Below, one piece after another: positions 1 to 64,000 of a stretch of 64,000 nucleotides of DNA (position 1 is the first letter of the stretch; every line of letters begins with the position of its first letter). The notes below the pieces were generated by a model. That model did no database searches, had not been told where the DNA came from, and was given only the letters and a program-made list of their open reading frames with translations. The translations under genes were made by a program, and so were the position numbers. Origin of the DNA: a virus; IMG/VR virus record IMGVR_UViG_3300021963_000025, positions 126,001 to 190,000 of that record. One strand, 5' to 3'.

Positions 1-660
1 AAAACAACTACAATTCTTTATTTAGTTGACCGTTTCCTACTACAATTATGGAAATCAACCGAAAATACAAACTTCACGGAATTAAATGCAATTGAATTAA
101 AAAAGATAGTTGCAGAAAATCAAAGAATAATCGACGCTAGAAAGGACTGGAAGACAATTAAAGATAATTGGAAAAATGTCAAGTTCACTGTCGATATGAA
201 TGATGACCCTAAAGTAGTTGACCTTTACTGGAATGCTGTTAAAGAAAGAGTGATAAGACTATTTACACATGGAGACCTTAGCAAAGGACATATTAATTAC
301 GATTCTGATGCGGGTAGGGTTCAAGTAAATGGTGGTCGTTTAGAATATTGTGTTGACCTTAGAGGATATGAATTTGTAAGTTGCTTCCTAAGAGGAGAAT
401 TTACAGAATGTGATATTTATGGATGTGACATTAATGGTTCTGATATTCACTATTGTAATTTCTATCAATCAACGCAAATTACAAGTTCCAAAGTAGATGG
501 TTCATATATTCACGGTACATGTACCGCAAATGATTGTTACATTTATGGTAAAGGAACGTTTAAAGGAACAATGAATGGCGGAATCTTTAGAGAGGGTTCA
601 TTTGATAAAAAACTAGCTAGATTTAATGACGTTGAAATTGTTAAATCTAGAGGAATATAA
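1..660 (+). CDS. Hypothetical virion-region protein with beta-solenoid-like C-terminus (5' end cut off)
   Basis: The frame is open from the first base of the window, so the gene begins upstream; an ATG at 196 is internal to this longer frame and is probably not the real start. The visible 219 residues have a charged helical N-terminal part, followed by short repeats rich in C, D, G and Y (for example DLRGYEF, CDIYGCD, CDINGSD), like pentapeptide-repeat or beta-solenoid proteins. No family could be named. It lies just before the baseplate wedge genes, so a structural or head-tail role is likely from context only. Confidence 0.6.
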   Translation, partial: KTTTILYLVDRFLLQLWKSTENTNFTELNAIELKKIVAENQRIIDARKDWKTIKDNWKNVKFTVDMNDDPKVVDLYWNAVKERVIRLFTHGDLSKGHINYDSDAGRVQVNGGRLEYCVDLRGYEFVSCFLRGEFTECDIYGCDINGSDIHYCNFYQSTQITSSKVDGSYIHGTCTANDCYIYGKGTFKGTMNGGIFREGSFDKKLARFNDVEIVKSRGI

Positions 661-675
661 AAATAAAATAAAAAG

Positions 676-1506
676 ATGGGTAATATATTAATAGGCGACG
701 CGTCGTATCAAGAACATCCAGAATGGGACACGGAATGCTTTAACAATTTTGTAGATGAACTTGCTGCAGATATAACAGGTTCGTGTATGATACCGATGAA
801 CCTTCCAAAACAAGAGGTTCAAAACATAGTTAAAAGAGCAAAAAAATGGTTCTATAAAAACTATGAGTATTCAGTACAAGAAAACTTCTTGGTAATTCCA
901 GCCGAGATGTTTGCATCAGATCATTTTAAATATTCTAGGTCTTTTACACTTCCTGGAATGGACCCTGTAACTGGAGGTGGTGAGATATTTTCAGTATTCG
1001 CAGTGCTTGAAAAAGGAAACACGTGGGGTGGAAGTATGGACATTAACTTTACTCAAGGAGATTTTGCAATCGAAAGAATGTTAATGGGTGGAATTTATGG
1101 TGGTTCTAAAACTGGACAAGCCGCAGAAAATTTACAATACTATGTTATTAATGAATCTTTTTTCGATTTAGCTCGACAAATTTTTAAGAATCCTTACAGT
1201 TTTCATTACAGCCAATTAACACATGAGCTAAAGTTCATGGGAGAAACTCCTAAAAAAGATACAATTTTAAAGGTGTATCAAACTATTCCGGAATGCGCAC
1301 TATTCCAAGATGAGGCATTTTTTAGATATTGTTCAGCTAAGATTAAAATTTCACTAGGACAAAAACTTGGAATATTTGGATTCTCCCTTCCTGGAAATAT
1401 TCAAATTAATCCAGATTTAATTAAAGGTCTTGGTGAAGAGGAACTTTCTGCATTAATCGAAGAGATTAAGAGCGACGAAGGTACTGACTGGATGTTCCAT
1501 TCTTAA
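676..1506 (+). CDS. Hypothetical structural protein upstream of gp25
   Basis: A 276-residue protein with no signal peptide or membrane segment. It mixes aromatic, beta-type stretches (residues 60-130) with a C-terminal helical tail rich in E and D that ends GTDWMFHS. Its place directly before the gp25-like gene, 16 bases away, and co-orientation with the baseplate genes suggest a neck, wedge or tail-assembly protein. In T4 the genes next to gene 25 are small baseplate-hub or wedge factors, but I could not match this sequence to any of them. The function is unknown; the gene is credible from length, spacing and composition. Confidence 0.7.
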   Translation: MGNILIGDASYQEHPEWDTECFNNFVDELAADITGSCMIPMNLPKQEVQNIVKRAKKWFYKNYEYSVQENFLVIPAEMFASDHFKYSRSFTLPGMDPVTGGGEIFSVFAVLEKGNTWGGSMDINFTQGDFAIERMLMGGIYGGSKTGQAAENLQYYVINESFFDLARQIFKNPYSFHYSQLTHELKFMGETPKKDTILKVYQTIPECALFQDEAFFRYCSAKIKISLGQKLGIFGFSLPGNIQINPDLIKGLGEEELSALIEEIKSDEGTDWMFHS

Positions 1507-1522
1507 ACAAATATATAATATT

Positions 1523-1876
1523 ATGGAATTATACATAAAAGCGTTAGAAGACCCTAATTACGATGAAAATCAATTACAAATCGATGAGGATATTGCGCTG
1601 ATAATATCTCAAATCGAGACATTGATATTTACCGAGAAGGGCGATGTGATGGGAGACCCTGATTTTGGGCTTAACCTTGAAGATTACGTGTATTCTTTTA
1701 TGTATAATGATACAATGTTACAAGGTGTTGTTCAAAGTGCTATTTCAAGATACGTTCCATTAGCTGCAAAAATACCAGTCCACGTTACTGTTGAATTTGC
1801 TGAATTGACCGAAAAGAATATGGTTTTTATAGATATATCTATTGACTATAGATTTGGAATAACAATCGCTATATAA
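1523..1876 (+). CDS. 25: Baseplate wedge protein, gp25-like
   Basis: A 117-residue protein of the T4 gp25 family (also found in type VI secretion as TssE, and historically called lysozyme-like although it is not an enzyme). It has the short N-terminal strand, a helix with IALIISQIETLI, then a glycine- and aspartate-containing turn (GDPDFGLNLEDY), and a C-terminal beta pair ending IDYRFGITIAI. T4 gp25 is 132 residues. gp25 joins gp6 and gp53 in the wedge core and primes sheath polymerisation. The next gene encodes the gp6-like partner, 13 bases downstream, which supports the call. Confidence 0.82.
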   Translation: MELYIKALEDPNYDENQLQIDEDIALIISQIETLIFTEKGDVMGDPDFGLNLEDYVYSFMYNDTMLQGVVQSAISRYVPLAAKIPVHVTVEFAELTEKNMVFIDISIDYRFGITIAI

Positions 1877-1889
1877 AAAAATAAATGAG

Positions 1890-3710
1890 ATGACTGAATT
1901 AAAATTTTTATCAAGAGCCAGAATTAAGGTTACTGAAATGATTGCCGATACTCGAACATATATTTCAAGAGTATATGGTCGATCAAGCGATTTATTTACA
2001 ACAGCTTCACCATATTCTCAAATACTTGAAGTACTAGCCGAACTTACCAATTTAAACTTCCTTTATATTGAGGATGCTGTAGTTGAACAAAATATCCTAA
2101 CAGCACAGGACCCAGAATCTATATATGGACTTGCAAGACTTGCAGGACATGATGCATTTAGAGGTTCATCTGCTCTTGGAGAATTAAAAATAAGACTAAA
2201 TACTAGCGCATTTAATGATATTGAAGGAGACACTCTAAATATTCCTGCAAACTGCGTAATCAAGGCAAGTAAAAATGGTCTGGAATATATTTTAAGAACA
2301 AACAATGACCAATTTGTAATTCAAAAAAGTAGTCCAGATTATATTTACATACCAGTTATTCAGGGTAAAATTGAAAAGCAAACTCTAACAGGTACTGGTG
2401 AAAAGTTACAATCATTTAATGTAATTACTAAAAAGAATACTGATAATGACTCAGTTAGAATTAGTGTTAACAGTGAATTGTGGACTAAATATGATTCATT
2501 ATATGATATGAAAGTCGGAACCAAAGGATATATGGTTAAAACAGGAATAACCGGAGGACTAGATATTTATTTTGGTAATGGTTCATTTGGAATGATTCCA
2601 CCTGTTGGTTCTTCTATTGATATTGAATACCTTATTTCAGAAGGAAGTAAAGGTAATTTGACAGGTTCTAAAGACCTTAATTTTAAATTTCAAACTGAAG
2701 GTTTTGATTCTCTTGGAAACGCATGCGACCTAAATAAATTACTAGAGGCTTCTTTTACAGTTGCACCTACAATGGGTTCTGATCCTGAGAGTATTGAACT
2801 TACTAAATTGATTGCACCTTTACAAAGCCACTCATTTGTACTTGCAACTCCGGACAATTATGAGGCATTTTTATCTAAATATGGAATGTTCTCATATCTA
2901 GATGCATACAACACTACAAATGACGGATATATTGATGACGACAATGTGATTTACCTATTCATGTTACCAGATACAAAAAGAAAACTGACTAAAAATAACG
3001 ACTATTTTAATCTACATCAAGAGGAATTCTTTTTCTCAGAAGAGGAAAAGAACGGAATCCTTAGAACTTTAGAAAATTCAGGTAGACAAATGGTAACAAC
3101 TGAAGTTAAGATTGTGGAGCCTAAAGTTCAATATTTTAGAATGGATGTTAAAGTTAGATATTTCGAAGGGTACAATAAGATTAATCTTTTTGGAGAGATT
3201 CGCACAAAAATTTCTCAGTACTTAATTAATATAACACGTAGAGACCGTTTACCAAAATCAGATATTATTGCACTATTAGAAGGTATCGAAGGAATCGACT
3301 CTGTTAATGTAAGATTTGTTTCTGAAAAGGAAGAGACGGCTAGAAGATTAGGTTACTATACAAGTGAAACTGTGACTGTAACTCCTTCAACTACAACACT
3401 TGAAGACATTGGAAATGGAAAACAAAAATACGTTTTCTTTAAAAGAAATGTAACTACTACTCTAGTTAACTTTGAACCAAATGCACCGCTTCCAGAGAAT
3501 GTAATTAATCTAGATTCTTTTGGAGATATTATTTTAGAGAAAGAAGAGGTTGCACTATTCAGAGGAGGTTGGGTAGATCGTGAAGGTGCTACAGTACTTG
3601 ATGATGCTAAAGTTGGAGAAATGGCGGCACTATCAGTTTACTTTGATGAACCTGCGGTACCAAATACAGTTTTTAGTAGAATTCAAGCTCAAAATAGAAA
3701 AGCACTATAA
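1890..3710 (+). CDS. 6: Baseplate wedge protein, gp6/J-like
   Basis: A 606-residue protein, close in length to T4 gp6 (about 660). The N-terminal helix reads ..IADTRTYISRVYGRSSDLF, followed by a helix (SPYSQILEVLAELTNLNFLY) typical of the J/gp6 baseplate family. A beta-rich middle and a C-terminal alpha/beta part (YFRMDVKVRYFEGYN, then DIIALLEGIEGIDSVNVRF) also fit J proteins, where the last segment is the dimerisation region. gp6 dimers form the ring that ties the wedges together. The gene follows gp25 and its stop overlaps the next start (TAATG), indicating translational coupling. Confidence 0.75.
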   Translation: MTELKFLSRARIKVTEMIADTRTYISRVYGRSSDLFTTASPYSQILEVLAELTNLNFLYIEDAVVEQNILTAQDPESIYGLARLAGHDAFRGSSALGELKIRLNTSAFNDIEGDTLNIPANCVIKASKNGLEYILRTNNDQFVIQKSSPDYIYIPVIQGKIEKQTLTGTGEKLQSFNVITKKNTDNDSVRISVNSELWTKYDSLYDMKVGTKGYMVKTGITGGLDIYFGNGSFGMIPPVGSSIDIEYLISEGSKGNLTGSKDLNFKFQTEGFDSLGNACDLNKLLEASFTVAPTMGSDPESIELTKLIAPLQSHSFVLATPDNYEAFLSKYGMFSYLDAYNTTNDGYIDDDNVIYLFMLPDTKRKLTKNNDYFNLHQEEFFFSEEEKNGILRTLENSGRQMVTTEVKIVEPKVQYFRMDVKVRYFEGYNKINLFGEIRTKISQYLINITRRDRLPKSDIIALLEGIEGIDSVNVRFVSEKEETARRLGYYTSETVTVTPSTTTLEDIGNGKQKYVFFKRNVTTTLVNFEPNAPLPENVINLDSFGDIILEKEEVALFRGGWVDREGATVLDDAKVGEMAALSVYFDEPAVPNTVFSRIQAQNRKAL

Positions 3711-3979
3711 TGGGTATTTTAAGTAATTTATTTAAAGTTCGTAAGGTAAAAAGTTATGATACTCGACTTTCGGCAATGGACCAAAGGTTACATGAGGGTA
3801 ATGATTACCGAACAAATATATTAAGCAATTCATTATCAAAATACATACAGAGAAATGATACAATGTATGATTTTATTACGATGATGCAACATGTTGTCGC
3901 CGACTGGGTTGATTCTGTTTCTTATTTAAAAGCATACAAATCATATACAGTTAGAAAAGACGATAAAAAAGTTAAGTAA
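3710..3979 (+). CDS. Small hypothetical baseplate-region protein
   Basis: An 89-residue, basic, mostly helical protein whose ATG shares a base with the stop of the gp6-like gene. It has no membrane segment or recognisable motif; the helix around IQRNDTMYDFITMMQHVVADWVDSV is strongly amphipathic. Such a small coupled gene between the gp6-like and gp7/I-like genes probably encodes a wedge or chaperone component (the position could correspond to a gp53-type factor), but the sequence does not prove that. Confidence 0.6.
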   Translation: MGILSNLFKVRKVKSYDTRLSAMDQRLHEGNDYRTNILSNSLSKYIQRNDTMYDFITMMQHVVADWVDSVSYLKAYKSYTVRKDDKKVK

Positions 3980-3981
3980 GA

Positions 3982-6948
3982 ATGGCAAATCCAAATTTAA
4001 GATTTTTTGATAGCGAATCAAATGACCTAAACCTTCTATATAATTCAGAGACGAATATATGGGAGGGAGTTTGTTATTTACCGAAAGTATCAACTGGACT
4101 ATACGAGACCCTAACAATATACATATTAGAACAAGTAGAAGGTGAACTTGGAGGAGACAAGTTTATTACTCCAATTGGATCTGGTAATTATAACAATAAA
4201 CTTAAGTTTAAGTTTTTTAGTGGTTACGAATTTAGTGAAGACATATTCATGTACAGCGCTAAAAATAATAATGGAGTACTTGAAATTCAAAAGGATGAGG
4301 TTCAAATTCATAATATATTAGACCCAAGCGCTGCAGTAGGAACAAATTCAAATGGTTTTAAAATAATTGGTGATAATATTCCAATGGTTCCAGTTAAGTG
4401 TAATATTGCACTTATGAGTGAGGAAGATAATTATCATACCCGAATTCTTGACATTTATGAATATACTTCCGGAGAACAAGATAGTCCCGAAGTATTAATT
4501 GCAAGCATTAGAATTTATGGAGAAACCGAAGCTGAAGATGAAAGATTATCGGTTCTACTATCAAATATGGGAATGTCCCTATCTGAGGAAGAGTATTTGA
4601 TACTTAAAGATTCGAACATTTTAGAGATGTCTCCTGACTGGATTTTAATGAATCAAAAGAGAAAAGAACTTCTCTTACAAGCTTCTGAAATAAAACCATT
4701 CATTGGTACTTATAAAGCACTATTAAATGCCATTGATTTTTATGGTTACAATAAAATAACGATCAAAGAATATTGGTTGAATATTAATGAACAGGCAGAA
4801 AACTTTGGAAAATTACAAGCAATTGCACTTCCAAATCAAGACACTGTTGGATTTCTTGCAAACAAAACCCAAGGAAACCAGTTGCCAAGTTCTAATTTAA
4901 AAAAGACTAGCAGATTTTCTCTTGTCTATAGATTAAATGAGGCCGATGGAAATGTTGACGAGTGGGATATCCCAACTGTGGTTGAATCGACCGATTATAG
5001 CCCAGATGAAGTGCTTATAAAACTATACGGACTTAAGAATAAATTACAAGAAAAATACTTGCCACTTCAGGCTAAAATCGTAGATATTACAGGAGAAGGT
5101 GATTATTTCGGACAATTTAATTTAAACGTTTGGAACAATCAGCATTCTATTAAAGACCAGACGGCTGGACAAAATGTTGATTTTAGCAGATACCCAAAGG
5201 ATAGACAATTATTTATTGAAGACTTAAGAAAGGTTGATTATAGATTAACCGGAATTAACCAAGACTTTTCTGCTCTTAGTGTTAATAATAGAGAGGCTAT
5301 CGCCAATTCTATTATTAATTTTTATGATGGATATTATCTTGACGAGTTGTCAAGCTTTAATACTCTTGCTGGAATTCCAGTAGGATGTCCTATTGTTTTA
5401 AATGCAGACTCATTTATTGGAAGCTGGGATTCTGCGGAATTTACGTGGTTAGACGCCGGTAAAGATTATGTAGGTGGTGCGGTTGGATATAACTTTTTTG
5501 ATGATTTTCCACCACTTAATCCTCCTGCGTCTGGTGTCAGACCCAATACAATATGTCTTGGACCAACATGTCCTGTACCAGTACCTATTGGAACCGTACC
5601 AGTAGGGACAGCGCCAACAGTAAACTTTACCAATTGGGATTATTTGCATGCAAATGAACAATACGTTTTATGTACGTGGGATAATTGGTGGAGACAAGGA
5701 ATCTACGAATTAGAATGGACAATACTTGGACCTAGAGGTTATTCAGAATCTTTTAGAGGACCTGTTGGATTCTATGATATTACCGGAACATTCCGCCCAA
5801 GATACCAACAATTTCCTGTAGTACTTCCGTACGCTGGAACCTACTCTGTTGAATTGTCTATATTTGACCTTTATAATGTTCGAAGTTCTTATAGAAAACC
5901 TGACTATTTTGAAGTTAAAAACAAAAACGTTGAGGTTTATGGAATATTCCAAAGAATGTTACCTCAATTAAATTGGAACCAATACAAGTACGATTACGAT
6001 GTTGCAGGTAGTGACTGGGATTGGGCTAGAGAGAATACAATCGATGTTGATAGTGTTATCGCAACATATTATTTAACGTTAGACCGGGCCAACTATGTTC
6101 ACGACGAAGAGAATGGTGTAGAGTTTTCTACAGTTCGAAGATATGTCGATCCAAATACAATCACTGGTTTTAATGAAACTGCTGGACCGTACCAGTGGAG
6201 AGCCCTAAGAACCCAAGTATGGGAAGATGGTGAAGAGATTAATTGGGATATGATGCGGGTTGGAGCAGACATAAACTCATCATTTAAGATAGATTTAAGA
6301 CAATCGATGGGTTATAGTAATGGATATGAGTTTTATGTAACGCAATATGACGTAAATTCAAACCTATTAATTACTGATTCATACGAAATACAATCAACAT
6401 ATCCTGCCGACGAAAATGATTTGAATGCATGGATGGATATTGCAGATGAACTTTCTCAATTAGATCCGGTAGCACATCCAATCCTAACAAAATTTAATTA
6501 CAATCCAATATTGGTTGACGTTAATTACGATGGAATTGAAGATGAATGTTATTATATTTTAGTAGTTGCTGAAGAACCTTCAAGAACTCATGATTATTCT
6601 AGCGTTGGTTTTAATAATATTGTAGGTGGAGAAGTAGTTGCAGGATCTGAACTTCATTTTGAAAGTTATAACCCAAACTATCAGGACTTATGCGTCATCG
6701 ATAGTCACATGGAAGTTAAAAGATTAAATCATGTTACGTTTTCATACGATACTACAAATATGCCTGGTATTATTGGACAGCGATGGACGCTTAAAAATAA
6801 TAACGAGAATGTAAATGATATATATTATAGTAATACATGGCTGACATATCTATTCAAATACAAAGGTGATTATACCATTGAATTAGAATTGACCGACGTG
6901 AATGGAAATAAAAACACAATAAATAAAAATATATTAAAAATCATTTAA
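3982..6948 (+). CDS. 7: Large baseplate wedge protein, gp7/I-like with PKD-type domains
   Basis: A 988-residue protein, about the size of T4 gp7 (1032). Around residues 215-265 it has the P2 gpI-type signature of a helix with Trp, then KPFIGTYKALLNAIDFYG and a strand with KEYW, as expected of the I-like partner that follows J in contractile tails. Around residues 540-650 and 910-988 there are Ig/PKD-like stretches (AGTYSVELSIFDLYN, KGDYTIELELTDVNG). In T4, gp7 is the wedge scaffold that binds gp6, gp8 and gp10. Identification rests on gene order (25-6-small-this), size and the I-like motif; the beta domains may be surface decorations. Confidence 0.6.
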   Translation: MANPNLRFFDSESNDLNLLYNSETNIWEGVCYLPKVSTGLYETLTIYILEQVEGELGGDKFITPIGSGNYNNKLKFKFFSGYEFSEDIFMYSAKNNNGVLEIQKDEVQIHNILDPSAAVGTNSNGFKIIGDNIPMVPVKCNIALMSEEDNYHTRILDIYEYTSGEQDSPEVLIASIRIYGETEAEDERLSVLLSNMGMSLSEEEYLILKDSNILEMSPDWILMNQKRKELLLQASEIKPFIGTYKALLNAIDFYGYNKITIKEYWLNINEQAENFGKLQAIALPNQDTVGFLANKTQGNQLPSSNLKKTSRFSLVYRLNEADGNVDEWDIPTVVESTDYSPDEVLIKLYGLKNKLQEKYLPLQAKIVDITGEGDYFGQFNLNVWNNQHSIKDQTAGQNVDFSRYPKDRQLFIEDLRKVDYRLTGINQDFSALSVNNREAIANSIINFYDGYYLDELSSFNTLAGIPVGCPIVLNADSFIGSWDSAEFTWLDAGKDYVGGAVGYNFFDDFPPLNPPASGVRPNTICLGPTCPVPVPIGTVPVGTAPTVNFTNWDYLHANEQYVLCTWDNWWRQGIYELEWTILGPRGYSESFRGPVGFYDITGTFRPRYQQFPVVLPYAGTYSVELSIFDLYNVRSSYRKPDYFEVKNKNVEVYGIFQRMLPQLNWNQYKYDYDVAGSDWDWARENTIDVDSVIATYYLTLDRANYVHDEENGVEFSTVRRYVDPNTITGFNETAGPYQWRALRTQVWEDGEEINWDMMRVGADINSSFKIDLRQSMGYSNGYEFYVTQYDVNSNLLITDSYEIQSTYPADENDLNAWMDIADELSQLDPVAHPILTKFNYNPILVDVNYDGIEDECYYILVVAEEPSRTHDYSSVGFNNIVGGEVVAGSELHFESYNPNYQDLCVIDSHMEVKRLNHVTFSYDTTNMPGIIGQRWTLKNNNENVNDIYYSNTWLTYLFKYKGDYTIELELTDVNGNKNTINKNILKII

Positions 6949-6949
6949 A

Positions 6950-7540
6950 ATGGCAAGTATAACAACAATCTTAGGAACCGACAGTGTTTCTTCATCTAGA
7001 ATCGTAATTAATAACAATTTTGCTGCACTTAATCAAGAATTAGCAGATATCTCTACGTTGTTTAATACGACATCACAAACTCTTACGTTAACAGGATTAA
7101 TTACTGGAGGTACTTTAAAAGTTAATAATGGAACTATTGACACGTTCAAGGTTAATAATGCCGATGCTGATGTAAACGTACCAATTAACTTTAATCAGGA
7201 TGTTACTCTTAATAAGGGATTAATGCATTCAGTATATTATAATGCAACAACACTTCCTGCTGCAAATGCGTATGAGTATACGACATACATTTTAGATGCT
7301 ACTGCACCTGCATTTTTTGGTAATTCTGTAGTTTTAGCAGATGCAGATCATGGGCAAGAAATTACGTTTATTGCAAATGGTGGAATGGTTGAAATCGATA
7401 CCTCTTCTACTAACATCGCGGTTTCAAATTCAAGTAATATATCTATAAATGAAAATGGTTCTTTAACGCTAAGATATATTGATGATACTGGACTTTTCTA
7501 TGTAATTTCTTCATCTAATTGCAGTGGAATAGTATTCTAA
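6950..7540 (+). CDS. Short fibre or adaptor protein (hypothetical)
   Basis: A 196-residue protein beginning with a helix of the type RIVINNNFAALNQELADIS, which is common at the N-terminus of phage fibre proteins. A beta-rich body rich in N, T and S follows, with repeats such as GGTLKVNNGTIDTFKVNN, ending in NCSGIVF. This composition is that of a trimeric fibre or fibre-attachment protein. It starts one base after the gp7-like stop. The precise role is unknown. Confidence 0.6.
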   Translation: MASITTILGTDSVSSSRIVINNNFAALNQELADISTLFNTTSQTLTLTGLITGGTLKVNNGTIDTFKVNNADADVNVPINFNQDVTLNKGLMHSVYYNATTLPAANAYEYTTYILDATAPAFFGNSVVLADADHGQEITFIANGGMVEIDTSSTNIAVSNSSNISINENGSLTLRYIDDTGLFYVISSSNCSGIVF

Positions 7541-7565
7541 TATTAATAAAAACAAAAACGATTAA

Positions 7566-9509
7566 ATGGCAACACCATTAATAAGAATACCCCAAGAACA
7601 GGGAGGTACATTGTATGCATTTTCAAGTGCTGCTCGAGATTTGACAAGGGCTTATTATAATCCTGATATAAATTTTGAGTACTCTAAGTTTGCGTTAATC
7701 GATATTCCAGTAGTATCAGATCCAGGAACTAGTGGATTTAACTTTATTCAATTTGAAAATTTATACGAAGGTGGACTAGTTCCTCCAGGAGGACAAGCTC
7801 CTTCATATACTCCTGATGGAAATGCAAATGTCGATTTTGCACAGACTCTACAGAATTATGCTCTTAATTTCGAGAATTTTATTCTAACAGATGATGACTT
7901 TGACAATTCATTGTATTCTACCGATGCTGAAAAAATATTATTTAAGTGGTTACATCATATTGGTGCATTCGAGGTAAAAGCCGCGAATTCACAGCAAGTT
8001 ATTAGTGGTTATTCTAGAGCAATAGAAAATGAAGACACTACAAATACCGGTAATAATTATTCTAGAGTTGTAAAGTACATTGGAAATATCGACGTTTCAA
8101 ATGATAAAAATTATCAAGGAAATACTTACAATGAAATATTTGTAAATGTTCCATCTTCAGTAGGTTACACTCCAGAGATATTATTTAAGTCAACTGCGTA
8201 CAACACAACTGCAACGTCATACCAACCGGGTAGTGAAATTAATGGTAGAAGTGGACAAACACATCCAGATGCTTTCTTAGGATTAGAATCAATTGCAGAT
8301 AACGACAATGGTACTATAAGTTTAGATCCGGTAGACCTATATGATTATGGTATTGAATGGAACTCAACATTATATTCTAAAATTGCAAATGACCCGCAAT
8401 TAAATAATTTTTTAGAGTATTCTAAAAGAGGAGGAGACTTTAGGTTTAATGCAATCCTTGTTTACTATGATTTATATTCAAAATCAAATGTTGCCAATAA
8501 ATCAACCAATCTTTATGGCATATTGATATTAGATAACTTTAAAGATGACCCTAATACTACAGGATGGTACATACCAGAATTAACAAAGTATAAACCAAAT
8601 GATGTAACAGGTCTTAATGGTAATGCGTTTGCTCTTAAATTAAATGTAAAATTTAACTCTTCATTAGATAATGTAGGTGTTGAATTAAACATCAATGACT
8701 ACTCTACGTTTTCCATGGACATTTTCTTGGATACGACGACTGCTCTTGAAAATGCTGCTAAACTATTAGTTGACGCTGCAAATTCATATGCTTCAATCGC
8801 TGAAAGAGTAGCCTACCTAGAAAATTTAGTTGCGTCTAGTACTTCAACTGATTATTCTACGAAAATTTCAGCGCTAGAAACTGCAGTTGAAAATGCATCT
8901 TTAAATTATGCATCTTCTACTTCAATTTTAGATATGATTACTTCGGTAAACACAAGATTGAATCAGATAATAAGTGGAGTTATTCCAACTGAAATACAAT
9001 ACAATACAAATGTACTTTCAGCAGGTAATGGAATGAAAATTGACAAGTCAAACCCTAGTATGATTAAATTAGTCAATGACAATAATGGATATACATTAAA
9101 TTCTGTTTTTGATTATGAATTTATACCAGAGACTACGGGTTCTCTAATCGCTCCAAGTAATTTATTCAATTTGAATCTTACGGCTTCTCATGGTTTAATT
9201 ACAAGAATTCGACCATTTGATAATTTAATTCGAATCAATACTGATACTGGTACAATGACCGGAGACTTGAATATATACTTAGATGATAGTATTAATTCTT
9301 GGAAAAATGGCCAGACTATTAAGTTTTCTTTTAAAAATCAATTGCCAACCCTAGGAACTTACAAAATAAACATATACACAGATAAAAATAACAGTTATGT
9401 GTTAAAGGCTTCTATTGATAGCAATAATATTTTAAGCCAAAAACCTTACTTTGAATTAATATGTGTGGACGAAATAAACAAGACATTTGAACTTGAAATA
9501 ATAAGATAA
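7566..9509 (+). CDS. Large virion protein with central coiled coil
   Basis: A 647-residue protein with a beta-rich N-terminal two-thirds and, at about residues 395-475, a predicted trimeric coiled coil (heptads such as ERVAYLENL and TKISALETAVENA). A short beta domain ends the protein. That layout is typical of baseplate-attached fibres or spikes (T4 gp8-gp12 region). No homology could be assigned by eye. It follows the small adaptor by 25 bases and is one base from the next structural gene. Confidence 0.65.
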   Translation: MATPLIRIPQEQGGTLYAFSSAARDLTRAYYNPDINFEYSKFALIDIPVVSDPGTSGFNFIQFENLYEGGLVPPGGQAPSYTPDGNANVDFAQTLQNYALNFENFILTDDDFDNSLYSTDAEKILFKWLHHIGAFEVKAANSQQVISGYSRAIENEDTTNTGNNYSRVVKYIGNIDVSNDKNYQGNTYNEIFVNVPSSVGYTPEILFKSTAYNTTATSYQPGSEINGRSGQTHPDAFLGLESIADNDNGTISLDPVDLYDYGIEWNSTLYSKIANDPQLNNFLEYSKRGGDFRFNAILVYYDLYSKSNVANKSTNLYGILILDNFKDDPNTTGWYIPELTKYKPNDVTGLNGNAFALKLNVKFNSSLDNVGVELNINDYSTFSMDIFLDTTTALENAAKLLVDAANSYASIAERVAYLENLVASSTSTDYSTKISALETAVENASLNYASSTSILDMITSVNTRLNQIISGVIPTEIQYNTNVLSAGNGMKIDKSNPSMIKLVNDNNGYTLNSVFDYEFIPETTGSLIAPSNLFNLNLTASHGLITRIRPFDNLIRINTDTGTMTGDLNIYLDDSINSWKNGQTIKFSFKNQLPTLGTYKINIYTDKNNSYVLKASIDSNNILSQKPYFELICVDEINKTFELEIIR

Positions 9510-9510
9510 T

Positions 9511-12500
9511 ATGAGCGCTAGCAATTCAATATCACAATTACTTGAACAGTTTCTTGAGTTAAATACTAACTCACTAGAAACATTTGCAAGAATTAATGAG
9601 GCTATCACTACTGATAAGGAAACTGTTAGTATTGACCTTTTTAATAGTAAAACAGGCAAGATGGAAACTATTCAAATACCTGCATTTGGGTATTTGAAGA
9701 GAGAAATCGATCGTTTGAATAGTAATGTGAGTTCAATTAGTGGACTTGAAGGTTCGAATGCAAATGTAAGATTAAAAGACGGTACTTTTAGAACTATTCA
9801 TACTTCTAGATTAAAAGGACCATCTCCTTCTATTACAACTCTCGCATCACCTACCCAGTTTTCAACAAAATTAAATGACTTCTTTGAAAACTTTTTAAAT
9901 CCATTACTTACAATTAATTTAGATGTAAGTAACCAAATTCCGGTGGAAACTGAAAAGGTATATGTTGAAAGATATATCTTTAATGAAAATGACCTAACTT
10001 CAATTACTGCTTTCGATGAAATTTATAAAGGAAGTAGTGAGTTAGTTTACTCTGATTTTAAAACGCAATTGACTAATAATAACTTTGTCTATTATCTAGA
10101 TTCTCAAGTTATTGATATGCCGATTAGAACGATCCAGTACACTGGATTTTTTGACGTTATTAAAATCGATAATGCCCAAAAGAATGTAGTTATTGACGGT
10201 ACAACTCAAACAAAAACTGTTAAGTTATTTACACTTAATAAATTGAGTTTTAGCGATTCAACTAAAACATTAAAAGATACTGAAACCTTAAAAACTGGAG
10301 ATTCTCTTATTGTAAACTCTGGTAATTATAGAACAAGATACCAAATCCTTTCAATTGATGGTTCTACGTCACAAGTAGAATTATTATTATTAGAGGGTTC
10401 TGAACCTATTAAACTTGGTGTTAACCAACTTGGAATTTATAAAGATGTTGATACTGATTTGAATATAGAAATCAATGTTGCATTTAACGAAAGACAGGTT
10501 ATTTTTGTTAAACCAATAGACCCTGTTTCAAAAATACCTGCTGAAGACTTTTCACCAGGGGTTGGATTCTATTCTAATGATTTAGAAATGGTTGACACTA
10601 CTGGTGCAAGAATGACCCTAGCAGAGTATTACAAAAATGAGGTTGCTGATTTTGGACAATTCCTTAAATCGCTAAAGGTAGATTACATTCCACCTGCAGC
10701 ATCTGGAATTAAACCAACGCCACCCGTTATTAATGTTGAAAACTTTAAAGTTGTTCAAGTTAATAAACACTTGACTGATAATACTACAACCGATAAAATC
10801 AAACAATTAAAGTCTGATAAATCGGCTACAGAGCAATCATTAAAACAGCTTGATGAATCTATTAAACAGAAAAAATCTCTTATTAATACTAAGAAGTTTG
10901 CATCTCAAGCAGAAAGTGATACACATAAAAATGAATTAAGTGCATTAATTACTCAAAGAGATTCTGAGTCAAAACTTTTTTCATCAGTTGTTAGTGAAAT
11001 TAAATCTTCAGCAGAATCTGCAGATTTACAAACAGCCGCTCCAAAATATAAAGTTAGAGGATTTTGGGCAGTTCCAGAACCTAAAACAATTGGAAACCAA
11101 GTATCTCAAGAAGTTGTACAATTTAAAATTAGATATCGTTACGTTTCTACATCTGGAAAAACTTCAAATGTTGACCAAATGAAATTCATTGATGCAACGA
11201 ACCAAACTGAAAAAACAGCTGCTTTTTCAAATTGGATTGAAGTTGCTGGACCAGTTCGAAAGAGAGCGATGGATTCTAATGGAAAATACACTTGGATTCT
11301 AGAAAGTGAAGAGGATGCTGATGCAATAAACTTTAACTCTTTTGATATTGCAATTAACCCTGGTGAAGTTGTTGAATTTATGATTAAATCAGTTTCAGAA
11401 GCTGGATTCCCTGCGAATCCTTTAGAATCTGACTGGTCAGCAATTCAAAAAATAGAATTCCCACAAGGAGAAGTAAACACTGACACTTTAGGGAACGTTA
11501 TTAAGACTAATGAACTTGACTTATTAAAAGTACAAATTCAACAAGACTTAGAATCTGCAGGTGTATTTAAACACGTTGGAGAATCTTTTAATGTAGGTAG
11601 CCAAACTTTTGCTCATAGTGCAAACACAATTGCTTCAGGATTTATAACTGATAATCAAGCACCGATCACCGTTTACGAAAAGTTATTGGCTCTTCAAAAT
11701 GAGGTTCTGAGCTTAAGAGCGGTTATTGAGAAAACAACTGGAGAATTGCTTGTAAGAATTATTGATGAAAATGGAAACGTCACACCAGTAACAAACCATT
11801 CAACTGTACAGTTGTTTGCAGGTTACTATAGCCAAGAAATTCCAGCAGTTAATGGAAAAGGTGCTATCGTTACTAAAAACTTTAAAATTGAATTATCAAA
11901 TACTAAAGCAACTGACCTTGAGTTAATTTCCAGAATTGTCGGAGACACTGCTCAACCTGCTCCTGTTTCTACAACAAACACTAAGTTTGGTCTTGGAACT
12001 GGAACAATAGACACAGTATACAACAGCGATTATTACACTAAAGAGGCTAGATATGATTTAGTTCCAGTAATTTATCAAAATATTAGTACGCTTAATGAAT
12101 CATATATACAAAGTGGTCCAGATCAATCATCACAATTAAAAGGACAATTCATTTATTCTAGATTTAAAAACATTGCAAATGACGATAATCTATATGTAAT
12201 TAATGAAGGTACCTTAGGAGATGGAGATATTAATACTGCAATTGATTATGGTACAAACTCTGCGTATGATAAATACGAATATGGAATTTCATATAATCTT
12301 AGTACAGTTCCACAGATTGGAACTACTGGATTTAAAAACTTTTCTGCAGTAAATGGAACTCCATATACAGGTATAACTACTAGTCCAAATGATTTTGTTT
12401 GGTCTGGAAGTTACAGTGGAATTACTCCTCAGAAAATTGCAATAGGCTCTCAAGTAACATATTCTCAATATTCAAATGGTATTTACTTACACGTTGACCA

Positions 12501-13185
12501 TCCGCTTTTACAAAGTCCAGATGGCGTAAATCCAGGTAATACTTTATTAGAAATTGCAAGTAATGGAATGGTTGGAATGCCTAAAACAGCTTCTTTAAGA
12601 GCAACTGATTTACATGGTAAAAAACAAACACCTTTTAGAGTAATTGATACTATAAGTAATACAAATATTGCAGGTTTAAGAGAAACTGGTAAAGCTGGAT
12701 TCTCCCCGGAAGACCAATACTTACTAGGTGGTCGTTCATGTGGGTCTTTCCTTTACATTTCTCCACTAAACACTAATTCATTAGTTGTAGATGCTTCTAA
12801 TAAGAGTGGTAAAAAGATAATTCCTGGAGGAAGCGCAAACGCAATAACAGTAGATTTGGTATTCCAATATCGTATGACTGATTATTATGGACCTAAAGCA
12901 TCTGGAACCGGTAGAATTGGTGGAGTTTTAGACAATACTTTTACAAATTTAAGTTATGCTAAAAAGATTGGTATTGATATAATCGATTTTGGAAATAATG
13001 ATTTTAAATTTGATGTTGAAGTAACTGCTAAATACGCTGCAGAAGGTAGAAATATTAACAATGTAACTAGTACAATGTTAACTAATTACCAAAACAATTA
13101 TGTTCCAGGAACTCGAGGAAGACGTAGATTTTTATCTGCAAGTTTCTTAAATCTTTCCTTCCCAGATATTAACCAGTACTACTAG
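9511..13185 (+). CDS. Very large virion structural protein with coiled coil and fibronectin-like part
   Basis: A 1224-residue protein. The N-terminus is helical (SISQLLEQFLELNTNSLETF); residues about 425-500 form a lysine-rich coiled coil (SDKSATEQSLKQLDESIKQ). The following stretch (FWAVPEP...VVQFKIRYRYVST) has the pattern of a fibronectin type III-like domain, and the C-terminal third is rich in G, N and T, like fibre proteins. It sits among baseplate genes and is probably an outer wedge or fibre-connector protein. Function is unknown. Its TAG stop lies inside the left arm of an inverted repeat that continues into the leader of the next gene. Confidence 0.65.
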   Translation: MSASNSISQLLEQFLELNTNSLETFARINEAITTDKETVSIDLFNSKTGKMETIQIPAFGYLKREIDRLNSNVSSISGLEGSNANVRLKDGTFRTIHTSRLKGPSPSITTLASPTQFSTKLNDFFENFLNPLLTINLDVSNQIPVETEKVYVERYIFNENDLTSITAFDEIYKGSSELVYSDFKTQLTNNNFVYYLDSQVIDMPIRTIQYTGFFDVIKIDNAQKNVVIDGTTQTKTVKLFTLNKLSFSDSTKTLKDTETLKTGDSLIVNSGNYRTRYQILSIDGSTSQVELLLLEGSEPIKLGVNQLGIYKDVDTDLNIEINVAFNERQVIFVKPIDPVSKIPAEDFSPGVGFYSNDLEMVDTTGARMTLAEYYKNEVADFGQFLKSLKVDYIPPAASGIKPTPPVINVENFKVVQVNKHLTDNTTTDKIKQLKSDKSATEQSLKQLDESIKQKKSLINTKKFASQAESDTHKNELSALITQRDSESKLFSSVVSEIKSSAESADLQTAAPKYKVRGFWAVPEPKTIGNQVSQEVVQFKIRYRYVSTSGKTSNVDQMKFIDATNQTEKTAAFSNWIEVAGPVRKRAMDSNGKYTWILESEEDADAINFNSFDIAINPGEVVEFMIKSVSEAGFPANPLESDWSAIQKIEFPQGEVNTDTLGNVIKTNELDLLKVQIQQDLESAGVFKHVGESFNVGSQTFAHSANTIASGFITDNQAPITVYEKLLALQNEVLSLRAVIEKTTGELLVRIIDENGNVTPVTNHSTVQLFAGYYSQEIPAVNGKGAIVTKNFKIELSNTKATDLELISRIVGDTAQPAPVSTTNTKFGLGTGTIDTVYNSDYYTKEARYDLVPVIYQNISTLNESYIQSGPDQSSQLKGQFIYSRFKNIANDDNLYVINEGTLGDGDINTAIDYGTNSAYDKYEYGISYNLSTVPQIGTTGFKNFSAVNGTPYTGITTSPNDFVWSGSYSGITPQKIAIGSQVTYSQYSNGIYLHVDHPLLQSPDGVNPGNTLLEIASNGMVGMPKTASLRATDLHGKKQTPFRVIDTISNTNIAGLRETGKAGFSPEDQYLLGGRSCGSFLYISPLNTNSLVVDASNKSGKKIIPGGSANAITVDLVFQYRMTDYYGPKASGTGRIGGVLDNTFTNLSYAKKIGIDIIDFGNNDFKFDVEVTAKYAAEGRNINNVTSTMLTNYQNNYVPGTRGRRRFLSASFLNLSFPDINQYY

Positions 13186-13250
13186 GAACTCTACCTCTTA
13201 TATTGTTCCATAATCTGGGATATATAATATAAATAAAAAGAGGTGTCCTA
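13183..13250 (+). repeat. Imperfect inverted repeat around the late promoter of the giant protein gene
   Basis: TAGGA..ACCTCTT (13183-13199) pairs with AAGAGGT.TCCTA (13238-13250). The right arm ends one base before the ATG at 13252. A late promoter lies inside, so only read-through RNA would contain both arms. Confidence 0.45.
13219..13235 (+). promoter_or_regulatory. Late promoter with exact TATAAATA
   Basis: GATATATAAT at 13219 is followed by TATAAATA at 13228-13235, an exact T4 late consensus. The next ATG is 33 bases from the G. Confidence 0.65.
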
Positions 13251-13251
13251 A

Positions 13252-16200
13252 ATGGCTGCAATTAATACAAGTGCTGTAAACAATTCAATAGATAATAAAT
13301 CTTTTGCTTTATTAAGAACAAACCCAAAGTTAACAAGTAACTCAAAGTTACTTGTTAACTCAAATGGTGATTTATTCTTGAGTTCTTTCAGAGCAAATAA
13401 AGAACTTTCTAAAATTGAGTATCAAAAATATGAAGTTAAATCTTCGGGAGTATATTCAATTGACATTGCTAATTTTTATAAACAACTTCCTCTAACTCAA
13501 AGATACGAAACTCTTCGATCATCTTCAGATATTACCCTATTTTCTGATTATGAATTTCAATATGAAGACCAGTATCAGTACGGTGCTATTCAAAACATTA
13601 CTAAATTATATGACGAGCAGTACAAGATATTTGCTCCAATTTGGCTTGAAAAACAAATACCTTCTAAATTTGTAGTTTACAGAATTGAAGATGTTGATTT
13701 TAAGACTGATTATACTGAAGATACTGTTGGACAAAATTCTAGGATTTTAGAACTTCTTAAAAATGCAACAATAATTAAAACATTTGACTTGGGTAAATCT
13801 TCAAAAATTGGAGAATACTTAAATACACACGTCAATGATAAAAGATTTCCAAACTCATTACTTACAGTAAACTTTAAGGAGGGTTCTCAATCGACATTTA
13901 ATGGTATTGATATTGTTAATGGCGGATTTGTTAATAAATCTGAACAATTAGATAGAGATTATATTCAAGTTGATTATCCTGAAATTTTTAGCAATCAAAC
14001 AATTACGAATGGATTTGAAAGAAATGGAATTGTTTCTGCTAATATAATTAACTTAGAGTTCCTATTTGATGATTATACTGCAGAAAACTATAAAATCTAC
14101 AGATACTTCGGTATCTATGTAGATGATATTAATGAAGGAAACTTTGGCTCTATAGGACTTGATAATTATGGGCAATTGAGTGTTGAGTATACTACTTATA
14201 AAACTCTTTATGACCTTTCTCAATCAATATTTCCTTTAACAGATATCGATATGTTCCCTGGAACTGATCAATTTCAAATTCCAACCTTACAATATCTTAA
14301 AGATAAATCTGGTAATTTTTATAACATTAAAAATTCATCTGCTAAATTAATTGATGCTGGAGACCCTGGTTTAAATATACCAGAAATATGGTCTTATAAG
14401 TTTTTAATATCTCCAAACAATACCACTGCTGAATCTTTTATTGGATGGGCAAAAAATGGTAAAAAAATAACGGCAGATTTAAAGCAACCAAGTTACAAAG
14501 GATTTCTTAAAGTAACTGTAAAAGATGTTCCAAGCCCTAATGATAAAATCTTTATTGGAGACAGAACTGAGCTTGAAATTTCACAATACAATTTAGGAGA
14601 CTATGTTGTGATTGCAGATTCTACACTACTTCCAGGTAGGGCAGATGGTAATAAATTCTCAAATCAAGGAAGCTTACAACAAATTGCAATTGCTCTTGCG
14701 TCTGCAATTAACAATGGAGAAATCATAACTTATAAAACAAAGGTTGTTGACACTTCGATAATTATTGAAGAGATAGTTAATGGAAATAAAAGAAGACAGA
14801 CTGGATTTGGAATATACAATCTAAATTTGGTTGATTGGATTGAAGTTGCAAATGGAGAGTCTAATGATATTGGGCTAAATGCATATATTCCTAATGACTG
14901 GAATATATGGACGACTATTGCAGGTTCAGTTGAAGGACAGGGAATCCTTGTTAAATCTTCAGAAATTGGAAATGTACAGGTTGGAGAATACTTAAAGCAA
15001 AAAGATTCTGATAAATTTGTTAGAATTATAGAAATTGACCAAGACCCATTTGACACTGACTACTATAGAGTTATTTTAGACAAACCTACAAAACTTTCGA
15101 ATGATAAAGTATATGAAGTTTACGATGAATATAAAACAGTTCATGGTAGATTTGCTGCGTATGACTTTAAAGATTTTGATTTTGATTTTTACTCAACTAG
15201 AAATTCAAACTTAGGAGACCTTGTATATGATGTGTACAAAAATCCTGCATATTTAGGATGGCAAATTACACCTGAAGAACCAGAATTTTTAACAGTAGAT
15301 GCTCAATCATTCTATTCAGGTCTTAGAGATATTTTATCAGGTGAAACTTCAAAGGCAGTTGTTAAAACTGAATTACTAAATGAGTATGACCGTCTTAAAG
15401 AAAACAGTCTTAAGGAAACTGCTCTTTTAAGTAGAATGGTTCCTACAATCTGTAAATATGAACTTAAAAATGCATCTAATGCTAGAAATTTACCATACAT
15501 TTTAAATGTTAATGAGGCATTTGGAGATGACAATTTATCGCCAAATATAGAACTGGATTCAAAGAGAAATATTGAGTTCCTAAATATGGAGCATTTTCAT
15601 CTAAATAGGATTCCAACAAATATATTAAGTACTAGAAGAGACCTAAATAATTATTTAGATTTTGCGGCCGATGGTGGACTAACGATTGATAAATTAAAAG
15701 ACACTAATTTTAACTACTTTGATAAGCATTTTAATTGGACTGGTTATTTTGACCAATTAGCTTTAAACTCACAGGGATCTAATGGAAAATGGCATAATAA
15801 TACCTATAAGAAATTATGGTCTAAGTTTGATATTGGTAATTTCGAAAAAAACTCATCAACTGTTTTTAGAGGTCTTCGATACGTATTTCAAAAAAGAAAA
15901 GAACTTGTTAATGAAATTCCAACTGAATTTTTAAAAGGAATTGACATTAGCGATTATAAATTTGGTTCATATCTTTCGTATAATACCGGACAAGACATTA
16001 CATCAAATTCAATAGTATTTAACTGTGTTAAAAATGACAAGTTTAAATTTATTTGTGTTAACATCGAATTAAACGTTGTTCAAAATGATATAGCAGAAGA
16101 TGAACTAAATAGATATTTATTATACACTCTAAATGATATTGAATTTGGAGGAATCACAATTAACACATTGATTCCTTTTCGTATTGATTTTGCAGGAGCA

Positions 16201-17757
16201 ACCCCAGATCTAGATCCGGATGTTCCTTTTATTATCAAAGCATCAGATATATCAATTCAAGATGGAACTGCAAAATTTACTGAATTGATTAAAAGAAATT
16301 CTTTAGGAGAATATTCATGGATATATTTTGACTTATCAGGCGTAACTTATGCGGTAAAAGTAACCGATGTTATAGATGATACTTCAATACTGGTAAGTGG
16401 ACATCCTTGGGAATTTGATACAAATTTAGATCCGCCAGCACCACCGGTTGGAGCAATTCGATTAGCTCCTCAATTTATGGGTCTAGTTCCAGAAACAGGA
16501 CCTTTTAATTATTCACAAGGAGGTGCCAATGAATTTGCTAACTTATTAGATTCGATAAGTGCCTACAAATATTCTAAAAGATTTAATTCTTTTGAACAAG
16601 TAAACTATATTACTATTGCTGAAGATGGAACTCAATCAAATAATGATTTTGTTCTTTCGGTAGAGTCAGGAGTTGATGTTGTTAAACCTTCAATTGTTCA
16701 ACCAGCAGCAGACCCAGAAAGACCAAAGGCATATAGACTATCTTCAAATCAAATTGGAAATGTTATTGAAGACAGGGAAGATGGTGGATACGCTACTATT
16801 TTGCGAAGAATGAATGGAGACTACAATCCTATTTTTAATGACATAGTAACATTCTCCGACATTAATTCAGAGAATAAAATCGATCCAGATGTTCCAAATG
16901 CCGGGTTAATAACATACAATGTATTAAATGGGAAAGGAATCTCGTTTGATTCTTTTAAAGAAAACACAAACAACTATGGTTTTATTAGCAACTATTTTTA
17001 TCATAAAGTTAATGAGCAAGACTCGAAAAACATATTAAAACTTTCGCAAACAACTGATAAATTACCGTTGTACCCATTAATTGGTGAGATTGCAATTGAT
17101 AAAAAAGACATTAATGTTTTTAAATCAAAGTATTCAAAAAACTATTTTACAAGAGCCTTAAGTGCTGGAGAATCTGAAACAACAAATGGAACCTTAAGTC
17201 CTGTAGAAAAGAAAACTTTTATGACATCAACTATCATGAAGGTTCGAGATACGTATGACATAACGAAGTTTGATAATACCCAAGAGGCTACTATTGAAGC
17301 ATTGGATAAAATAAGATTTGCACAATCAAATGTAACATCAATACATTGGGTTGAGGATAAATCTCAAGTTATTGCAGATTTTTATTTACCAACTGCAATC
17401 TTAAATGAATTAGTTGAAGATGGTATTGAACAACAATTTAGAAGATATGTTAATGCTGCAAATTCGTATGGAGATAAGTCTTCGCTAAAAGACGATCTTC
17501 AAATATATTCAAAGTCAAATATATCTCCTCGTTTTATTATTGATTCGATTAAAATTTATGGAATTGAGGCCAAAGGATTAGAAACTAATTTTGTTTCAGT
17601 TACACAGACTTCACAATTAACAAATGATAATTATAGAGAGTTAACTAATTTTAACATTCAAAGTTATCAAAATGATGGTTTGAGTTTTAGACTAATATAT
17701 AATAAAAAGCTTGGATATTCATATAACTTCAAGGTACACGTTAAAATACAAGCATAA
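13252..17757 (+). CDS. Giant virion structural protein (1501 residues, unknown)
   Basis: The largest gene of the window. It is beta-rich with many short aromatic strands, no membrane segment and no long coiled coil, so it is unlikely to be a tape measure. Repeated Asp/Asn-rich turns and a C-terminus ending KLGYSYNFKVHVKIQA suggest a large baseplate-periphery or sheath-associated protein. The start ATG follows AGGTGTCCTAA and has its own late promoter 33 bases upstream. An inverted repeat covers the leader. I do not recognise the family. Confidence 0.65.
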   Translation: MAAINTSAVNNSIDNKSFALLRTNPKLTSNSKLLVNSNGDLFLSSFRANKELSKIEYQKYEVKSSGVYSIDIANFYKQLPLTQRYETLRSSSDITLFSDYEFQYEDQYQYGAIQNITKLYDEQYKIFAPIWLEKQIPSKFVVYRIEDVDFKTDYTEDTVGQNSRILELLKNATIIKTFDLGKSSKIGEYLNTHVNDKRFPNSLLTVNFKEGSQSTFNGIDIVNGGFVNKSEQLDRDYIQVDYPEIFSNQTITNGFERNGIVSANIINLEFLFDDYTAENYKIYRYFGIYVDDINEGNFGSIGLDNYGQLSVEYTTYKTLYDLSQSIFPLTDIDMFPGTDQFQIPTLQYLKDKSGNFYNIKNSSAKLIDAGDPGLNIPEIWSYKFLISPNNTTAESFIGWAKNGKKITADLKQPSYKGFLKVTVKDVPSPNDKIFIGDRTELEISQYNLGDYVVIADSTLLPGRADGNKFSNQGSLQQIAIALASAINNGEIITYKTKVVDTSIIIEEIVNGNKRRQTGFGIYNLNLVDWIEVANGESNDIGLNAYIPNDWNIWTTIAGSVEGQGILVKSSEIGNVQVGEYLKQKDSDKFVRIIEIDQDPFDTDYYRVILDKPTKLSNDKVYEVYDEYKTVHGRFAAYDFKDFDFDFYSTRNSNLGDLVYDVYKNPAYLGWQITPEEPEFLTVDAQSFYSGLRDILSGETSKAVVKTELLNEYDRLKENSLKETALLSRMVPTICKYELKNASNARNLPYILNVNEAFGDDNLSPNIELDSKRNIEFLNMEHFHLNRIPTNILSTRRDLNNYLDFAADGGLTIDKLKDTNFNYFDKHFNWTGYFDQLALNSQGSNGKWHNNTYKKLWSKFDIGNFEKNSSTVFRGLRYVFQKRKELVNEIPTEFLKGIDISDYKFGSYLSYNTGQDITSNSIVFNCVKNDKFKFICVNIELNVVQNDIAEDELNRYLLYTLNDIEFGGITINTLIPFRIDFAGATPDLDPDVPFIIKASDISIQDGTAKFTELIKRNSLGEYSWIYFDLSGVTYAVKVTDVIDDTSILVSGHPWEFDTNLDPPAPPVGAIRLAPQFMGLVPETGPFNYSQGGANEFANLLDSISAYKYSKRFNSFEQVNYITIAEDGTQSNNDFVLSVESGVDVVKPSIVQPAADPERPKAYRLSSNQIGNVIEDREDGGYATILRRMNGDYNPIFNDIVTFSDINSENKIDPDVPNAGLITYNVLNGKGISFDSFKENTNNYGFISNYFYHKVNEQDSKNILKLSQTTDKLPLYPLIGEIAIDKKDINVFKSKYSKNYFTRALSAGESETTNGTLSPVEKKTFMTSTIMKVRDTYDITKFDNTQEATIEALDKIRFAQSNVTSIHWVEDKSQVIADFYLPTAILNELVEDGIEQQFRRYVNAANSYGDKSSLKDDLQIYSKSNISPRFIIDSIKIYGIEAKGLETNFVSVTQTSQLTNDNYRELTNFNIQSYQNDGLSFRLIYNKKLGYSYNFKVHVKIQA

Positions 17758-17760
17758 TTA

Positions 17761-20106
17761 ATGGCTATTAATATAAAAGAACTTTTTGTAACCGACCTCG
17801 ATCCAAATAGTGGTGCCTGGTGGTCTAAAGACAAGGTCGATAAGATTAATTATAATTTTTATCTGCTTTCAAATGGAGGTATGCCAGGACCTCAGGGAAC
17901 TATTGGAGTAGATGGTGGATTTGGTCCTATAGGAGCACAAGGAGCCACCGGATATCAAGGACAGCAGGGATACCAGGGACCCCAGGGAGCAGGAAGTTTA
18001 AATGATTGGGTTCTATTTCCAGAGACTAATGGTTTTCCGGGATACTTATTTCCTAGGAAAAATCCCATCGCAGATACTCAATCAGCTCCAGTTTCATTGA
18101 GAATAGGATATTTAGATGCAGACACAGAATATCTTATCGGAGCGGATCCACAAGAGCCTGTTCAAATTGTAAAAACACCAGATAGTTCTTGGGTTAATTA
18201 TAGAGTTGAATTTGATAACAATATAAGTGGTTACAATTTTAGTTTTAAAGGTGCTATTAACTTAGACCCGAGATTTGAAATTTCACCAGATATTACAAGT
18301 GCTGATTTTAAAATTGTGCATACTGCGCAAACTATAATATTTAGAACCGGATTAACTCTTGGTTCATTAGTCGATGCTATCAAAATAACCGACTCTCAAA
18401 TTACTATTAATACTGGAGGAAGTACTGGACCTGCTTTTAATTTAAGTAATATTTCAGGTAAATTTACAAAATCCGAAGATCAATTTAGATACACTCCAGG
18501 AGCTGCTGCAAATAAAGTTCTAGTTTCAACAAATATTCAAGGAGATTTAGAATGGAAAAACATCAAGGATGTTTTTGGAACGTTTCCAATAGGTTCTATA
18601 ATTTCAATTAGACCTAGTGAATTTATACCTGCTCATTTTTGGTTAGATGATTCAATTAGTGTAACTGCAGGTTCTCCATTAAATAATATCTATGGTAGAG
18701 GAAAGGCTGGAACTGATTATGAAGGATGGTACCTTTGTAATGGTGAAACTTGGGAAACTTTGCAAGGATTTAATCAATATTTAACACCAAATCTAAATAA
18801 TTTTAGTTACACTATAGATGATAATGGAGATGTTCAAAATCCAGTTATAATTTCTGAAGGTGAGCCTGTTTTAATTGGAGGATATGACATGAGAATTACA
18901 GCAATTCCTGATGCTAATGGAATATATTCAGTAGGGTACTCAACTCCATTTCCAAATAATGATACATCACCAGGTGGTAGTACAATTTCAATGGATACTG
19001 GCGGTGCATATTATACAAGTCGAATGATTCATATAGTTTATCTAGAAGATCCGAATTTAAAATGGTCAAACACTGGAGTTTATATACCACCGGCTGCTAC
19101 AACTACAATAACATTGACATTACCATTAGCATCGAGTACTCTATGCAGTGAGCCAGTCACAACGTATTATAGTTGGACAGGGCCTGATGAAGTTACATGG
19201 AACACGTTTACTCCGCTTTCATCGTACAGTTTATTTAATTTTGGAACAACAAACTTTGCTCCAGTAGGATGGTACATAAATGTAGATGGATATCCAATAT
19301 ATTGGGATGGTACTAGTTTTATACAAAGAGGAACTACTTGCGTTAGTGCTCCACCCCCTAACTATACACCAAATCTTAGATATAGTGCATTAATAGATGA
19401 TTTAAACGGACCAATATCTGCTATGGGAGGAACTCTTATTTATCTTGATATGAGTAACCCAACAGGTCTTGTAACATCATTAGATCAGGCAACCGGTTTA
19501 GTATGGTCTGATGACCAATTAGTATACCCTGTTGGAGATCCGGCTCCTAGCGGTTGGTACCGTGATATAAATACAGGAGTTAGAAGATACTGGAATGGAA
19601 ATTCTTTCACAGCAAATTCAGTATCATTTACTGAAGATTATGTGCATTTTGTTTATGGACCTTCTTTAGAAGGTTTCCCAGAATATGGTTATGCTAACGT
19701 TAACACAAATCCAAGTTCAGGAAATTATCAAAATAGCCAGTGTGCTGTGCAATCGCCTACTGATAGACAATCACAAATAACGTATGTTGCTGGAAATGGT
19801 CCTTTATTAATAAATGCACCGTCTGGGAATTCAATGACAGTATCTGTTGCTGGTTATGATTCTGCTTTATATGTTTCAATTGGTTGGTTACCGCCTCTTA
19901 TGGATATTGATGGAACTGTACTTGCAACACCGCCATTAATTAATATAAAAGACCAATTTAAACCGGGCTCAACAACTTTAAAATACAAATTTGCATATAT
20001 GGATTTTTATTCAGGAAATCCAGGAGAACCTGGAGAATATTATGGCATAATTAGTGCAACAGGAATTGGAGCAACTGGAAAAATATCAGCAACATACGGT
20101 TGCTAA
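17761..20106 (+). CDS. Collagen-repeat tail fibre A with two DUF2510-like modules
   Basis: A 781-residue fibre protein. The N-terminus (residues 1-40) has the anchor KVDKINYNFYLLSNGG shared with two downstream paralogues, followed by collagen-type G-X-Y repeats at about 41-80 (GPQGTIGVDGG and similar). A mid-protein domain carries GWYLCNGETW, a hallmark of tail-collar tips. Two short modules (about 500-522 and 594-615) read PVGWY...PIYWDGTSF and PSGWY...RRYWNGNSF, matching the DUF2510 pattern. It is probably a trimeric adsorption fibre. The C-terminal 150 residues are unlike those of its paralogues, as expected of a receptor-binding end. Confidence 0.72.
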   Translation: MAINIKELFVTDLDPNSGAWWSKDKVDKINYNFYLLSNGGMPGPQGTIGVDGGFGPIGAQGATGYQGQQGYQGPQGAGSLNDWVLFPETNGFPGYLFPRKNPIADTQSAPVSLRIGYLDADTEYLIGADPQEPVQIVKTPDSSWVNYRVEFDNNISGYNFSFKGAINLDPRFEISPDITSADFKIVHTAQTIIFRTGLTLGSLVDAIKITDSQITINTGGSTGPAFNLSNISGKFTKSEDQFRYTPGAAANKVLVSTNIQGDLEWKNIKDVFGTFPIGSIISIRPSEFIPAHFWLDDSISVTAGSPLNNIYGRGKAGTDYEGWYLCNGETWETLQGFNQYLTPNLNNFSYTIDDNGDVQNPVIISEGEPVLIGGYDMRITAIPDANGIYSVGYSTPFPNNDTSPGGSTISMDTGGAYYTSRMIHIVYLEDPNLKWSNTGVYIPPAATTTITLTLPLASSTLCSEPVTTYYSWTGPDEVTWNTFTPLSSYSLFNFGTTNFAPVGWYINVDGYPIYWDGTSFIQRGTTCVSAPPPNYTPNLRYSALIDDLNGPISAMGGTLIYLDMSNPTGLVTSLDQATGLVWSDDQLVYPVGDPAPSGWYRDINTGVRRYWNGNSFTANSVSFTEDYVHFVYGPSLEGFPEYGYANVNTNPSSGNYQNSQCAVQSPTDRQSQITYVAGNGPLLINAPSGNSMTVSVAGYDSALYVSIGWLPPLMDIDGTVLATPPLINIKDQFKPGSTTLKYKFAYMDFYSGNPGEPGEYYGIISATGIGATGKISATYGC

Positions 20107-20134
20107 TTGTAATTAAAATAATATATAGTCTTAT

Positions 20135-21484
20135 ATGACAATTAACCTTAAACAAATAAGAGTATTTGATACTGATAATATTAAGCTTGATAAAATTAAT
20201 TATAATTTTGATCAGTTAATTGTCAATGGTGGAGGTCCTAAAGGAGCAATAGGAGTTGATGGACCACTAGGTGCACAAGGATATCAAGGTGCAATAGGAG
20301 TTCAAGGTGATAGAGGAGTTCAAGGAGTTCAAGGTGCCGATGCAGATTCTGCGGAATCATATTGGGAAGCAGTTCCTCAAGACCTATCGACTAGTGCAAA
20401 CACAGTTGCAACCCTATTTGCAAAACATCCAATTTCCGGAAATCCAGCAGATGCTGCAGTGGTAGGAGCCGGATATTTAGATGGAGATTTTGCATATACT
20501 AATCAACAAGGAAATGGATTACCAAACTACAAATGGGTTGTTAATAGAAAACAATCAAAGGTAGTTTCAAATATAAGATTTACAAGTGGAGATGTTCTAG
20601 GAAATGCATTTGATATATCTATGAATTCTAATGGTTCGTTATATGAATTGCATTTAGGTTTTATTGATAATCAAAATTCACAGTTAAATTTTCAAGCAAC
20701 AGAACATATTATTAGAAGTACTGCTGGTTCTGGAGATAATTTACTAAAAGTTTCTAATATTGGCGGAGAAATCGATGTTGATACTGTTTTTGAAAAACCG
20801 GTTAAATTTAACCAACTATTAAGTGTTGATAATTCAGGAGCAGATGTTAATAAAGTTGTAACTGCAATAGATAATACAGGCCAAATAATATTTAAAACGG
20901 CTACAGAACTTGGAGGTTCTGTTAAAGTTGGTACTATTATTTCTATATTGCCTTCAATATTTAGAGATGTTACTAATTTTATATATAATCAAACAATAGA
21001 TACTACATCAAATCCGGATGTACCAATACAAATAAGAATAGGTGCTGGTATAGGTAATTATGTTGGATGGTATGTATGTAATGGACAAGATTGGACTAAC
21101 GGTGCTCAAACAATTTCAGTTCCTGACCTTAATTCATTTTCATATCAAATCATATCAAATCCTATTTCAATCGATCCAAATAGTCAAGGATTTGTAAGCG
21201 TAACCAATAATGAAATACAATTAATTGGAGGTGCTGATATGATGGTTAATGCTGGAGAAAATGGAGTGAGCGGTCCATTATACGATATTAGTATTACAAA
21301 TACTTCAAATAATCCGGAAATTGCAACAAATAATTCAGGAAGTGCATTTAAAATTAAAAAGTTACCTCAAATTATTTATTTAGGAATTGATAATTTATAT
21401 TGGTCTCAAATAGGAACTGGACAACTTGCAGCAGCAGATTATAATCAATCCGACTATGCATTAACAGACTTTGATGCATCTTAA
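20135..21484 (+). CDS. Collagen-repeat tail fibre B
   Basis: A 449-residue paralogue of the neighbouring fibres. The anchor DNIKLDKINYNFDQLIVNGG is followed by about 40 residues of G-X-Y repeats (residues 32-72), then a shared beta domain including YKWVVNRKQSKVVSNIRF, the collar-type GWYVCNGQDW, and the conserved ending FKIKKLPQIIYLGIDNLYW. It lacks the extra C-terminal domains of fibres A and C, so it may be the minimal form. Probable trimeric receptor-binding fibre. Confidence 0.72.
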   Translation: MTINLKQIRVFDTDNIKLDKINYNFDQLIVNGGGPKGAIGVDGPLGAQGYQGAIGVQGDRGVQGVQGADADSAESYWEAVPQDLSTSANTVATLFAKHPISGNPADAAVVGAGYLDGDFAYTNQQGNGLPNYKWVVNRKQSKVVSNIRFTSGDVLGNAFDISMNSNGSLYELHLGFIDNQNSQLNFQATEHIIRSTAGSGDNLLKVSNIGGEIDVDTVFEKPVKFNQLLSVDNSGADVNKVVTAIDNTGQIIFKTATELGGSVKVGTIISILPSIFRDVTNFIYNQTIDTTSNPDVPIQIRIGAGIGNYVGWYVCNGQDWTNGAQTISVPDLNSFSYQIISNPISIDPNSQGFVSVTNNEIQLIGGADMMVNAGENGVSGPLYDISITNTSNNPEIATNNSGSAFKIKKLPQIIYLGIDNLYWSQIGTGQLAAADYNQSDYALTDFDAS

Positions 21485-21508
21485 AAATAAAAATAAAAAT
21501 TTAAAAAC

Positions 21509-22138
21509 ATGGCAGCATATAGTGATGTATTAAACTTAATTAACAGTTTACTAGCAAGTGGAACTGATATAACAGCAGCGGAACACAGACAGGTTGAAAT
21601 TGCTCTATTAGATTTTGCAGAAAGTCAATGGTTAACAGGTGATATTAAAGAAATTGATTGCACAGATGCTTATATTGCAGCTAATTTTGAATCAACAGGT
21701 CCAAATAAAGGAAAAGGAATAATAGGAACTGAAAGAGAAGGATGGGCTATTTGTAATGGATATAATGGAACAAGAAACCGAACAGGTAGAGTTTCAGTTG
21801 CATGGGGTGATGTAACTCCTCTAGGTACTGTAGGAGATGCTACAACTCAACCATCGATAGGAGCAGCAATAAATACTCCAGTTATATCTGGTAAAAAAGA
21901 CCATGTTTTATCAGTTAATGAGTTGCCAGCTCATAATCACGTTTTCCCAGGCGATGACCAATTAGCAGGTGCAAATAATATTGGTGGATGGACTAATAGA
22001 ACAACTGCTAATTTTAATTATGATGCATCTTCAGGAGGTGGAGGTGGAAAAATCTATAAAACATCAGACGCTGGAACTGGAACAGCGCATAATATTATGC
22101 AGCCATACATAGTTACCCTTTTTATCCAAAAACTATAG
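21509..22138 (+). CDS. Collar-domain short tail fibre tip
   Basis: A 209-residue protein with a phage tail-collar C-terminus: GWAICNGYNGTRNRTGRV, then the metal-ligand style ELPAHNHVF, a glycine-rich loop (SSGGGGG) and the typical closing AHNIMQPYIVTLFIQKL. The His-X-His and second His resemble the histidines that bind metal inside T4-type short-fibre or long-fibre tips. It has no collagen repeat and only a helical N-terminus for attachment. It lies between fibres B and C and may pair with one of them or act as an independent receptor-binding tip. Confidence 0.72.
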   Translation: MAAYSDVLNLINSLLASGTDITAAEHRQVEIALLDFAESQWLTGDIKEIDCTDAYIAANFESTGPNKGKGIIGTEREGWAICNGYNGTRNRTGRVSVAWGDVTPLGTVGDATTQPSIGAAINTPVISGKKDHVLSVNELPAHNHVFPGDDQLAGANNIGGWTNRTTANFNYDASSGGGGGKIYKTSDAGTGTAHNIMQPYIVTLFIQKL

Positions 22139-22140
22139 TA

Positions 22141-22190
22141 GCATGCCTTCTAAAAATTAGAATATATAATCTAAATATAGATAGGTATGC
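22141..22190 (+). repeat. Inverted repeat covering the start of fibre C
   Basis: GCATGCC (22141-22147) can pair with GGTATGC (22184-22190), seven pairs with one G-U. The ATG of the fibre gene (22187) is inside the right arm, and a late box lies between the arms. Confidence 0.4.
22161..22170 (+). promoter_or_regulatory. Late promoter box AATATATAAT for fibre C
   Basis: A near match to GATATATAAT, 26-27 bases before the ATG. Confidence 0.4.
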
Positions 22191-24514
22191 CAATTACTCT
22201 CAAACATATAAACATTTCAGATTCTGACTCTATTAAACTTGACAAAGTCAATTTTAATTTTGATCAGTTGGTTGCAAACGGAGGAGGACCTCAAGGACCT
22301 CAAGGTTCTATTGGACAAAGTGGACCGCAAGGAACAACCGGGCAACAAGGTGTTCAAGGACCTATAGGAACTACAGGATTTCAAGGACCTGAGGGTCCAG
22401 TTTCTGAAAATTACTGGAAAAGAATACTTCCTGGGGCTATTGATGCTGACACTATAATTCCTAAACATGTTTCAACTAATCAATTCTCTCCAGTTGTAAA
22501 TATTGGATATATTGAAAATGATCCGCAATATGGAGCAAAATTACCATTAATTTCCGGAAAAACCCCATATCAATGGTTGATTCATCGAAAACAATATTCA
22601 ATTTCAAATTTAAGACTCTTAAATGACGATGTTCCAGGGAATGCTATTGATTTTAGAATAGAGAAACTTGCCGGAAAAGACCAATTAACTATAGGTTTTC
22701 TAGATTATGAAAAAGCGGTAAGTACTTATAAAGCATCTTCAACTCATTTTAGAGGTTCAAGTACTTCACCGGATAGTTTGGTGGTTGATGATATTACTGT
22801 GACATTTAAAACAAATACGGAATTTAATTCTCCAGTTATTATTAAAGAGCAGTTATTTATTGAAAATGCAAATGCAGACACTGATAAAATTGCTACTTCA
22901 GAAGACGCAACAGGATTGGTTAAATTTAAAAGTGTACAAGAGCTTGGAGGAACAGTTCCTTATGGTACAATAGTTTCAATATTACCTTCTATATTTGCGG
23001 ATGATAATAATTTTGTTAATAATGAACAGTACTTTCCAGGTAATTCTTCACCAATATCAATATCGGTAGGTAAAGGTGTTAATGACTATGATGGATGGTA
23101 TCTTTGTCATGGATATACCTGGACGGACGGTACTACTGATTATCTAGTTCCTATGTTAGGAAATTTTAACTACTCTATCGATGATAATCCGTTTTCAACA
23201 GATCCATCAAGCCAAGGTTCTGCAAGTACTTCAAATTTTAGAACACATATTACTGGAGGTTCAGATATAGATATGATTGCTACTTCGGTTCCAACATTGG
23301 TTTATAATATTACAGCAACTGTAGAGACTTCAAGTGTTAATGTTGACCCTGGAACTGGAACAATTTTTAAAATTAAACAATTACCTCAAATTATTTATTT
23401 AGGTAGAAACGATTTATATTGGTTTGACCTGGGAACTGGACAGGCACCTTCAGTACCATTAACATGGTTACTAGATGATGCAAACACAACTGCGTCAAAA
23501 TTAAATCCAGATCCTTACTCATTAGGTACAATAAGTAATCAACCTGCAGGTGCTTCATATTTGTTTACGACTGATGTTGAGGCCCCAAGCGGCTATTATT
23601 GGTCAACATTGCCAACTACCGGAGATATTGGAGGACTACCAGCATGGGCTACAGTTACTGGTATAACTTTAAGTTCTGGTACATATCCGACTACAATTAG
23701 TATAACAATTAATGTGAGTTCGCATCCAGCAGCTTCGCCAAATCCATCGCCAGAAACCATAAGTATTGATACTTCTACTTTTATCAGTCCATCTGCAGCG
23801 ACAATACAATTAGAAATGACTGGATCTCCTGGAAATACAACAGTAATATCTCCGCCATTTATTCAAAATATTAGTTACAATTTTGTAACTGGATATACTT
23901 ATACAATAGTATGTAATGCAAATTCTGGATATTATTTTGCTCCAAACCCAGCAACAAGTATAACTTCATTAGTTGGAGGAGCTACATATACTATAAATAG
24001 TGTAATATATTCAAATCCATTAACGATAGGGTATAGTACTCTAACGATTAATGTTACTATAACAGGAGTAACATTGGGAACTACTAATCTAACATACGGT
24101 TTAACTGTACCTGTTTTTGCAAGTGCACCTAAAATAACATATAACCCATCAGGATATACAATAGATGGTCCATCAATGGTTGGAGGTAGCTCTCTTAGTG
24201 TATCAAAAACAATTACTGTAGAAAATAATACAGGTGGAAATGTTTATATATGGGCAGGTATTAATCAGTTTTATACAGGTAGCGGAACAACAGCTTCAAT
24301 TTCAGGAGGATATGAATCTTTAGGAGTTTTTAACTTACCAGTTTCTGCTAGTACAACAACATCATATTACTATAGCACCTCTTCAAAACTATTATCGAAT
24401 GGACAATCAGTTATTGCTAATTTATATAGAGCGGCGACTACAGATTCACATCACACTGTACAATTATGGTGGTCTAGTACTATTGGAGGAACAAAACAAA
24501 TTATAACCACTTAA
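22187..24514 (+). CDS. Collagen-repeat tail fibre C with extra Ig-like C-terminus
   Basis: A 775-residue paralogue of fibres A and B: anchor DSIKLDKVNFNFDQLVANGG, G-X-Y repeats (about residues 32-74, GPQGPQGSIG and on), shared beta domain, GWYLCHGYTW and FKIKQLPQIIYLGRNDLYW near residue 415. Residues about 420-775 are a Thr/Ser-rich beta extension with Ig-like pattern, absent from fibre B, and probably a host-specific tip. The ATG lies in the right arm of a short inverted repeat, with a late promoter 27 bases upstream. Confidence 0.72.
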   Translation: MPITLKHINISDSDSIKLDKVNFNFDQLVANGGGPQGPQGSIGQSGPQGTTGQQGVQGPIGTTGFQGPEGPVSENYWKRILPGAIDADTIIPKHVSTNQFSPVVNIGYIENDPQYGAKLPLISGKTPYQWLIHRKQYSISNLRLLNDDVPGNAIDFRIEKLAGKDQLTIGFLDYEKAVSTYKASSTHFRGSSTSPDSLVVDDITVTFKTNTEFNSPVIIKEQLFIENANADTDKIATSEDATGLVKFKSVQELGGTVPYGTIVSILPSIFADDNNFVNNEQYFPGNSSPISISVGKGVNDYDGWYLCHGYTWTDGTTDYLVPMLGNFNYSIDDNPFSTDPSSQGSASTSNFRTHITGGSDIDMIATSVPTLVYNITATVETSSVNVDPGTGTIFKIKQLPQIIYLGRNDLYWFDLGTGQAPSVPLTWLLDDANTTASKLNPDPYSLGTISNQPAGASYLFTTDVEAPSGYYWSTLPTTGDIGGLPAWATVTGITLSSGTYPTTISITINVSSHPAASPNPSPETISIDTSTFISPSAATIQLEMTGSPGNTTVISPPFIQNISYNFVTGYTYTIVCNANSGYYFAPNPATSITSLVGGATYTINSVIYSNPLTIGYSTLTINVTITGVTLGTTNLTYGLTVPVFASAPKITYNPSGYTIDGPSMVGGSSLSVSKTITVENNTGGNVYIWAGINQFYTGSGTTASISGGYESLGVFNLPVSASTTTSYYYSTSSKLLSNGQSVIANLYRAATTDSHHTVQLWWSSTIGGTKQIITT

Positions 24515-24516
24515 CC

Positions 24517-25332
24517 ATGATAGATTTTAAAAAATATATACCGACAAACCGAAACATTATCCTATTTGGAGCCCTAGTAATATTAGTTTTATTGCTAATG
24601 CAACAATGTGATAGAAATGCAACCCTTAAAGGTGAGGTTGAAACTGCTCAATCAATTGCAACCCGAAATTTTAACAATTATAAAGCATCTCAAGATACTA
24701 TAAAATTTGAAAGAAACCGAAATGGAGATTTGGTTGCTATTAAATTAGCATACGAATTTGATATTAATACACTAACTGCTGAAAATAAAAGAGTTATTGC
24801 CGATTATCAAAAAGCATTGGGACTTAACAAAGACCTTAAAGGTGTAAATTCACTCTTAAGAGCTGAAATAAAAGTAAAAGATTCGATTATTAATGCCCGA
24901 AGTTCAGTTGCAACTACAAGTGATTCAACTGCAACAATTACCATTAGTGATGAAAAAAATTGGGATAAATATAATTGGAGAAAGTTTAATGGAACGGTCG
25001 ACCTTTTAAGAAATAAAAAGACTAATAACATTAGTGTTGTTTCAAATAAATTTAACTTTGAGCAAGGAATTGAACTTAAGGCCGCAATTATAAACGAAGA
25101 GGGTGTTAACAAATTAAAAATTACATCACCGTCTCCTGGAGTTCTATTTACTAACATTGAAAATATTAATTTAGTTAACGATAAACTGAACCAAAAACAA
25201 GAACAAAGATCAGGATGGTCAGTTGGAGTTGGAGTTGGTTATGGAATTAACTTAAACAATAATCAAGTAATTAGTGTTGGACCATCGATAAACGTTGGAA
25301 TTATGTGGTCTCCAAAATGGCTTAGGTTTTAA
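24517..25332 (+). CDS. Membrane-anchored coiled-coil protein, spanin-like
   Basis: A 271-residue protein with one N-terminal membrane helix (residues about 13-30, NIILFGALVILVLLLMQQ) preceded by a basic cytoplasmic tip. A periplasmic helical/coiled-coil stretch (35-125) and a C-terminal beta part (GVGVGYGINLNNNQVISVG) follow. This layout, inner-membrane anchor plus coil, is that of i-spanins, and similar TM/coil/glycine-strand proteins (DUF6808-type, from memory) are common in Bacteroidota phages. It could help disrupt the outer membrane at lysis. No separate o-spanin, holin or endolysin is visible nearby, so a structural role remains possible. Confidence 0.5.
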   Translation: MIDFKKYIPTNRNIILFGALVILVLLLMQQCDRNATLKGEVETAQSIATRNFNNYKASQDTIKFERNRNGDLVAIKLAYEFDINTLTAENKRVIADYQKALGLNKDLKGVNSLLRAEIKVKDSIINARSSVATTSDSTATITISDEKNWDKYNWRKFNGTVDLLRNKKTNNISVVSNKFNFEQGIELKAAIINEEGVNKLKITSPSPGVLFTNIENINLVNDKLNQKQEQRSGWSVGVGVGYGINLNNNQVISVGPSINVGIMWSPKWLRF

Positions 25333-25346
25333 AAAATTATAAAGTA

Positions 25347-27413
25347 ATGGCAAAATCATCAAGATTCGTCAAGTTAGACGAAGACATATTATTAGAATTT
25401 ATTTATCATGACCAATCGCAACCTGATTTGGTCAAAATTGAAAATGACAATAATGGAAGTCAAATCAAGTATTTAGATACAGTTGATGGTGATGAAAGTG
25501 CTTCAAGATTTTTAATGCATGAGCTTGGAGCTGATGTTGTTGAATTTAAAGTGACGACTTCAAATGGATTTGTTGTTATTAATAATTTTGCTTCAAGATT
25601 ATTACTCTTAAAAAATGGAAGTACTTATAAATTTGACTTAAATGATATTACTGGAACTCTAGATAACCCTGCTGGATTTAATATTCCTGGAGGAAATGGT
25701 TACCTATCGGGAACCACTTATATTTATACGCCAACTACTAATGGTAAATATGGTTATGAATATACAAATTTAGCAGGTACACAATTTGCTGGAGGAGAAA
25801 TCCAAGTTTCAGACCGTGCAAGTTCACTATTCTCAGTTCCAGTAGCAGACACTGGAAATGATATTAGAACCGGTGCTGGACAGTCTGGAAGATATTACGC
25901 AGTTCCTACTGCTGAGGCCGGAACATGGGCTCTTCTTGAAAATGATTTAGATTATTTAGATTCAACTGAATGGTTAGGAACCCCTTCGAATGATTTACAA
26001 CCAGTTTTAGTTGGAGATGTTCAAGCGGTATGGTATGACACTATTAAATTACACTTAAGAACGGGTTACTCATTTAATGGTAGAGGTTATGATGGATTCT
26101 TATTTCAAACAAAGGTAAAAAGAAACTCCGGAATCTATAGTTATTTTAATTCAACAGTTTATTTAAACTCTTCAAGTTTTGAAATTCAAAATCCAAATCC
26201 ATTTATATTAGGTGAATCTTCATATTCTAAGTACATTGAAATCAAGGTACCTTCACTAGTTGATATGTTTTCTCCTACAACAAATAAAGAATTTAAAGAT
26301 ACATTTTTTGCGGCGACCGGAGTAAATGATATTCCAACAACTGCAAACTATGAGTTTGATTTTAAATTGATTGATAGTGTAGTTACTCTTGGAGGTTATA
26401 ATTACATAAATGTTGCAGAAGGAAAATCATTAACACTATCCCAAGAGGATGAGTATACTGATATTGCAGTTAACGTTGAACATGCTACTGATGGAGACTA
26501 TTTTAAAATCTACGGAACGTACAATGGAAATCAAGCAACGTTTGAAAACTATATAACTGGTAGAATTGCAACTTCGGGAGATGATATTACAGTGTTTTAT
26601 GAGGTTCAAGTTGCAGAGCAATTGGGTCTTAATTATATTAATACGTTCAATAATACCTTTACGCAAACTTCGAATTATGATGAGGCAATTGTATTCAGAC
26701 CGGTTATTTTAAATTCTTCAGTATCAAGTAACTTCTTGTTATCTGTTAATATGAGAATTTATAATGAAACTGATAATACTCAAATCGTAAAGACAGCTTC
26801 TTTGATTTATGCTCAACCTAAAAAGTATGGTAAAAAATTACTGAAACTAGCTCTTAATTCAAATTTTGCACCAAGTGTAGTATTTAATACCTTACCAAAT
26901 ACCAGTGTTAACAGAGAGATTAATCAATTTGTAAATTCTATCAGACCTAGTGTTGGAGAAACTAAATACGTTCCAGTTGCATTAGATACTTATAGAATTA
27001 TGGGAGGAAGTACGGCAGTTACAGTTGATGGAGCTGCAGTAAATGATGTAACTTCAATGGATTACAAAAAAGAGGGAGATGGAATCATAACACTTTCAAA
27101 AGTTTCTGATAATTATATCAAGTTTAAAGTTGCCCAACCTGACGGAGATTCTATGAAGAGTATAAGTCTAGTAAATGCAGAGGATTTGGTTCTTATTATT
27201 AAAAGTGGAACAATTGAACAACAAATATCTCATGACCCTAGCTTTCCAGGAGTAGACCTTGGAGTTGGAGAAGTTTTCTTTAAAGTGCCAAAAAGCGTAG
27301 CAGTTCGATTTGACCAAAGCGATACAAATCAAAATGCAGACAAATTTTATATTAACATCAAAAACGGAAGTACAGAATCCTTATTGTACTACGGAACAGT
27401 AAACATCATATAA
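25347..27413 (+). CDS. Large hypothetical virion protein upstream of tube-like gene
   Basis: A 688-residue soluble, beta-rich protein with many Asn/Ser/Gly turns and no clear catalytic motif. It ends VNII with TAATG overlap into the next gene, so the two are translationally coupled and probably act together in the tail. I do not recognise a family. Position between a membrane-anchored protein and a tail-tube-like protein suggests baseplate or tail-terminal structure. Confidence 0.6.
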   Translation: MAKSSRFVKLDEDILLEFIYHDQSQPDLVKIENDNNGSQIKYLDTVDGDESASRFLMHELGADVVEFKVTTSNGFVVINNFASRLLLLKNGSTYKFDLNDITGTLDNPAGFNIPGGNGYLSGTTYIYTPTTNGKYGYEYTNLAGTQFAGGEIQVSDRASSLFSVPVADTGNDIRTGAGQSGRYYAVPTAEAGTWALLENDLDYLDSTEWLGTPSNDLQPVLVGDVQAVWYDTIKLHLRTGYSFNGRGYDGFLFQTKVKRNSGIYSYFNSTVYLNSSSFEIQNPNPFILGESSYSKYIEIKVPSLVDMFSPTTNKEFKDTFFAATGVNDIPTTANYEFDFKLIDSVVTLGGYNYINVAEGKSLTLSQEDEYTDIAVNVEHATDGDYFKIYGTYNGNQATFENYITGRIATSGDDITVFYEVQVAEQLGLNYINTFNNTFTQTSNYDEAIVFRPVILNSSVSSNFLLSVNMRIYNETDNTQIVKTASLIYAQPKKYGKKLLKLALNSNFAPSVVFNTLPNTSVNREINQFVNSIRPSVGETKYVPVALDTYRIMGGSTAVTVDGAAVNDVTSMDYKKEGDGIITLSKVSDNYIKFKVAQPDGDSMKSISLVNAEDLVLIIKSGTIEQQISHDPSFPGVDLGVGEVFFKVPKSVAVRFDQSDTNQNADKFYINIKNGSTESLLYYGTVNII

Positions 27414-27967
27414 TGATATTAAATAGTAGAAATAATTTATTCAATTTTAAGTTTCCTAGGACTTTTATTCCTAAGGAGGTAGCTGACAAATACAGAAAGT
27501 ATTTGAATAGACTTCCAGGTAATTTAATTACCGAACCTATCGATTTTGTAAATTATTCAATTCAAGGAGTTGGACTTCCTGGAATTAGTTTTGACCCAAT
27601 TGAAGTTGCACCAAATGACGGTACAATAACATATCATAGAGGTTCGATTCCGATACAGAATACAATCGATAGACAGTTCAAAGTAACAATGCAACTTCTA
27701 GATGGTTATATAAATTATTGGATTATGCAGGACACCCTACTATATTATTATTCGAAAGGCGTTAAAGACCCATTCATTAATGATATTAAACTACAAATAA
27801 TGGATGCCGAAGGAATTCACCTTATGAGTGCTGTTTTTGAGAAACCTATACTTAATTCAATTTCAGACTTGGAATTAAATATGAGTTCAAATATTGCTGA
27901 ATTTACAACGTTTGAACTGAACTTTTATTATAATAAATTCGACATAACATTAGAAATAGATAATTGA
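27413..27967 (+). CDS. Tail-tube-like protein (gp19/gp54-type fold suspected)
   Basis: A 184-residue protein. The pattern of strands and the central helix (FKVTMQLLDGYINYWIMQDTL), then DIKLQIMDAEG, and the closing antiparallel strands (FTTFELNFYYNKFDITLEI) fits the tail-tube superfamily of contractile tails (T4 gp19, and baseplate tube-starters gp48/gp54). The T4 tube protein is 163 residues. Whether this is the major tube protein or a tube initiator cannot be told; the baseplate setting and coupling to the preceding large protein favour a tube-initiating or baseplate role. Confidence 0.5.
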   Translation: MILNSRNNLFNFKFPRTFIPKEVADKYRKYLNRLPGNLITEPIDFVNYSIQGVGLPGISFDPIEVAPNDGTITYHRGSIPIQNTIDRQFKVTMQLLDGYINYWIMQDTLLYYYSKGVKDPFINDIKLQIMDAEGIHLMSAVFEKPILNSISDLELNMSSNIAEFTTFELNFYYNKFDITLEIDN

Positions 27968-27971
27968 TAAT

Positions 27972-28340
27972 ATGAAAACATTTTTAGATTATATTGCTGA
28001 GCAAAACATAACTGAGACTGAACTACAAGTATTAAACGAGTCCCTTCAAACAGAATGGACCGAAGAGCTTGAAGCAAAGGTTGACGCGGCTCTAGAGCAA
28101 TTTTCAAAGACATATAAAAATGAGGACGGATCTTATAATATCCAGGCTTTCAATGATGAAATTACTAATGAAGGAGTTTTAGGTAGTATCTTCGGAGGAC
28201 TAGCAGGTTTTGCACTTGGTAAAACTGTTGGTAAAACGATTGCTAATATCCTAGGAATCCAAAGTGGTATAATGTATGACATGTTAACTTCAAGACTAGT
28301 AGGAGCCGCTCTTGGTTCTTCTCTTGGTAAAAATCTATAA
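27972..28340 (+). CDS. Small putative head-packaged protein with glycine-zipper C-terminus
   Basis: A 122-residue protein. It starts MKTFLDYIAE, very like the roughly ten-residue capsid-targeting sequences of T4 internal proteins, which end in a prohead-protease site (hydrophobic-X-Glu). Other possible sites are VLNE at residue 23 and ITNE at 67. The last 55 residues are a glycine-zipper-like hydrophobic segment (GSIFGGLAGFALGKTVGKT), such as inserts in or spans a membrane. Cleavage after residue 67 would free a membrane-active peptide. It ends directly at the ATG of the RuvC-like gene. Confidence 0.5.
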   Translation: MKTFLDYIAEQNITETELQVLNESLQTEWTEELEAKVDAALEQFSKTYKNEDGSYNIQAFNDEITNEGVLGSIFGGLAGFALGKTVGKTIANILGIQSGIMYDMLTSRLVGAALGSSLGKNL

Positions 28341-28997
28341 ATGAATTTCGTAACAATTGACTTTTCTTTAAATTCCCCAGGAATTTGTATCTTCTCAGGT
28401 AATCAATATTTTTTTATTGGGTATTTAAAACCTGGAACAGGCACCAAAGCCGAACAAAAAATCCAAGAGGAATTACACTTACTTCAAGACACTCAGATCC
28501 ACGATCAGCCGGATTGGACGAATAACGAGGCCTATTCGAAGAGTGAGATGATTAAGATTCAGCGCCACACTCGAACTGCAAAGGATATTATTGATATGAT
28601 TATTGAAATTATAGGCGATGATTCTCAGGTTGTGATTGCTTTTGAAGGCTCCTCTTATGGTTCTTCAGGTGGAACTAATAATATTATTGATATGGCGGCT
28701 GGAGCTGCAATCTTAAAGATGGAATTAATGTCGAGGCTTAAAGTCCATGACATGATGACTGTCGCACCTTCAACCATTAAGAAGCATGCTGGAAAGGGTA
28801 ATATGAAGAAGGATGAACTTTGGGTTAAATTCCTGGATAACGTTTTAAACGATTCAGCGCTTGAAAACTCGTCACTGCTTAAATACTGTAAAACCAACAT
28901 CGGAGAGACTAAAAAAGTCCCTAAGCCCTTAGATGATTTGGTGGATGCCTATTTTTTAAACCACTTAGCTCGGAACTTATTTTACCCGGAGGCTTAA
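28341..28997 (+). CDS. RuvC-like / RNase H-fold nuclease
   Basis: A 218-residue protein with the RuvC-like layout of acidic residues: D7 in strand one (VTIDFSLNSPG), E102 after a hydrophobic strand (VVIAFEG), and a C-terminal acidic helix (LDDLVDAYFL, residues 197-206). The segment GSSGGTNNIIDMAAGAAILKM and VAPSTIKKHAGKG also fit Holliday-junction resolvases of phage and poxvirus type. It probably cuts branched DNA during recombination or packaging. It sits at the junction between late tail genes and the replication block; the leader of gp32 follows. Confidence 0.65.
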   Translation: MNFVTIDFSLNSPGICIFSGNQYFFIGYLKPGTGTKAEQKIQEELHLLQDTQIHDQPDWTNNEAYSKSEMIKIQRHTRTAKDIIDMIIEIIGDDSQVVIAFEGSSYGSSGGTNNIIDMAAGAAILKMELMSRLKVHDMMTVAPSTIKKHAGKGNMKKDELWVKFLDNVLNDSALENSSLLKYCKTNIGETKKVPKPLDDLVDAYFLNHLARNLFYPEA

Positions 28998-29078
28998 AGA
29001 CATAAGTTATATTCAATGTTTCAGTTTTTGTTTCAAAAATCTTAAAATATTTTTTAAGAAGGTAAATTTGTGTCTCCA

Positions 29079-29091
29079 GGGTAAGCTACCC
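29079..29091 (+). other. Hairpin in the region upstream of gp32
   Basis: GGGTA-AGC-TACCC can form a five-pair hairpin followed by CCTAATAAAAAAG. A second hairpin, CTTAAAA...TTTTAAG, is at 29041-29058. Either may act as a weak terminator for the preceding gene. Nothing else is coding in 28998-29227. Confidence 0.35.
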
Positions 29092-29102
29092 CTAATAAAA
29101 AA

Positions 29103-29112
29103 GATATATAAT
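29103..29112 (+). promoter_or_regulatory. Possible late promoter box GATATATAAT upstream of gp32
   Basis: This matches the motif found at a fixed distance before late genes elsewhere in the window. Here it is 125 bases before the start codon, farther than usual, and upstream of the TTGAAAC-type promoter. Confidence 0.35.
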
Positions 29113-29124
29113 TAATATAGATTC

Positions 29125-29154
29125 TTGAAACAAAAAAGAAAGTTTCTATATAAC
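29125..29154 (+). promoter_or_regulatory. TTGAAAC-class promoter for gp32
   Basis: TTGAAA (29125-29130), 18-base spacer starting with C, then TATAAC (29149-29154). The same TTGAAAC-N17-TATAA arrangement recurs at 44345, 44634 and 48254, with a GTGAAAC form at 59133. The expected start near 29161 gives a leader of about 65 bases that contains the palindrome AAGGGCCCTT (29170-29179), a possible site for autoregulation as known for T4 gp32. Confidence 0.6.
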
Positions 29155-29227
29155 TATCATAAGTAATTAAAGGGCCCTTAAGACTTATTAAATTAAAGTT
29201 TAAACAAAAATTAAAGCAATTAAAGAC

Positions 29228-30151
29228 ATGGCAGAATTTGACATTTTTAATCTTGGCGTAAATGACGTCGAAACACACGAAACCCAAGCTTCATCTGGAA
29301 GCGATCTTTACAAACCTACCGCAGATGACGGTAAGGATGGAACTTATAAAGCAATGATTCGCTTTGTTCCTAACCCAACAAACCCACGAAACTCTTTAGT
29401 GAAAAAATACGTACATTGGTTAACTAATGCCAATGGTGACGGTAAAATGGTAGATTCTCCATCAACAGTTGGAGCACCATGCCCTATCGCAGACGTATTC
29501 TTTAAGTTACGTAAAAGTGACTCAGCAGTTGACCGTAAAATGAGTGAAAAACTTAAAAGACGTGAGCAATACTTTGCACTTATTAAAATTATTAAAGACC
29601 CACAAAATCCTGAATTAGAAGGTCAATACAAAGTTTTCAAATTTGGTTACAAAATCAAAGAGAAAATCGATGAGGAATTAAAACCAGCATTTGGTGAGCC
29701 AACTCAAGTATTTGACTTATTTGCAGGTAAAAACTTCGAATTGATTATTACTCGTCAAGGAGATTTCAACAACTACGATAAATCTAAATTCTCTTCTAAA
29801 ACTTCACCTATTGAGGTTGAAGGTAAAGCAGCGACTAGAACTCCTGAAGCGATGAAAGCTATTAAAACTGAGTTGGAAGCAGCTCCAAGTTTAGAGCCAT
29901 ACGAATACAAAGCATGGGACGGAGAAACTCTTGATTTTGTTAATTCTATTCTTAGAAATTACTTAAATCCTGGAAGCTCAATAGATTCAGTTGTTAACAA
30001 ACCTGCTGCTAAAAAAGCACCAGCGAAATCTGAACCAGTTGCAGAAGCTAATGACTTTGAATTCCCAGCCGACATGGTAGGAAATCCAGACTCTACGAAT
30101 GTAGATTCTTCAGATGACTTAGATTCATTCTTGAACGACTTAGATATTTAA
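29228..30151 (+). CDS. 32: Single-stranded DNA-binding protein gp32
   Basis: A 307-residue protein; T4 gp32 is 301. The core aligns by eye with gp32: IRFVPNPTNPRNS, then KDPQNPELEGQYKVFKFGYKI and KNFELIITRQGDFNNYDKSKF, and an acidic C-terminal tail ending DDLDSFLNDLDI, the part that recruits replication partners. In T4, a zinc site uses one His and three Cys; here only C85 (GAPCPIADVF) remains, so the zinc ribbon appears lost. It is flanked by its own promoter and a strong terminator, as expected for a very highly made protein, and uses CGT arginine codons more than its neighbours. Confidence 0.9.
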   Translation: MAEFDIFNLGVNDVETHETQASSGSDLYKPTADDGKDGTYKAMIRFVPNPTNPRNSLVKKYVHWLTNANGDGKMVDSPSTVGAPCPIADVFFKLRKSDSAVDRKMSEKLKRREQYFALIKIIKDPQNPELEGQYKVFKFGYKIKEKIDEELKPAFGEPTQVFDLFAGKNFELIITRQGDFNNYDKSKFSSKTSPIEVEGKAATRTPEAMKAIKTELEAAPSLEPYEYKAWDGETLDFVNSILRNYLNPGSSIDSVVNKPAAKKAPAKSEPVAEANDFEFPADMVGNPDSTNVDSSDDLDSFLNDLDI

Positions 30152-30173
30152 TCTAAAGTTATTTTATAAATTA

Positions 30174-30202
30174 AAGGGCTAATTAAACTTAGCCCTTTTT
30201 TT
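30174..30202 (+). terminator. Intrinsic terminator after gp32
   Basis: Stem AAGGGCTAA / TTAGCCCTT with a short AT loop, followed by a run of eight T. It ends the monocistronic gp32 unit. Confidence 0.85.
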
Positions 30203-30214
30203 CTATATAATAGT

Positions 30215-31339
30215 ATGCAGAGTCAAAAAATCACAGAAGATTTAAAGATAAAAATCAGAAGCTTGGTAAAACAAGCAATTGTAAAAGCTCATAGTGAGCC
30301 AAGCAAGCATATGATTAAAGAGATGCCGGGTAGAATTACGATGGCATGCCCCTATTGTGGTGACTCGACGACTGACCATAAAAAGAAGAGAGGAAATCTC
30401 TACTGGGACACATTACAATTCCACTGCTTTAACTGTGGAGTCCACTCAAATGCATATCAATTATTAAAAGACCATCATGTAAAATTCCAAAGTACCGATG
30501 ATTCTATCCAAGTTATTGATTACATTCAAGAACACAAGATGGAAACAAATGAAATCGAAGTACTTGAGCATGATGTGTTTAAATTGACCTATGATATGGC
30601 TCCTACCAGAGCTGAACTTATGGAATGGTTTAAATTTAAAGAGGTCGAACCTGGAGACCCTGCATTTTTCTATCTTAAGAATAGATTGTTATCCCAACAA
30701 ATGCATCGATTTATGTACTCTCCTAAAGACAAAAGAATTGTGGTTCTCAATGTTGCACCAAATAACAAGGTTATCGGTTTCCAAACCCGTTCTATCGACA
30801 AGCGTTCTAATTCTCGTTATTTAACTTATGACCTTGAAAAGATATATCAAGAGACTCAACGAGAGATTGTGCTGACTGAAGAAGAGTTGGTAGGCGTTAA
30901 GAAACTTTCAACACTTTTTGGTGTAATGATCGTTGACTTTGAACGTGATGTTACGATGTTCGAAGGACCTATTGATGCAATGTTCATGCAAAATTCTATT
31001 GGATTGGCGACTGCAGGTCGTTCAACTCTTGAATTTGATGAGATACCTACAATTAGATATATGTTTGATAATGATACTACCGGAAAAAAGAAGATGATGG
31101 AGAAGATTAAAAGAGGCAAACAAATATTCACTTGGGAAAAGTTCTTTAAAGATACTAAAATTGACGAAGACTGGGAAAAGTTTCTCCAAAAATTGGACAA
31201 AGATGAAAGAGATAAATATCCTAAACATATAGGTGATTTAAACGATTTAGTAATCGCGTCGTGGCTAACTAAAAATAAATGCTTAGCCCAAATTCAAAAA
31301 TATTTTACTAACTCCAGGCTAGATGCATATTACCTATGA
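30215..31339 (+). CDS. 61: DNA primase gp61
   Basis: A 374-residue T4 gp61-type primase (T4: 342). An N-terminal zinc ribbon is formed by C45, C48, C71 and C74 (CPYCGD and CFNCG). A Toprim-type catalytic domain follows, with the conserved glutamate in MFEGPIDAMF (E250, D254) and the metal-binding DND at 285-287. It makes RNA primers with the gp41 helicase, which is encoded at the right end of the window. It follows the gp32 terminator and overlaps the next gene by four bases (ATGA). Confidence 0.85.
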   Translation: MQSQKITEDLKIKIRSLVKQAIVKAHSEPSKHMIKEMPGRITMACPYCGDSTTDHKKKRGNLYWDTLQFHCFNCGVHSNAYQLLKDHHVKFQSTDDSIQVIDYIQEHKMETNEIEVLEHDVFKLTYDMAPTRAELMEWFKFKEVEPGDPAFFYLKNRLLSQQMHRFMYSPKDKRIVVLNVAPNNKVIGFQTRSIDKRSNSRYLTYDLEKIYQETQREIVLTEEELVGVKKLSTLFGVMIVDFERDVTMFEGPIDAMFMQNSIGLATAGRSTLEFDEIPTIRYMFDNDTTGKKKMMEKIKRGKQIFTWEKFFKDTKIDEDWEKFLQKLDKDERDKYPKHIGDLNDLVIASWLTKNKCLAQIQKYFTNSRLDAYYL

Positions 31340-31554
31340 TAAAAATAGACTTTTTAAAAATGATCGATCAGGAATTCGAAGATTTTGAAAATGAAAAAAA
31401 CAAAAGAAAGAATATTAAAATGATGTTAGATTTTAACTCATCAAAATATTCACACAACACAAAAGAATTTAAAATGACCAAGCCAAAATTAAAGGCAAAG
31501 TTAAAAAGTTCAGTATTCATTAAGGAAAACAATAAAGGAAATTCACTTTTTTAA
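31336..31554 (+). CDS. Small basic protein; candidate late-transcription coactivator (gp33-like)
   Basis: A 72-residue, lysine-rich, acidic-then-basic helical protein with start overlapping the primase stop. Its C-terminus NNKGNSLF resembles the polymerase C-terminus here (STSLF). In T4, gp33 and gp43 both end in a sliding-clamp-binding tail (LDFLL and SLDFLFG), and gene 33 sits close to gene 32. The assignment to gp33 is therefore a positional and tail-motif inference, with no alignment across the body of the protein. Confidence 0.4.
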   Translation: MIKIDFLKMIDQEFEDFENEKNKRKNIKMMLDFNSSKYSHNTKEFKMTKPKLKAKLKSSVFIKENNKGNSLF

Positions 31555-31565
31555 AAGCATCATAT

Positions 31566-31994
31566 ATGACAGATGTTAAAGACAAGATAACACAGCTCGA
31601 CGAATATTTAATCAAACAAAGAGAAGATTGGACCGGAAAAATAAAGGGTCTAACCGAAGAACTTAAGTTGGGTAATAATCTTGAAAGCGTAAGTGCTTAC
31701 ACGCTTAGTTATCGACAAATATTGGTTGAACACTTAGCAACCATGGGTAATCGAATCAAAACCCAAAAATCAGTAGTAGATAGAAAATATAAAGATAAAT
31801 GGATTGAGTACTATAGTTACGACTATAAACTCACCGATAAAATGCGTGAAAAATTCGTCGAAGCAGACATTGCCGACGACACAAATATCCTTGAGTTATT
31901 AGTAACTCAGAAAAACTTTTTTGAGGGTTCAATTAAGACACTCGATAATATGGGCTTTGCAATAAAGAATCGCCTCGATATTAGTCGTTTATAA
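31566..31994 (+). CDS. uvsY: Recombination mediator UvsY
   Basis: A 142-residue protein; T4 UvsY is 137. The C-terminal half matches the UvsY pattern: a lysine-rich helix then YYSYDYKLTDKMREK, a polar helix DDTNILELLVTQKNF, and the diagnostic ending IKTLDNMGFAIKNRLDI (T4: ALDAIKSRGFAIKHIQD). UvsY loads the RecA-like UvsX onto gp32-covered DNA. It lies directly before uvsW, the T4-like arrangement. Confidence 0.75.
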   Translation: MTDVKDKITQLDEYLIKQREDWTGKIKGLTEELKLGNNLESVSAYTLSYRQILVEHLATMGNRIKTQKSVVDRKYKDKWIEYYSYDYKLTDKMREKFVEADIADDTNILELLVTQKNFFEGSIKTLDNMGFAIKNRLDISRL

Positions 31995-32010
31995 AAAGAT
32001 CACATGAGAT

Positions 32011-33519
32011 TTGATTTTAACATTAACGGACGATAATCAATTTTTAAGAATTGATGAAGCTTCCGAAATTGAGTTAGAGCAGATTAGAATCTCTCTGACC
32101 AAAAGAATAGAAAGCTGGCGCTTTCACCCACTAGTTAAACGCGGAGTTTGGGATGGATACGTATCATATATTAAAGATGATAAATGGATTCCTGCCGGAC
32201 TTTGGCGTCATGTTATGACAATATGCAAAGAATACCGATACGAACTTAAAATTGAGGGTATTAAAAGACTTATTGACTCAAACATTAATGCAGAACAGTT
32301 TGAGGAATGGGCTCTAGAATTTTTTAAAGGTTCACATTTCACTCCTCGTGATTATCAAATAGAAACTGCATATAACATTTTAAAATTTAGAAAGTGTCTA
32401 GCAGAGCTTGCAACTTCAGCAGGTAAGACACTTATTAGCTTCTTGACCGTTGCATACATGCTTGAAAAGGGACATGCTCAAAGAATTCTTTTTATTGTAC
32501 CTAACGTTTCATTGGTAGTTCAAGCTCATGAAGATTTCCACGAATATAATGTTAGAAATAGAATTGACCTAAGAATTCAACAAATATTTGCGGGACAAGA
32601 GGTTAAAAAGAACAAAAACATAATTATTGGAACCTATCAATCATTGATTAAAAAGGATGCTGCCTATTTTGCAGAATTTGATGCAGTTATTGTCGATGAA
32701 ACCCACAAAGCAAAAGGAGCTAGTATTAAGGAAATCCTAGGTAAATGTGTAAATGCAAAGTACAGATTTGGACTTTCAGGTACAATTCCAAAAGATGGTA
32801 CACTTGACAAATTAACCCTGATGAGCCAGACTGGACCAGTTATTAGTGAAGTTAAGGCAAGTTTCTTACAAGAGCAGGGACATATTGCTCAATGTGTTGT
32901 TAAGGTTATTGAAATGAACTATGCAACTCCAAAACAGCGAACAGCTTTTATGGAATTGGCCCAAAACCGATATGAAAATAAAGATGTGTTCTCATTAGAA
33001 CAAAACTTTGTAATCACTAGCGAGGCCCGACTTAATTTTATCTCAAACGTAATTGCAAGAGTACCCAGGAATTCATTAGTACTTTTCCATCGAATCGAAC
33101 ATGGACAAAGACTATATGAGAAGTTGAGACAAGAAAGTAACAAGAGGGTATTTTATGTCGATGGTGGAACCGATTCAGATATTAGAGAGGAATATAAAAA
33201 GAAGATGGAGGCTGGAGATGAAATTGTAATTGTTGCAAGTTTCGGAACATTCTCAACTGGTATCTCTATTAAAAAAATTCACAACATATTTTTTACAGAA
33301 TCATTCAAATCAGAAGTGATTATTAGACAATCAATTGGACGTGGACTGAGACAACATGCCTCAAAAGACAAGGTACTAATTGTTGATTTTGTAGACGATA
33401 TTAGAACCTTAGAGTGGGATAATTACCTATACAAACATGGAAAGGTACGCCAATCTATTTATAAGCAAGAGAAATTCGAATACACTATAAAGAAAGTGGA
33501 TTTTGATGGAGATATATAA
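32011..33519 (+). CDS. uvsW: Recombination DNA/RNA helicase UvsW
   Basis: A 502-residue superfamily-2 helicase (T4: 503). The N-terminal DNA-binding domain includes RFHPLVKRGVWDGYVSYI; helicase motifs are TSAGKT (135-140), VDETHKA, SGTIPKDG, ASFGTFSTGIS and QSIGRGLRQH. It unwinds branched DNA and R-loops and controls the switch of replication modes. The start is odd: the only in-frame start is TTG at 32011, while an ATG at 32004 is one frame off. Removing one T of TTTG (32010-32013) would give MRLILTLTDDN, so either TTG is used or a one-base insertion exists. Confidence 0.88.
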   Translation: MILTLTDDNQFLRIDEASEIELEQIRISLTKRIESWRFHPLVKRGVWDGYVSYIKDDKWIPAGLWRHVMTICKEYRYELKIEGIKRLIDSNINAEQFEEWALEFFKGSHFTPRDYQIETAYNILKFRKCLAELATSAGKTLISFLTVAYMLEKGHAQRILFIVPNVSLVVQAHEDFHEYNVRNRIDLRIQQIFAGQEVKKNKNIIIGTYQSLIKKDAAYFAEFDAVIVDETHKAKGASIKEILGKCVNAKYRFGLSGTIPKDGTLDKLTLMSQTGPVISEVKASFLQEQGHIAQCVVKVIEMNYATPKQRTAFMELAQNRYENKDVFSLEQNFVITSEARLNFISNVIARVPRNSLVLFHRIEHGQRLYEKLRQESNKRVFYVDGGTDSDIREEYKKKMEAGDEIVIVASFGTFSTGISIKKIHNIFFTESFKSEVIIRQSIGRGLRQHASKDKVLIVDFVDDIRTLEWDNYLYKHGKVRQSIYKQEKFEYTIKKVDFDGDI

Positions 33520-33520
33520 A
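33511..33520 (+). promoter_or_regulatory. Late promoter box GATATATAAA before the polyprotein gene
   Basis: The box overlaps the last two codons and stop of uvsW (GAT ATA TAA). It lies 42 bases before the ATG of the next gene. T4 late boxes read TATAAATA. Confidence 0.5.
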
Positions 33521-33552
33521 ACATAATAACGTAATAAAAAAACATATTTAAA

Positions 33553-36030
33553 ATGGCACAGGTTAACAAAATCTCTTCATTTAAAAGTTTTACTGAAGTT
33601 AAGAATCAGGAAGCTTCTATGAAACTAAGAGAAGAAAACAATGCAAAAAGACAGGAAACTGTTGGTAAAATTGGAGCAATCCTTGACGAAATGGGATTAA
33701 CTTCTCTATCTGAATTAGACGAAGAGAAAAAACAAGCCCTAATCAACAAAATGTTTGGAAGCGTTTCAGAAGACGAAGCAGAAGAAATTGAAGACGAACT
33801 TAATAAATTAGGAGAACCTAAAAAATTAGAAGAGGGAAATGCATTTATTTTTGCGGCTAGTAAAGCAAAACAAGATGGAAAAACCGAATTCGAATTTAAT
33901 GGTAAAAAATATAAAGTAACCATTAAGAAAGATACAGGTCTTAAAGAAGGTAATGCTTTCGGAGATGCTGTTAAAAAAGCAAAAGAGGCTGGAGAGAAAG
34001 AATTTGAATTTGAAGGAGAAACTTACAAAGTTGAAGAGTCTATCGATGAGGCCAAAAGAACTAAATTCACTGGTAAAACAGCGCACGATTTATATACTCA
34101 AATTGGTGGAAAACCAGTAGAGGTATTTGTTAAAAACGACTGGTACTCAGTTAACCCTTCGGAATTAAAAGACGACAAAGGTGATTATTTCACTGGATAT
34201 ACAAAAGACGGAAGTGATTACGAATTTTACCTAAAAGATATTGATTTTATCCAAGAATCTTTAAATGAAGGTCGTGTTAAAGCAGCTACCCTACTACAAG
34301 AATTAGTTGATGGAAATACTTCTAGAGCAGAAGGTATTAAAATGTCAAAGGGTTTAGCTGAACATTATTTATATTGGTTAAGAACTTCACCTTACGGTAA
34401 GAAAAATGCTGACTTACCTCTTTACATGTTAATTAAAGCAAGTTTTGTTTGGGGAATTGAAAGACAATTAGACCCTAAATTAAAAGTAGAACTTGAGGCC
34501 TTAAAGGGTAGCATTAAAGAATCAGTAGAATCTATTGATGAAGCTCGTTCAATTAATAAAATCCAATACGACTGGTCTAAACTAACAACTACGATGGCTG
34601 CAACTGCACAAAATTGGAAAGCTGCCGAAGGATCCGCTAAAGAAATGTTACTTGGAAAATTAAAAGAGATGACTGCTCAAAAGAAAGCTCTAGAAGCTGA
34701 ATTGGATGCTGCTATTGCTGACAAAGACAAAGACATCGAATTGGTAGTTTCTGAAGCATTCTTTAGATTACCAAAAGATGTTATTGGAAACGAATTATAC
34801 TTAGCAACTCAAAATTTATCTAACCTATACGGTAGAACTTCAGCTGGAAATGATATTGACACTGGAGTTATTGATACAATTATTAAAGCCCTAACAACTG
34901 TTAAAAAATCTGTTAAGAAATTTAATAACAAAGAAGAGGTTGTAGGAACTGTTTATGAAGGAGAAGTTAATGAAGCCGATATGACCAAGTTTTACGATGG
35001 TTTTATTGTACTAGATTCAAAGGCAAAAAAGACATATAAGTTCAAGTACGTTAAAGGAACTAGTAATGTTAATGTTGAAAATGCGGCTATTGACAAATTA
35101 GTAAAAGCAACTGGAGAATCAAGAGCAAATTTCATGGTTCATGGTTTTGTTAAAAAAGGTGAATGGAACTCAGATAAAACTGAAGTATTTGAATCTCAAG
35201 TTAATGAAGCTGAAAAATTTAAAAGTACTAAAGACTTTGAAGAGTTCTTAGAGGAAATCGATGGCATGCCAGAGGTTAGAATAAAAAGAATCATGGGTAA
35301 AGATTACATCGATACTCCAGGAGGTTTCAGAGATGAAGCAGATGATTACGATAATGACATAGTAGAGTATACTCTTTCTAACATGGGTCGTAAAGATTTT
35401 GAAGCACTTAAAGCATGGTGGGAAAACAATGTTCAAGAATCTTTAAATGAAGGTGAAGTAAAATCTGATGATGAATTTAAAGAATATGCAATGGCTGTTT
35501 TGAAAAAAGCATTTGGAGATGACTTTGATGAGGCAAAAGCTGGAGAAGTAGTTGATGGAATTCTTAAAAAATGCGGTGATGATTACGGAGCTGCAGTTGG
35601 AATGTTAACAAGTTCATTAGGAGAATCAGTAGTTACTGAAAGAGAAGAAACACAAATAGGTACTCATAGATACCAAGGAAAATCATATCCTTTATATACA
35701 GATGACGAACACAATCATTATATCAAAGTAAATGGTAGAATAATTGAAGTTGATGAATCAGTAGTTACTGAAGGTTTTGATGCAAACTACTGGGAAGACT
35801 ATCATGATAGTGGAGAATCTGGAAAAACAAAAAACCCAACTGGTATGCAAGTACAACAACAAGTATCAGGTTGTGTAGAAGATTGGAATGATAACAATGA
35901 AGTTGGACCTGAAAATGAAGTTACATCATCTGGAGAAAAGAAAGTCTTAAAACTTGCAAAAGAATTCGTTAAAGCAAAAGGATGGATTTCATCTGATGTT
36001 ATAGATGCTATGATAGCCCAAGAATCTTAA
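33553..36030 (+). CDS. Putative head-packaged polyprotein with about ten prohead-protease-type sites
   Basis: An 825-residue acidic protein. Sites of the hydrophobic-X-Glu then Gly/Ala type lie after E94 (KLEE), E132 (LKE), E166 (SIDE), E239 (SLNE), E330 (SIDE), E474 (VNE), E552 (VNE), E633 (SLNE), E696 (VVTE) and E740 (VVTE). The first two internal pieces (95-132 and 133-166) are tandem copies of one module, EGNAF..A..KAK..G..EFEF.G..YKV. A leader-like start (ISSFKSFTE) is followed by lysine-rich text. T4 gp21 cuts internal head proteins at (L/I)XE sites, so this looks like a precursor processed into many small packaged domains. No enzyme motif was seen. An intrinsic terminator follows. Confidence 0.7.
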   Translation: MAQVNKISSFKSFTEVKNQEASMKLREENNAKRQETVGKIGAILDEMGLTSLSELDEEKKQALINKMFGSVSEDEAEEIEDELNKLGEPKKLEEGNAFIFAASKAKQDGKTEFEFNGKKYKVTIKKDTGLKEGNAFGDAVKKAKEAGEKEFEFEGETYKVEESIDEAKRTKFTGKTAHDLYTQIGGKPVEVFVKNDWYSVNPSELKDDKGDYFTGYTKDGSDYEFYLKDIDFIQESLNEGRVKAATLLQELVDGNTSRAEGIKMSKGLAEHYLYWLRTSPYGKKNADLPLYMLIKASFVWGIERQLDPKLKVELEALKGSIKESVESIDEARSINKIQYDWSKLTTTMAATAQNWKAAEGSAKEMLLGKLKEMTAQKKALEAELDAAIADKDKDIELVVSEAFFRLPKDVIGNELYLATQNLSNLYGRTSAGNDIDTGVIDTIIKALTTVKKSVKKFNNKEEVVGTVYEGEVNEADMTKFYDGFIVLDSKAKKTYKFKYVKGTSNVNVENAAIDKLVKATGESRANFMVHGFVKKGEWNSDKTEVFESQVNEAEKFKSTKDFEEFLEEIDGMPEVRIKRIMGKDYIDTPGGFRDEADDYDNDIVEYTLSNMGRKDFEALKAWWENNVQESLNEGEVKSDDEFKEYAMAVLKKAFGDDFDEAKAGEVVDGILKKCGDDYGAAVGMLTSSLGESVVTEREETQIGTHRYQGKSYPLYTDDEHNHYIKVNGRIIEVDESVVTEGFDANYWEDYHDSGESGKTKNPTGMQVQQQVSGCVEDWNDNNEVGPENEVTSSGEKKVLKLAKEFVKAKGWISSDVIDAMIAQES

Positions 36031-36047
36031 AAATAATCTAAATAAAT

Positions 36048-36082
36048 AATACCTGATGTTTTACCATGTCAGGTATTTTTAT
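36048..36082 (+). terminator. Intrinsic terminator after the polyprotein gene
   Basis: Stem AATACCTGA / TCAGGTATT with a 12-base loop and following T-run. A longer open frame for the next gene would run through this hairpin, which supports the start at 36107. Confidence 0.8.
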
Positions 36083-36106
36083 TATATTTACAAAAAACAA
36101 ATTATT

Positions 36107-36655
36107 ATGAAACACATACAATTATTCGAACAATTTATTAACGAAGGAAAAAATGACTACGTTAAATATGTAAAAGACGCATCTAAAAAAATATTTGCAC
36201 GCGGTGGTAATGGTCAAAATGTACTTGATTACTTAACAGACTTAGGAAAATATATTGATAGTACAATTGACCCAAAGGCAGACCAATGGTATGGCCCACA
36301 AACACCATCACTATTCCAAGAATTGGTTAATAATATGGGACTCGACGATATTGAACATAATAACATATCAGGTAATAAAAGCAGTAAAAAACCAGAAGCA
36401 TTTAGAGGTGCAAGTGATTTAATTGCCGTTACAAATGATGCAATTAAACGTGCTAAAACTAATGGAGGAAATGACGCTGGATGGGGTAAAGCCGCATTAG
36501 AACTTGCTGGACACCTTCAAGCTTATAAAGTAGGTGCTGGTAATGCTGGTCCTGGAGAAGACGGATTTTATACTGCTCCAACCTTAAGTACATTTACAAG
36601 ATTAGTTGATGATATTGCGATGGAAAATATCAAAAAGAATAGAGTAGCAAAATAA
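36107..36655 (+). CDS. Leader-bearing putative packaged protein with internal duplication
   Basis: A 182-residue protein starting MKHIQLFEQFINE, with predicted cut after E13 before G14. The ATG at 36107 is preferred to one at 36056, because the latter lies in the terminator hairpin and lacks the leader. The rest consists of two similar halves: A.K...NGGN, aromatic/GP loop, then TPSLFQELVNNMGLDDIE in the first and APTLSTFTRLVDDIAMENIK in the second. Function unknown; the duplication suggests a two-domain peptide- or DNA-binding protein. Confidence 0.65.
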   Translation: MKHIQLFEQFINEGKNDYVKYVKDASKKIFARGGNGQNVLDYLTDLGKYIDSTIDPKADQWYGPQTPSLFQELVNNMGLDDIEHNNISGNKSSKKPEAFRGASDLIAVTNDAIKRAKTNGGNDAGWGKAALELAGHLQAYKVGAGNAGPGEDGFYTAPTLSTFTRLVDDIAMENIKKNRVAK

Positions 36656-36660
36656 TCGAT

Positions 36661-37950
36661 ATGAAAACAAAAATCCTTAATTTTAATCAATTCATAACTG
36701 AAAGGTATGAAGTTAAATTGAATGAGCAATTATTATTAGAAGGTGGAGCCGCTGGACATATGTCGCATCCATTCGATAATAATGACCTAACATTTGGAGA
36801 CTTCAAGAATATGATTATTGGTGGACTTCAAGGTGAATTAAACTTCGAAGAGGAACCTACTGAAAAAACAGACGGTCAAAATGTATTTGCAACAATTCAA
36901 AATGGCGAGGTTAAATTTGCCAGAAATAAAACTGAGTTGCAAAACCCTATGAGTCTTAAGGATTTCCAAAATAAATTTGAGGGACATGCTAGCAAACTGG
37001 TACAAGATACCTTTCAATTTGCAGCCGCTGATTTAGCAACCCTGCTTATAAAGTTACCGGCTAAAACGCAAGAGGAAGTGTTCCAGAATGGGCTGAACTT
37101 CATGAACATGGAGTTGATATATTCTGCTAACCCTAATGTTATTCACTATGATGTTGATGTAATTCAATTTCATGGTATCAAGAAAACTGATGGTGCTGGA
37201 AATATAGTTGGAGATGACAATAGTGCGGCAAAAAGTGTTGCGGGAGTTCTTAAATCTCTAAATGCTGATGTCGGAAAAACATTTACAATAATTCCCCCAC
37301 AAGTTATTAAACTACAAAAAGATATAAACTTCGAAGAGAATCAAGCTAAATTCTTAGGAAAACTTGAAGTTCTTAGAAAGAGATATAATTTAACCGATGC
37401 TGATGCAGTTGCCCGTTACCATGAAATGTGGTGGAGAGAGCAAATTGAAGCCGCATTTGGTGACCTACCGCAAAACATCAAAGAGGGTCTATTACTTCGT
37501 TGGGCTTATGACGACAAGAAAACCTTAAATATGCGTTCATTGGACAAAGAATTAACTCCAGCTCAAGCTGAAGCAGTTAAGAAATTTGACAAAGAGGACG
37601 TTAAAAAGAAATTCAAGGAAAACATTCGACCATTTGAAGACCTTTTCTTAGAATTAGGAAGTGTTATCTTAAAGAACGCAAGTAATTTTGTTGCTGCTTC
37701 ACCAGACAAAGAAATGCAAAGGCTACATAATGAAATCAGAACTGAAGCTGACAAGATTAAACTTAATGGAGACCTTACTCAAATCGACAAAGTTGCAAAA
37801 GAACTTGACCGATTAGAGAGAATTGGAGGAATCCAGTCTATTATACCGACTGAAGGTATTGTATTTTCATACAAAGGACACATGTACAAATTAACAGGAA
37901 CATTCGCTGCTATTAATCAGTTGATGGGAATTATAAAATACGGAAGATAA
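36661..37950 (+). CDS. RNA-ligase-like nucleotidyltransferase with packaging leader
   Basis: A 429-residue protein. Its N-terminus MKTKILNFNQFITE is leader-like, with further sites at NE22 and LLLE27 before GG. Ligase motifs follow: motif I EKTDGQN with catalytic lysine K69, a downstream FARNK, motif III around MELIYSANP (E151), motif IV TEGIVF (E398) and motif V YKLTG (K410). That is the order of the covalent nucleotidyltransferases of the Rnl2-type RNA ligase group. A long helical insertion (about 220-390) separates motifs III and IV. It probably forms an enzyme-AMP and joins or repairs RNA. The leader suggests it enters the cell with the DNA. Confidence 0.6.
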   Translation: MKTKILNFNQFITERYEVKLNEQLLLEGGAAGHMSHPFDNNDLTFGDFKNMIIGGLQGELNFEEEPTEKTDGQNVFATIQNGEVKFARNKTELQNPMSLKDFQNKFEGHASKLVQDTFQFAAADLATLLIKLPAKTQEEVFQNGLNFMNMELIYSANPNVIHYDVDVIQFHGIKKTDGAGNIVGDDNSAAKSVAGVLKSLNADVGKTFTIIPPQVIKLQKDINFEENQAKFLGKLEVLRKRYNLTDADAVARYHEMWWREQIEAAFGDLPQNIKEGLLLRWAYDDKKTLNMRSLDKELTPAQAEAVKKFDKEDVKKKFKENIRPFEDLFLELGSVILKNASNFVAASPDKEMQRLHNEIRTEADKIKLNGDLTQIDKVAKELDRLERIGGIQSIIPTEGIVFSYKGHMYKLTGTFAAINQLMGIIKYGR

Positions 37951-37951
37951 A

Positions 37952-38272
37952 ATGAAACACATTAAACTATTTGAAGAGCATATAAACGAGGCTAATGATA
38001 AACCATCATTAGATTCTTCGACAGGATTAATTTACTATTTTGATATACCTTTCACAACAGAGGATATTGAAGAGATTTTAGCATCTAGCAAATCTATATT
38101 AAATGCAAAATTTACTCCAAATAAACAATTTGATATTCAACCAATGGTTTTTATTAAAGATAAAGTTAATGGTGGAGAACACACTTTTAGTGTTGCACAA
38201 ATTGGAATATTAGGAGCATTTTACGATAAGAATAAAAACAACACCGCATCCCGAAAAGATTTTACTAATTAA
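37952..38272 (+). CDS. Small leader-bearing putative packaged protein
   Basis: A 106-residue protein starting MKHIKLFEEHINE, with a predicted cut after E13 before A14. The mature part is a single small alpha/beta domain (FTTEDIEEILASSKSILNAKF, then HTFSVAQIGILGAFYD). No family was recognised. It begins one base after the ligase-like gene stop and likely shares its transcript. Confidence 0.6.
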   Translation: MKHIKLFEEHINEANDKPSLDSSTGLIYYFDIPFTTEDIEEILASSKSILNAKFTPNKQFDIQPMVFIKDKVNGGEHTFSVAQIGILGAFYDKNKNNTASRKDFTN

Positions 38273-38283
38273 AAAACAAAGAG

Positions 38284-40155
38284 ATGGCATTACAAAAATT
38301 AAGAGAGTATTTTAACGAAACCAATAGAGAAACCTTTATTGATATGTTAAAAAATAGAGTGTTAGTAACTGAGAAGGTTGCAGCACCTACATTTCTTGTT
38401 AAAAGAAATCTTGATGGGTTTGAATATTTTAAATCTTCAAATTCAGACAAATTAAATCTAGTTGACCGAACTATTATCTCTCTATATGAGATTGCAATCA
38501 ATTACATGCAAAGTTTGCCAAATTCGGTTAAAGGTCAAATGCCAATTGATTGGAGATTTGGTTTTGAATACCTTCCAGAAGTTAAAGTATCTAAGATTAA
38601 ATACGGAAAGACACCAAAAAACAATTTAATATTAACTCATATTCAACAAGTTGGAGAGGGTAATAAAGTTAAGAAAACCATTAATGACCCAGTTATCTTA
38701 AATAAATGGGCAAAAATTCTTGATGTTCAACAACCAAGCGTATTATTTGATGGCTATTTATCTCAATTACAAAGAGATGAACTTCTTGAATTATTGGCAA
38801 TGGGCGATAGACAATTTAGTGAATCATTCGACTATTTACCAGAAACTAAAGACAAAACAAGTTTCACCGCTAAAATAGTTAAACTTTTTAATCCAAATGC
38901 ATTCGAAACTACACTAAACGCAGATATTGAAGAGGAATTTGATGGATTGGTAGTTAATTTTATCGATGGAAACTCAATAAAATCTTTTAAATTAGAGGAT
39001 TTTATCAGAAAAAATGGAATTGATACATCTTCAAGCCACATGTACCAAATTGCAGTGACTGACTTTTTAGAATTTATAACTCAATTTAATATCGATGATA
39101 TACAACTTGAAGACGAGAGAGCTGACTATCGATACCTTGAAATAATGTCGATTATATTTAATGAATATGTAGACAAACACTCTTCAAAATATATTGGAGT
39201 TAATTTTGAAAGCGCTGAATTTTCATCAGCAGATTCTTTTAAATTAAATCTAAAATATATTACCGATGAAAAAACCCTGAAATATGTTTCTAACGATATT
39301 TTAGCGGAACTTTATAAAATGATTTTAGGTTCTTTTAGAAAGAAAAGAACTAAGACATCAGACTTAATAGATGAGGACACTATGAAACGTATGAATGAAA
39401 TAATCGAAAAAATCAACGAAAAAATATTTGTTGAAAACACCGATGAAAATGCAATTTATGACTATCAAAATTTCATGTTGCGCGATAAAATCAAGTCTTC
39501 AGTTAACTTAAATGAGGCACTTAAACTTACTCATGTTGAACAAGGAAAACAACCAGTAAATATGTTTGTTGGAAGATTCCAGCCATTTACATTAGGACAC
39601 GCCAAAGTTTTAGAGACTATTCACAAAGAGAATGGTTATCCAGTTGTTGTATTCTTAGTTAAAGCAAAAACCAAAAAGAAAGGTGATGAATTTAGCAGAC
39701 CATACGACGAGAAGACTCAAATCAACATGTTCAATCATGTTAAAAAGCAATACCCATTCTTAAAAGAAATATTTGTAATTCCAACTGGAGGTATCGACAT
39801 TATGTTTAATGAAATGAGACCTAAATATGAACCAGTACTTTGGGGAACGGGAAGCGACAGAATGACAAGTTATGGTTATCAAGTTAATAATGATGCTTAT
39901 AGAGACCAATTGAACTGTAGAGCTGATTTTGGACTTTTTGAAATTCCAAGAACTGACGATGATATTTCGGCCACTGCAGTTAGAAATGCTCTATTAGATG
40001 GTAATGAAAAACAATTCCAGAATTTAACACCAAAGGCAGTTCATGGAATGTATAATGAACTAAAATCTAAAATTGAAGACTCTATGGGAGTAGTTGCTGA
40101 AAATGTTTCTACTGAAATTATGACATTCGAACAATTTATTAACAAAGATATATAA
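38284..40155 (+). CDS. Fusion of ligase-like domain and NMN-adenylyltransferase-like domain
   Basis: A 623-residue protein. Residues about 28-240 look like a nucleotidyltransferase/RNA-ligase fold: TEKVAAPTF (K31), RFGFEYLP (E95), EEFDGLVV (217-224), then SFK (K236), but with a weakened motif I. A helical middle ends in VNLNE, a protease-type site after E411. The C-terminal domain starts VGRFQPFTLGH (430-439), the HxGH-type motif of NMNAT/cytidylyltransferases, and has ISATAVRNAL (561-570), the matching ISxTxxR. The protein ends TFEQFINKDI, a copy of the packaging leader at the wrong end. It may rebuild NAD and join nucleic acid. Confidence 0.6.
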   Translation: MALQKLREYFNETNRETFIDMLKNRVLVTEKVAAPTFLVKRNLDGFEYFKSSNSDKLNLVDRTIISLYEIAINYMQSLPNSVKGQMPIDWRFGFEYLPEVKVSKIKYGKTPKNNLILTHIQQVGEGNKVKKTINDPVILNKWAKILDVQQPSVLFDGYLSQLQRDELLELLAMGDRQFSESFDYLPETKDKTSFTAKIVKLFNPNAFETTLNADIEEEFDGLVVNFIDGNSIKSFKLEDFIRKNGIDTSSSHMYQIAVTDFLEFITQFNIDDIQLEDERADYRYLEIMSIIFNEYVDKHSSKYIGVNFESAEFSSADSFKLNLKYITDEKTLKYVSNDILAELYKMILGSFRKKRTKTSDLIDEDTMKRMNEIIEKINEKIFVENTDENAIYDYQNFMLRDKIKSSVNLNEALKLTHVEQGKQPVNMFVGRFQPFTLGHAKVLETIHKENGYPVVVFLVKAKTKKKGDEFSRPYDEKTQINMFNHVKKQYPFLKEIFVIPTGGIDIMFNEMRPKYEPVLWGTGSDRMTSYGYQVNNDAYRDQLNCRADFGLFEIPRTDDDISATAVRNALLDGNEKQFQNLTPKAVHGMYNELKSKIEDSMGVVAENVSTEIMTFEQFINKDI

Positions 40156-40156
40156 A
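40147..40156 (+). promoter_or_regulatory. Late promoter box GATATATAAA
   Basis: It overlaps the stop of the fusion gene (GAT ATA TAA) and lies 33 bases before the next ATG. Confidence 0.5.
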
Positions 40157-40179
40157 ACTAAATAAAATAGAAAAATATT

Positions 40180-42285
40180 ATGAATTTTAATCAATTCCTA
40201 AACGAAAATACTTCTTCATTTGGCGGAAGAGCTGGACTTACTAAAGCTGAAACACTTAAAATTGCACAAAAATTTGCAGATGCCGCTGCTAGCGTTGACC
40301 CTGAAAAAGGAAAATGGAGTGTAAATAAAAGAACCTTAGAAGAGGATGGGTTTGACTTAGACTATAATGACGAGGAATACGATGGTGGTTCATACAATAT
40401 CTACAAAAATGGTAATGTTGTAAACATGGCTCTTCGTGAAAATCCAGTTTTAGGTAAAATTACTGACGATATTAAAACTATTGCAAAAGGTTTTAAAAAG
40501 ATGATGGCAAATGAATCAGTTACTAATGAGGCTAAATTAGTTTTAGGTTTATCAACTAACAATTATCCAGCTGGAACAATTGGTAGATATCGTATAGAAT
40601 CTTCTGTAATTAACCTAAGAAAAGTTGCCGATTTATCAAAAGACTCATGGAAAAAATATTCAAGAGCATTTGCTGACGATGAAATTGGTTTTGAAAAATC
40701 AAGTGATAGAAAAGAGGCATTAGACGCTATTCAAAAATCATTTGACAACGGACATAATGATATTAGAGAGTTTGGTTTAAATGAATCTGTAGTTAACGAA
40801 AGAAACATCACAATCAAAAGACAATACACTGATAAAAACCCTGCAGTTACTGTAGGTAAAGCTGCTAAAATTCGTAATAGAATGTTAGAGGCTATTAAAG
40901 ATGGTAAAATTTCTCAAGAGGAATTCGATACAATTCTTAAAGAAATGACAACAGATTCTAAAAGATGGTTAAGAAGAAATGCTCAATGTTTTAATGTATC
41001 TGAAGATGGAATAGCACTATCAAAAACAGGTTCAAGAATCCTTAAAAATGTAATGGTTTCAGAAGCAACCACAAAGGCACCAAAGATTTGGGTTCCTGGA
41101 GGATTTGATAAAGAAATTTCAAAATACCCAAACCAAAAAATCACAAGAAAAATTGTATTAGATGCTGCACTTAAATGGGATGTAGATCCGGAAGATGCAA
41201 TTAAATACGTTGAATACGCTTGGGTTATTGACTTAGACGAAAATAAAAATAACAACGATATGAAAACAAAATTTATCTACGAATCTTTCCAAGAATTTGT
41301 TGAAAACAAACTAAATGAAGGTACCTTAAATGAGGCATTTAAAAGTGCTAAATTGGCTAACCTTTTTTCAGTAGGAAGTGCTAGCACTAAAAACTTAGCA
41401 GGAGCTTTCTATAATTTCTCAAAATTAGCGATTGACAAAATCGAAGATTATGACATTATTGAAATGGAACCTCAAGCTGCACGTAAAGAAAAAAGAGCAA
41501 ACGCTGTTTATTTTTATGTAGTAAATAACCAAAAAGTAAATCCATACGCTGAAACTAGTAACCCATCTACTTGGAATAATGGACTTATTCAGTCAAATAC
41601 TCTATTAGCAATAACTAATGGTCAAAATGAATGGTACTCAACAGCATACAATAGATATTCAGGAGGTTCTGAAACTTTGAAACTCGCTACTTCAAGAGAA
41701 GCTGCCGCAGGATTTGATAAAAGAGACTCTAAAAGATACGATGGTTCAGGAATTACTTCTATCACCAAAGTTGCAGAATTAGCCGATATCGCTTACGTTA
41801 TTGACTTAGACGTTCTTAGAGCAAGATATTCTACACAATCTTTAACATTTAAAAGATCTGAAGATAAACGTGGAGCTACTGCTTTCCAAAGCGACAAAGA
41901 CTTTAAAGCGGCGAACAAAGCACGTTATAACGAAATCTTAGCGCAAAAAGCAGCTGCAATGCCAATTGATGCTGTAGTATTAGGAGCTATTGATACTCTT
42001 GCTACTCAAATTAAAGATGCTCTAACTACAGGAGAAAAAGGAAGATATGGAGAACTTATTGTTGGATTAGACCCTAAAGGTAGAGAAATCAAAATGAGCG
42101 ATGCTTCTAACTTAATGAGAAACATTTTGGACGAGTATAACAGATACGTTGGATATGTTGTTCAAAGTGAAAGTGAAGAAAAAGCTGGATATAGTTCAAA
42201 ATTCTACGAAAGTAGATTAAAAGAAAGCGCTAAAACAATCACTGACTACGTTAAGAAAGTAGAGGCTAAAAATTACGCTTGGTAA
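40180..42285 (+). CDS. Putative packaged polyprotein formed from two fused leader proteins
   Basis: A 701-residue protein beginning MNFNQFLNE. Further protease-type sites follow E117 (VTNE), E207 (VVNE), E380 (KLNE, before G) and E385 (TLNE, before A). At residue 361 (base 41260) a second complete leader occurs inside the reading frame: MKTKFIYESFQEFVENKLNE. It is preceded by an A-rich stretch (GACGAAAATAAAAATAACA) that resembles the normal gaps between genes here. This looks like two ancestral leader genes fused by loss of a stop codon. The mature parts, lysine-rich domains with DDEI and ITSITKVAELA segments, were not recognised. An internal start at 41260 could still be used. Confidence 0.65.
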   Translation: MNFNQFLNENTSSFGGRAGLTKAETLKIAQKFADAAASVDPEKGKWSVNKRTLEEDGFDLDYNDEEYDGGSYNIYKNGNVVNMALRENPVLGKITDDIKTIAKGFKKMMANESVTNEAKLVLGLSTNNYPAGTIGRYRIESSVINLRKVADLSKDSWKKYSRAFADDEIGFEKSSDRKEALDAIQKSFDNGHNDIREFGLNESVVNERNITIKRQYTDKNPAVTVGKAAKIRNRMLEAIKDGKISQEEFDTILKEMTTDSKRWLRRNAQCFNVSEDGIALSKTGSRILKNVMVSEATTKAPKIWVPGGFDKEISKYPNQKITRKIVLDAALKWDVDPEDAIKYVEYAWVIDLDENKNNNDMKTKFIYESFQEFVENKLNEGTLNEAFKSAKLANLFSVGSASTKNLAGAFYNFSKLAIDKIEDYDIIEMEPQAARKEKRANAVYFYVVNNQKVNPYAETSNPSTWNNGLIQSNTLLAITNGQNEWYSTAYNRYSGGSETLKLATSREAAAGFDKRDSKRYDGSGITSITKVAELADIAYVIDLDVLRARYSTQSLTFKRSEDKRGATAFQSDKDFKAANKARYNEILAQKAAAMPIDAVVLGAIDTLATQIKDALTTGEKGRYGELIVGLDPKGREIKMSDASNLMRNILDEYNRYVGYVVQSESEEKAGYSSKFYESRLKESAKTITDYVKKVEAKNYAW

Positions 42286-42286
42286 G

Positions 42287-42727
42287 ATGAAACACATTAA
42301 ACTATATGAAGAGTTTGTAAATGAGGCTACTAATGAAATTACATTAAATGACTCTGAAGTAGATACAATTTTTAATGAAATTGTCAGACTTACAAATATT
42401 GCAAAAGAGAGAGGATATGTTCCTGGCGTAGTTGCAGCTGGTGCTATTAAAACACCTAGTTCAAACGATTCTATGGTAGATGCTTCTGGTGAATTTGGAG
42501 AAAATCCAAATAACAAAAAATTTAAGATTTCAAATATTACCGCAAATAATTTTCAGATACTTGCAACTATTACATCAACAGACGGAAAACTAGTATGTTA
42601 CATTACCTTTCCTTATGATGTTAAAAAGAAATCTATTTGGTCAAAAGAAGTAAACATGCGTTTTTATAACGGAAAAGAGTCTGATTTTTCAAAAGTTAAA
42701 AGAAATCACGAAACAATAGTATATTAA
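42287..42727 (+). CDS. Small leader-bearing putative packaged protein
   Basis: A 146-residue protein beginning MKHIKLYEEFVNE, with predicted cut after E13 before A14. The mature part has a helix (DTIFNEIVRLTNIAKERG), a flexible Ser/Asn loop, and a compact beta domain (FQILATITSTDGKLVCYITFP). No family was recognised. It starts one base after the preceding stop. Confidence 0.6.
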   Translation: MKHIKLYEEFVNEATNEITLNDSEVDTIFNEIVRLTNIAKERGYVPGVVAAGAIKTPSSNDSMVDASGEFGENPNNKKFKISNITANNFQILATITSTDGKLVCYITFPYDVKKKSIWSKEVNMRFYNGKESDFSKVKRNHETIVY

Positions 42728-42728
42728 A

Positions 42729-43238
42729 ATGAAACACATACCTACATTCGAAAGTTTTGTTAATGAATCCCTAAATGAAGCCTGGGGAATGGATGACATT
42801 GTAAAAATCCATTTTGAAACTGACCCTGATAAACAAGAGGAGCTTAAAAGAGCCTATGGTAAAAAAACCGGTGCAATGTCACGTACTAGTCAAATCGAGG
42901 CTGCTGATTATGCATTGGCTAAATATAGAAGACAAATTGGTTATGACAATGGTAAGTCAGGTAGCGCAGGTTTAACTGACGTATTTATTCCAAGTTCATC
43001 AATGGCCGCATTTTCTACAGTAGGTAATGGACCACATTCTAAGCCTAAAAAATGGAACCAAAAGGAATACAACAAATGGATTAAAGATATGGCTGGAGAC
43101 GGTGGAGCTAACCATGCATATGATATGGCACAAAATGCTAAATTTGAACCAGGACTTATTGATTGGGTTAAGAGAAATGTAGCTTATGGTGAAAAACCAT
43201 TAGACAGAATTCAATGGGACATCGAAGCCTATTCATAA
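42729..43238 (+). CDS. Small leader-bearing putative packaged protein
   Basis: A 169-residue protein beginning MKHIPTFESFVNE, with sites after E13 and E17 (SLNE before AWG). The mature part is helical and polar, with RRQIGYDNGKSGSAGL and a tryptophan-rich end (WNQKEYNKWIKDMAGDGG, then VKRNVAYGEKPL). Function unknown. It sits in a run of five similar genes. Confidence 0.6.
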   Translation: MKHIPTFESFVNESLNEAWGMDDIVKIHFETDPDKQEELKRAYGKKTGAMSRTSQIEAADYALAKYRRQIGYDNGKSGSAGLTDVFIPSSSMAAFSTVGNGPHSKPKKWNQKEYNKWIKDMAGDGGANHAYDMAQNAKFEPGLIDWVKRNVAYGEKPLDRIQWDIEAYS

Positions 43239-43251
43239 TAAGATAACCAAT

Positions 43252-43788
43252 ATGAAATACATAAAACTATACGAAGACTTCGTAAATGAAAAAGCATACC
43301 GATTAACTGGACCTTATGCCTCTAAAGGTATTATTGGTAAAGTTATGCAGGCCTTTAAAAAAGAAATTGAAAAAGTTACTTTTGAAGGAGAAGTCAAAGA
43401 TACTTTAGAACAAGTTAATGGCGCTTGGGGAGATTTTAGTAAAGATGCCCAAAAAATCATTTTAGCCGAAGTTCAAAAGGCAGTAAAAGACATGGACCAA
43501 GTTGTCTATGTTCATGTTCAAGGATTAAACAAAACATGGGAGCCAGACACAGTCAATCAATTAAATAGAGACGGTGCACCATTACATATTTCAATTCTTG
43601 GAGACTTTGTAATTAATGTTGGTTTCATGGATGATGTTGATGGTAACAAATTTAAGAATAAATTAGGAGGTATGTTAAATACCGCAATTGCAGGTGGAGA
43701 AGACATTTATGGTACTTTTGACGCTGAAATTGGAGAAAATAACGTTGAAATCAGAGGTTCTGAGATTATTCAAATAGACGAAAAATAA
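43252..43788 (+). CDS. Small leader-bearing putative packaged protein
   Basis: A 178-residue protein beginning MKYIKLYEDFVNE; the residue after the site is K rather than G or A, so cleavage is less certain. The mature part is an alpha/beta domain, with a helix (KAVKDMDQVVYVHVQGLNK) and a beta C-terminus (ENNVEIRGSEIIQIDEK). No family was recognised. Confidence 0.6.
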   Translation: MKYIKLYEDFVNEKAYRLTGPYASKGIIGKVMQAFKKEIEKVTFEGEVKDTLEQVNGAWGDFSKDAQKIILAEVQKAVKDMDQVVYVHVQGLNKTWEPDTVNQLNRDGAPLHISILGDFVINVGFMDDVDGNKFKNKLGGMLNTAIAGGEDIYGTFDAEIGENNVEIRGSEIIQIDEK

Positions 43789-43789
43789 T

Positions 43790-44338
43790 ATGCCAAGTAC
43801 AAGTAAAGCTCAACAACAACTTATGGGTATGGCCTACGCTCTTAAAAAAGGAGATATGGACCCAAAAGACGCAAGTCAAGAGGTTAAAGACCTAGCAGAT
43901 TCTATGACACTTCAACAGTTGAAGGATTTTGCAAGCACAAAACATGAAGGACTACCTGACCATGTTAAAGAAGGTGAAGACCATGAGGTTGGAATGGCAA
44001 TGAGTCAACTTAATGCAATTTCAAAAGCAGTTGGAGAATTACTTCAAAAAATTGGAAGAGAGGAAAAGGACCTACCAGGCTGGCTACAGGACCATATTTC
44101 ACAGTCTTATAATTATATTAAACAGGCTAATGATGGTTACCATGAACTAGATGAGATGGTTTCTCCTGATAGTATTGGAGGAATGGGAGCAACTGCTCTA
44201 CCTTCACCAACATCAGTAGGTTCTGGAGACGTTCCAAAAGGTTCTGGAGATGCCAAAGAGGAAGAGGAAGAGGAAAAGAAGAGACGTAAAGAATTCTTAA
44301 AAAAGTTTAAATCTTTTGAAGAGTTTACAAGCAAATAA
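43790..44338 (+). CDS. DUF3008-like protein with C-terminal leader-like tail
   Basis: A 182-residue protein. The N-terminal 60 residues (MPSTSKAQQQLMGMAYALKK, then LQQLKDFASTKHEGLP) match the DUF3008 pattern seen in many phages and bacteria. Residue 63 is the Glu of VKE before G, a protease-type site. The C-terminus is acidic (EEEEEEKKRRKEF) and ends FKSFEEFTSK, similar to the packaging leaders but at the C-terminal end. A perfect terminator follows. Function unknown. Confidence 0.65.
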   Translation: MPSTSKAQQQLMGMAYALKKGDMDPKDASQEVKDLADSMTLQQLKDFASTKHEGLPDHVKEGEDHEVGMAMSQLNAISKAVGELLQKIGREEKDLPGWLQDHISQSYNYIKQANDGYHELDEMVSPDSIGGMGATALPSPTSVGSGDVPKGSGDAKEEEEEEKKRRKEFLKKFKSFEEFTSK

Positions 44339-44344
44339 TAAAAA

Positions 44345-44374
44345 TTGAAACAATATTTAAAACCTCAGTATAAC
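44345..44374 (+). promoter_or_regulatory. TTGAAAC-class promoter overlapping a terminator
   Basis: TTGAAA (44345-44350), 18-base spacer beginning with C, TATAAC (44369-44374). The -10 element covers the loop of the hairpin at 44361-44384. The next gene starts at 44399, about 18 bases from the expected transcript start. Confidence 0.5.
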
Positions 44375-44389
44375 TACTGAGGTTTTTTT
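44361..44389 (+). terminator. Intrinsic terminator
   Basis: Perfect ten-pair stem AACCTCAGTA / TACTGAGGTT with a TAAC loop and seven T. It closes the long packaged-protein operon. Confidence 0.85.
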
Positions 44390-44398
44390 AATTTAACA

Positions 44399-44656
44399 AT
44401 GATGCAATATTTTTTTAAACCAGACAATTTTGAAAGATGGTCAGAGCTGGCTACCGAAAAGATAAATAGTACAATTGAGTCGTGTACTAATCTGAGGCAC
44501 CTAGAATCAGCTAAACGAATGATAGACACATTCATAATGATTACTGCTCTCGAGGACAATATTGAAACAGAGGAACTAGAATGGATTATAAATTTATATT
44601 GGTTAAAAATAAATTTAAAAAAACAAAATATTTTTGAAACAAAATTAAAACAATAA
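44399..44656 (+). CDS. Small hypothetical helical protein
   Basis: An 85-residue, helical, slightly basic protein (ERWSELATEKINSTIESC, then EWIINLYWLKINLKKQN). It has its own TTGAAAC-class promoter upstream and carries the -35 element of the next promoter in its 3' end. No leader and no known motif. An early host-takeover role is a guess from promoter class only. Confidence 0.55.
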   Translation: MMQYFFKPDNFERWSELATEKINSTIESCTNLRHLESAKRMIDTFIMITALEDNIETEELEWIINLYWLKINLKKQNIFETKLKQ

Positions 44657-44663
44657 GTATAAA
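44634..44663 (+). promoter_or_regulatory. TTGAAAC-class promoter for the DUF2828 gene
   Basis: TTGAAA (44634-44639), 18-base spacer beginning with C, TATAAA (44658-44663). The next ATG is 25 bases past the -10 element. Confidence 0.6.
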
Positions 44664-44687
44664 TTAAGAACTTAAAAATAAATTAAA

Positions 44688-46124
44688 ATGGAATTCTTAG
44701 ACGCATTAAGACAAGAAGATATGGTAACTGAAAACGGAATGGCAACTAATTCGACATCGTTGAATGCTTGCGTTGACCTTTTCTTTAACATTGGAGCAAT
44801 GAGAGGACAAGACAAACAACGTTTGATTGCAACCTTCTCTAAAGCATTCAATGAAGATCCGAAGCGTGCTATGAAACTCCTTTTTTGGGCTAGAGATGTT
44901 CGAGGTGGAGCTGGAGAACGTCAAGTTTTCAAGGACATTTTAGTTTATTTGGCAGAAAACCATGATTTGGTACTTAGACCAAATTTACACTTAATTCCTG
45001 AGTATGGTCGTTGGGATGACTTATTAGTCCTTGTAGGAACTTACTTAGAGAAAGAAGCAATGACCCTAATCTCTGACGCATTAATCAACGAAAATGGTTT
45101 ATGTGCAAAATGGATGCCACGTAAAGGTGCAGTAGCTGAAAAGTTACGTAAATTTACTGGAATGTCGCCAAAACAATACAGAAAATCTCTTGTAGGTTTA
45201 ACAAACGTAGTTGAAACTAAGATGTGTGCTAAAGATTGGAATTCTATCGATTTCGGTAAATTACCATCTGTCGCTTCAGCAAGATACCAAAAAGCCTTTG
45301 GTAAAAATGCATACGAAAGTTATTCAGCCTATATTGCTTCTCTTGTAAAAGGTGAGGCTAAAATTAATGCAGGTGCAGTTTACCCATACGACGTGACTAA
45401 GTCTCTAAACTATGGAAACTCAAGCGTAGCAAACGAACAATGGAAAGCTCTTCCAAACTATATGGAAGGCGCAAACGATATGATTTTACCAGTGGTTGAT
45501 GTCTCAGGTTCTATGTCTTGCCCAGCAGGCGGTAGTAAATCTGTAACATGTATGGATGTTGCAATCTCGTTAGGTCTTTATATTTCTGAAAGAAATGAAG
45601 GTCCTTTCAAAGATGCATTCATTACTTTCTCAAGTAAACCACAGTTGCAAGTATTAAGTGGCTCATTGAACGATCGCTACACACAGATGTCAAACTCTGA
45701 TTGGGGAATGTCAACGGATCTTGAGGCGACCTTCAAATTGATTTTAGATCAGGCCACTAAGCATAAACTATCGCAAGATAAAATGCCAAATAAAATCCTA
45801 ATCCTATCAGATATGGAATTTAATGCAGCAGTTTATTCTGGAGGTTATAGTACTAGACTTAAAGGTGGAACGTGGAATCCAACTGCTCAGCAAATGATTG
45901 AGCAAATGTATGCTGACGCAGGTTACAAAGTACCTCAAATTGTTTACTGGAATATTCAATCCCGAAATGGAGGAGTACCGGTTGCATTTGATACTCAAGG
46001 AACTGCATTAGTTTCAGGATTCTCTCCAGCAATTATGACTAGTTTACTTGGAGGAGATATTGAATCTCCACAACAAATCATGGACAAAACAATTTTGAGT
46101 GAGAGATACGCTCCAGTTGTTTAA
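44688..46124 (+). CDS. TROVE/Ro60-like DUF2828 protein with VWA domain
   Basis: A 478-residue protein. The N-terminal half is a helical-repeat region with FWARDVRGGAGERQVF, LIPEYGRWDDLLVL and KWMPRKG motifs, characteristic of DUF2828 and of the HEAT-like ring of the Ro60/TROVE family. The C-terminal half is a von Willebrand A fold with an intact MIDAS: DVSGS (271-275), MSTDLEATF and LILSDMEF. Ro-type proteins bind noncoding and misfolded RNA; whether this one does is unproven. The gene has its own TTGAAAC-class promoter. A leader gene and an unexplained noncoding stretch lie between it and the next terminator. Confidence 0.75.
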   Translation: MEFLDALRQEDMVTENGMATNSTSLNACVDLFFNIGAMRGQDKQRLIATFSKAFNEDPKRAMKLLFWARDVRGGAGERQVFKDILVYLAENHDLVLRPNLHLIPEYGRWDDLLVLVGTYLEKEAMTLISDALINENGLCAKWMPRKGAVAEKLRKFTGMSPKQYRKSLVGLTNVVETKMCAKDWNSIDFGKLPSVASARYQKAFGKNAYESYSAYIASLVKGEAKINAGAVYPYDVTKSLNYGNSSVANEQWKALPNYMEGANDMILPVVDVSGSMSCPAGGSKSVTCMDVAISLGLYISERNEGPFKDAFITFSSKPQLQVLSGSLNDRYTQMSNSDWGMSTDLEATFKLILDQATKHKLSQDKMPNKILILSDMEFNAAVYSGGYSTRLKGGTWNPTAQQMIEQMYADAGYKVPQIVYWNIQSRNGGVPVAFDTQGTALVSGFSPAIMTSLLGGDIESPQQIMDKTILSERYAPVV

Positions 46125-46134
46125 GATATATAAA
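46125..46134 (+). promoter_or_regulatory. Late promoter box GATATATAAA
   Basis: It starts right after the stop of the DUF2828 gene and lies 27 bases before the next ATG. AGATATAT and ATATATCT around it also form an inverted repeat (46124-46146). Confidence 0.5.
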
Positions 46135-46151
46135 AGAAATATATCTCAAAG

Positions 46152-46472
46152 ATGAAACACATCAAATTATTCGAAGACTTTGTAACTGAAGGTTCGGTTT
46201 GGAAAACAAGAGATGGTTTAGGAATTAATCAAATAAGCTCTAAATCTATTAACTCTGAAATTAAAAAAATTATCAAAGCCCAAAATACAATTGAAGGTGA
46301 AGATGGTAAAATTTTAACAGACCTTGATGGAAACGTTGTTTTCTTTGAAGTTCCTACTGTTGGAGAAGATGTTGCTTCTGAATTAGGTGGAAAAACAGTA
46401 TCTAAAATAACAACAAAAGATGGTTTATCAAATGCTGCCTCTTCAAGAGGTGGAGTAATGGTAATTATCTAA
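46152..46472 (+). CDS. Small leader-bearing putative packaged protein
   Basis: A 106-residue protein beginning MKHIKLFEDFVTE, with a predicted cut after E13 before G14. The mature part is a short beta-rich domain (GNVVFFEVPTVGEDVASELGG) that ends GVMVII. It is separated from the main run of leader genes by the DUF2828 gene. Function unknown. Confidence 0.6.
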   Translation: MKHIKLFEDFVTEGSVWKTRDGLGINQISSKSINSEIKKIIKAQNTIEGEDGKILTDLDGNVVFFEVPTVGEDVASELGGKTVSKITTKDGLSNAASSRGGVMVII

Positions 46473-46786
46473 AAATAATTGGTTCCTTACAGCAATCCAT
46501 ACAAGCAATTTATAAACTACGCAAACATTGGAACCAGGCGGATCGGTACAGCAAAAAGTACACAAACAGCTATGATAGCCAGAAGTATTACAGAGATAGT
46601 ATCAAGTATAACAGGCAAATGGAGATTCAACCAGGATAAAAAAAGGATAAACGTCATACCACCCCAATAGGTGATAAGTAGGATGGGTCGAAGTTTAGTA
46701 GACGCTCGCGAAAATCAAAGCCGAAGACGTTAAACAGGGTTATTCCGCCGGGAAGAAAATCACGAAAAACGATCCCGTAATAATTT
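46473..46786 (+). other. Noncoding stretch, candidate structured RNA or gene remnant
   Basis: About 314 bases without a convincing gene, ending at a terminator and lying on the transcript of the DUF2828 gene. Potential pairings are TGGTTCC with GGAACCA, AACGTC with GACGTT (about 75 bases apart), CACC...GGTG, and CGGGA...TCCCG. It is less AT-rich than the flanks. A short open frame (46702-46788) translates like a protein tail, KIKAEDVKQGYSAGKK, with two TAG codons before it, so a decayed gene is an alternative. No tRNA-like T-arm was found. Confidence 0.3.
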
Positions 46787-46832
46787 AATCCTGACAAAAT
46801 TGTTAATAACTTTTTTAGTCAGGATTTTTTTA
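46787..46832 (+). terminator. Intrinsic terminator
   Basis: Stem AATCCTGAC / GTCAGGATT with a 22-base loop and seven T. Between it and the next start (46833-46921) is A/T-rich sequence with TATATAAC and TATAAT but no clear match to either promoter class. Confidence 0.75.
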
Positions 46833-46921
46833 TGTCGTTTTTTTGTATTATATTTACATATCAAATTAAAGTGCGCAAAAAACAAAACCAATATATAACA
46901 TATAATACTTAAAAGAAACTT

Positions 46922-47215
46922 ATGAATATTTTAGATGAAGCAAGCGGAATAGTTAATAACCGCTCAGAAGAAGCAGACAGACAATATGGTCCTTTCTCAG
47001 AAGGCATGGACAGAGCTGCAATGATTTTTAAAGGTATGACCGGACTTGAAGTTACAGGTGAACACATGTTTAAAGCGCTAGTTGCACTTAAATTCTCTAG
47101 AGAATCTTACAATCACAAGCGTGATAACTTATTAGATGCAGTTGCATATATCCAAGGATTAGACAACTATATTGAAGAAAACAAGAACGATATCGATGAT
47201 GCATTCAATGGTTAA
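46922..47215 (+). CDS. DUF6378-like phage protein
   Basis: A 97-residue protein: LDEASGIVNNRSEEADRQYG, then a middle MFKALVALKFSRESYNHKRDNLLDAVAYIQGL. This matches the widespread small phage family (DUF6378, by recollection) whose members end with K-R-D-N-x-x-D-x-x-x-Y. Function is unknown; members often sit with nucleotide metabolism genes. It overlaps the next gene by eight bases. Confidence 0.65.
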   Translation: MNILDEASGIVNNRSEEADRQYGPFSEGMDRAAMIFKGMTGLEVTGEHMFKALVALKFSRESYNHKRDNLLDAVAYIQGLDNYIEENKNDIDDAFNG

Positions 47216-48257
47216 TATTTATGCAGTTTTAGATTCATTAAAGGGCAAGAAGATCGCAATTGATGATGTTGTAACTACGTATAGCTCAAAGAAGGCTAGC
47301 CATAAAAGTGCATGGGCCTTTCTCCTAGCTAATCAATTGAGGTCTCTCGGATTGAATGTTGAAGTACTTACCAAGTCAGAAGATATTCACCAATATGATG
47401 TTTGGTTAGTAGCACTTCCAATGGAATTCCAAGGGTCTTATAACCTATTTGGTGGAGCCACTGACGAACCAGCAGAGCGAATTAAAAGATTCTTAGATTT
47501 TGGTGGAACAATATATTGTTTGAATCGAGAAATGCCAGATGTTGGAGCATTCGCACGAAGTCGAATGAAATCATGTTCACCTTTATGGGCATCTCTTGAT
47601 GTTGAAGCACTTACAAAGAAGAGTAAAGAAACCCAAACAATTGAATTGAAATTGGCTTCCGGAACTTTTGTCTTAGGTGATTCCCATTCAGTTTCAGTAT
47701 ACCATCCCGGCACAAATATCAGCCGAAATGACGGTAAAACCTTATTTGGCGTCCTGAAAGAGGGAATGCAATTATATATTCCTGAAGGAACTGACCACCT
47801 AATCACATACTTTGGAAACATCGATGTTCGTCATCACTTATGTCGACAAGAAAAACCAATTGATGCTGTTAAAGCACTTGTAAAAAATTACTTTGAACAC
47901 TTACAATCACTAGGAATTCAAAAGAATACTGTTGTAAAATTGCTGCCTATAGAATTTGAAGGTCGCAGAATTCCTAAAACTGGGTACTACAAAGGAACTC
48001 CATTTATCGGTACTCAAAGAGAACGGACTCAATTGATGGAAATATTTAACGAAGAGGTTGACAAACTCTCGGCAATATATAATATGAACGTAATCGAATG
48101 GCCGATTCACTGGTACTCAGCAGACCCTCAATACTTTGCCGATACCTATATGGAAAAGCCAGGTTCAGTTCACCTGTCTAGAGAGTTTTACCAATATGAT
48201 TTCGAGACGTCCGAAAAAAATGTTGCCCTAAAGAAGACTATCAATACTCTTTTTTGA
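47208..48257 (+). CDS. Two-domain protein: Rossmann-like N-terminus and SGNH-hydrolase-like C-terminus
   Basis: A 349-residue protein. I choose ATG 47208 (MVNIYAVLDSL), which gives a normal overlap with the upstream gene, over an in-frame ATG at 47172. Residues about 15-130 have glycosyltransferase-like Rossmann strands (YDVWLVALPMEF, FLDFGGTIYCLN). From residue 155 the SGNH-type blocks appear: VLGDSHSVS (GDSHS, 157-161) and FGNIDVRHHL (203-210). The C-terminus, KTINTLF, resembles the -LF tails listed in the findings. It may modify a sugar or polymer; the substrate is unknown. Confidence 0.5.
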   Translation: MVNIYAVLDSLKGKKIAIDDVVTTYSSKKASHKSAWAFLLANQLRSLGLNVEVLTKSEDIHQYDVWLVALPMEFQGSYNLFGGATDEPAERIKRFLDFGGTIYCLNREMPDVGAFARSRMKSCSPLWASLDVEALTKKSKETQTIELKLASGTFVLGDSHSVSVYHPGTNISRNDGKTLFGVLKEGMQLYIPEGTDHLITYFGNIDVRHHLCRQEKPIDAVKALVKNYFEHLQSLGIQKNTVVKLLPIEFEGRRIPKTGYYKGTPFIGTQRERTQLMEIFNEEVDKLSAIYNMNVIEWPIHWYSADPQYFADTYMEKPGSVHLSREFYQYDFETSEKNVALKKTINTLF

Positions 48258-48283
48258 AACTTTTTAAATAAACCAAGTATAAA
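48254..48283 (+). promoter_or_regulatory. TTGAAAC-class promoter for inositol-phosphate synthase
   Basis: TTGAAA (48254-48259) overlaps the TGA stop of the previous gene; 18-base spacer beginning with C; TATAAA (48278-48283). The ATG is at 48309. Confidence 0.6.
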
Positions 48284-48308
48284 AATTATAAATTAAATTT
48301 TAAGAAAA

Positions 48309-49496
48309 ATGAACAAAATTAAAGTAGGAATTATTGGAACTGGAAATTGTGCCAAATCATTAGTCGAAGGTGTACAGTATTACACAGAGAACCCAAATGA
48401 TATTACTGGGATGATGAAATCCGACATCGGAGGTTACAAAGCAGAAAATATTGAATTTGTTTGTGGATTCGAAATTGATGAACGTAAAGTTAATCAAACG
48501 TTAGGATACGCACTTAAACAAAGACCAAACTCTGCATGGGACATTGTTGATGTTATTCACTCTGAAGCGCCAGTTTACGAGGCTCCAGTAATTGATGGTT
48601 ATGCAGCCCTTATGGATAACTATCCAGAACAAAACCGTTTCTTAGTTGATGAAAAATTAAGAAACTCTACAGACATGAATCGTACTGATTGGACACCTAA
48701 AAAATCACGCGAATGGAAAGACCAAATCATTGCTAAATTAAAAGACCATGGTGTTGAAGTATTGATTAACTACTTACCAGTAGGTTCTCAAAAAACAACT
48801 GAATTCTGGGCTGAAATTTGTCTTGAAACAGGAATCTCTCTAGTAAACTGTATTCCAGTATTTATTGCCTCTGACCCAGCTTGGGAGCAAAGATTTATCG
48901 ATGCTGGTATTCCAATCATCGGAGACGATATGCGTTCTCAATTTGGAGCAAGTATTCTTTCTCAAATGTTACAAGAACTTGCCTTTGAAAGAGGACATCA
49001 TGTAAAAGCCCACATCCAAAGAAATGTTGGAGGTAACACAGACTTCTTAAATATGGAAGATAAATCTCGTCTTGCTTCTAAAAAGATTTCTAAAGAAAAC
49101 GTTATCCGTGCACAAAATGAAATTCGTGGAATTTCAACTGAAGATTCATTCCTACATGCAGGTCCTTCTGAGTATATCGCATTCTATGGTGATAACAAAG
49201 TTGCTAACTTCCGTTTAGAACTTACAGGATTCGGTGGAGCACCAGTTCTTTTTGATGCTCAATTAAGTGTACAAGACTCTCCAAACTCAGCTGGAGTAGT
49301 AATCGACGCAGTTCGTTATTTAAGAGTTGCAAGAGAATTAGGAGTTGTAGGAGCCTTAAGAGGTCCTTCAGCGTTCACACAAAAAACTCCACCAGATCAA
49401 ATGATGTTTGCTGATGCTGTTTATGAGTGTACTGAATTGGCTGCAAGACGCTTAACAGATTCTACAAGAAAACAGTTAGCTGCTAAAAAAGCCTAA
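48309..49496 (+). CDS. ino1: Myo-inositol-1-phosphate synthase
   Basis: A 395-residue NAD-dependent enzyme that cyclises glucose-6-phosphate to inositol-1-phosphate. It has the family motifs: Rossmann loop GTGNCAKSLVEG (residues 10-21), NYLPVGSQKTTEFWAE, NCIPVFIASDP, GDDMRSQFGAS and GGNTDFLNM. Length and motifs fit the bacterial/archaeal type (Mycobacterium Ino1 about 367). It has its own TTGAAAC-class promoter and strong terminator, so it is a monocistronic unit. It is also rich in CGT arginine codons, suggesting high expression. Its likely use is to feed inositol lipids or a modified polymer. Finding this in a phage is unusual. Confidence 0.88.
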   Translation: MNKIKVGIIGTGNCAKSLVEGVQYYTENPNDITGMMKSDIGGYKAENIEFVCGFEIDERKVNQTLGYALKQRPNSAWDIVDVIHSEAPVYEAPVIDGYAALMDNYPEQNRFLVDEKLRNSTDMNRTDWTPKKSREWKDQIIAKLKDHGVEVLINYLPVGSQKTTEFWAEICLETGISLVNCIPVFIASDPAWEQRFIDAGIPIIGDDMRSQFGASILSQMLQELAFERGHHVKAHIQRNVGGNTDFLNMEDKSRLASKKISKENVIRAQNEIRGISTEDSFLHAGPSEYIAFYGDNKVANFRLELTGFGGAPVLFDAQLSVQDSPNSAGVVIDAVRYLRVARELGVVGALRGPSAFTQKTPPDQMMFADAVYECTELAARRLTDSTRKQLAAKKA

Positions 49497-49511
49497 CAAT
49501 TACATTAATCC

Positions 49512-49542
49512 AAAAGGGAGAGAAGCAACTCTCCCTTTTTTT
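49512..49542 (+). terminator. Intrinsic terminator after inositol-phosphate synthase
   Basis: Stem AAAAGGGAGA / TCTCCCTTTT with an eight-base loop and a T-run. Confidence 0.85.
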
Positions 49543-49557
49543 ATCAAAACTTTAAGC

Positions 49558-49956
49558 ATGTTAAACATTTTTAAAACCAAAAAACCAGTCGATATCTACG
49601 GATATGATTTTGATGGGGTAATTTCAATTGGAATAACTCCAAGAGCATCTAGTGATTTTGTTATTACCGGAAGATGCATTGATGAACAAGACGAAATCAA
49701 AGCAATCCTTAAAGAGAGAGGAATTAAATGCAAAGTCTATTTTAATCCAATGACCCTTGAAGAACGTGGAAACCATACGGTTGCCGCAAGAAGAAATTCT
49801 GGGCATCATAAGGCACATACAATTAATCGTTTAAAAAATGAAGGTGTTATTGTTTCACGTTTTTTTGAAGATGACCCAATACAATACCAAATCATTCAGG
49901 AAAACTGTCCAGATGTAGAATTGGTTAACATTGTATCAAAATTAGTACAAAAATAA
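49558..49956 (+). CDS. Minimal HAD-family phosphatase-like protein
   Basis: A 132-residue protein with all four HAD motifs: DFD (D17, D19) in YGYDFDGVI, threonine T37 in VITGR, a lysine near 85 (HHKAH) and FFEDDP with D105 and D106. No cap domain is present. HAD enzymes remove phosphates; placed 60 bases after inositol-phosphate synthase, it could dephosphorylate inositol-phosphate, but nothing in the sequence fixes the substrate. It is coupled to the next gene by a one-base gap. Confidence 0.6.
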   Translation: MLNIFKTKKPVDIYGYDFDGVISIGITPRASSDFVITGRCIDEQDEIKAILKERGIKCKVYFNPMTLEERGNHTVAARRNSGHHKAHTINRLKNEGVIVSRFFEDDPIQYQIIQENCPDVELVNIVSKLVQK

Positions 49957-49957
49957 A

Positions 49958-50659
49958 ATGAGCAGAGTTAAACTTCCTGAGCTTCCAATTTCAAAATTGG
50001 AAAAGACCCGACTTAAAAAGAAATATGTTAAGATACTAGGAGCATCTGAAGGTGTTGATGATAGTATGATTGGTGAAAGTATTGCTAATTATTTAATTCC
50101 TGAGGTTGACTATAAGGGAATGGTTTGTCTTGACCTTGGAGCCAATATTGGAGCTTTTACTCAAATTGCACTGGATTCCGGAGCAAGTAAAGTTTGTACA
50201 GTAGAGTGTGATGCCCGAAACTTTGAAAAACTACAATCAACATACAAGAATGATGATTATGTCGATTTGGTTTATGCTGCCGTTTCTGGACTACCTGATA
50301 AGACCTTAAAAATATTCAAATCTTCAAGCCAAAATGCACATTGTTCAACATCAATTGAGAGCAAAATGAAGTTTAGTGAATATGACTATGTTGAAAATAT
50401 CCATCTGAAAAAGTTACTAAAGAAGTACAGTCCAGATATTATTAAAATGGATATTGAATCTGCTGAGTATACCCTAATCGATACCTTAATCGATTACGAA
50501 CCTAAATATTTATTTATTGAATTGCATGCCGGAAAACATAGAGCTGAAATGTATGAAGTGTTAGGAAGACTACAGTCAATTTATCCATATTCAAAAGTGG
50601 TTCCATTGGTTATATTTACCGACAATTTAATAGCACATGACTGCTTCTTTAAAAAATAA
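49958..50659 (+). CDS. FkbM-family methyltransferase
   Basis: A 233-residue SAM-dependent methyltransferase of the FkbM type: binding loop CLDLGANIGAF (residues 57-67), VECDARNFEKL, then DIIKMDIESAEYTLI and LFIELHAGKH. FkbM enzymes O-methylate sugars or hydroxylated small molecules. Its place downstream of inositol-phosphate synthase and HAD suggests work on the same product, by inference. The acceptor is unknown. Confidence 0.75.
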   Translation: MSRVKLPELPISKLEKTRLKKKYVKILGASEGVDDSMIGESIANYLIPEVDYKGMVCLDLGANIGAFTQIALDSGASKVCTVECDARNFEKLQSTYKNDDYVDLVYAAVSGLPDKTLKIFKSSSQNAHCSTSIESKMKFSEYDYVENIHLKKLLKKYSPDIIKMDIESAEYTLIDTLIDYEPKYLFIELHAGKHRAEMYEVLGRLQSIYPYSKVVPLVIFTDNLIAHDCFFKK

Positions 50660-50667
50660 AAATTAAA

Positions 50668-51858
50668 ATGACTTCAAATAAACACTTGCTTGAGATGGAT
50701 TCTCAAGCACTGTTGGATTTAATACCAACAGAAAAAAGACAACTTATTCGAGATTTCGTTCATGAAATGAATCGAAGAGAGTATGAGGTTCGTTTTGCAA
50801 AAACATGCACCTTCGATACATTTAGACATCGAGAAGGCACTGGAAAAGAAGACACATTTGGACATGGATTTATTGTAGAGGGACGTTCAGTTCCATACTT
50901 CCACCCAAATCGTTCTTTTCACGATGAGATTATTTGGTTAAATGAAAATGTGTTCTACAATCCAGACTGTACATTTGAGGACCGATTAATTAATGCCGCA
51001 ATTGTAAAATTCTATGGGCCGTCAAACACAATTAGTCTATTAACGCATGACACTGGATTTCCATTCGTTAAATATGACAGATTAGTTAATGACGAGAAGT
51101 ATGTTCTACAGTGTATGGTTAATATGGAGAATGCAAAAAGACGTGGAGAAAAGATTTATGGTACTACTGAATTACGAACAAGTCTTCAAACTGAATCGAG
51201 AAACCATGCAAGAGTAATTAAAACTCCTTATGATGTATTAATTGGTGCCGAACCGGATCCAACTAGACAGAGTCGAACCAGCGATATGTTCTTTTGGTTT
51301 ACCCTACTAGGTCCGCGTTTTGCAGAATTTTATTCTAAGAAGCCGACAATGGAAGAGTCGTTTGATTTCCTAACATCACATCGAGGAATTGGAAACTATT
51401 ATGGTTACCACTTTAGTACCAACCTTGCCCGAATGCCTGAAATCGGTACTCCCGACCTATTGCGACCTAATGCTCCTTTTGGAAATCTTAACGAAGATGA
51501 TGACTTTGTTGCACCCGGAGTTGGAGCGATGACCACAATCAACTGGTTCTATGAACACTTAGGTTTTTCAATCTCGTCTGACGTTGGAGCCAAGGTTATC
51601 AGACAAATCCGGGACACTCAACACGAGTTCTTTGATTTTACTGGAGAAAATCTTGACTATTTAAAAGTAATCACCGAGACCGGAAGATTTACAACGTTTG
51701 GTACAGAAATTAGTTGTTGTCAGTTTGGTGTATTTTTACGATTGAGAGATAGTAAAAAGATGGCCCTAAACCGTGCAAATGCTCCAATTTCTAAAGAACA
51801 AATCGGTGAATCATGTGAAGTAGATGAACCAACATTTAAAAGTTCATGTTTATTTTAA
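50668..51858 (+). CDS. Thymine-hypermodification protein (5-hmdU DNA kinase helical / aGPT-PPlase-like)
   Basis: A 396-residue protein. It has the helix-hairpin-helix-like SHRGIGNYYGYHFSTNLARM (about residues 237-256) and the following APGVGAMTTINWFYEH (282-297), the layout of the family described as alpha-glutamyl/putrescinyl thymine pyrophosphorylase or 5-hydroxymethyl-dU DNA kinase. Such proteins act on 5-hmdU in DNA to start further decoration of thymine. The assignment is by motif memory. It lies directly before an all-alpha dUTPase/dCTPase and DNA polymerase, matching a DNA-modification role. It ends SSCLF. Confidence 0.5.
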   Translation: MTSNKHLLEMDSQALLDLIPTEKRQLIRDFVHEMNRREYEVRFAKTCTFDTFRHREGTGKEDTFGHGFIVEGRSVPYFHPNRSFHDEIIWLNENVFYNPDCTFEDRLINAAIVKFYGPSNTISLLTHDTGFPFVKYDRLVNDEKYVLQCMVNMENAKRRGEKIYGTTELRTSLQTESRNHARVIKTPYDVLIGAEPDPTRQSRTSDMFFWFTLLGPRFAEFYSKKPTMEESFDFLTSHRGIGNYYGYHFSTNLARMPEIGTPDLLRPNAPFGNLNEDDDFVAPGVGAMTTINWFYEHLGFSISSDVGAKVIRQIRDTQHEFFDFTGENLDYLKVITETGRFTTFGTEISCCQFGVFLRLRDSKKMALNRANAPISKEQIGESCEVDEPTFKSSCLF

Positions 51859-51899
51859 ACAAGTTCAAAATTACCTATAAAACTATTATATAAAAACTT

Positions 51900-52367
51900 A
51901 TGGCAAATATAGACAATCAATGTAAAGACCTGGAAGTTAAAGACTTCTATTCAGATTCGACCACTCACTTGGCGGATATAATGGAAAACCAAAAGAAAAT
52001 GCAGGAGCAGACTTATGGTTTCAATTTTGAAAATATGTCAATTAGAGAAATTATGAACTTTTGGCATGTTAATACGCATGCAGTAGTTGATGAAATTCAC
52101 GAGATGACTGATGCCCTTGGAGGTATTAAAGATGGTAGTGGAAATGCAGTTTGGAAATACTGGAAAAAAGACTTTTCAAAGTATGAAACTATGAAAATCA
52201 GTGACCTATCTGAAGAGGACAAAAAAGAACTTTATATGGAATGGGTAGACATACTACACTTCTTTATAAATTATGCGTCTTCAATCGGATTAGATGCAAA
52301 AACAGCTTACAATTATTACTTCGCGAAAGCAGAAGAAAATGTTAACCGTCAAAAAAGAGGATATTAA
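51900..52367 (+). CDS. 56: All-alpha dUTPase/dCTPase (gp56-like)
   Basis: A 155-residue protein of the all-alpha NTP pyrophosphatase group that includes T4 gp56. Metal-binding E65xxE68 (DEIHE) and E114xxD117 (EWVDILHFF) are visible, and it ends ENVNRQKRGY, typical of dimeric dUTPases. It would hydrolyse dUTP and/or dCTP so that only the wanted nucleotides enter DNA. Its stop overlaps the polymerase start (TAATG). Confidence 0.72.
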   Translation: MANIDNQCKDLEVKDFYSDSTTHLADIMENQKKMQEQTYGFNFENMSIREIMNFWHVNTHAVVDEIHEMTDALGGIKDGSGNAVWKYWKKDFSKYETMKISDLSEEDKKELYMEWVDILHFFINYASSIGLDAKTAYNYYFAKAEENVNRQKRGY

Positions 52368-53764
52368 TGATACTTGACATCGAACAGCGTGAAAAAGATG
52401 TAATCATTTCATATTACAATGACAAAGGAGAAGTAGCATTCAAACAATACCCAGTGGATAAATTCCAAAATTGGTATGTTTGTGATGACAAAGACAAAGC
52501 GGCTAGCCCAGATTATAAAAACTGGGATGGCCGTCCTGTTAAACTAGGATATGGAAAACAATTCAATAAGTTCTCCATTCTTTATTTTTTAGATAATATT
52601 TCAGAGAAAGACAAAAAAGACCTGACAGCATACAATATGCCAAAAACCTATTTTGTCGATATTGAAACTGAAATTGTTGATGGCTTTCCAAAAGCCGAAG
52701 AGGCCAAAAGTAGAATTCTTTCATTCTCAATAATCACTCCAGACCGTAAAGCAATCGTCTTAGGTTTGGAAGATATGGCTCCAGATAAAATCCAAAAGAT
52801 TCAAGATGATACCAATGAGTACTTTAAAGATTTTGATATGGACTGGGAATTTAAGTACCATAAGTTCAAGTCAGAGTATGATATGGTGTACACATTCTTA
52901 ATGAAATTCTTACCAAAGTTTCCAATGATGACTGGATGGAATTTTATCAACTATGACTGGCAATATATTGTTAATCGATGCAAAAGACTTCAAATTGATA
53001 TTAAAGAAGTTGGTATGACTAATTCAATCGATCATACTGATGGTCGACCTCTTCATATCGGAATTCTTGACTACATGCAATTGTATGACAAATATGACCG
53101 AACTGTAAAAGTTAAAGAATCCAACTCTTTGGATTATGTTTCAAGTCAAGTTTTGAACGTTAACAAAATCAAGTTCACTGGCTCACTACAGGACTTATAC
53201 CGAGATAATTTTGTCAAGTACATATATTATAACGTTGTCGATTCAGTGCTTGTGTATTACATTGACCAGAAGTTGAAGTCGATGGAAGTACTTTTAACAT
53301 TGGCAAATATTACAAATATGCCTCTATACAAAGCAAGTTCTCCAGTGGCAGTTACTGAGGCGATTATGGCCAGAAAACTTGCTGAGCAAGGAATGCGAAT
53401 TGGAAGTGAAGAGAAAACTGATAGTCAAAAAGATGGCCAATATGCTGGAGCATTCGTAAAAGAACCAATACTTGGATTCTATGAAGGTGTAAGTGCATTT
53501 GACTTTGCGTCACTATACCCTTCTATCATGAGACAATTTAATATATCTCCAGATGCCTACATCGAAAAGATTTATAAAAGTGAAATTGAAGAGAGACGTA
53601 AAGACAAAGAGGTTATTGTTTGTGATAATGGTGTAGTATATAAGACCGAAGATTCAATCTTAAGAAAGATATTAAGTGACCTTTATGCGCAACGTAAAGA
53701 TTATAAAAAAACTTCTTATGAATATTTCACAAAAGCTGACCGGTTGAAAAAACTGCTCCAATAA
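52367..53764 (+). CDS. 43A: DNA polymerase, N-terminal half (exonuclease and motif A)
   Basis: A 465-residue B-family polymerase fragment, homologous to about the first half of T4 gp43 (898). Exonuclease motifs are complete: FVDIETE (D98, E100), GWNFINYDWQ (N192, D197) and YNVVDSV (Y288, D292). The polymerase palm motif A is DFASLYPSIM (D379 to M388). It ends in a lysine-rich helix KKLLQ; motifs B and C are missing. They are in a second gene at 59953. The break lies between motif A and motif B, in the fingers, as in several T4-like phages. Confidence 0.88.
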   Translation: MILDIEQREKDVIISYYNDKGEVAFKQYPVDKFQNWYVCDDKDKAASPDYKNWDGRPVKLGYGKQFNKFSILYFLDNISEKDKKDLTAYNMPKTYFVDIETEIVDGFPKAEEAKSRILSFSIITPDRKAIVLGLEDMAPDKIQKIQDDTNEYFKDFDMDWEFKYHKFKSEYDMVYTFLMKFLPKFPMMTGWNFINYDWQYIVNRCKRLQIDIKEVGMTNSIDHTDGRPLHIGILDYMQLYDKYDRTVKVKESNSLDYVSSQVLNVNKIKFTGSLQDLYRDNFVKYIYYNVVDSVLVYYIDQKLKSMEVLLTLANITNMPLYKASSPVAVTEAIMARKLAEQGMRIGSEEKTDSQKDGQYAGAFVKEPILGFYEGVSAFDFASLYPSIMRQFNISPDAYIEKIYKSEIEERRKDKEVIVCDNGVVYKTEDSILRKILSDLYAQRKDYKKTSYEYFTKADRLKKLLQ

Positions 53765-53774
53765 AACGTATATA
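53744..53774 (+). promoter_or_regulatory. Possible promoter for nrdB
   Basis: TTGAAA (53744-53749) with a 19-base spacer and TATATA (53769-53774), a weaker version of the TTGAAAC class. The -10 region also reads TATATATAAA, like the late box. Confidence 0.35.
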
Positions 53775-53799
53775 TAAATTTCTAAAAAAATAATCACCA

Positions 53800-54777
53800 A
53801 TGAGCAATATCTTCGAAAAAAGAGTAAATATTTTACCCTACGAATATCCTTCGCTATTAGCATACAAAGATGCAATCCGACACTCGTATTGGATTCACAC
53901 TGAATTTAACTTCACAACTGATATTGATGACTTTATGACTAAAGTAACTGACTCAGAGCGTGAAGTAATTAAAAGAGCAATGTTAGCCATCGCACAAATC
54001 GAGGTTAATGTTAAAACTTTTTGGGCAGACCTTTACAAAAGAATGCCAATCACTGAAATTGGAGATGTTGGCATGACATTTGCTGAAAGTGAAGTAAGAC
54101 ATAAAGATGCTTACGCACAATTATTAAGAATCCTAGGATTAGAAGACGAATTCCAACATGTAGTAGAGATTCCAGCAATTAAAGATAGAATTGCATACTT
54201 AAGCAAGTATTTGGACGGTACAAGAAGTAAGGACAATAAAATGTATACGAAATCCGTATTGTTATTTTCATTGTTTATTGAGCATGTTAGTTTATTTAGT
54301 CAATTTTTCATTATGATGTCTTTCAACAAAGAGAAAAACCTATTTAAGGGTATTTCAAATGTAGTTGAGGCGACGAGTAAAGAGGAGGAAATCCATGGAA
54401 ACTTCGGATCTGAATTGATTAACATTATTAAAAAAGAGAACCCAGAATGGTTCGATGCGGAATTTGAACATCTTATAGATTCTGCTTGTAAAAAAGCATA
54501 CTTAGCAGAGGTTAAAATTCTTGATTGGATTTTTGAAAAGGGTGAACTTGATTTCCTATCAAAAGAAACTATCAAACAATTTATTCAAAATCGTTTTAAT
54601 AATTCTCTACAACGAATTGGAATGAAACCCGTATTTGATGTTGATTTTACAGAAATTGAAAAGTCTCTTTGGTTTGATGTTGAGATTCTTTCAACAAAAG
54701 AAGGTGATTTCTTCTATAAAAAATCAATCGATTATAACAAAAAGTCTAAGGCAATTACCGAAGACGACTTATTTTAA
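53800..54777 (+). CDS. nrdB: Ribonucleotide reductase small subunit NrdB
   Basis: A 325-residue class I small subunit. Metal-ligand motifs are visible: FAESEVRHKDAY (E and H), then the second ligand group EEIHGNFG, with the helical scaffold around them. The C-terminus ends ITEDDLF, the tail that docks on NrdA. Together with nrdA it makes deoxynucleotides for replication. The pair sits between the two halves of the DNA polymerase. Confidence 0.88.
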   Translation: MSNIFEKRVNILPYEYPSLLAYKDAIRHSYWIHTEFNFTTDIDDFMTKVTDSEREVIKRAMLAIAQIEVNVKTFWADLYKRMPITEIGDVGMTFAESEVRHKDAYAQLLRILGLEDEFQHVVEIPAIKDRIAYLSKYLDGTRSKDNKMYTKSVLLFSLFIEHVSLFSQFFIMMSFNKEKNLFKGISNVVEATSKEEEIHGNFGSELINIIKKENPEWFDAEFEHLIDSACKKAYLAEVKILDWIFEKGELDFLSKETIKQFIQNRFNNSLQRIGMKPVFDVDFTEIEKSLWFDVEILSTKEGDFFYKKSIDYNKKSKAITEDDLF

Positions 54778-54797
54778 AATTAAAAACAAAGGACTAA

Positions 54798-56423
54798 ATG
54801 GAATACGAGAAGAATTACTGGCTTAACGAGGACAGTAGAACATTTTTATCTAGAGGTTATATTACAGAATCTCCAGAGCAGCGAATTAAAGATGTGGCAA
54901 ACACCGCGGAGAGACAATTAAAAATCGAAGGATTTGCAAAAAAGTTTGAAGACTATATGACTAGAGGTTTTTATAGTTTATCGACTCCAGTTTGGATTAA
55001 TTATGGAAAAGACAAAGGTCTTCCAGTTAGTTGTTATGGTAGTAATGTTGATGATACTTTAGATAGTATCTTAAATGGTAGTAGAGAAATTGGAATGATG
55101 TCAAAATACGGAGGAGGAACTTCGGCATTTTTAGGAAACATCAGAGCAAGAGGTACTAAAATTTCGACAGGTGGAACTGCAGATGGTCCAGTACATTATG
55201 CCAGATTATATGATACAACCGTTGATGTATGTAAACAATCAGAGGCCAGAAGAGGAGCATGTGCAGTTTGGTTACCAGTTGAACACAATGACATTTTAGA
55301 ATTTTTAGATATTGGAACAGAAGGTAATCCAATTCAAAATTTACAATATGGTGTTACGGTTACTGATGCTTGGTTAAACGATATGAAAGCAGGAGATGCT
55401 GACAAACGTAAAATTTGGGCTAAAGTAATTCAAAGACGTAACGAGTTTGGATTCCCTTACATTATGTTTAAGGACAATTCAAATAATAATTCACCTTACA
55501 AAGAGTTAGGACTTGATATTACTGCAAGTAACTTATGTAGTGAAATTCAATTACCAACAGATAGTTTTAATTCATTTGTTTGTTGTTTAGGTTCTATCAA
55601 TTTATTACATTGGGACGAAATTAAGAAAACTGACGCAATCGAAGTTTACACAATGTTCTTAAATGCAGTTATGGACGAATTCGTTAACAAGTCTTATAAT
55701 ATGCCTGGAATGAAAAGAGCATGGAGATTTGCAAATGACCATAGAGCACTGGGTCTTGGAGTATTGGGTTACCATTCATTATTTCAGTCTAAATTAATTA
55801 CATTTGATTCACTTCAAGCAAAACAATTAAACCACGAAATCTTCTCAACTCTTAAAGAAAAGAGCGAAGAGGCTTCAAGATGGTTACATGATGAGAAAGG
55901 TTACCGTTCAATCAGACCAGGATATGCTAACACTACCCTAATTGCGATTGCTCCAACCAAAAGTAGTTCATTTATCTTAGGACAAGTAAGTATGGGAATT
56001 GAACCAATCAAATCTAATTATTTTATTAAAGATTTGGCTAAGTCAAAAACAATTTACAAAAATCCTTTCTTAATTCAAGAACTTGAAAAGTACGGTTTAA
56101 ATACACCAGACGTTTGGGAAGGAATCTTAAAGAGAGACGGAAGTGTACAACATTTAGACTTTCCAACTAAAGAGGTTTTTAAATCTTTTGTTGAAATCTC
56201 TCCAAAGGAAATAGTACTACAAGCGGCTCAAAGACAACATTTTATTGACCAATCACAGTCACTAAATTTAATGATACATCCATCAGTTTCGGCTAAGGAT
56301 ATTAATACACTATACCTTTACGCTCATGAGGAAGGGGTTAAAACATTATACTATCAATTTAGTCAAAGTTCAGCCCAGTCTTTTGCAAGAGACATTTTAG
56401 AATGCTCAAGCTGTGAGGCATAA
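54798..56423 (+). CDS. nrdA: Ribonucleotide reductase large subunit NrdA (no ATP cone)
   Basis: A 541-residue class I large subunit. Key residues: C79 (VSCYGS), N245/C247/E249 (NLCSE), the radical-transfer tyrosines Y518-Y519 (LYYQF) and the redox C-terminal CSSC (536-539). At 541 residues it is far shorter than E. coli NrdA (761), and the N-terminal ATP-cone that gives dATP inhibition is missing. The enzyme should therefore escape overall dATP feedback, useful for a virus. A hairpin and a terminator follow. Confidence 0.88.
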   Translation: MEYEKNYWLNEDSRTFLSRGYITESPEQRIKDVANTAERQLKIEGFAKKFEDYMTRGFYSLSTPVWINYGKDKGLPVSCYGSNVDDTLDSILNGSREIGMMSKYGGGTSAFLGNIRARGTKISTGGTADGPVHYARLYDTTVDVCKQSEARRGACAVWLPVEHNDILEFLDIGTEGNPIQNLQYGVTVTDAWLNDMKAGDADKRKIWAKVIQRRNEFGFPYIMFKDNSNNNSPYKELGLDITASNLCSEIQLPTDSFNSFVCCLGSINLLHWDEIKKTDAIEVYTMFLNAVMDEFVNKSYNMPGMKRAWRFANDHRALGLGVLGYHSLFQSKLITFDSLQAKQLNHEIFSTLKEKSEEASRWLHDEKGYRSIRPGYANTTLIAIAPTKSSSFILGQVSMGIEPIKSNYFIKDLAKSKTIYKNPFLIQELEKYGLNTPDVWEGILKRDGSVQHLDFPTKEVFKSFVEISPKEIVLQAAQRQHFIDQSQSLNLMIHPSVSAKDINTLYLYAHEEGVKTLYYQFSQSSAQSFARDILECSSCEA

Positions 56424-56483
56424 GAAACCGGCAATCTGAAACATGATTGCATTTTAGGACCGGGACTAGTTCACGGAGGTGTC

Positions 56484-56514
56484 AAGCAGGGAATTCGCTA
56501 CTCCCTGCTTTTTT
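56484..56514 (+). terminator. Intrinsic terminator after nrdA
   Basis: Stem AAGCAGGGA / TCCCTGCTT with a nine-base loop and a T-run. Just upstream (56430-56452) GCAATC and GATTGC form another short hairpin. Confidence 0.85.
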
Positions 56515-56530
56515 ATGTTTAAAAGCCAGG

Positions 56531-56540
56531 GATATATAAT
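56531..56540 (+). promoter_or_regulatory. Late promoter box GATATATAAT
   Basis: It lies 27 bases before the ATG of the ATP-grasp gene. Confidence 0.5.
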
Positions 56541-56557
56541 AAAAATAATGAAATTAT

Positions 56558-57640
56558 ATGGTTCCAATTAAGCTTTTTGAAGAATTCTTGTACGAAGAAA
56601 ATCTTAAAAACAAATATGCTAAAAAAGTAGCATGGGTTATGAAAACTCATGATATTCATGCAACTTCAGGTGATGTGAATGGCCGCGAAAAGAAATACAA
56701 TATTGCCGCAAAAGGTAATTTATTTCTAAATTATGCAACCAAAGAAGATTTTGAAAACGATAAAATCGTTGTTCCTGATAATGTTCCAATCCTTTATTAC
56801 GGTGGAGCAGTAGACCCAGAAGCTATTGGATTCTTAAAGAATAAAGGTATCAACAATGATAATCTTTACAACAAAAGAGAATTACTTCCAATCTCTGGAG
56901 ACAAAGTAAAATTTGCAAAAGCAGCCGCAAAATTTGATTGGCTTCCAAAAACAGTTTTCACAAAAGAGGAGGCAGTCAATGGAGATGTTGGTTTCCCAGT
57001 TATTGCAAAAATAAAAGATGGCCATAGCGGACTTGGTATTCAAAAGTTTGACACTGCAAAAGAACTTGAAGATAGCAAAGACGAATTCGATATCTTTTGT
57101 CAATTTATAGATTTTGCAAGAGAATATAGAGTAATGTTTTGTAGAGACAAGATTTTTGTTATTAATGAAAGAGTACCGAGAATTGAAGATGACCGTTCGA
57201 TTAAAACAAAAACTGCCGATGAAAAAATAAGTTTCACTTATGTTTATCAAGACAGAAAGAAAGTCGACCCTGAATTTATTGAAAATGTGCTATCAATTTG
57301 CAAAGACGTTAAAACATTCTTAGACCTAGACTTATGGGCCTTAGATATTGTCGTAGATAAAAAAGGTAAAATGTGGATTATGGAAACATCATCTGCAACT
57401 GGACTTGGAAGCGTTAAAATGTGCGAAGTTTATAAGGCAATGTACGAAGATTTTTATGGAGAAGCGCTAGATGATGAATTCTTAGAGGATATTTACCTAA
57501 AATATGTAGTTCCTGGACATCAAAATTACTATCCAAAATTTAAAAAAGAAATTGAGTCTTCTCAGTGGCCAATGGACTATAAAATATTGACAGATCCAAA
57601 GGCAAAAGATGGATATCGATATTTTTTTAATTTAGATTAA
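56558..57640 (+). CDS. ATP-grasp ligase with leader-like N-terminus
   Basis: A 360-residue protein. Residues 1-13 (MVPIKLFEEFLYE) follow the packaging-leader pattern, though the residue after the Glu is another Glu. The ATP-grasp fold follows: FPVIAKIKDGHSGLGI (nucleotide-binding loop near 148-163) and LWALDIVVDKKGKMWIMET with metal-binding acids. ATP-grasp enzymes join a carboxylate to an amine, often amino acids. It is four bases from the opine-type dehydrogenase gene, so the two probably make or attach an amino-acid conjugate. The substrate is unknown. Confidence 0.6.
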   Translation: MVPIKLFEEFLYEENLKNKYAKKVAWVMKTHDIHATSGDVNGREKKYNIAAKGNLFLNYATKEDFENDKIVVPDNVPILYYGGAVDPEAIGFLKNKGINNDNLYNKRELLPISGDKVKFAKAAAKFDWLPKTVFTKEEAVNGDVGFPVIAKIKDGHSGLGIQKFDTAKELEDSKDEFDIFCQFIDFAREYRVMFCRDKIFVINERVPRIEDDRSIKTKTADEKISFTYVYQDRKKVDPEFIENVLSICKDVKTFLDLDLWALDIVVDKKGKMWIMETSSATGLGSVKMCEVYKAMYEDFYGEALDDEFLEDIYLKYVVPGHQNYYPKFKKEIESSQWPMDYKILTDPKAKDGYRYFFNLD

Positions 57641-57644
57641 TCAC

Positions 57645-58706
57645 ATGAAAACAGGAGTATTTAAAACATCATTAAAGGAAAACGAAAAACGTATTCCAAT
57701 TCACCCTTCGCATATTGAAAGATTATCTAGAGACATTATCAAAGAACTCTTATTTGAAGAGGGATATGGTGAAGATTACGGATATTCAGACCATCAACTT
57801 CAACAAATGGGTTGTGAGTTTGCCAGTCGTGAGGATCTTTTTAAAGAGTGCAGTATAATTATACTACCAAAACCCGTTGCCGAAGACCTAAAACAAATGC
57901 AAGATGGAGCAACCCTATGCGGTTGGACCCATGCAGTTCAACAGCGAGACATTACTGATATTGCAATTGAAAAGGGTTTAACACTTCTTGCATGGGAAGA
58001 GATGAACCATGTTTCTAAAAACCAAAAGTTACATACATTTTATCGAAACAATGAATTAGCCGGCTATGCTGGAGTTATTCATTACTTACAATTAGCAGGT
58101 CTTGATGGACACTATGGCGAACGCAAGAAAGTTGTTATTTTTGGATTTGGTTCTGTTAGTAAAGGAGCAATATATGCCTTACAAGGTAGAGGTTTTAACA
58201 ACATTACAGTTTATACACAAAGACCTACTCACCTAGTTGCCGATAAAAATCCTGATGTTTGGTATAAGAACTTTAATGATGATGATATTTGGGAAGACAT
58301 GTATTCTGCTCATATTATATTTAATGGAGTCCTGCAGGATGTAAATAATCCTCTAATGTTTATTAAAGATTTGAATCAATTAGACCAATTACGTAGAAAT
58401 TGTGCAATCATCGATATTAGTTGTGACAAGGGAATGGGATTCTTTTTTGCTGAACCTACAACATTTGAAAATCCAATTATCAAAATGAGAAGAGGTATTC
58501 AATACTACTCTGTCGATCATACTCCAACATACTTATGGAATGCTGCTTCTAGAGAAATTTCTGCCGCGTTGGTTCCATACTTAAGTACTATAATAGAACC
58601 CCAAAAATGGGAAGATAATCCGGTTATTAGTGGTTGTATAGATATTAAATCTGGAGTTATTATCAATCAAAACATAAACAGATTTCAAAAAAGGATATAT
58701 AAATAA
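57645..58706 (+). CDS. Opine/alanine-dehydrogenase-type oxidoreductase (CEO-synthase-like)
   Basis: A 353-residue NAD(P)-dependent protein of the alanine dehydrogenase/saccharopine dehydrogenase group. The N-terminal KTSLKENEKRIPIHPSHIERL matches the substrate-binding start of this group, and VVIFGFGSVSKGAIYALQGR is a GxGxxxxG coenzyme loop near residues 164-183. N5-(carboxyethyl)ornithine synthase is one relative. It would reductively join a keto acid and an amino acid. Closely spaced with the ATP-grasp gene (four bases). Its stop is directly at the late box of the next gene. Confidence 0.6.
   Translation: MKTGVFKTSLKENEKRIPIHPSHIERLSRDIIKELLFEEGYGEDYGYSDHQLQQMGCEFASREDLFKECSIIILPKPVAEDLKQMQDGATLCGWTHAVQQRDITDIAIEKGLTLLAWEEMNHVSKNQKLHTFYRNNELAGYAGVIHYLQLAGLDGHYGERKKVVIFGFGSVSKGAIYALQGRGFNNITVYTQRPTHLVADKNPDVWYKNFNDDDIWEDMYSAHIIFNGVLQDVNNPLMFIKDLNQLDQLRRNCAIIDISCDKGMGFFFAEPTTFENPIIKMRRGIQYYSVDHTPTYLWNAASREISAALVPYLSTIIEPQKWEDNPVISGCIDIKSGVIINQNINRFQKRIYK
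58694..58705 (+). promoter_or_regulatory. Late promoter box with exact TATAAATA
   Basis: GATATATAAATA contains TATAAATA at 58698-58705, identical to the T4 late consensus. It overlaps the stop of the previous gene and lies 27 bases before the next ATG. Confidence 0.65.
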
Positions 58707-58720
58707 AATAAAAAGAAATT

Positions 58721-59053
58721 ATGAAACATATCCAATTATTTGAAGACTTTATAAATGAGGCTTCTGACGCAAAACCAGCAATTTTAGTTAAATTATACAA
58801 TGAACTATCTAAAGCCAAAAACAAAGTATCACTTTCTTGGGAATTTGATAGAATGGAAGAGTTTCCACATGTTGTTAAATTTGCAAATGGATTAGAATCT
58901 GAAGCACATAGACATGAAGGAGATATGGAAGAATTTTCATTCTACCTAAATGATGATGGTAAAACTATCTTAGGAATCTATGATTTAAACGGCTACGCTC
59001 AAGAGTTAAAAACTCCAAAGGATGCTATTGTATGGTGTAGAGCCAACGAATAA
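58721..59053 (+). CDS. Small leader-bearing putative packaged protein
   Basis: A 110-residue protein beginning MKHIQLFEDFINE, with a predicted cut after E13 before A14. The mature part is acidic with a compact domain (MEEFPHVVKFANGLESEAHRH, then SFYLNDDGKTILGIYDLNGY). No family was recognised. It is outside the main cluster, between the polymerase-locus enzymes and the sliding clamp, with its own late promoter and a terminator downstream. Confidence 0.6.
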   Translation: MKHIQLFEDFINEASDAKPAILVKLYNELSKAKNKVSLSWEFDRMEEFPHVVKFANGLESEAHRHEGDMEEFSFYLNDDGKTILGIYDLNGYAQELKTPKDAIVWCRANE

Positions 59054-59103
59054 TAAGAACCACTCCTCAGGATAGAATCGGAGGACCAACTCATAAGAGT
59101 TTC

Positions 59104-59131
59104 AACCTGTCAGTAATGGCAGGTTTTTTTA
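59104..59131 (+). terminator. Intrinsic terminator
   Basis: Stem AACCTGTC / GGCAGGTT (one G-T pair) with an AGTAAT loop and a T-run. A short AACTC-ATAA-GAGTT hairpin precedes it. Confidence 0.75.
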
Positions 59132-59132
59132 T

Positions 59133-59162
59133 GTGAAACAAAATCATATTTTTGTTTATAAT
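59133..59162 (+). promoter_or_regulatory. TTGAAAC-class promoter (GTGAAAC form) for the sliding clamp
   Basis: GTGAAA (59133-59138), 18-base spacer beginning with C, TATAAT (59157-59162). The clamp ATG is at 59194. Confidence 0.6.
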
Positions 59163-59193
59163 ACTTAAATAAATTAAACAAAAAACAACAAAT

Positions 59194-59949
59194 ATGAAAA
59201 TTAGCATTGACAAAGTAGACCAAAACAACTTCATCGGTTTTGTGAATCGACTTAAAGTGATCGACACGTTCATCTACTTTAAAATTAAGGATGGAGTAGT
59301 ACAAGCATCTGCATATCTTCCACAAAGAGATGCCGTTAAACATCACAGAATTCCAGTTGGACAAGTATTCCAATTAGATGAAAATGAAATTAACACAACA
59401 AAAGAATTAAAAATTGCATTCTTTGATGCTGGTCGTTTGACTGATGCATTTAAACAATTTGAATTTGGAAATATCCAAGCTGAAATTGAATTCGTAGAAA
59501 ATGACGAGGATTTCGTAGCAACTGAATTCCGTATTTTTAACAACGAATTAGAAATTAAACTTGCATGTTCTGAGCCTTCATTAGGTTATAAAGACCTTAC
59601 AGATGCTCAAATTGCTGGAATTTTCAATATTGACGCAGCAAACTATGTATTTGACATGGACTACACTGCAACTTCAAAAGTTCGTTCTCTTTTTGGATTG
59701 GACAAAGAAGAAACTTTCACTATCGCAACAAATGGAGATGGTGTCAGAATGAAAGGTAAAACTTACAACTACCTTGTTACAGATTCATACCAAGGAAACA
59801 ATCCTGGTAATGTAACTCTTTTCAAAAAATATTTAAACCTATTAGACAAAGAAGATTATTCAGCAAATGTTATGGATAACCGAGTTGTATTGCGCTCAAA
59901 AGATTCAGAAACATTACTAACTATCGCTACTTGCCAAACTGCTGAATAA
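59194..59949 (+). CDS. 45: Sliding clamp gp45-like
   Basis: A 251-residue protein (T4 gp45 is 228) made of repeated beta-hairpins and amphipathic helices as in clamp rings: KISIDKVDQNNFIGFVNRL, LKIAFFDAGRLTDAFKQF, and a C-terminal strand set VMDNRVVLRSKDSETLLTIATC. It is directly before the C-terminal polymerase half, whose tail STSLF may bind it. Its own TTGAAAC-class promoter suggests high output. The call rests on size, fold pattern and position. Confidence 0.65.
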   Translation: MKISIDKVDQNNFIGFVNRLKVIDTFIYFKIKDGVVQASAYLPQRDAVKHHRIPVGQVFQLDENEINTTKELKIAFFDAGRLTDAFKQFEFGNIQAEIEFVENDEDFVATEFRIFNNELEIKLACSEPSLGYKDLTDAQIAGIFNIDAANYVFDMDYTATSKVRSLFGLDKEETFTIATNGDGVRMKGKTYNYLVTDSYQGNNPGNVTLFKKYLNLLDKEDYSANVMDNRVVLRSKDSETLLTIATCQTAE

Positions 59950-59952
59950 TTT

Positions 59953-61149
59953 ATGACAATCGACGAATTAATACTAAAACCAGAGAGTGAGTTATCACAG
60001 GATGAAATTAAAATCTTGGTTGAGCATTATTCTATGTTGTCAGCAAAGTTCGGTGCCTATGAGCAAGCAGTAAAAGTAATGCTTAACTCTATTTATGGTG
60101 CATTTGGAAACAAATGGTTTCACTTTTTTAATATAGACATCGCAGAATCGATCACACTACAAGGTCAATCTGCGATTCTATATTCTGAAAAGATTCTAAA
60201 CAAATATTTTCAAGAGTTTTGGACCAAAGATAGGGCAGTTCATGAATTTTTTAACATTCAAGTTAAGAGTAAATTGGTCCGACCATCGGTAGTTTATATC
60301 GATACCGATTCTTGTTACGTGCAATTTGAAGAGATGTATGAATCTATTGAATGGCTTGGAGACAAGTTAACTATTGACCAATTCATTATGAAATTGTACA
60401 ACTTCAGACTTAAAGATTATATCTTTAAATGTATGGAGAAATATGCGGAAGCCACCAATACTGAAAACTTCCTTGTGTTTGAATTAGAGACTATTGCATA
60501 CTCTGGAATTTGGTTAGCTAAGAAAAAATACTTGCAGAATATTGCTTGGGAAGATAAGATTGGAATCGAAGAACGTTATCCTTCGCTTAAGAAGGTAAAA
60601 ACTATCGGTTTTGATACTATTCAAAGTTCAACTCCAGCCCTTGCAAGAAAGCAATTAACTGAGATTCTTAAACTGATTCTTTCAGAAAAACCTACTGCTT
60701 CTCTATTGAAAAGACTTGTAGATTATTTGAAACAATGTAAAAAAGAATTTCAATTAGCAAGCGTTGATGAAATTTGTTTCAATAAAAGAACTAACAATCT
60801 TGAAAAATATATTGTAGATGATACTATAGAATTTCAATATGGTTTAAAATGTCCACCAAACGTAAAAGCTGCTGGGTTTTATAACTTCTTAATGAATCAA
60901 AATCCAAAGTTCAAGAACAAGTATAAGATGATTGGTAATGGAGAAAAGTTAAAGTTGTACCATTGTAAGCACGGAACTTGTGAGATATTTGCATACCAAC
61001 CAGGCGCTCATCCTTATGAAATTGCTCCGCAAGTTGACTATGAAATGCAATTTGAAAAGAGTGTTATAGACCCATTGAACCGAGTATTAACCGCAGTTGG
61101 TTTACACACATTAAATAGAAACTTAATTTATTCAACTTCATTATTTTAA
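59953..61149 (+). CDS. 43B: DNA polymerase, C-terminal half (motifs B and C)
   Basis: A 398-residue fragment of the B-family polymerase. Motif B is KVMLNSIYGAFGN (residues 41-53) and motif C is YIDTDSCYV with D117 and D119, followed by a lysine-rich KKKYLQNI. Thumb residues continue to the end, STSLF. Residues 1-35 are a new N-terminal helix that pairs with the C-terminal helix of the first half. The two halves are about 6 kb apart, so the enzyme must assemble from two chains. Confidence 0.88.
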   Translation: MTIDELILKPESELSQDEIKILVEHYSMLSAKFGAYEQAVKVMLNSIYGAFGNKWFHFFNIDIAESITLQGQSAILYSEKILNKYFQEFWTKDRAVHEFFNIQVKSKLVRPSVVYIDTDSCYVQFEEMYESIEWLGDKLTIDQFIMKLYNFRLKDYIFKCMEKYAEATNTENFLVFELETIAYSGIWLAKKKYLQNIAWEDKIGIEERYPSLKKVKTIGFDTIQSSTPALARKQLTEILKLILSEKPTASLLKRLVDYLKQCKKEFQLASVDEICFNKRTNNLEKYIVDDTIEFQYGLKCPPNVKAAGFYNFLMNQNPKFKNKYKMIGNGEKLKLYHCKHGTCEIFAYQPGAHPYEIAPQVDYEMQFEKSVIDPLNRVLTAVGLHTLNRNLIYSTSLF

Positions 61150-61151
61150 TT

Positions 61152-61343
61152 ATGGACATCAACATCGACGACTTAACACCGGATCAAAAAGATTATGTCA
61201 ATCAATACAAGAGAATCAATACAAGACTTGAAACTCTTATGACACAAATGGCAGTAATACAAAACGAAACTCAAGTTCTAATAGAGGAACTTGAAGACCT
61301 TAGAAAAAAAGAAACAAAACAATATAAAAATGGCGAAAAATAA
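61152..61343 (+). CDS. Small coiled-coil protein between polymerase and uvsX
   Basis: A 63-residue, charged, helical protein (INTRLETLMTQMAVIQNETQ, then LEDLRKKETKQ), with no known motif. It overlaps the start of uvsX by 14 bases, which favours translational coupling. Function unknown. Confidence 0.55.
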   Translation: MDINIDDLTPDQKDYVNQYKRINTRLETLMTQMAVIQNETQVLIEELEDLRKKETKQYKNGEK

Positions 61344-62448
61344 ATTTACATTCGACGACTTAAACTCAGAACTTGCGGGATTAAACCCATTAGGTTCTGT
61401 TATGGACAAATCAGATTTCTCTGAAGTTACCGAATGGATTCATACCGGAAACTATCACTTAAATGCATGCCTATCTGGAAGTTTATTTGGTGGATGGCCA
61501 AATAACCGATCTTGCTCGATCGCTGGACCTTCAGGAACCGGTAAAACATTCTTGACCTTGAACTCAGTTAGAGAGGCAATCAATATGGGTTACTACGTAA
61601 TCTATTATGATTCAGAAGCTGCCGTCGACAAAGACCAGATGTTGAAATTTGGTATTGATACAAGTAAAGTAAACTACCAGCCAGTAAATACAGTGCAAGA
61701 GTTCAGAACTTCGATTACTTCGATTACTCAAAAAATGCAAGAGGTTAAAAGAAAAGGCGGAGAGATTCCAAAGATTATGATTATTTTGGATAGTGCTGGT
61801 AACCTTGCAACTGCAAAAGAAATCGAAGATGCGGCGACTGGAAGTGAGAAAGCAGATATGACACGTTCTAAAATTTTAAAGTCAATCTTTAGAATTATTA
61901 TGACCCCATTGGCTGACTTAAAGATTCCATTCTTATTTACAAATCACACTTACCAAACACAAGACTTTATTTCACGACAAGTTGCCGGAGGTGGTACTGG
62001 ACCTGAATATGCCGCTTCAATAGTTCTTATGTTAAATAAGGCACAATTGAAAGACGGAGCTGAAAAAGTTGGTATTATTGTAACCGCAAAACCTGACAAG
62101 AATCGATTTGCCAAACCACACCCAATTAAATTCCACCTGGACTTTACTAAAGGTATGAACCCTTATGTTGGATTAGAACAATATGCAACATGGGATATTT
62201 GTGGAATCACTAGAGGTTCTATCGAAAAGGGTATTAAAACTCCTAAAGCGACTGCAAGAGGTTGGATTTGTAAACACTTAGATGAAACTGTTTCAAATGC
62301 AGAATTCTTTACTGAAAAGGTTTTCACTAAAGAGGTACTTGAGCAAATCAACGAGCACATCAAACCACTTTTTAACTACAACACTTCGGCTGAAACTCTT
62401 GATAATGAAATTGGAGAGTTATTAAACGAGGACTTACGCATGGAATAA
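61330..62448 (+). CDS. uvsX: RecA-like recombinase UvsX
   Basis: A 372-residue protein from ATG 61330 (MAKNKFTFDDL), chosen over an in-frame ATG at 61291 because of the A-rich start context. Walker A is GPSGTGKT (66-73); Walker B follows KIMIILDSAGN; a long FLFTNHTYQTQDF region and an acidic C-terminus (LLNEDLRME) fit T4 UvsX. It makes the recombination filament, with UvsY encoded at 31566 as its loader. Confidence 0.88.
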   Translation: MAKNKFTFDDLNSELAGLNPLGSVMDKSDFSEVTEWIHTGNYHLNACLSGSLFGGWPNNRSCSIAGPSGTGKTFLTLNSVREAINMGYYVIYYDSEAAVDKDQMLKFGIDTSKVNYQPVNTVQEFRTSITSITQKMQEVKRKGGEIPKIMIILDSAGNLATAKEIEDAATGSEKADMTRSKILKSIFRIIMTPLADLKIPFLFTNHTYQTQDFISRQVAGGGTGPEYAASIVLMLNKAQLKDGAEKVGIIVTAKPDKNRFAKPHPIKFHLDFTKGMNPYVGLEQYATWDICGITRGSIEKGIKTPKATARGWICKHLDETVSNAEFFTEKVFTKEVLEQINEHIKPLFNYNTSAETLDNEIGELLNEDLRME

Positions 62449-62449
62449 T

Positions 62450-62761
62450 ATGGAAGTGAATCTTAATCGACTAGATGAAGACAAACTACCCATTAAATAT
62501 ATTTTAGGCATCCATGAACAACTAGAAAGTTTTCCGGATGCCTTTGATATTATCCATGTTTATGTTGTCGAAACTATGAAAAAACCAGACCGACCTCGTA
62601 TCAATTTTACAAAGCACTCATTGATGACATATCATGCATGTGGTAATATTGAAAATGCGGAGAGAGGTTTACAACAAGCAATTCAACTTGGTTTAATTGA
62701 ACAAACGCACTTTGAAGAGGGAAAAGAGGCATACAAAATTTTAATTAACCCGTTCCAATAA
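62450..62761 (+). CDS. Small hypothetical protein between uvsX and helicase
   Basis: A 103-residue alpha-rich protein (HEQLESFPDAFDIIHVYVVE, then TYHACGNIENAERGLQQAIQL). It sits where T4 has gene 40 between uvsX and 41, but no similarity was established. It could have a winged-helix-like shape. Function unknown. Confidence 0.55.
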   Translation: MEVNLNRLDEDKLPIKYILGIHEQLESFPDAFDIIHVYVVETMKKPDRPRINFTKHSLMTYHACGNIENAERGLQQAIQLGLIEQTHFEEGKEAYKILINPFQ

Positions 62762-62801
62762 GAAACTTTACCCTAAAACTGCTTATAATCTAAAAAAATA
62801 T

Positions 62802-64000
62802 ATGAAATTCGGACAAGATTTTGAAAAAATATTCTTTAAGTTATCTTTGGCAAAACCAAAGTACCTAGAGAAAATACATAAAGGCTTTTATACTTCAGAC
62901 GAAATAGACACGATGCACTTTTTGGCAACGAAGTTCTATGACAAATTCCATGAGTCGCCAAAAGCGGATCAAATGAAAATTCTATCTCAAAGTCCTAAAT
63001 TTAAAGGAATGATAGATGAAAATATCATTGAATTGGTTTACAAAACTGACCTTACTCAATATGATGAGGAATGGCTAGTTTCTACCGCTGAGGCTTGGAT
63101 TAAATGGAGAACGTTCGATACTACCCTAATCGATACGATTGAGTACATTAAAACTACTGAAGTTACTCCAGAGAATGCAGATTCAATCATCTCAAAAGTT
63201 AAGAGTTTAATCAATGACCGAAATTCAATCGTATTTAACTCAGATATTGGATTAGATTTCTTTAATCCAGAAGACCACCATCAAAAGAATGGTTCCAAAG
63301 TATCAACTGGATATAACTTTTTAGACAGATTACTTTCAGGAGGTTATGACAAAGATGGTTCATTAGTAGTTTATGTTGGAGAACAAAATATTGGTAAGTC
63401 TATTTTCTTAGCAAATGACGCTTCAAACTTTGTTAAAATGGGCGTTAACACTGCATTTGTTTCAGCAGAGATGGCAGCTCATAAAGTTCTTAAAAGAATT
63501 GGAGCAAACCTACTTACAATACCAATGAACGAATATGACGCCAAAGCCGAAAATAAAGACTTAATGAAAAGAAAGCTTGAAAATGTAGGTGATGGTTTAA
63601 CTCCACCAGGACAATTATTTGTTAAACAATTTCCAACGTCACAAGCAACCGTACCAGATATTGAAGCCTATTTAAAACAAATAGAAGAGGAACGTAAAAT
63701 AAAACTAGGAGCTATTGTTATTGACTACATTAACATCTTAGCAAACCATAGAAATCCAAACTCTGAAAACACATATCTTAAAATCAAGCAAATTGCCGAA
63801 GATTTACGTGCAATGGGAGTAAGAAATGGATGGTTGATAGTTACTGCAACACAGATTAATCGAAACAACTATAATTCAAGTGATATTGGAATGGGAGACG
63901 TTGCAGAATCCGCTGGTCTTTCACATACTGCAGATTTGATGCTTGGAATTATTCAAGACGATATTATGAGAGCATCATTTGAATATTGGCTTAAAGTACT
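62802..64000 (+). CDS. 41: Replicative DNA helicase gp41 (3' end cut off)
   Basis: The frame runs from ATG 62802 to the window end (399 codons visible). Walker A is VGEQNIGKS, followed by FVSAEMAAHKVLKRIGANLL, then VKQFPTSQATVPDIEAYL and IVIDYINIL (Walker B), and TATQINR, matching T4 gp41 closely (T4: GVNVGKS, YISMEMAEE). The N-terminal domain is lysine-rich and helical. The hexameric helicase works with the gp61 primase and gp32. Confidence 0.88.
   Translation, partial: MKFGQDFEKIFFKLSLAKPKYLEKIHKGFYTSDEIDTMHFLATKFYDKFHESPKADQMKILSQSPKFKGMIDENIIELVYKTDLTQYDEEWLVSTAEAWIKWRTFDTTLIDTIEYIKTTEVTPENADSIISKVKSLINDRNSIVFNSDIGLDFFNPEDHHQKNGSKVSTGYNFLDRLLSGGYDKDGSLVVYVGEQNIGKSIFLANDASNFVKMGVNTAFVSAEMAAHKVLKRIGANLLTIPMNEYDAKAENKDLMKRKLENVGDGLTPPGQLFVKQFPTSQATVPDIEAYLKQIEEERKIKLGAIVIDYINILANHRNPNSENTYLKIKQIAEDLRAMGVRNGWLIVTATQINRNNYNSSDIGMGDVAESAGLSHTADLMLGIIQDDIMRASFEYWLKV

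Follow-up and report, generated by a model that had tools for sequence, protein, structure and literature searches.

A putative multi-cargo polyprotein with head-protease-type linkers in a T4-superfamily phage

Does a single phage gene supply many small proteins to the virion head? The question is raised by an intact open reading frame at 33553-36030 (+ strand, 825-residue product) of the window, by which we mean the whole 64,000-nucleotide stretch analysed here, positions 126001-190000 of a 200-kb record (G000) with 273 predicted genes.

Cleavage-type motifs and predicted domains of the 825-residue product

The first-pass annotation had placed hydrophobic-X-Glu sites after residues 94, 132, 166, 239, 330, 474, 552, 633, 696 and 740, and every one of these positions proved exact, as did the near-identical linker text it described: ESLNEG at 239 and 633, ESIDEA at 166 and 330, and ESVVTE at 696 and 740. 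An eleventh boundary, absent from that list, lies at residue 401 (VVSE/A; here and below, a slash marks the putative cut). All 11 boundaries have a hydrophobic-X-Glu motif with Glu at P1, the motif of gp21/S77 substrates. The pattern [LIVMF]xE[AGS] occurs 19 times in the protein against 5.1 expected from composition shuffles, and [LIV][NDTS]E[AG] 8 times against 0.64; neither count was attained in any of 5000 shuffles, and the protein has the top motif excess of the 273 predicted genes in the record. Most sites are doublets of the form hydrophobic-x-E/S(x)-hydrophobic-x-E, followed after the second cut by A or G (for example VEE/SIDE/A and IQE/SLNE/G), and 8 of the 19 doublet sites of the proteome sit in this protein. 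A further candidate, FDE/A at 660, lies between two predicted helices; its flanks are never separated in relatives, and it is probably unused.

AlphaFold2, run on 22 sequences, gave a model that is weak overall (mean pLDDT 62, pTM 0.22) and that places 10 of the 11 boundaries in segments with pLDDT below 50 (26% of the chain). Equally good placement is reached by 7 of 824 circular shifts, and 3 of 18 other LxE motifs fall within low-pLDDT segments; site 94 is the sole boundary outside such a linker. The model suggests that the protein is built from separate small domains.

Sequence and fold searches of the PDB and a search of BFVD returned nothing significant for the polyprotein. The window protein has no Pfam family and no PADLOC match, and PHROGs gave no match at E ≤ 0.001, only a weak one to phrog_19707 (E 0.0085). 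No relative of it was found by tblastn against INPHARED phages or in a scan of bacterial genomes; for a distant homologue (L029), the INPHARED search gave hits in streptococcal and cyanobacterial phages that are confined to about 110 aa. Among the 22 homologues there are weak and sparse matches to FliG_C (4 sequences, best E 9e-4), ZorD (one sequence, E 6e-4) and LmuA (one sequence, E 0.008), and phrog_1987 is matched in 4 (E 4e-16); none of these gives a function for the polyprotein. The missing family match is little telling, since internal proteins (IPs) are very diverse in any case.

Searches of the window protein with Pfam and PADLOC also revealed no embedded peptidase and no known polyvalent effector domain. 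This bears on the possibility that the chain is a 'polyvalent' protein, injected uncut, whose action or cleavage takes place in the host; multidomain proteins injected by phages are a known class (PMC5512222). For the 825-residue protein such a fate is highly improbable: it has none of these domains, its modules are short (about 34-94 residues), and an S77 protease works in the prohead, i.e. before injection. Polyvalent proteins likewise unite numerous small domains in a single chain of the injected type and have been likened to RNA-virus polyproteins (Iyer et al. 2017, PMC5512222), but they carry embedded or associated peptidases and recognisable effectors, whereas the 825-residue protein has no known domain and its boundaries match a head protease.

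Modules and their exchange among relatives

A scan of IMG/VR yielded 79 related loci. Modules were compared in the window protein plus nine homologues, near-full or long, each sequence being cut at the motif; this gave 23 module families that are inserted, deleted and reordered across these ten sequences. As far as each sequence reaches, a common backbone comprises the N-terminal domain, GNAF repeats and families 1, 2, 3, 5+6 and 7; the accessory modules between the backbone families differ among homologues.

In the window (all modules on the + strand), residues 1-94 (33553..33834) form the most conserved domain, with the end site KKLEE/GNAF. Two GNAF repeats follow: the first (residues 95-132, 33835..33948, module family 0) has the site TGLKE/GNAF, the second (133-166, 33949..34050) the doublet VEE/SIDE/A, and the copy number of the repeat differs among relatives. 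Residues 167-239 (34051..34269) carry the doublet IQE/SLNE/G. Family 8 (240-330, 34270..34542) is missing as a unit in L012 and L013, and the clean indel against L012 (residues 235-323 of the window protein) has both ends at sites. Family 1 (331-401, 34543..34755) ends at VVSE/A, and L007 has an additional module inserted exactly at this 401 boundary. Family 2 (402-474, 34756..34974; doublet VYE/GEVNE/A) is followed in relatives by accessory modules 9, 12 and 15. The accessory family 14 (475-552, 34975..35208) occupies a slot that holds other modules in L003, L004, L007, L010, L012 and L013. Family 3 (553-633, 35209..35451; doublet VQE/SLNE/G) belongs to the backbone and is found in all ten homologues compared, and families 5+6 (634-696, 35452..35640) always occur together. 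Family 18 (697-740, 35641..35772) is present in this phage only; a clean indel against L003 (691-735) has both ends on a site, and L002 and L012 have different modules in this slot. The C-terminal module, family 7 (741-825, 35773..36027; site VVTE/G), has high pLDDT.

Both ends lie within 3 residues of a site in 23 of 30 clean insertions or deletions, compared with a mean of 1.06 and a maximum of 6 in 5000 trials of random placement; clean indels are those with well-aligned flanks, and as sequence pairs share history, the events are not all independent and represent about a dozen different modules. An earlier indel count in which unrelated modules were forced into alignment gave noisy results, and the clean-flank count supersedes it. 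Modules 13, 15 and 16 occur in different order in L010 and L006. A gene fission in L006, inside a module and off-site, is possibly a frameshift or assembly error and was given no weight. Comparison of the aligned proteins shows gain, loss and relocation of whole modules at the sites, and this evidence is independent of knowing the protease.

A module of L010 (330-420), which L015 and L016 have too, shows homology (44% identity, E 5e-17) to the mature portion of a stand-alone protein with a capsid-targeting sequence (CTS), encoded at 36107..36655 by the gene that directly follows the 825-residue one in the window. Of the 46 families of stand-alone CTS genes in the loci retrieved, 9 have matches inside polyprotein-like ORFs. 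Judged by these matches, the same domains therefore occur both chained and as separate genes.

Exchange at linkers would also be seen in an uncut multidomain protein whose ESxxxEA linkers are only joints for domain shuffling by homologous recombination. Many inserted modules are flanked at both ends by identical linkers, and linker serines are encoded by TCN in 72 of 74 cases (453 of 587 for all serines), as expected if recombination spreads linker DNA; part of the linker similarity may indeed come from recombining DNA. Yet the motif is also present at boundaries 132 and 401, which lack the doublet, the hydrophobic and P2 positions of the linkers vary while Glu is constant, and the P3-P1-P1' pattern is the one seen both where the CTS ends in 26 other genes and in the motif reported for gp21. 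This match to the CTS cleavage signature makes an uncut, shuffled protein less likely, and we regard it as improbable. Cleavage and recombination joints are, moreover, mutually compatible.

Head protease and capsid-targeting genes

A T4 gp21-type prohead protease (Pfam S77, PF03420, E 5.7e-13) is encoded at 199029-199373 of G000 by a gene that runs off the contig end; upstream of it lie a gp20-type portal gene and a small gene whose start resembles a CTS. Relatives encode protease and scaffold as one fusion of 635 aa, and a Gp23-family capsid gene comes next. Among capsid proteins, the closest come from uncultured huge phages and from Prevotella Lak, Sphingomonas PAU and Tenacibaculum PTm1 phages. 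The S77 protease, the gp20-type portal and the Gp23-family capsid relationships assign the phage to the T4 superfamily; a Bacteroidota host is plausible. We note that the 635-aa protease-scaffold chain has many internal sites of its own (L082:8969-9667, also L093, L094 and L090), and that three close relatives, L099, L100 and L101 (G006, G005 and G007), have a second, shorter S77-type match (E 1.7e-8) at least about 84 kb from the main one. Elsewhere in the window, a family B DNA polymerase is split over two genes (52367-53764 and 59953-61149), separated by about 6 kb that includes ribonucleotide reductase and further genes; a myo-inositol-1-phosphate synthase (48309-49496) lies near a protein with a 5-hmdU DNA kinase-type helical domain (50668-51858), possibly related to DNA hypermodification; and three fibre-like genes (17761-24514) have collagen-type GPQGxxG repeats near the N-terminus.

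The main rival reading is a core or scaffold accessory like T4 gp22, gp67 and gp68, which are cut into multiple fragments that mostly exit the head (PMC9026906, PMC9958956); the 825-residue chain would then be cut at its sites, with most fragments being waste. Dense sites are also found in a scaffold, as the protease-scaffold fusion of PTm1, a gene annotated as such, has 21 against 3.2 expected. However, this phage group has a separate scaffold, fused to the protease in relatives, and the 825-residue gene lies after UvsW, some 37 kb away from the genes for portal and protease and outside the 20-21-22-23 cluster. Its sites fall between predicted domains, and its modules turn over like accessory genes and also exist as stand-alone CTS genes. 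The T4 accessories resemble it in being single chains with many prohead-protease cuts (putative in the 825-residue protein), but they are assembly factors whose pieces mostly leave, whereas here the sites part predicted domains and the modules are swapped as units. Because of the separate scaffold, the sites between domains and the cargo-like behaviour of the accessory modules, we prefer packaged cargo and consider core waste unlikely.

Genes with a CTS are frequent in this phage. The pattern [FY]xx[FYH][ILV]xE near the N-terminus is found in 28 genes against 0.64 expected from its internal frequency; a slightly different pattern gave 26 CTS genes, of which one or two are possibly chance matches, and most of them read like MKHIKLFEEFINE/A. 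Mutations in T4 IPIII assign residues 4 and 7 to targeting and residues 8 and 10 to processing, and T4 gp21 is reported to cleave after L/I-X-E (PMC9026906). The register here is that of T4 IPIII: an aromatic residue, a second aromatic at +3, P3 next and the P1 Glu two positions on. Among 109 distinct octamers at polyprotein boundaries, P3 is V, L or I in 99%, with P1 Glu and P1' A/S/G/R imposed by the search pattern; at the CTS ends, for which P1' was left free, P3 is I, V or L in 96% and P1' is mostly A, G or S. The P3-P1-P1' pattern is common to both. The N-terminus of the 825-residue protein itself, MAQVNKISSFKSFTEV, has a CTS-like SFxxF core (SFKSF) and lacks the processing Glu: in FKSFTEV, F10 and F13 are in register and P1 is Val. 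A CTS-like KDFEEFLEE, one of only 5 internal matches in the proteome, is found at 35224-35256 (residues 558-568), just inside module 553-633.

The 825-residue gene heads a tight gene cluster (gaps of 1-25 nt) that extends to 44338, and most of the members have a CTS. It contains, all on the + strand, the stand-alone CTS gene at 36107..36655 (MKHIQLFEQFINE/G; start inferred from 182-aa homologues), a 429-aa protein with the N-terminal CTS-like MKTKILNFNQFITE (36661..37950), a 106-aa CTS protein (37952..38272; MKHIKLFEEHINE/A), a second polyprotein of 701 aa (40180..42285), and three consecutive CTS genes (42287..43788, namely 42287-42727, 42729-43238 and 43252-43788) that start with MKHIKLYEEFVNE/A, MKHIPTFESFVNE/SLNE/A and MKYIKLYEDFVNE/K. 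The 825-residue gene is thus one of at least two polyprotein genes within a cluster of CTS-bearing genes. The cluster also holds a cytidylyltransferase-domain protein, a probable enzyme (38284-40155), with the targeting-like C-terminal end TFEQFINKDI. Outside it, a weakly matching ATP-grasp protein (56558-57640), also a probable enzyme, has the N-terminal CTS MVPIKLFEEFLYE. A further CTS-tagged protein (MKKIKLFEEFLNE/K; L083:2454-3020, i.e. G000 2454-3020) matches anti-CBASS Acb1 (PF23474, E 1.8e-7, above the curated cut-off), so that an anti-defence enzyme may be among the packaged head proteins.

The 701-aa protein shares the design of the 825-residue protein. It contains an internal CTS-like sequence (MKTKFIYESFQEFVENKLNE/G), and in the internal CTS-like MKTKFIYESFQEFVENKLNEG residues E368, S369, F370, F373, N384 and E385 do not vary across 19 sequences; this invariance suggests that the protein may have arisen by fusion of formerly separate CTS genes. 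Both ends are at strict sites in 5 of its 8 clean indels, against 0.21 expected, and the other 3 have linker ends of the ES..NE type in which P3 is not hydrophobic or the offset is 4 residues. In the predicted structure, most such sites lie within low-confidence stretches.

Proposed route into the head and relation to known systems

The explanation that we consider likely is a multi-cargo polyprotein that is drawn into the prohead core, cut into its domains, packaged and probably injected. The 825-residue chain would be made whole and would then enter the prohead core, probably via the SFKSF core of its N-terminal domain. After shell assembly, the gp21/S77-type protease would cut behind the Glu of the hydrophobic-X-Glu/(A/G/S) linkers, as the motif, the architecture and the presence of the protease indicate, and would set free some 12 small folded domains. 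Like T4 IPI-III and Alt, on which this step is modelled, the freed domains would stay among the DNA and be delivered with it. Since the linkers are interchangeable, recombination could add, drop or move cargo modules without breaking the chain. The first-pass annotation had proposed many small packaged peptides produced by head maturation. The module exchange, the linkers, the S77 protease and the CTS genes lend strong support to a polyprotein architecture of the head-protease type; the pieces, of about 34-94 residues, look like folded domains instead.

The likeliest job of the variable modules may be to block host defences. Of all steps in the proposal, this one is the least secure. In T4, the IPs are widely variable and inhibit specific GmrSD restriction enzymes (PMC12373910); together with the CTS-tagged Acb1 match they make delivered counter-defence the best guess.

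Already known are the internal proteins of T4, the fragmentation of scaffolds and polyvalent proteins. The 825-residue protein resembles T4 IPI, IPII, IPIII and Alt in the gp21-type protease of the phage, the Glu-ending motif, the CTS register and a non-essential, highly variable cargo (PMC9026906, PMC3012670). In contrast to the T4 internal proteins, which have one cargo and one N-terminal CTS per gene, it strings together about 12 modules separated by internal sites, and the processing Glu is missing from its N-terminus. For the ejection proteins of SPN3US and phiKZ, which have long propeptides, a gp21-related protease cuts after Glu, and some propeptides are cut repeatedly (PMC10052503); there, however, the multiple cuts strip propeptides (N-terminal in head proteins, C-terminal in the protease) and do not split a chain into many domains. 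The searchable literature, whose coverage leaves out most subscription journals, describes no head-protease polyprotein with exchangeable cargo. In the cultured phage PTm1 (AP019524), ORF-082 (65267-66457; 396 aa) has 11 protease-type sites against 1.7 expected and resembles a small, unrelated polyprotein, which suggests that the design is found in a cultured phage too, with unrelated modules. A second PTm1 protein (171574-172902) has 13 protease-type sites against 2.8 expected.

We lean slightly towards the wider proposal that many uncultivated T4-superfamily phages have such cargo polyproteins, with at least about 10 injected proteins per gene and with linkers that serve as universal joints by which cargo can pass from phage to phage and switch between the chained and the stand-alone state. 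If true, a DNA phage would use the polyprotein strategy of RNA viruses, obtaining many injected proteins from one gene at a stoichiometry set by the chain, and the protease linkers would constitute a natural modular packaging system. Cutting in silico after hydrophobic-X-Glu/(A/G/S) linkers would provide a simple, testable rule for phage head cargo, and the modules read from sequence in this way would amount to an inventory of small proteins, probably with counter-defence roles, that go unrecognised in family databases.
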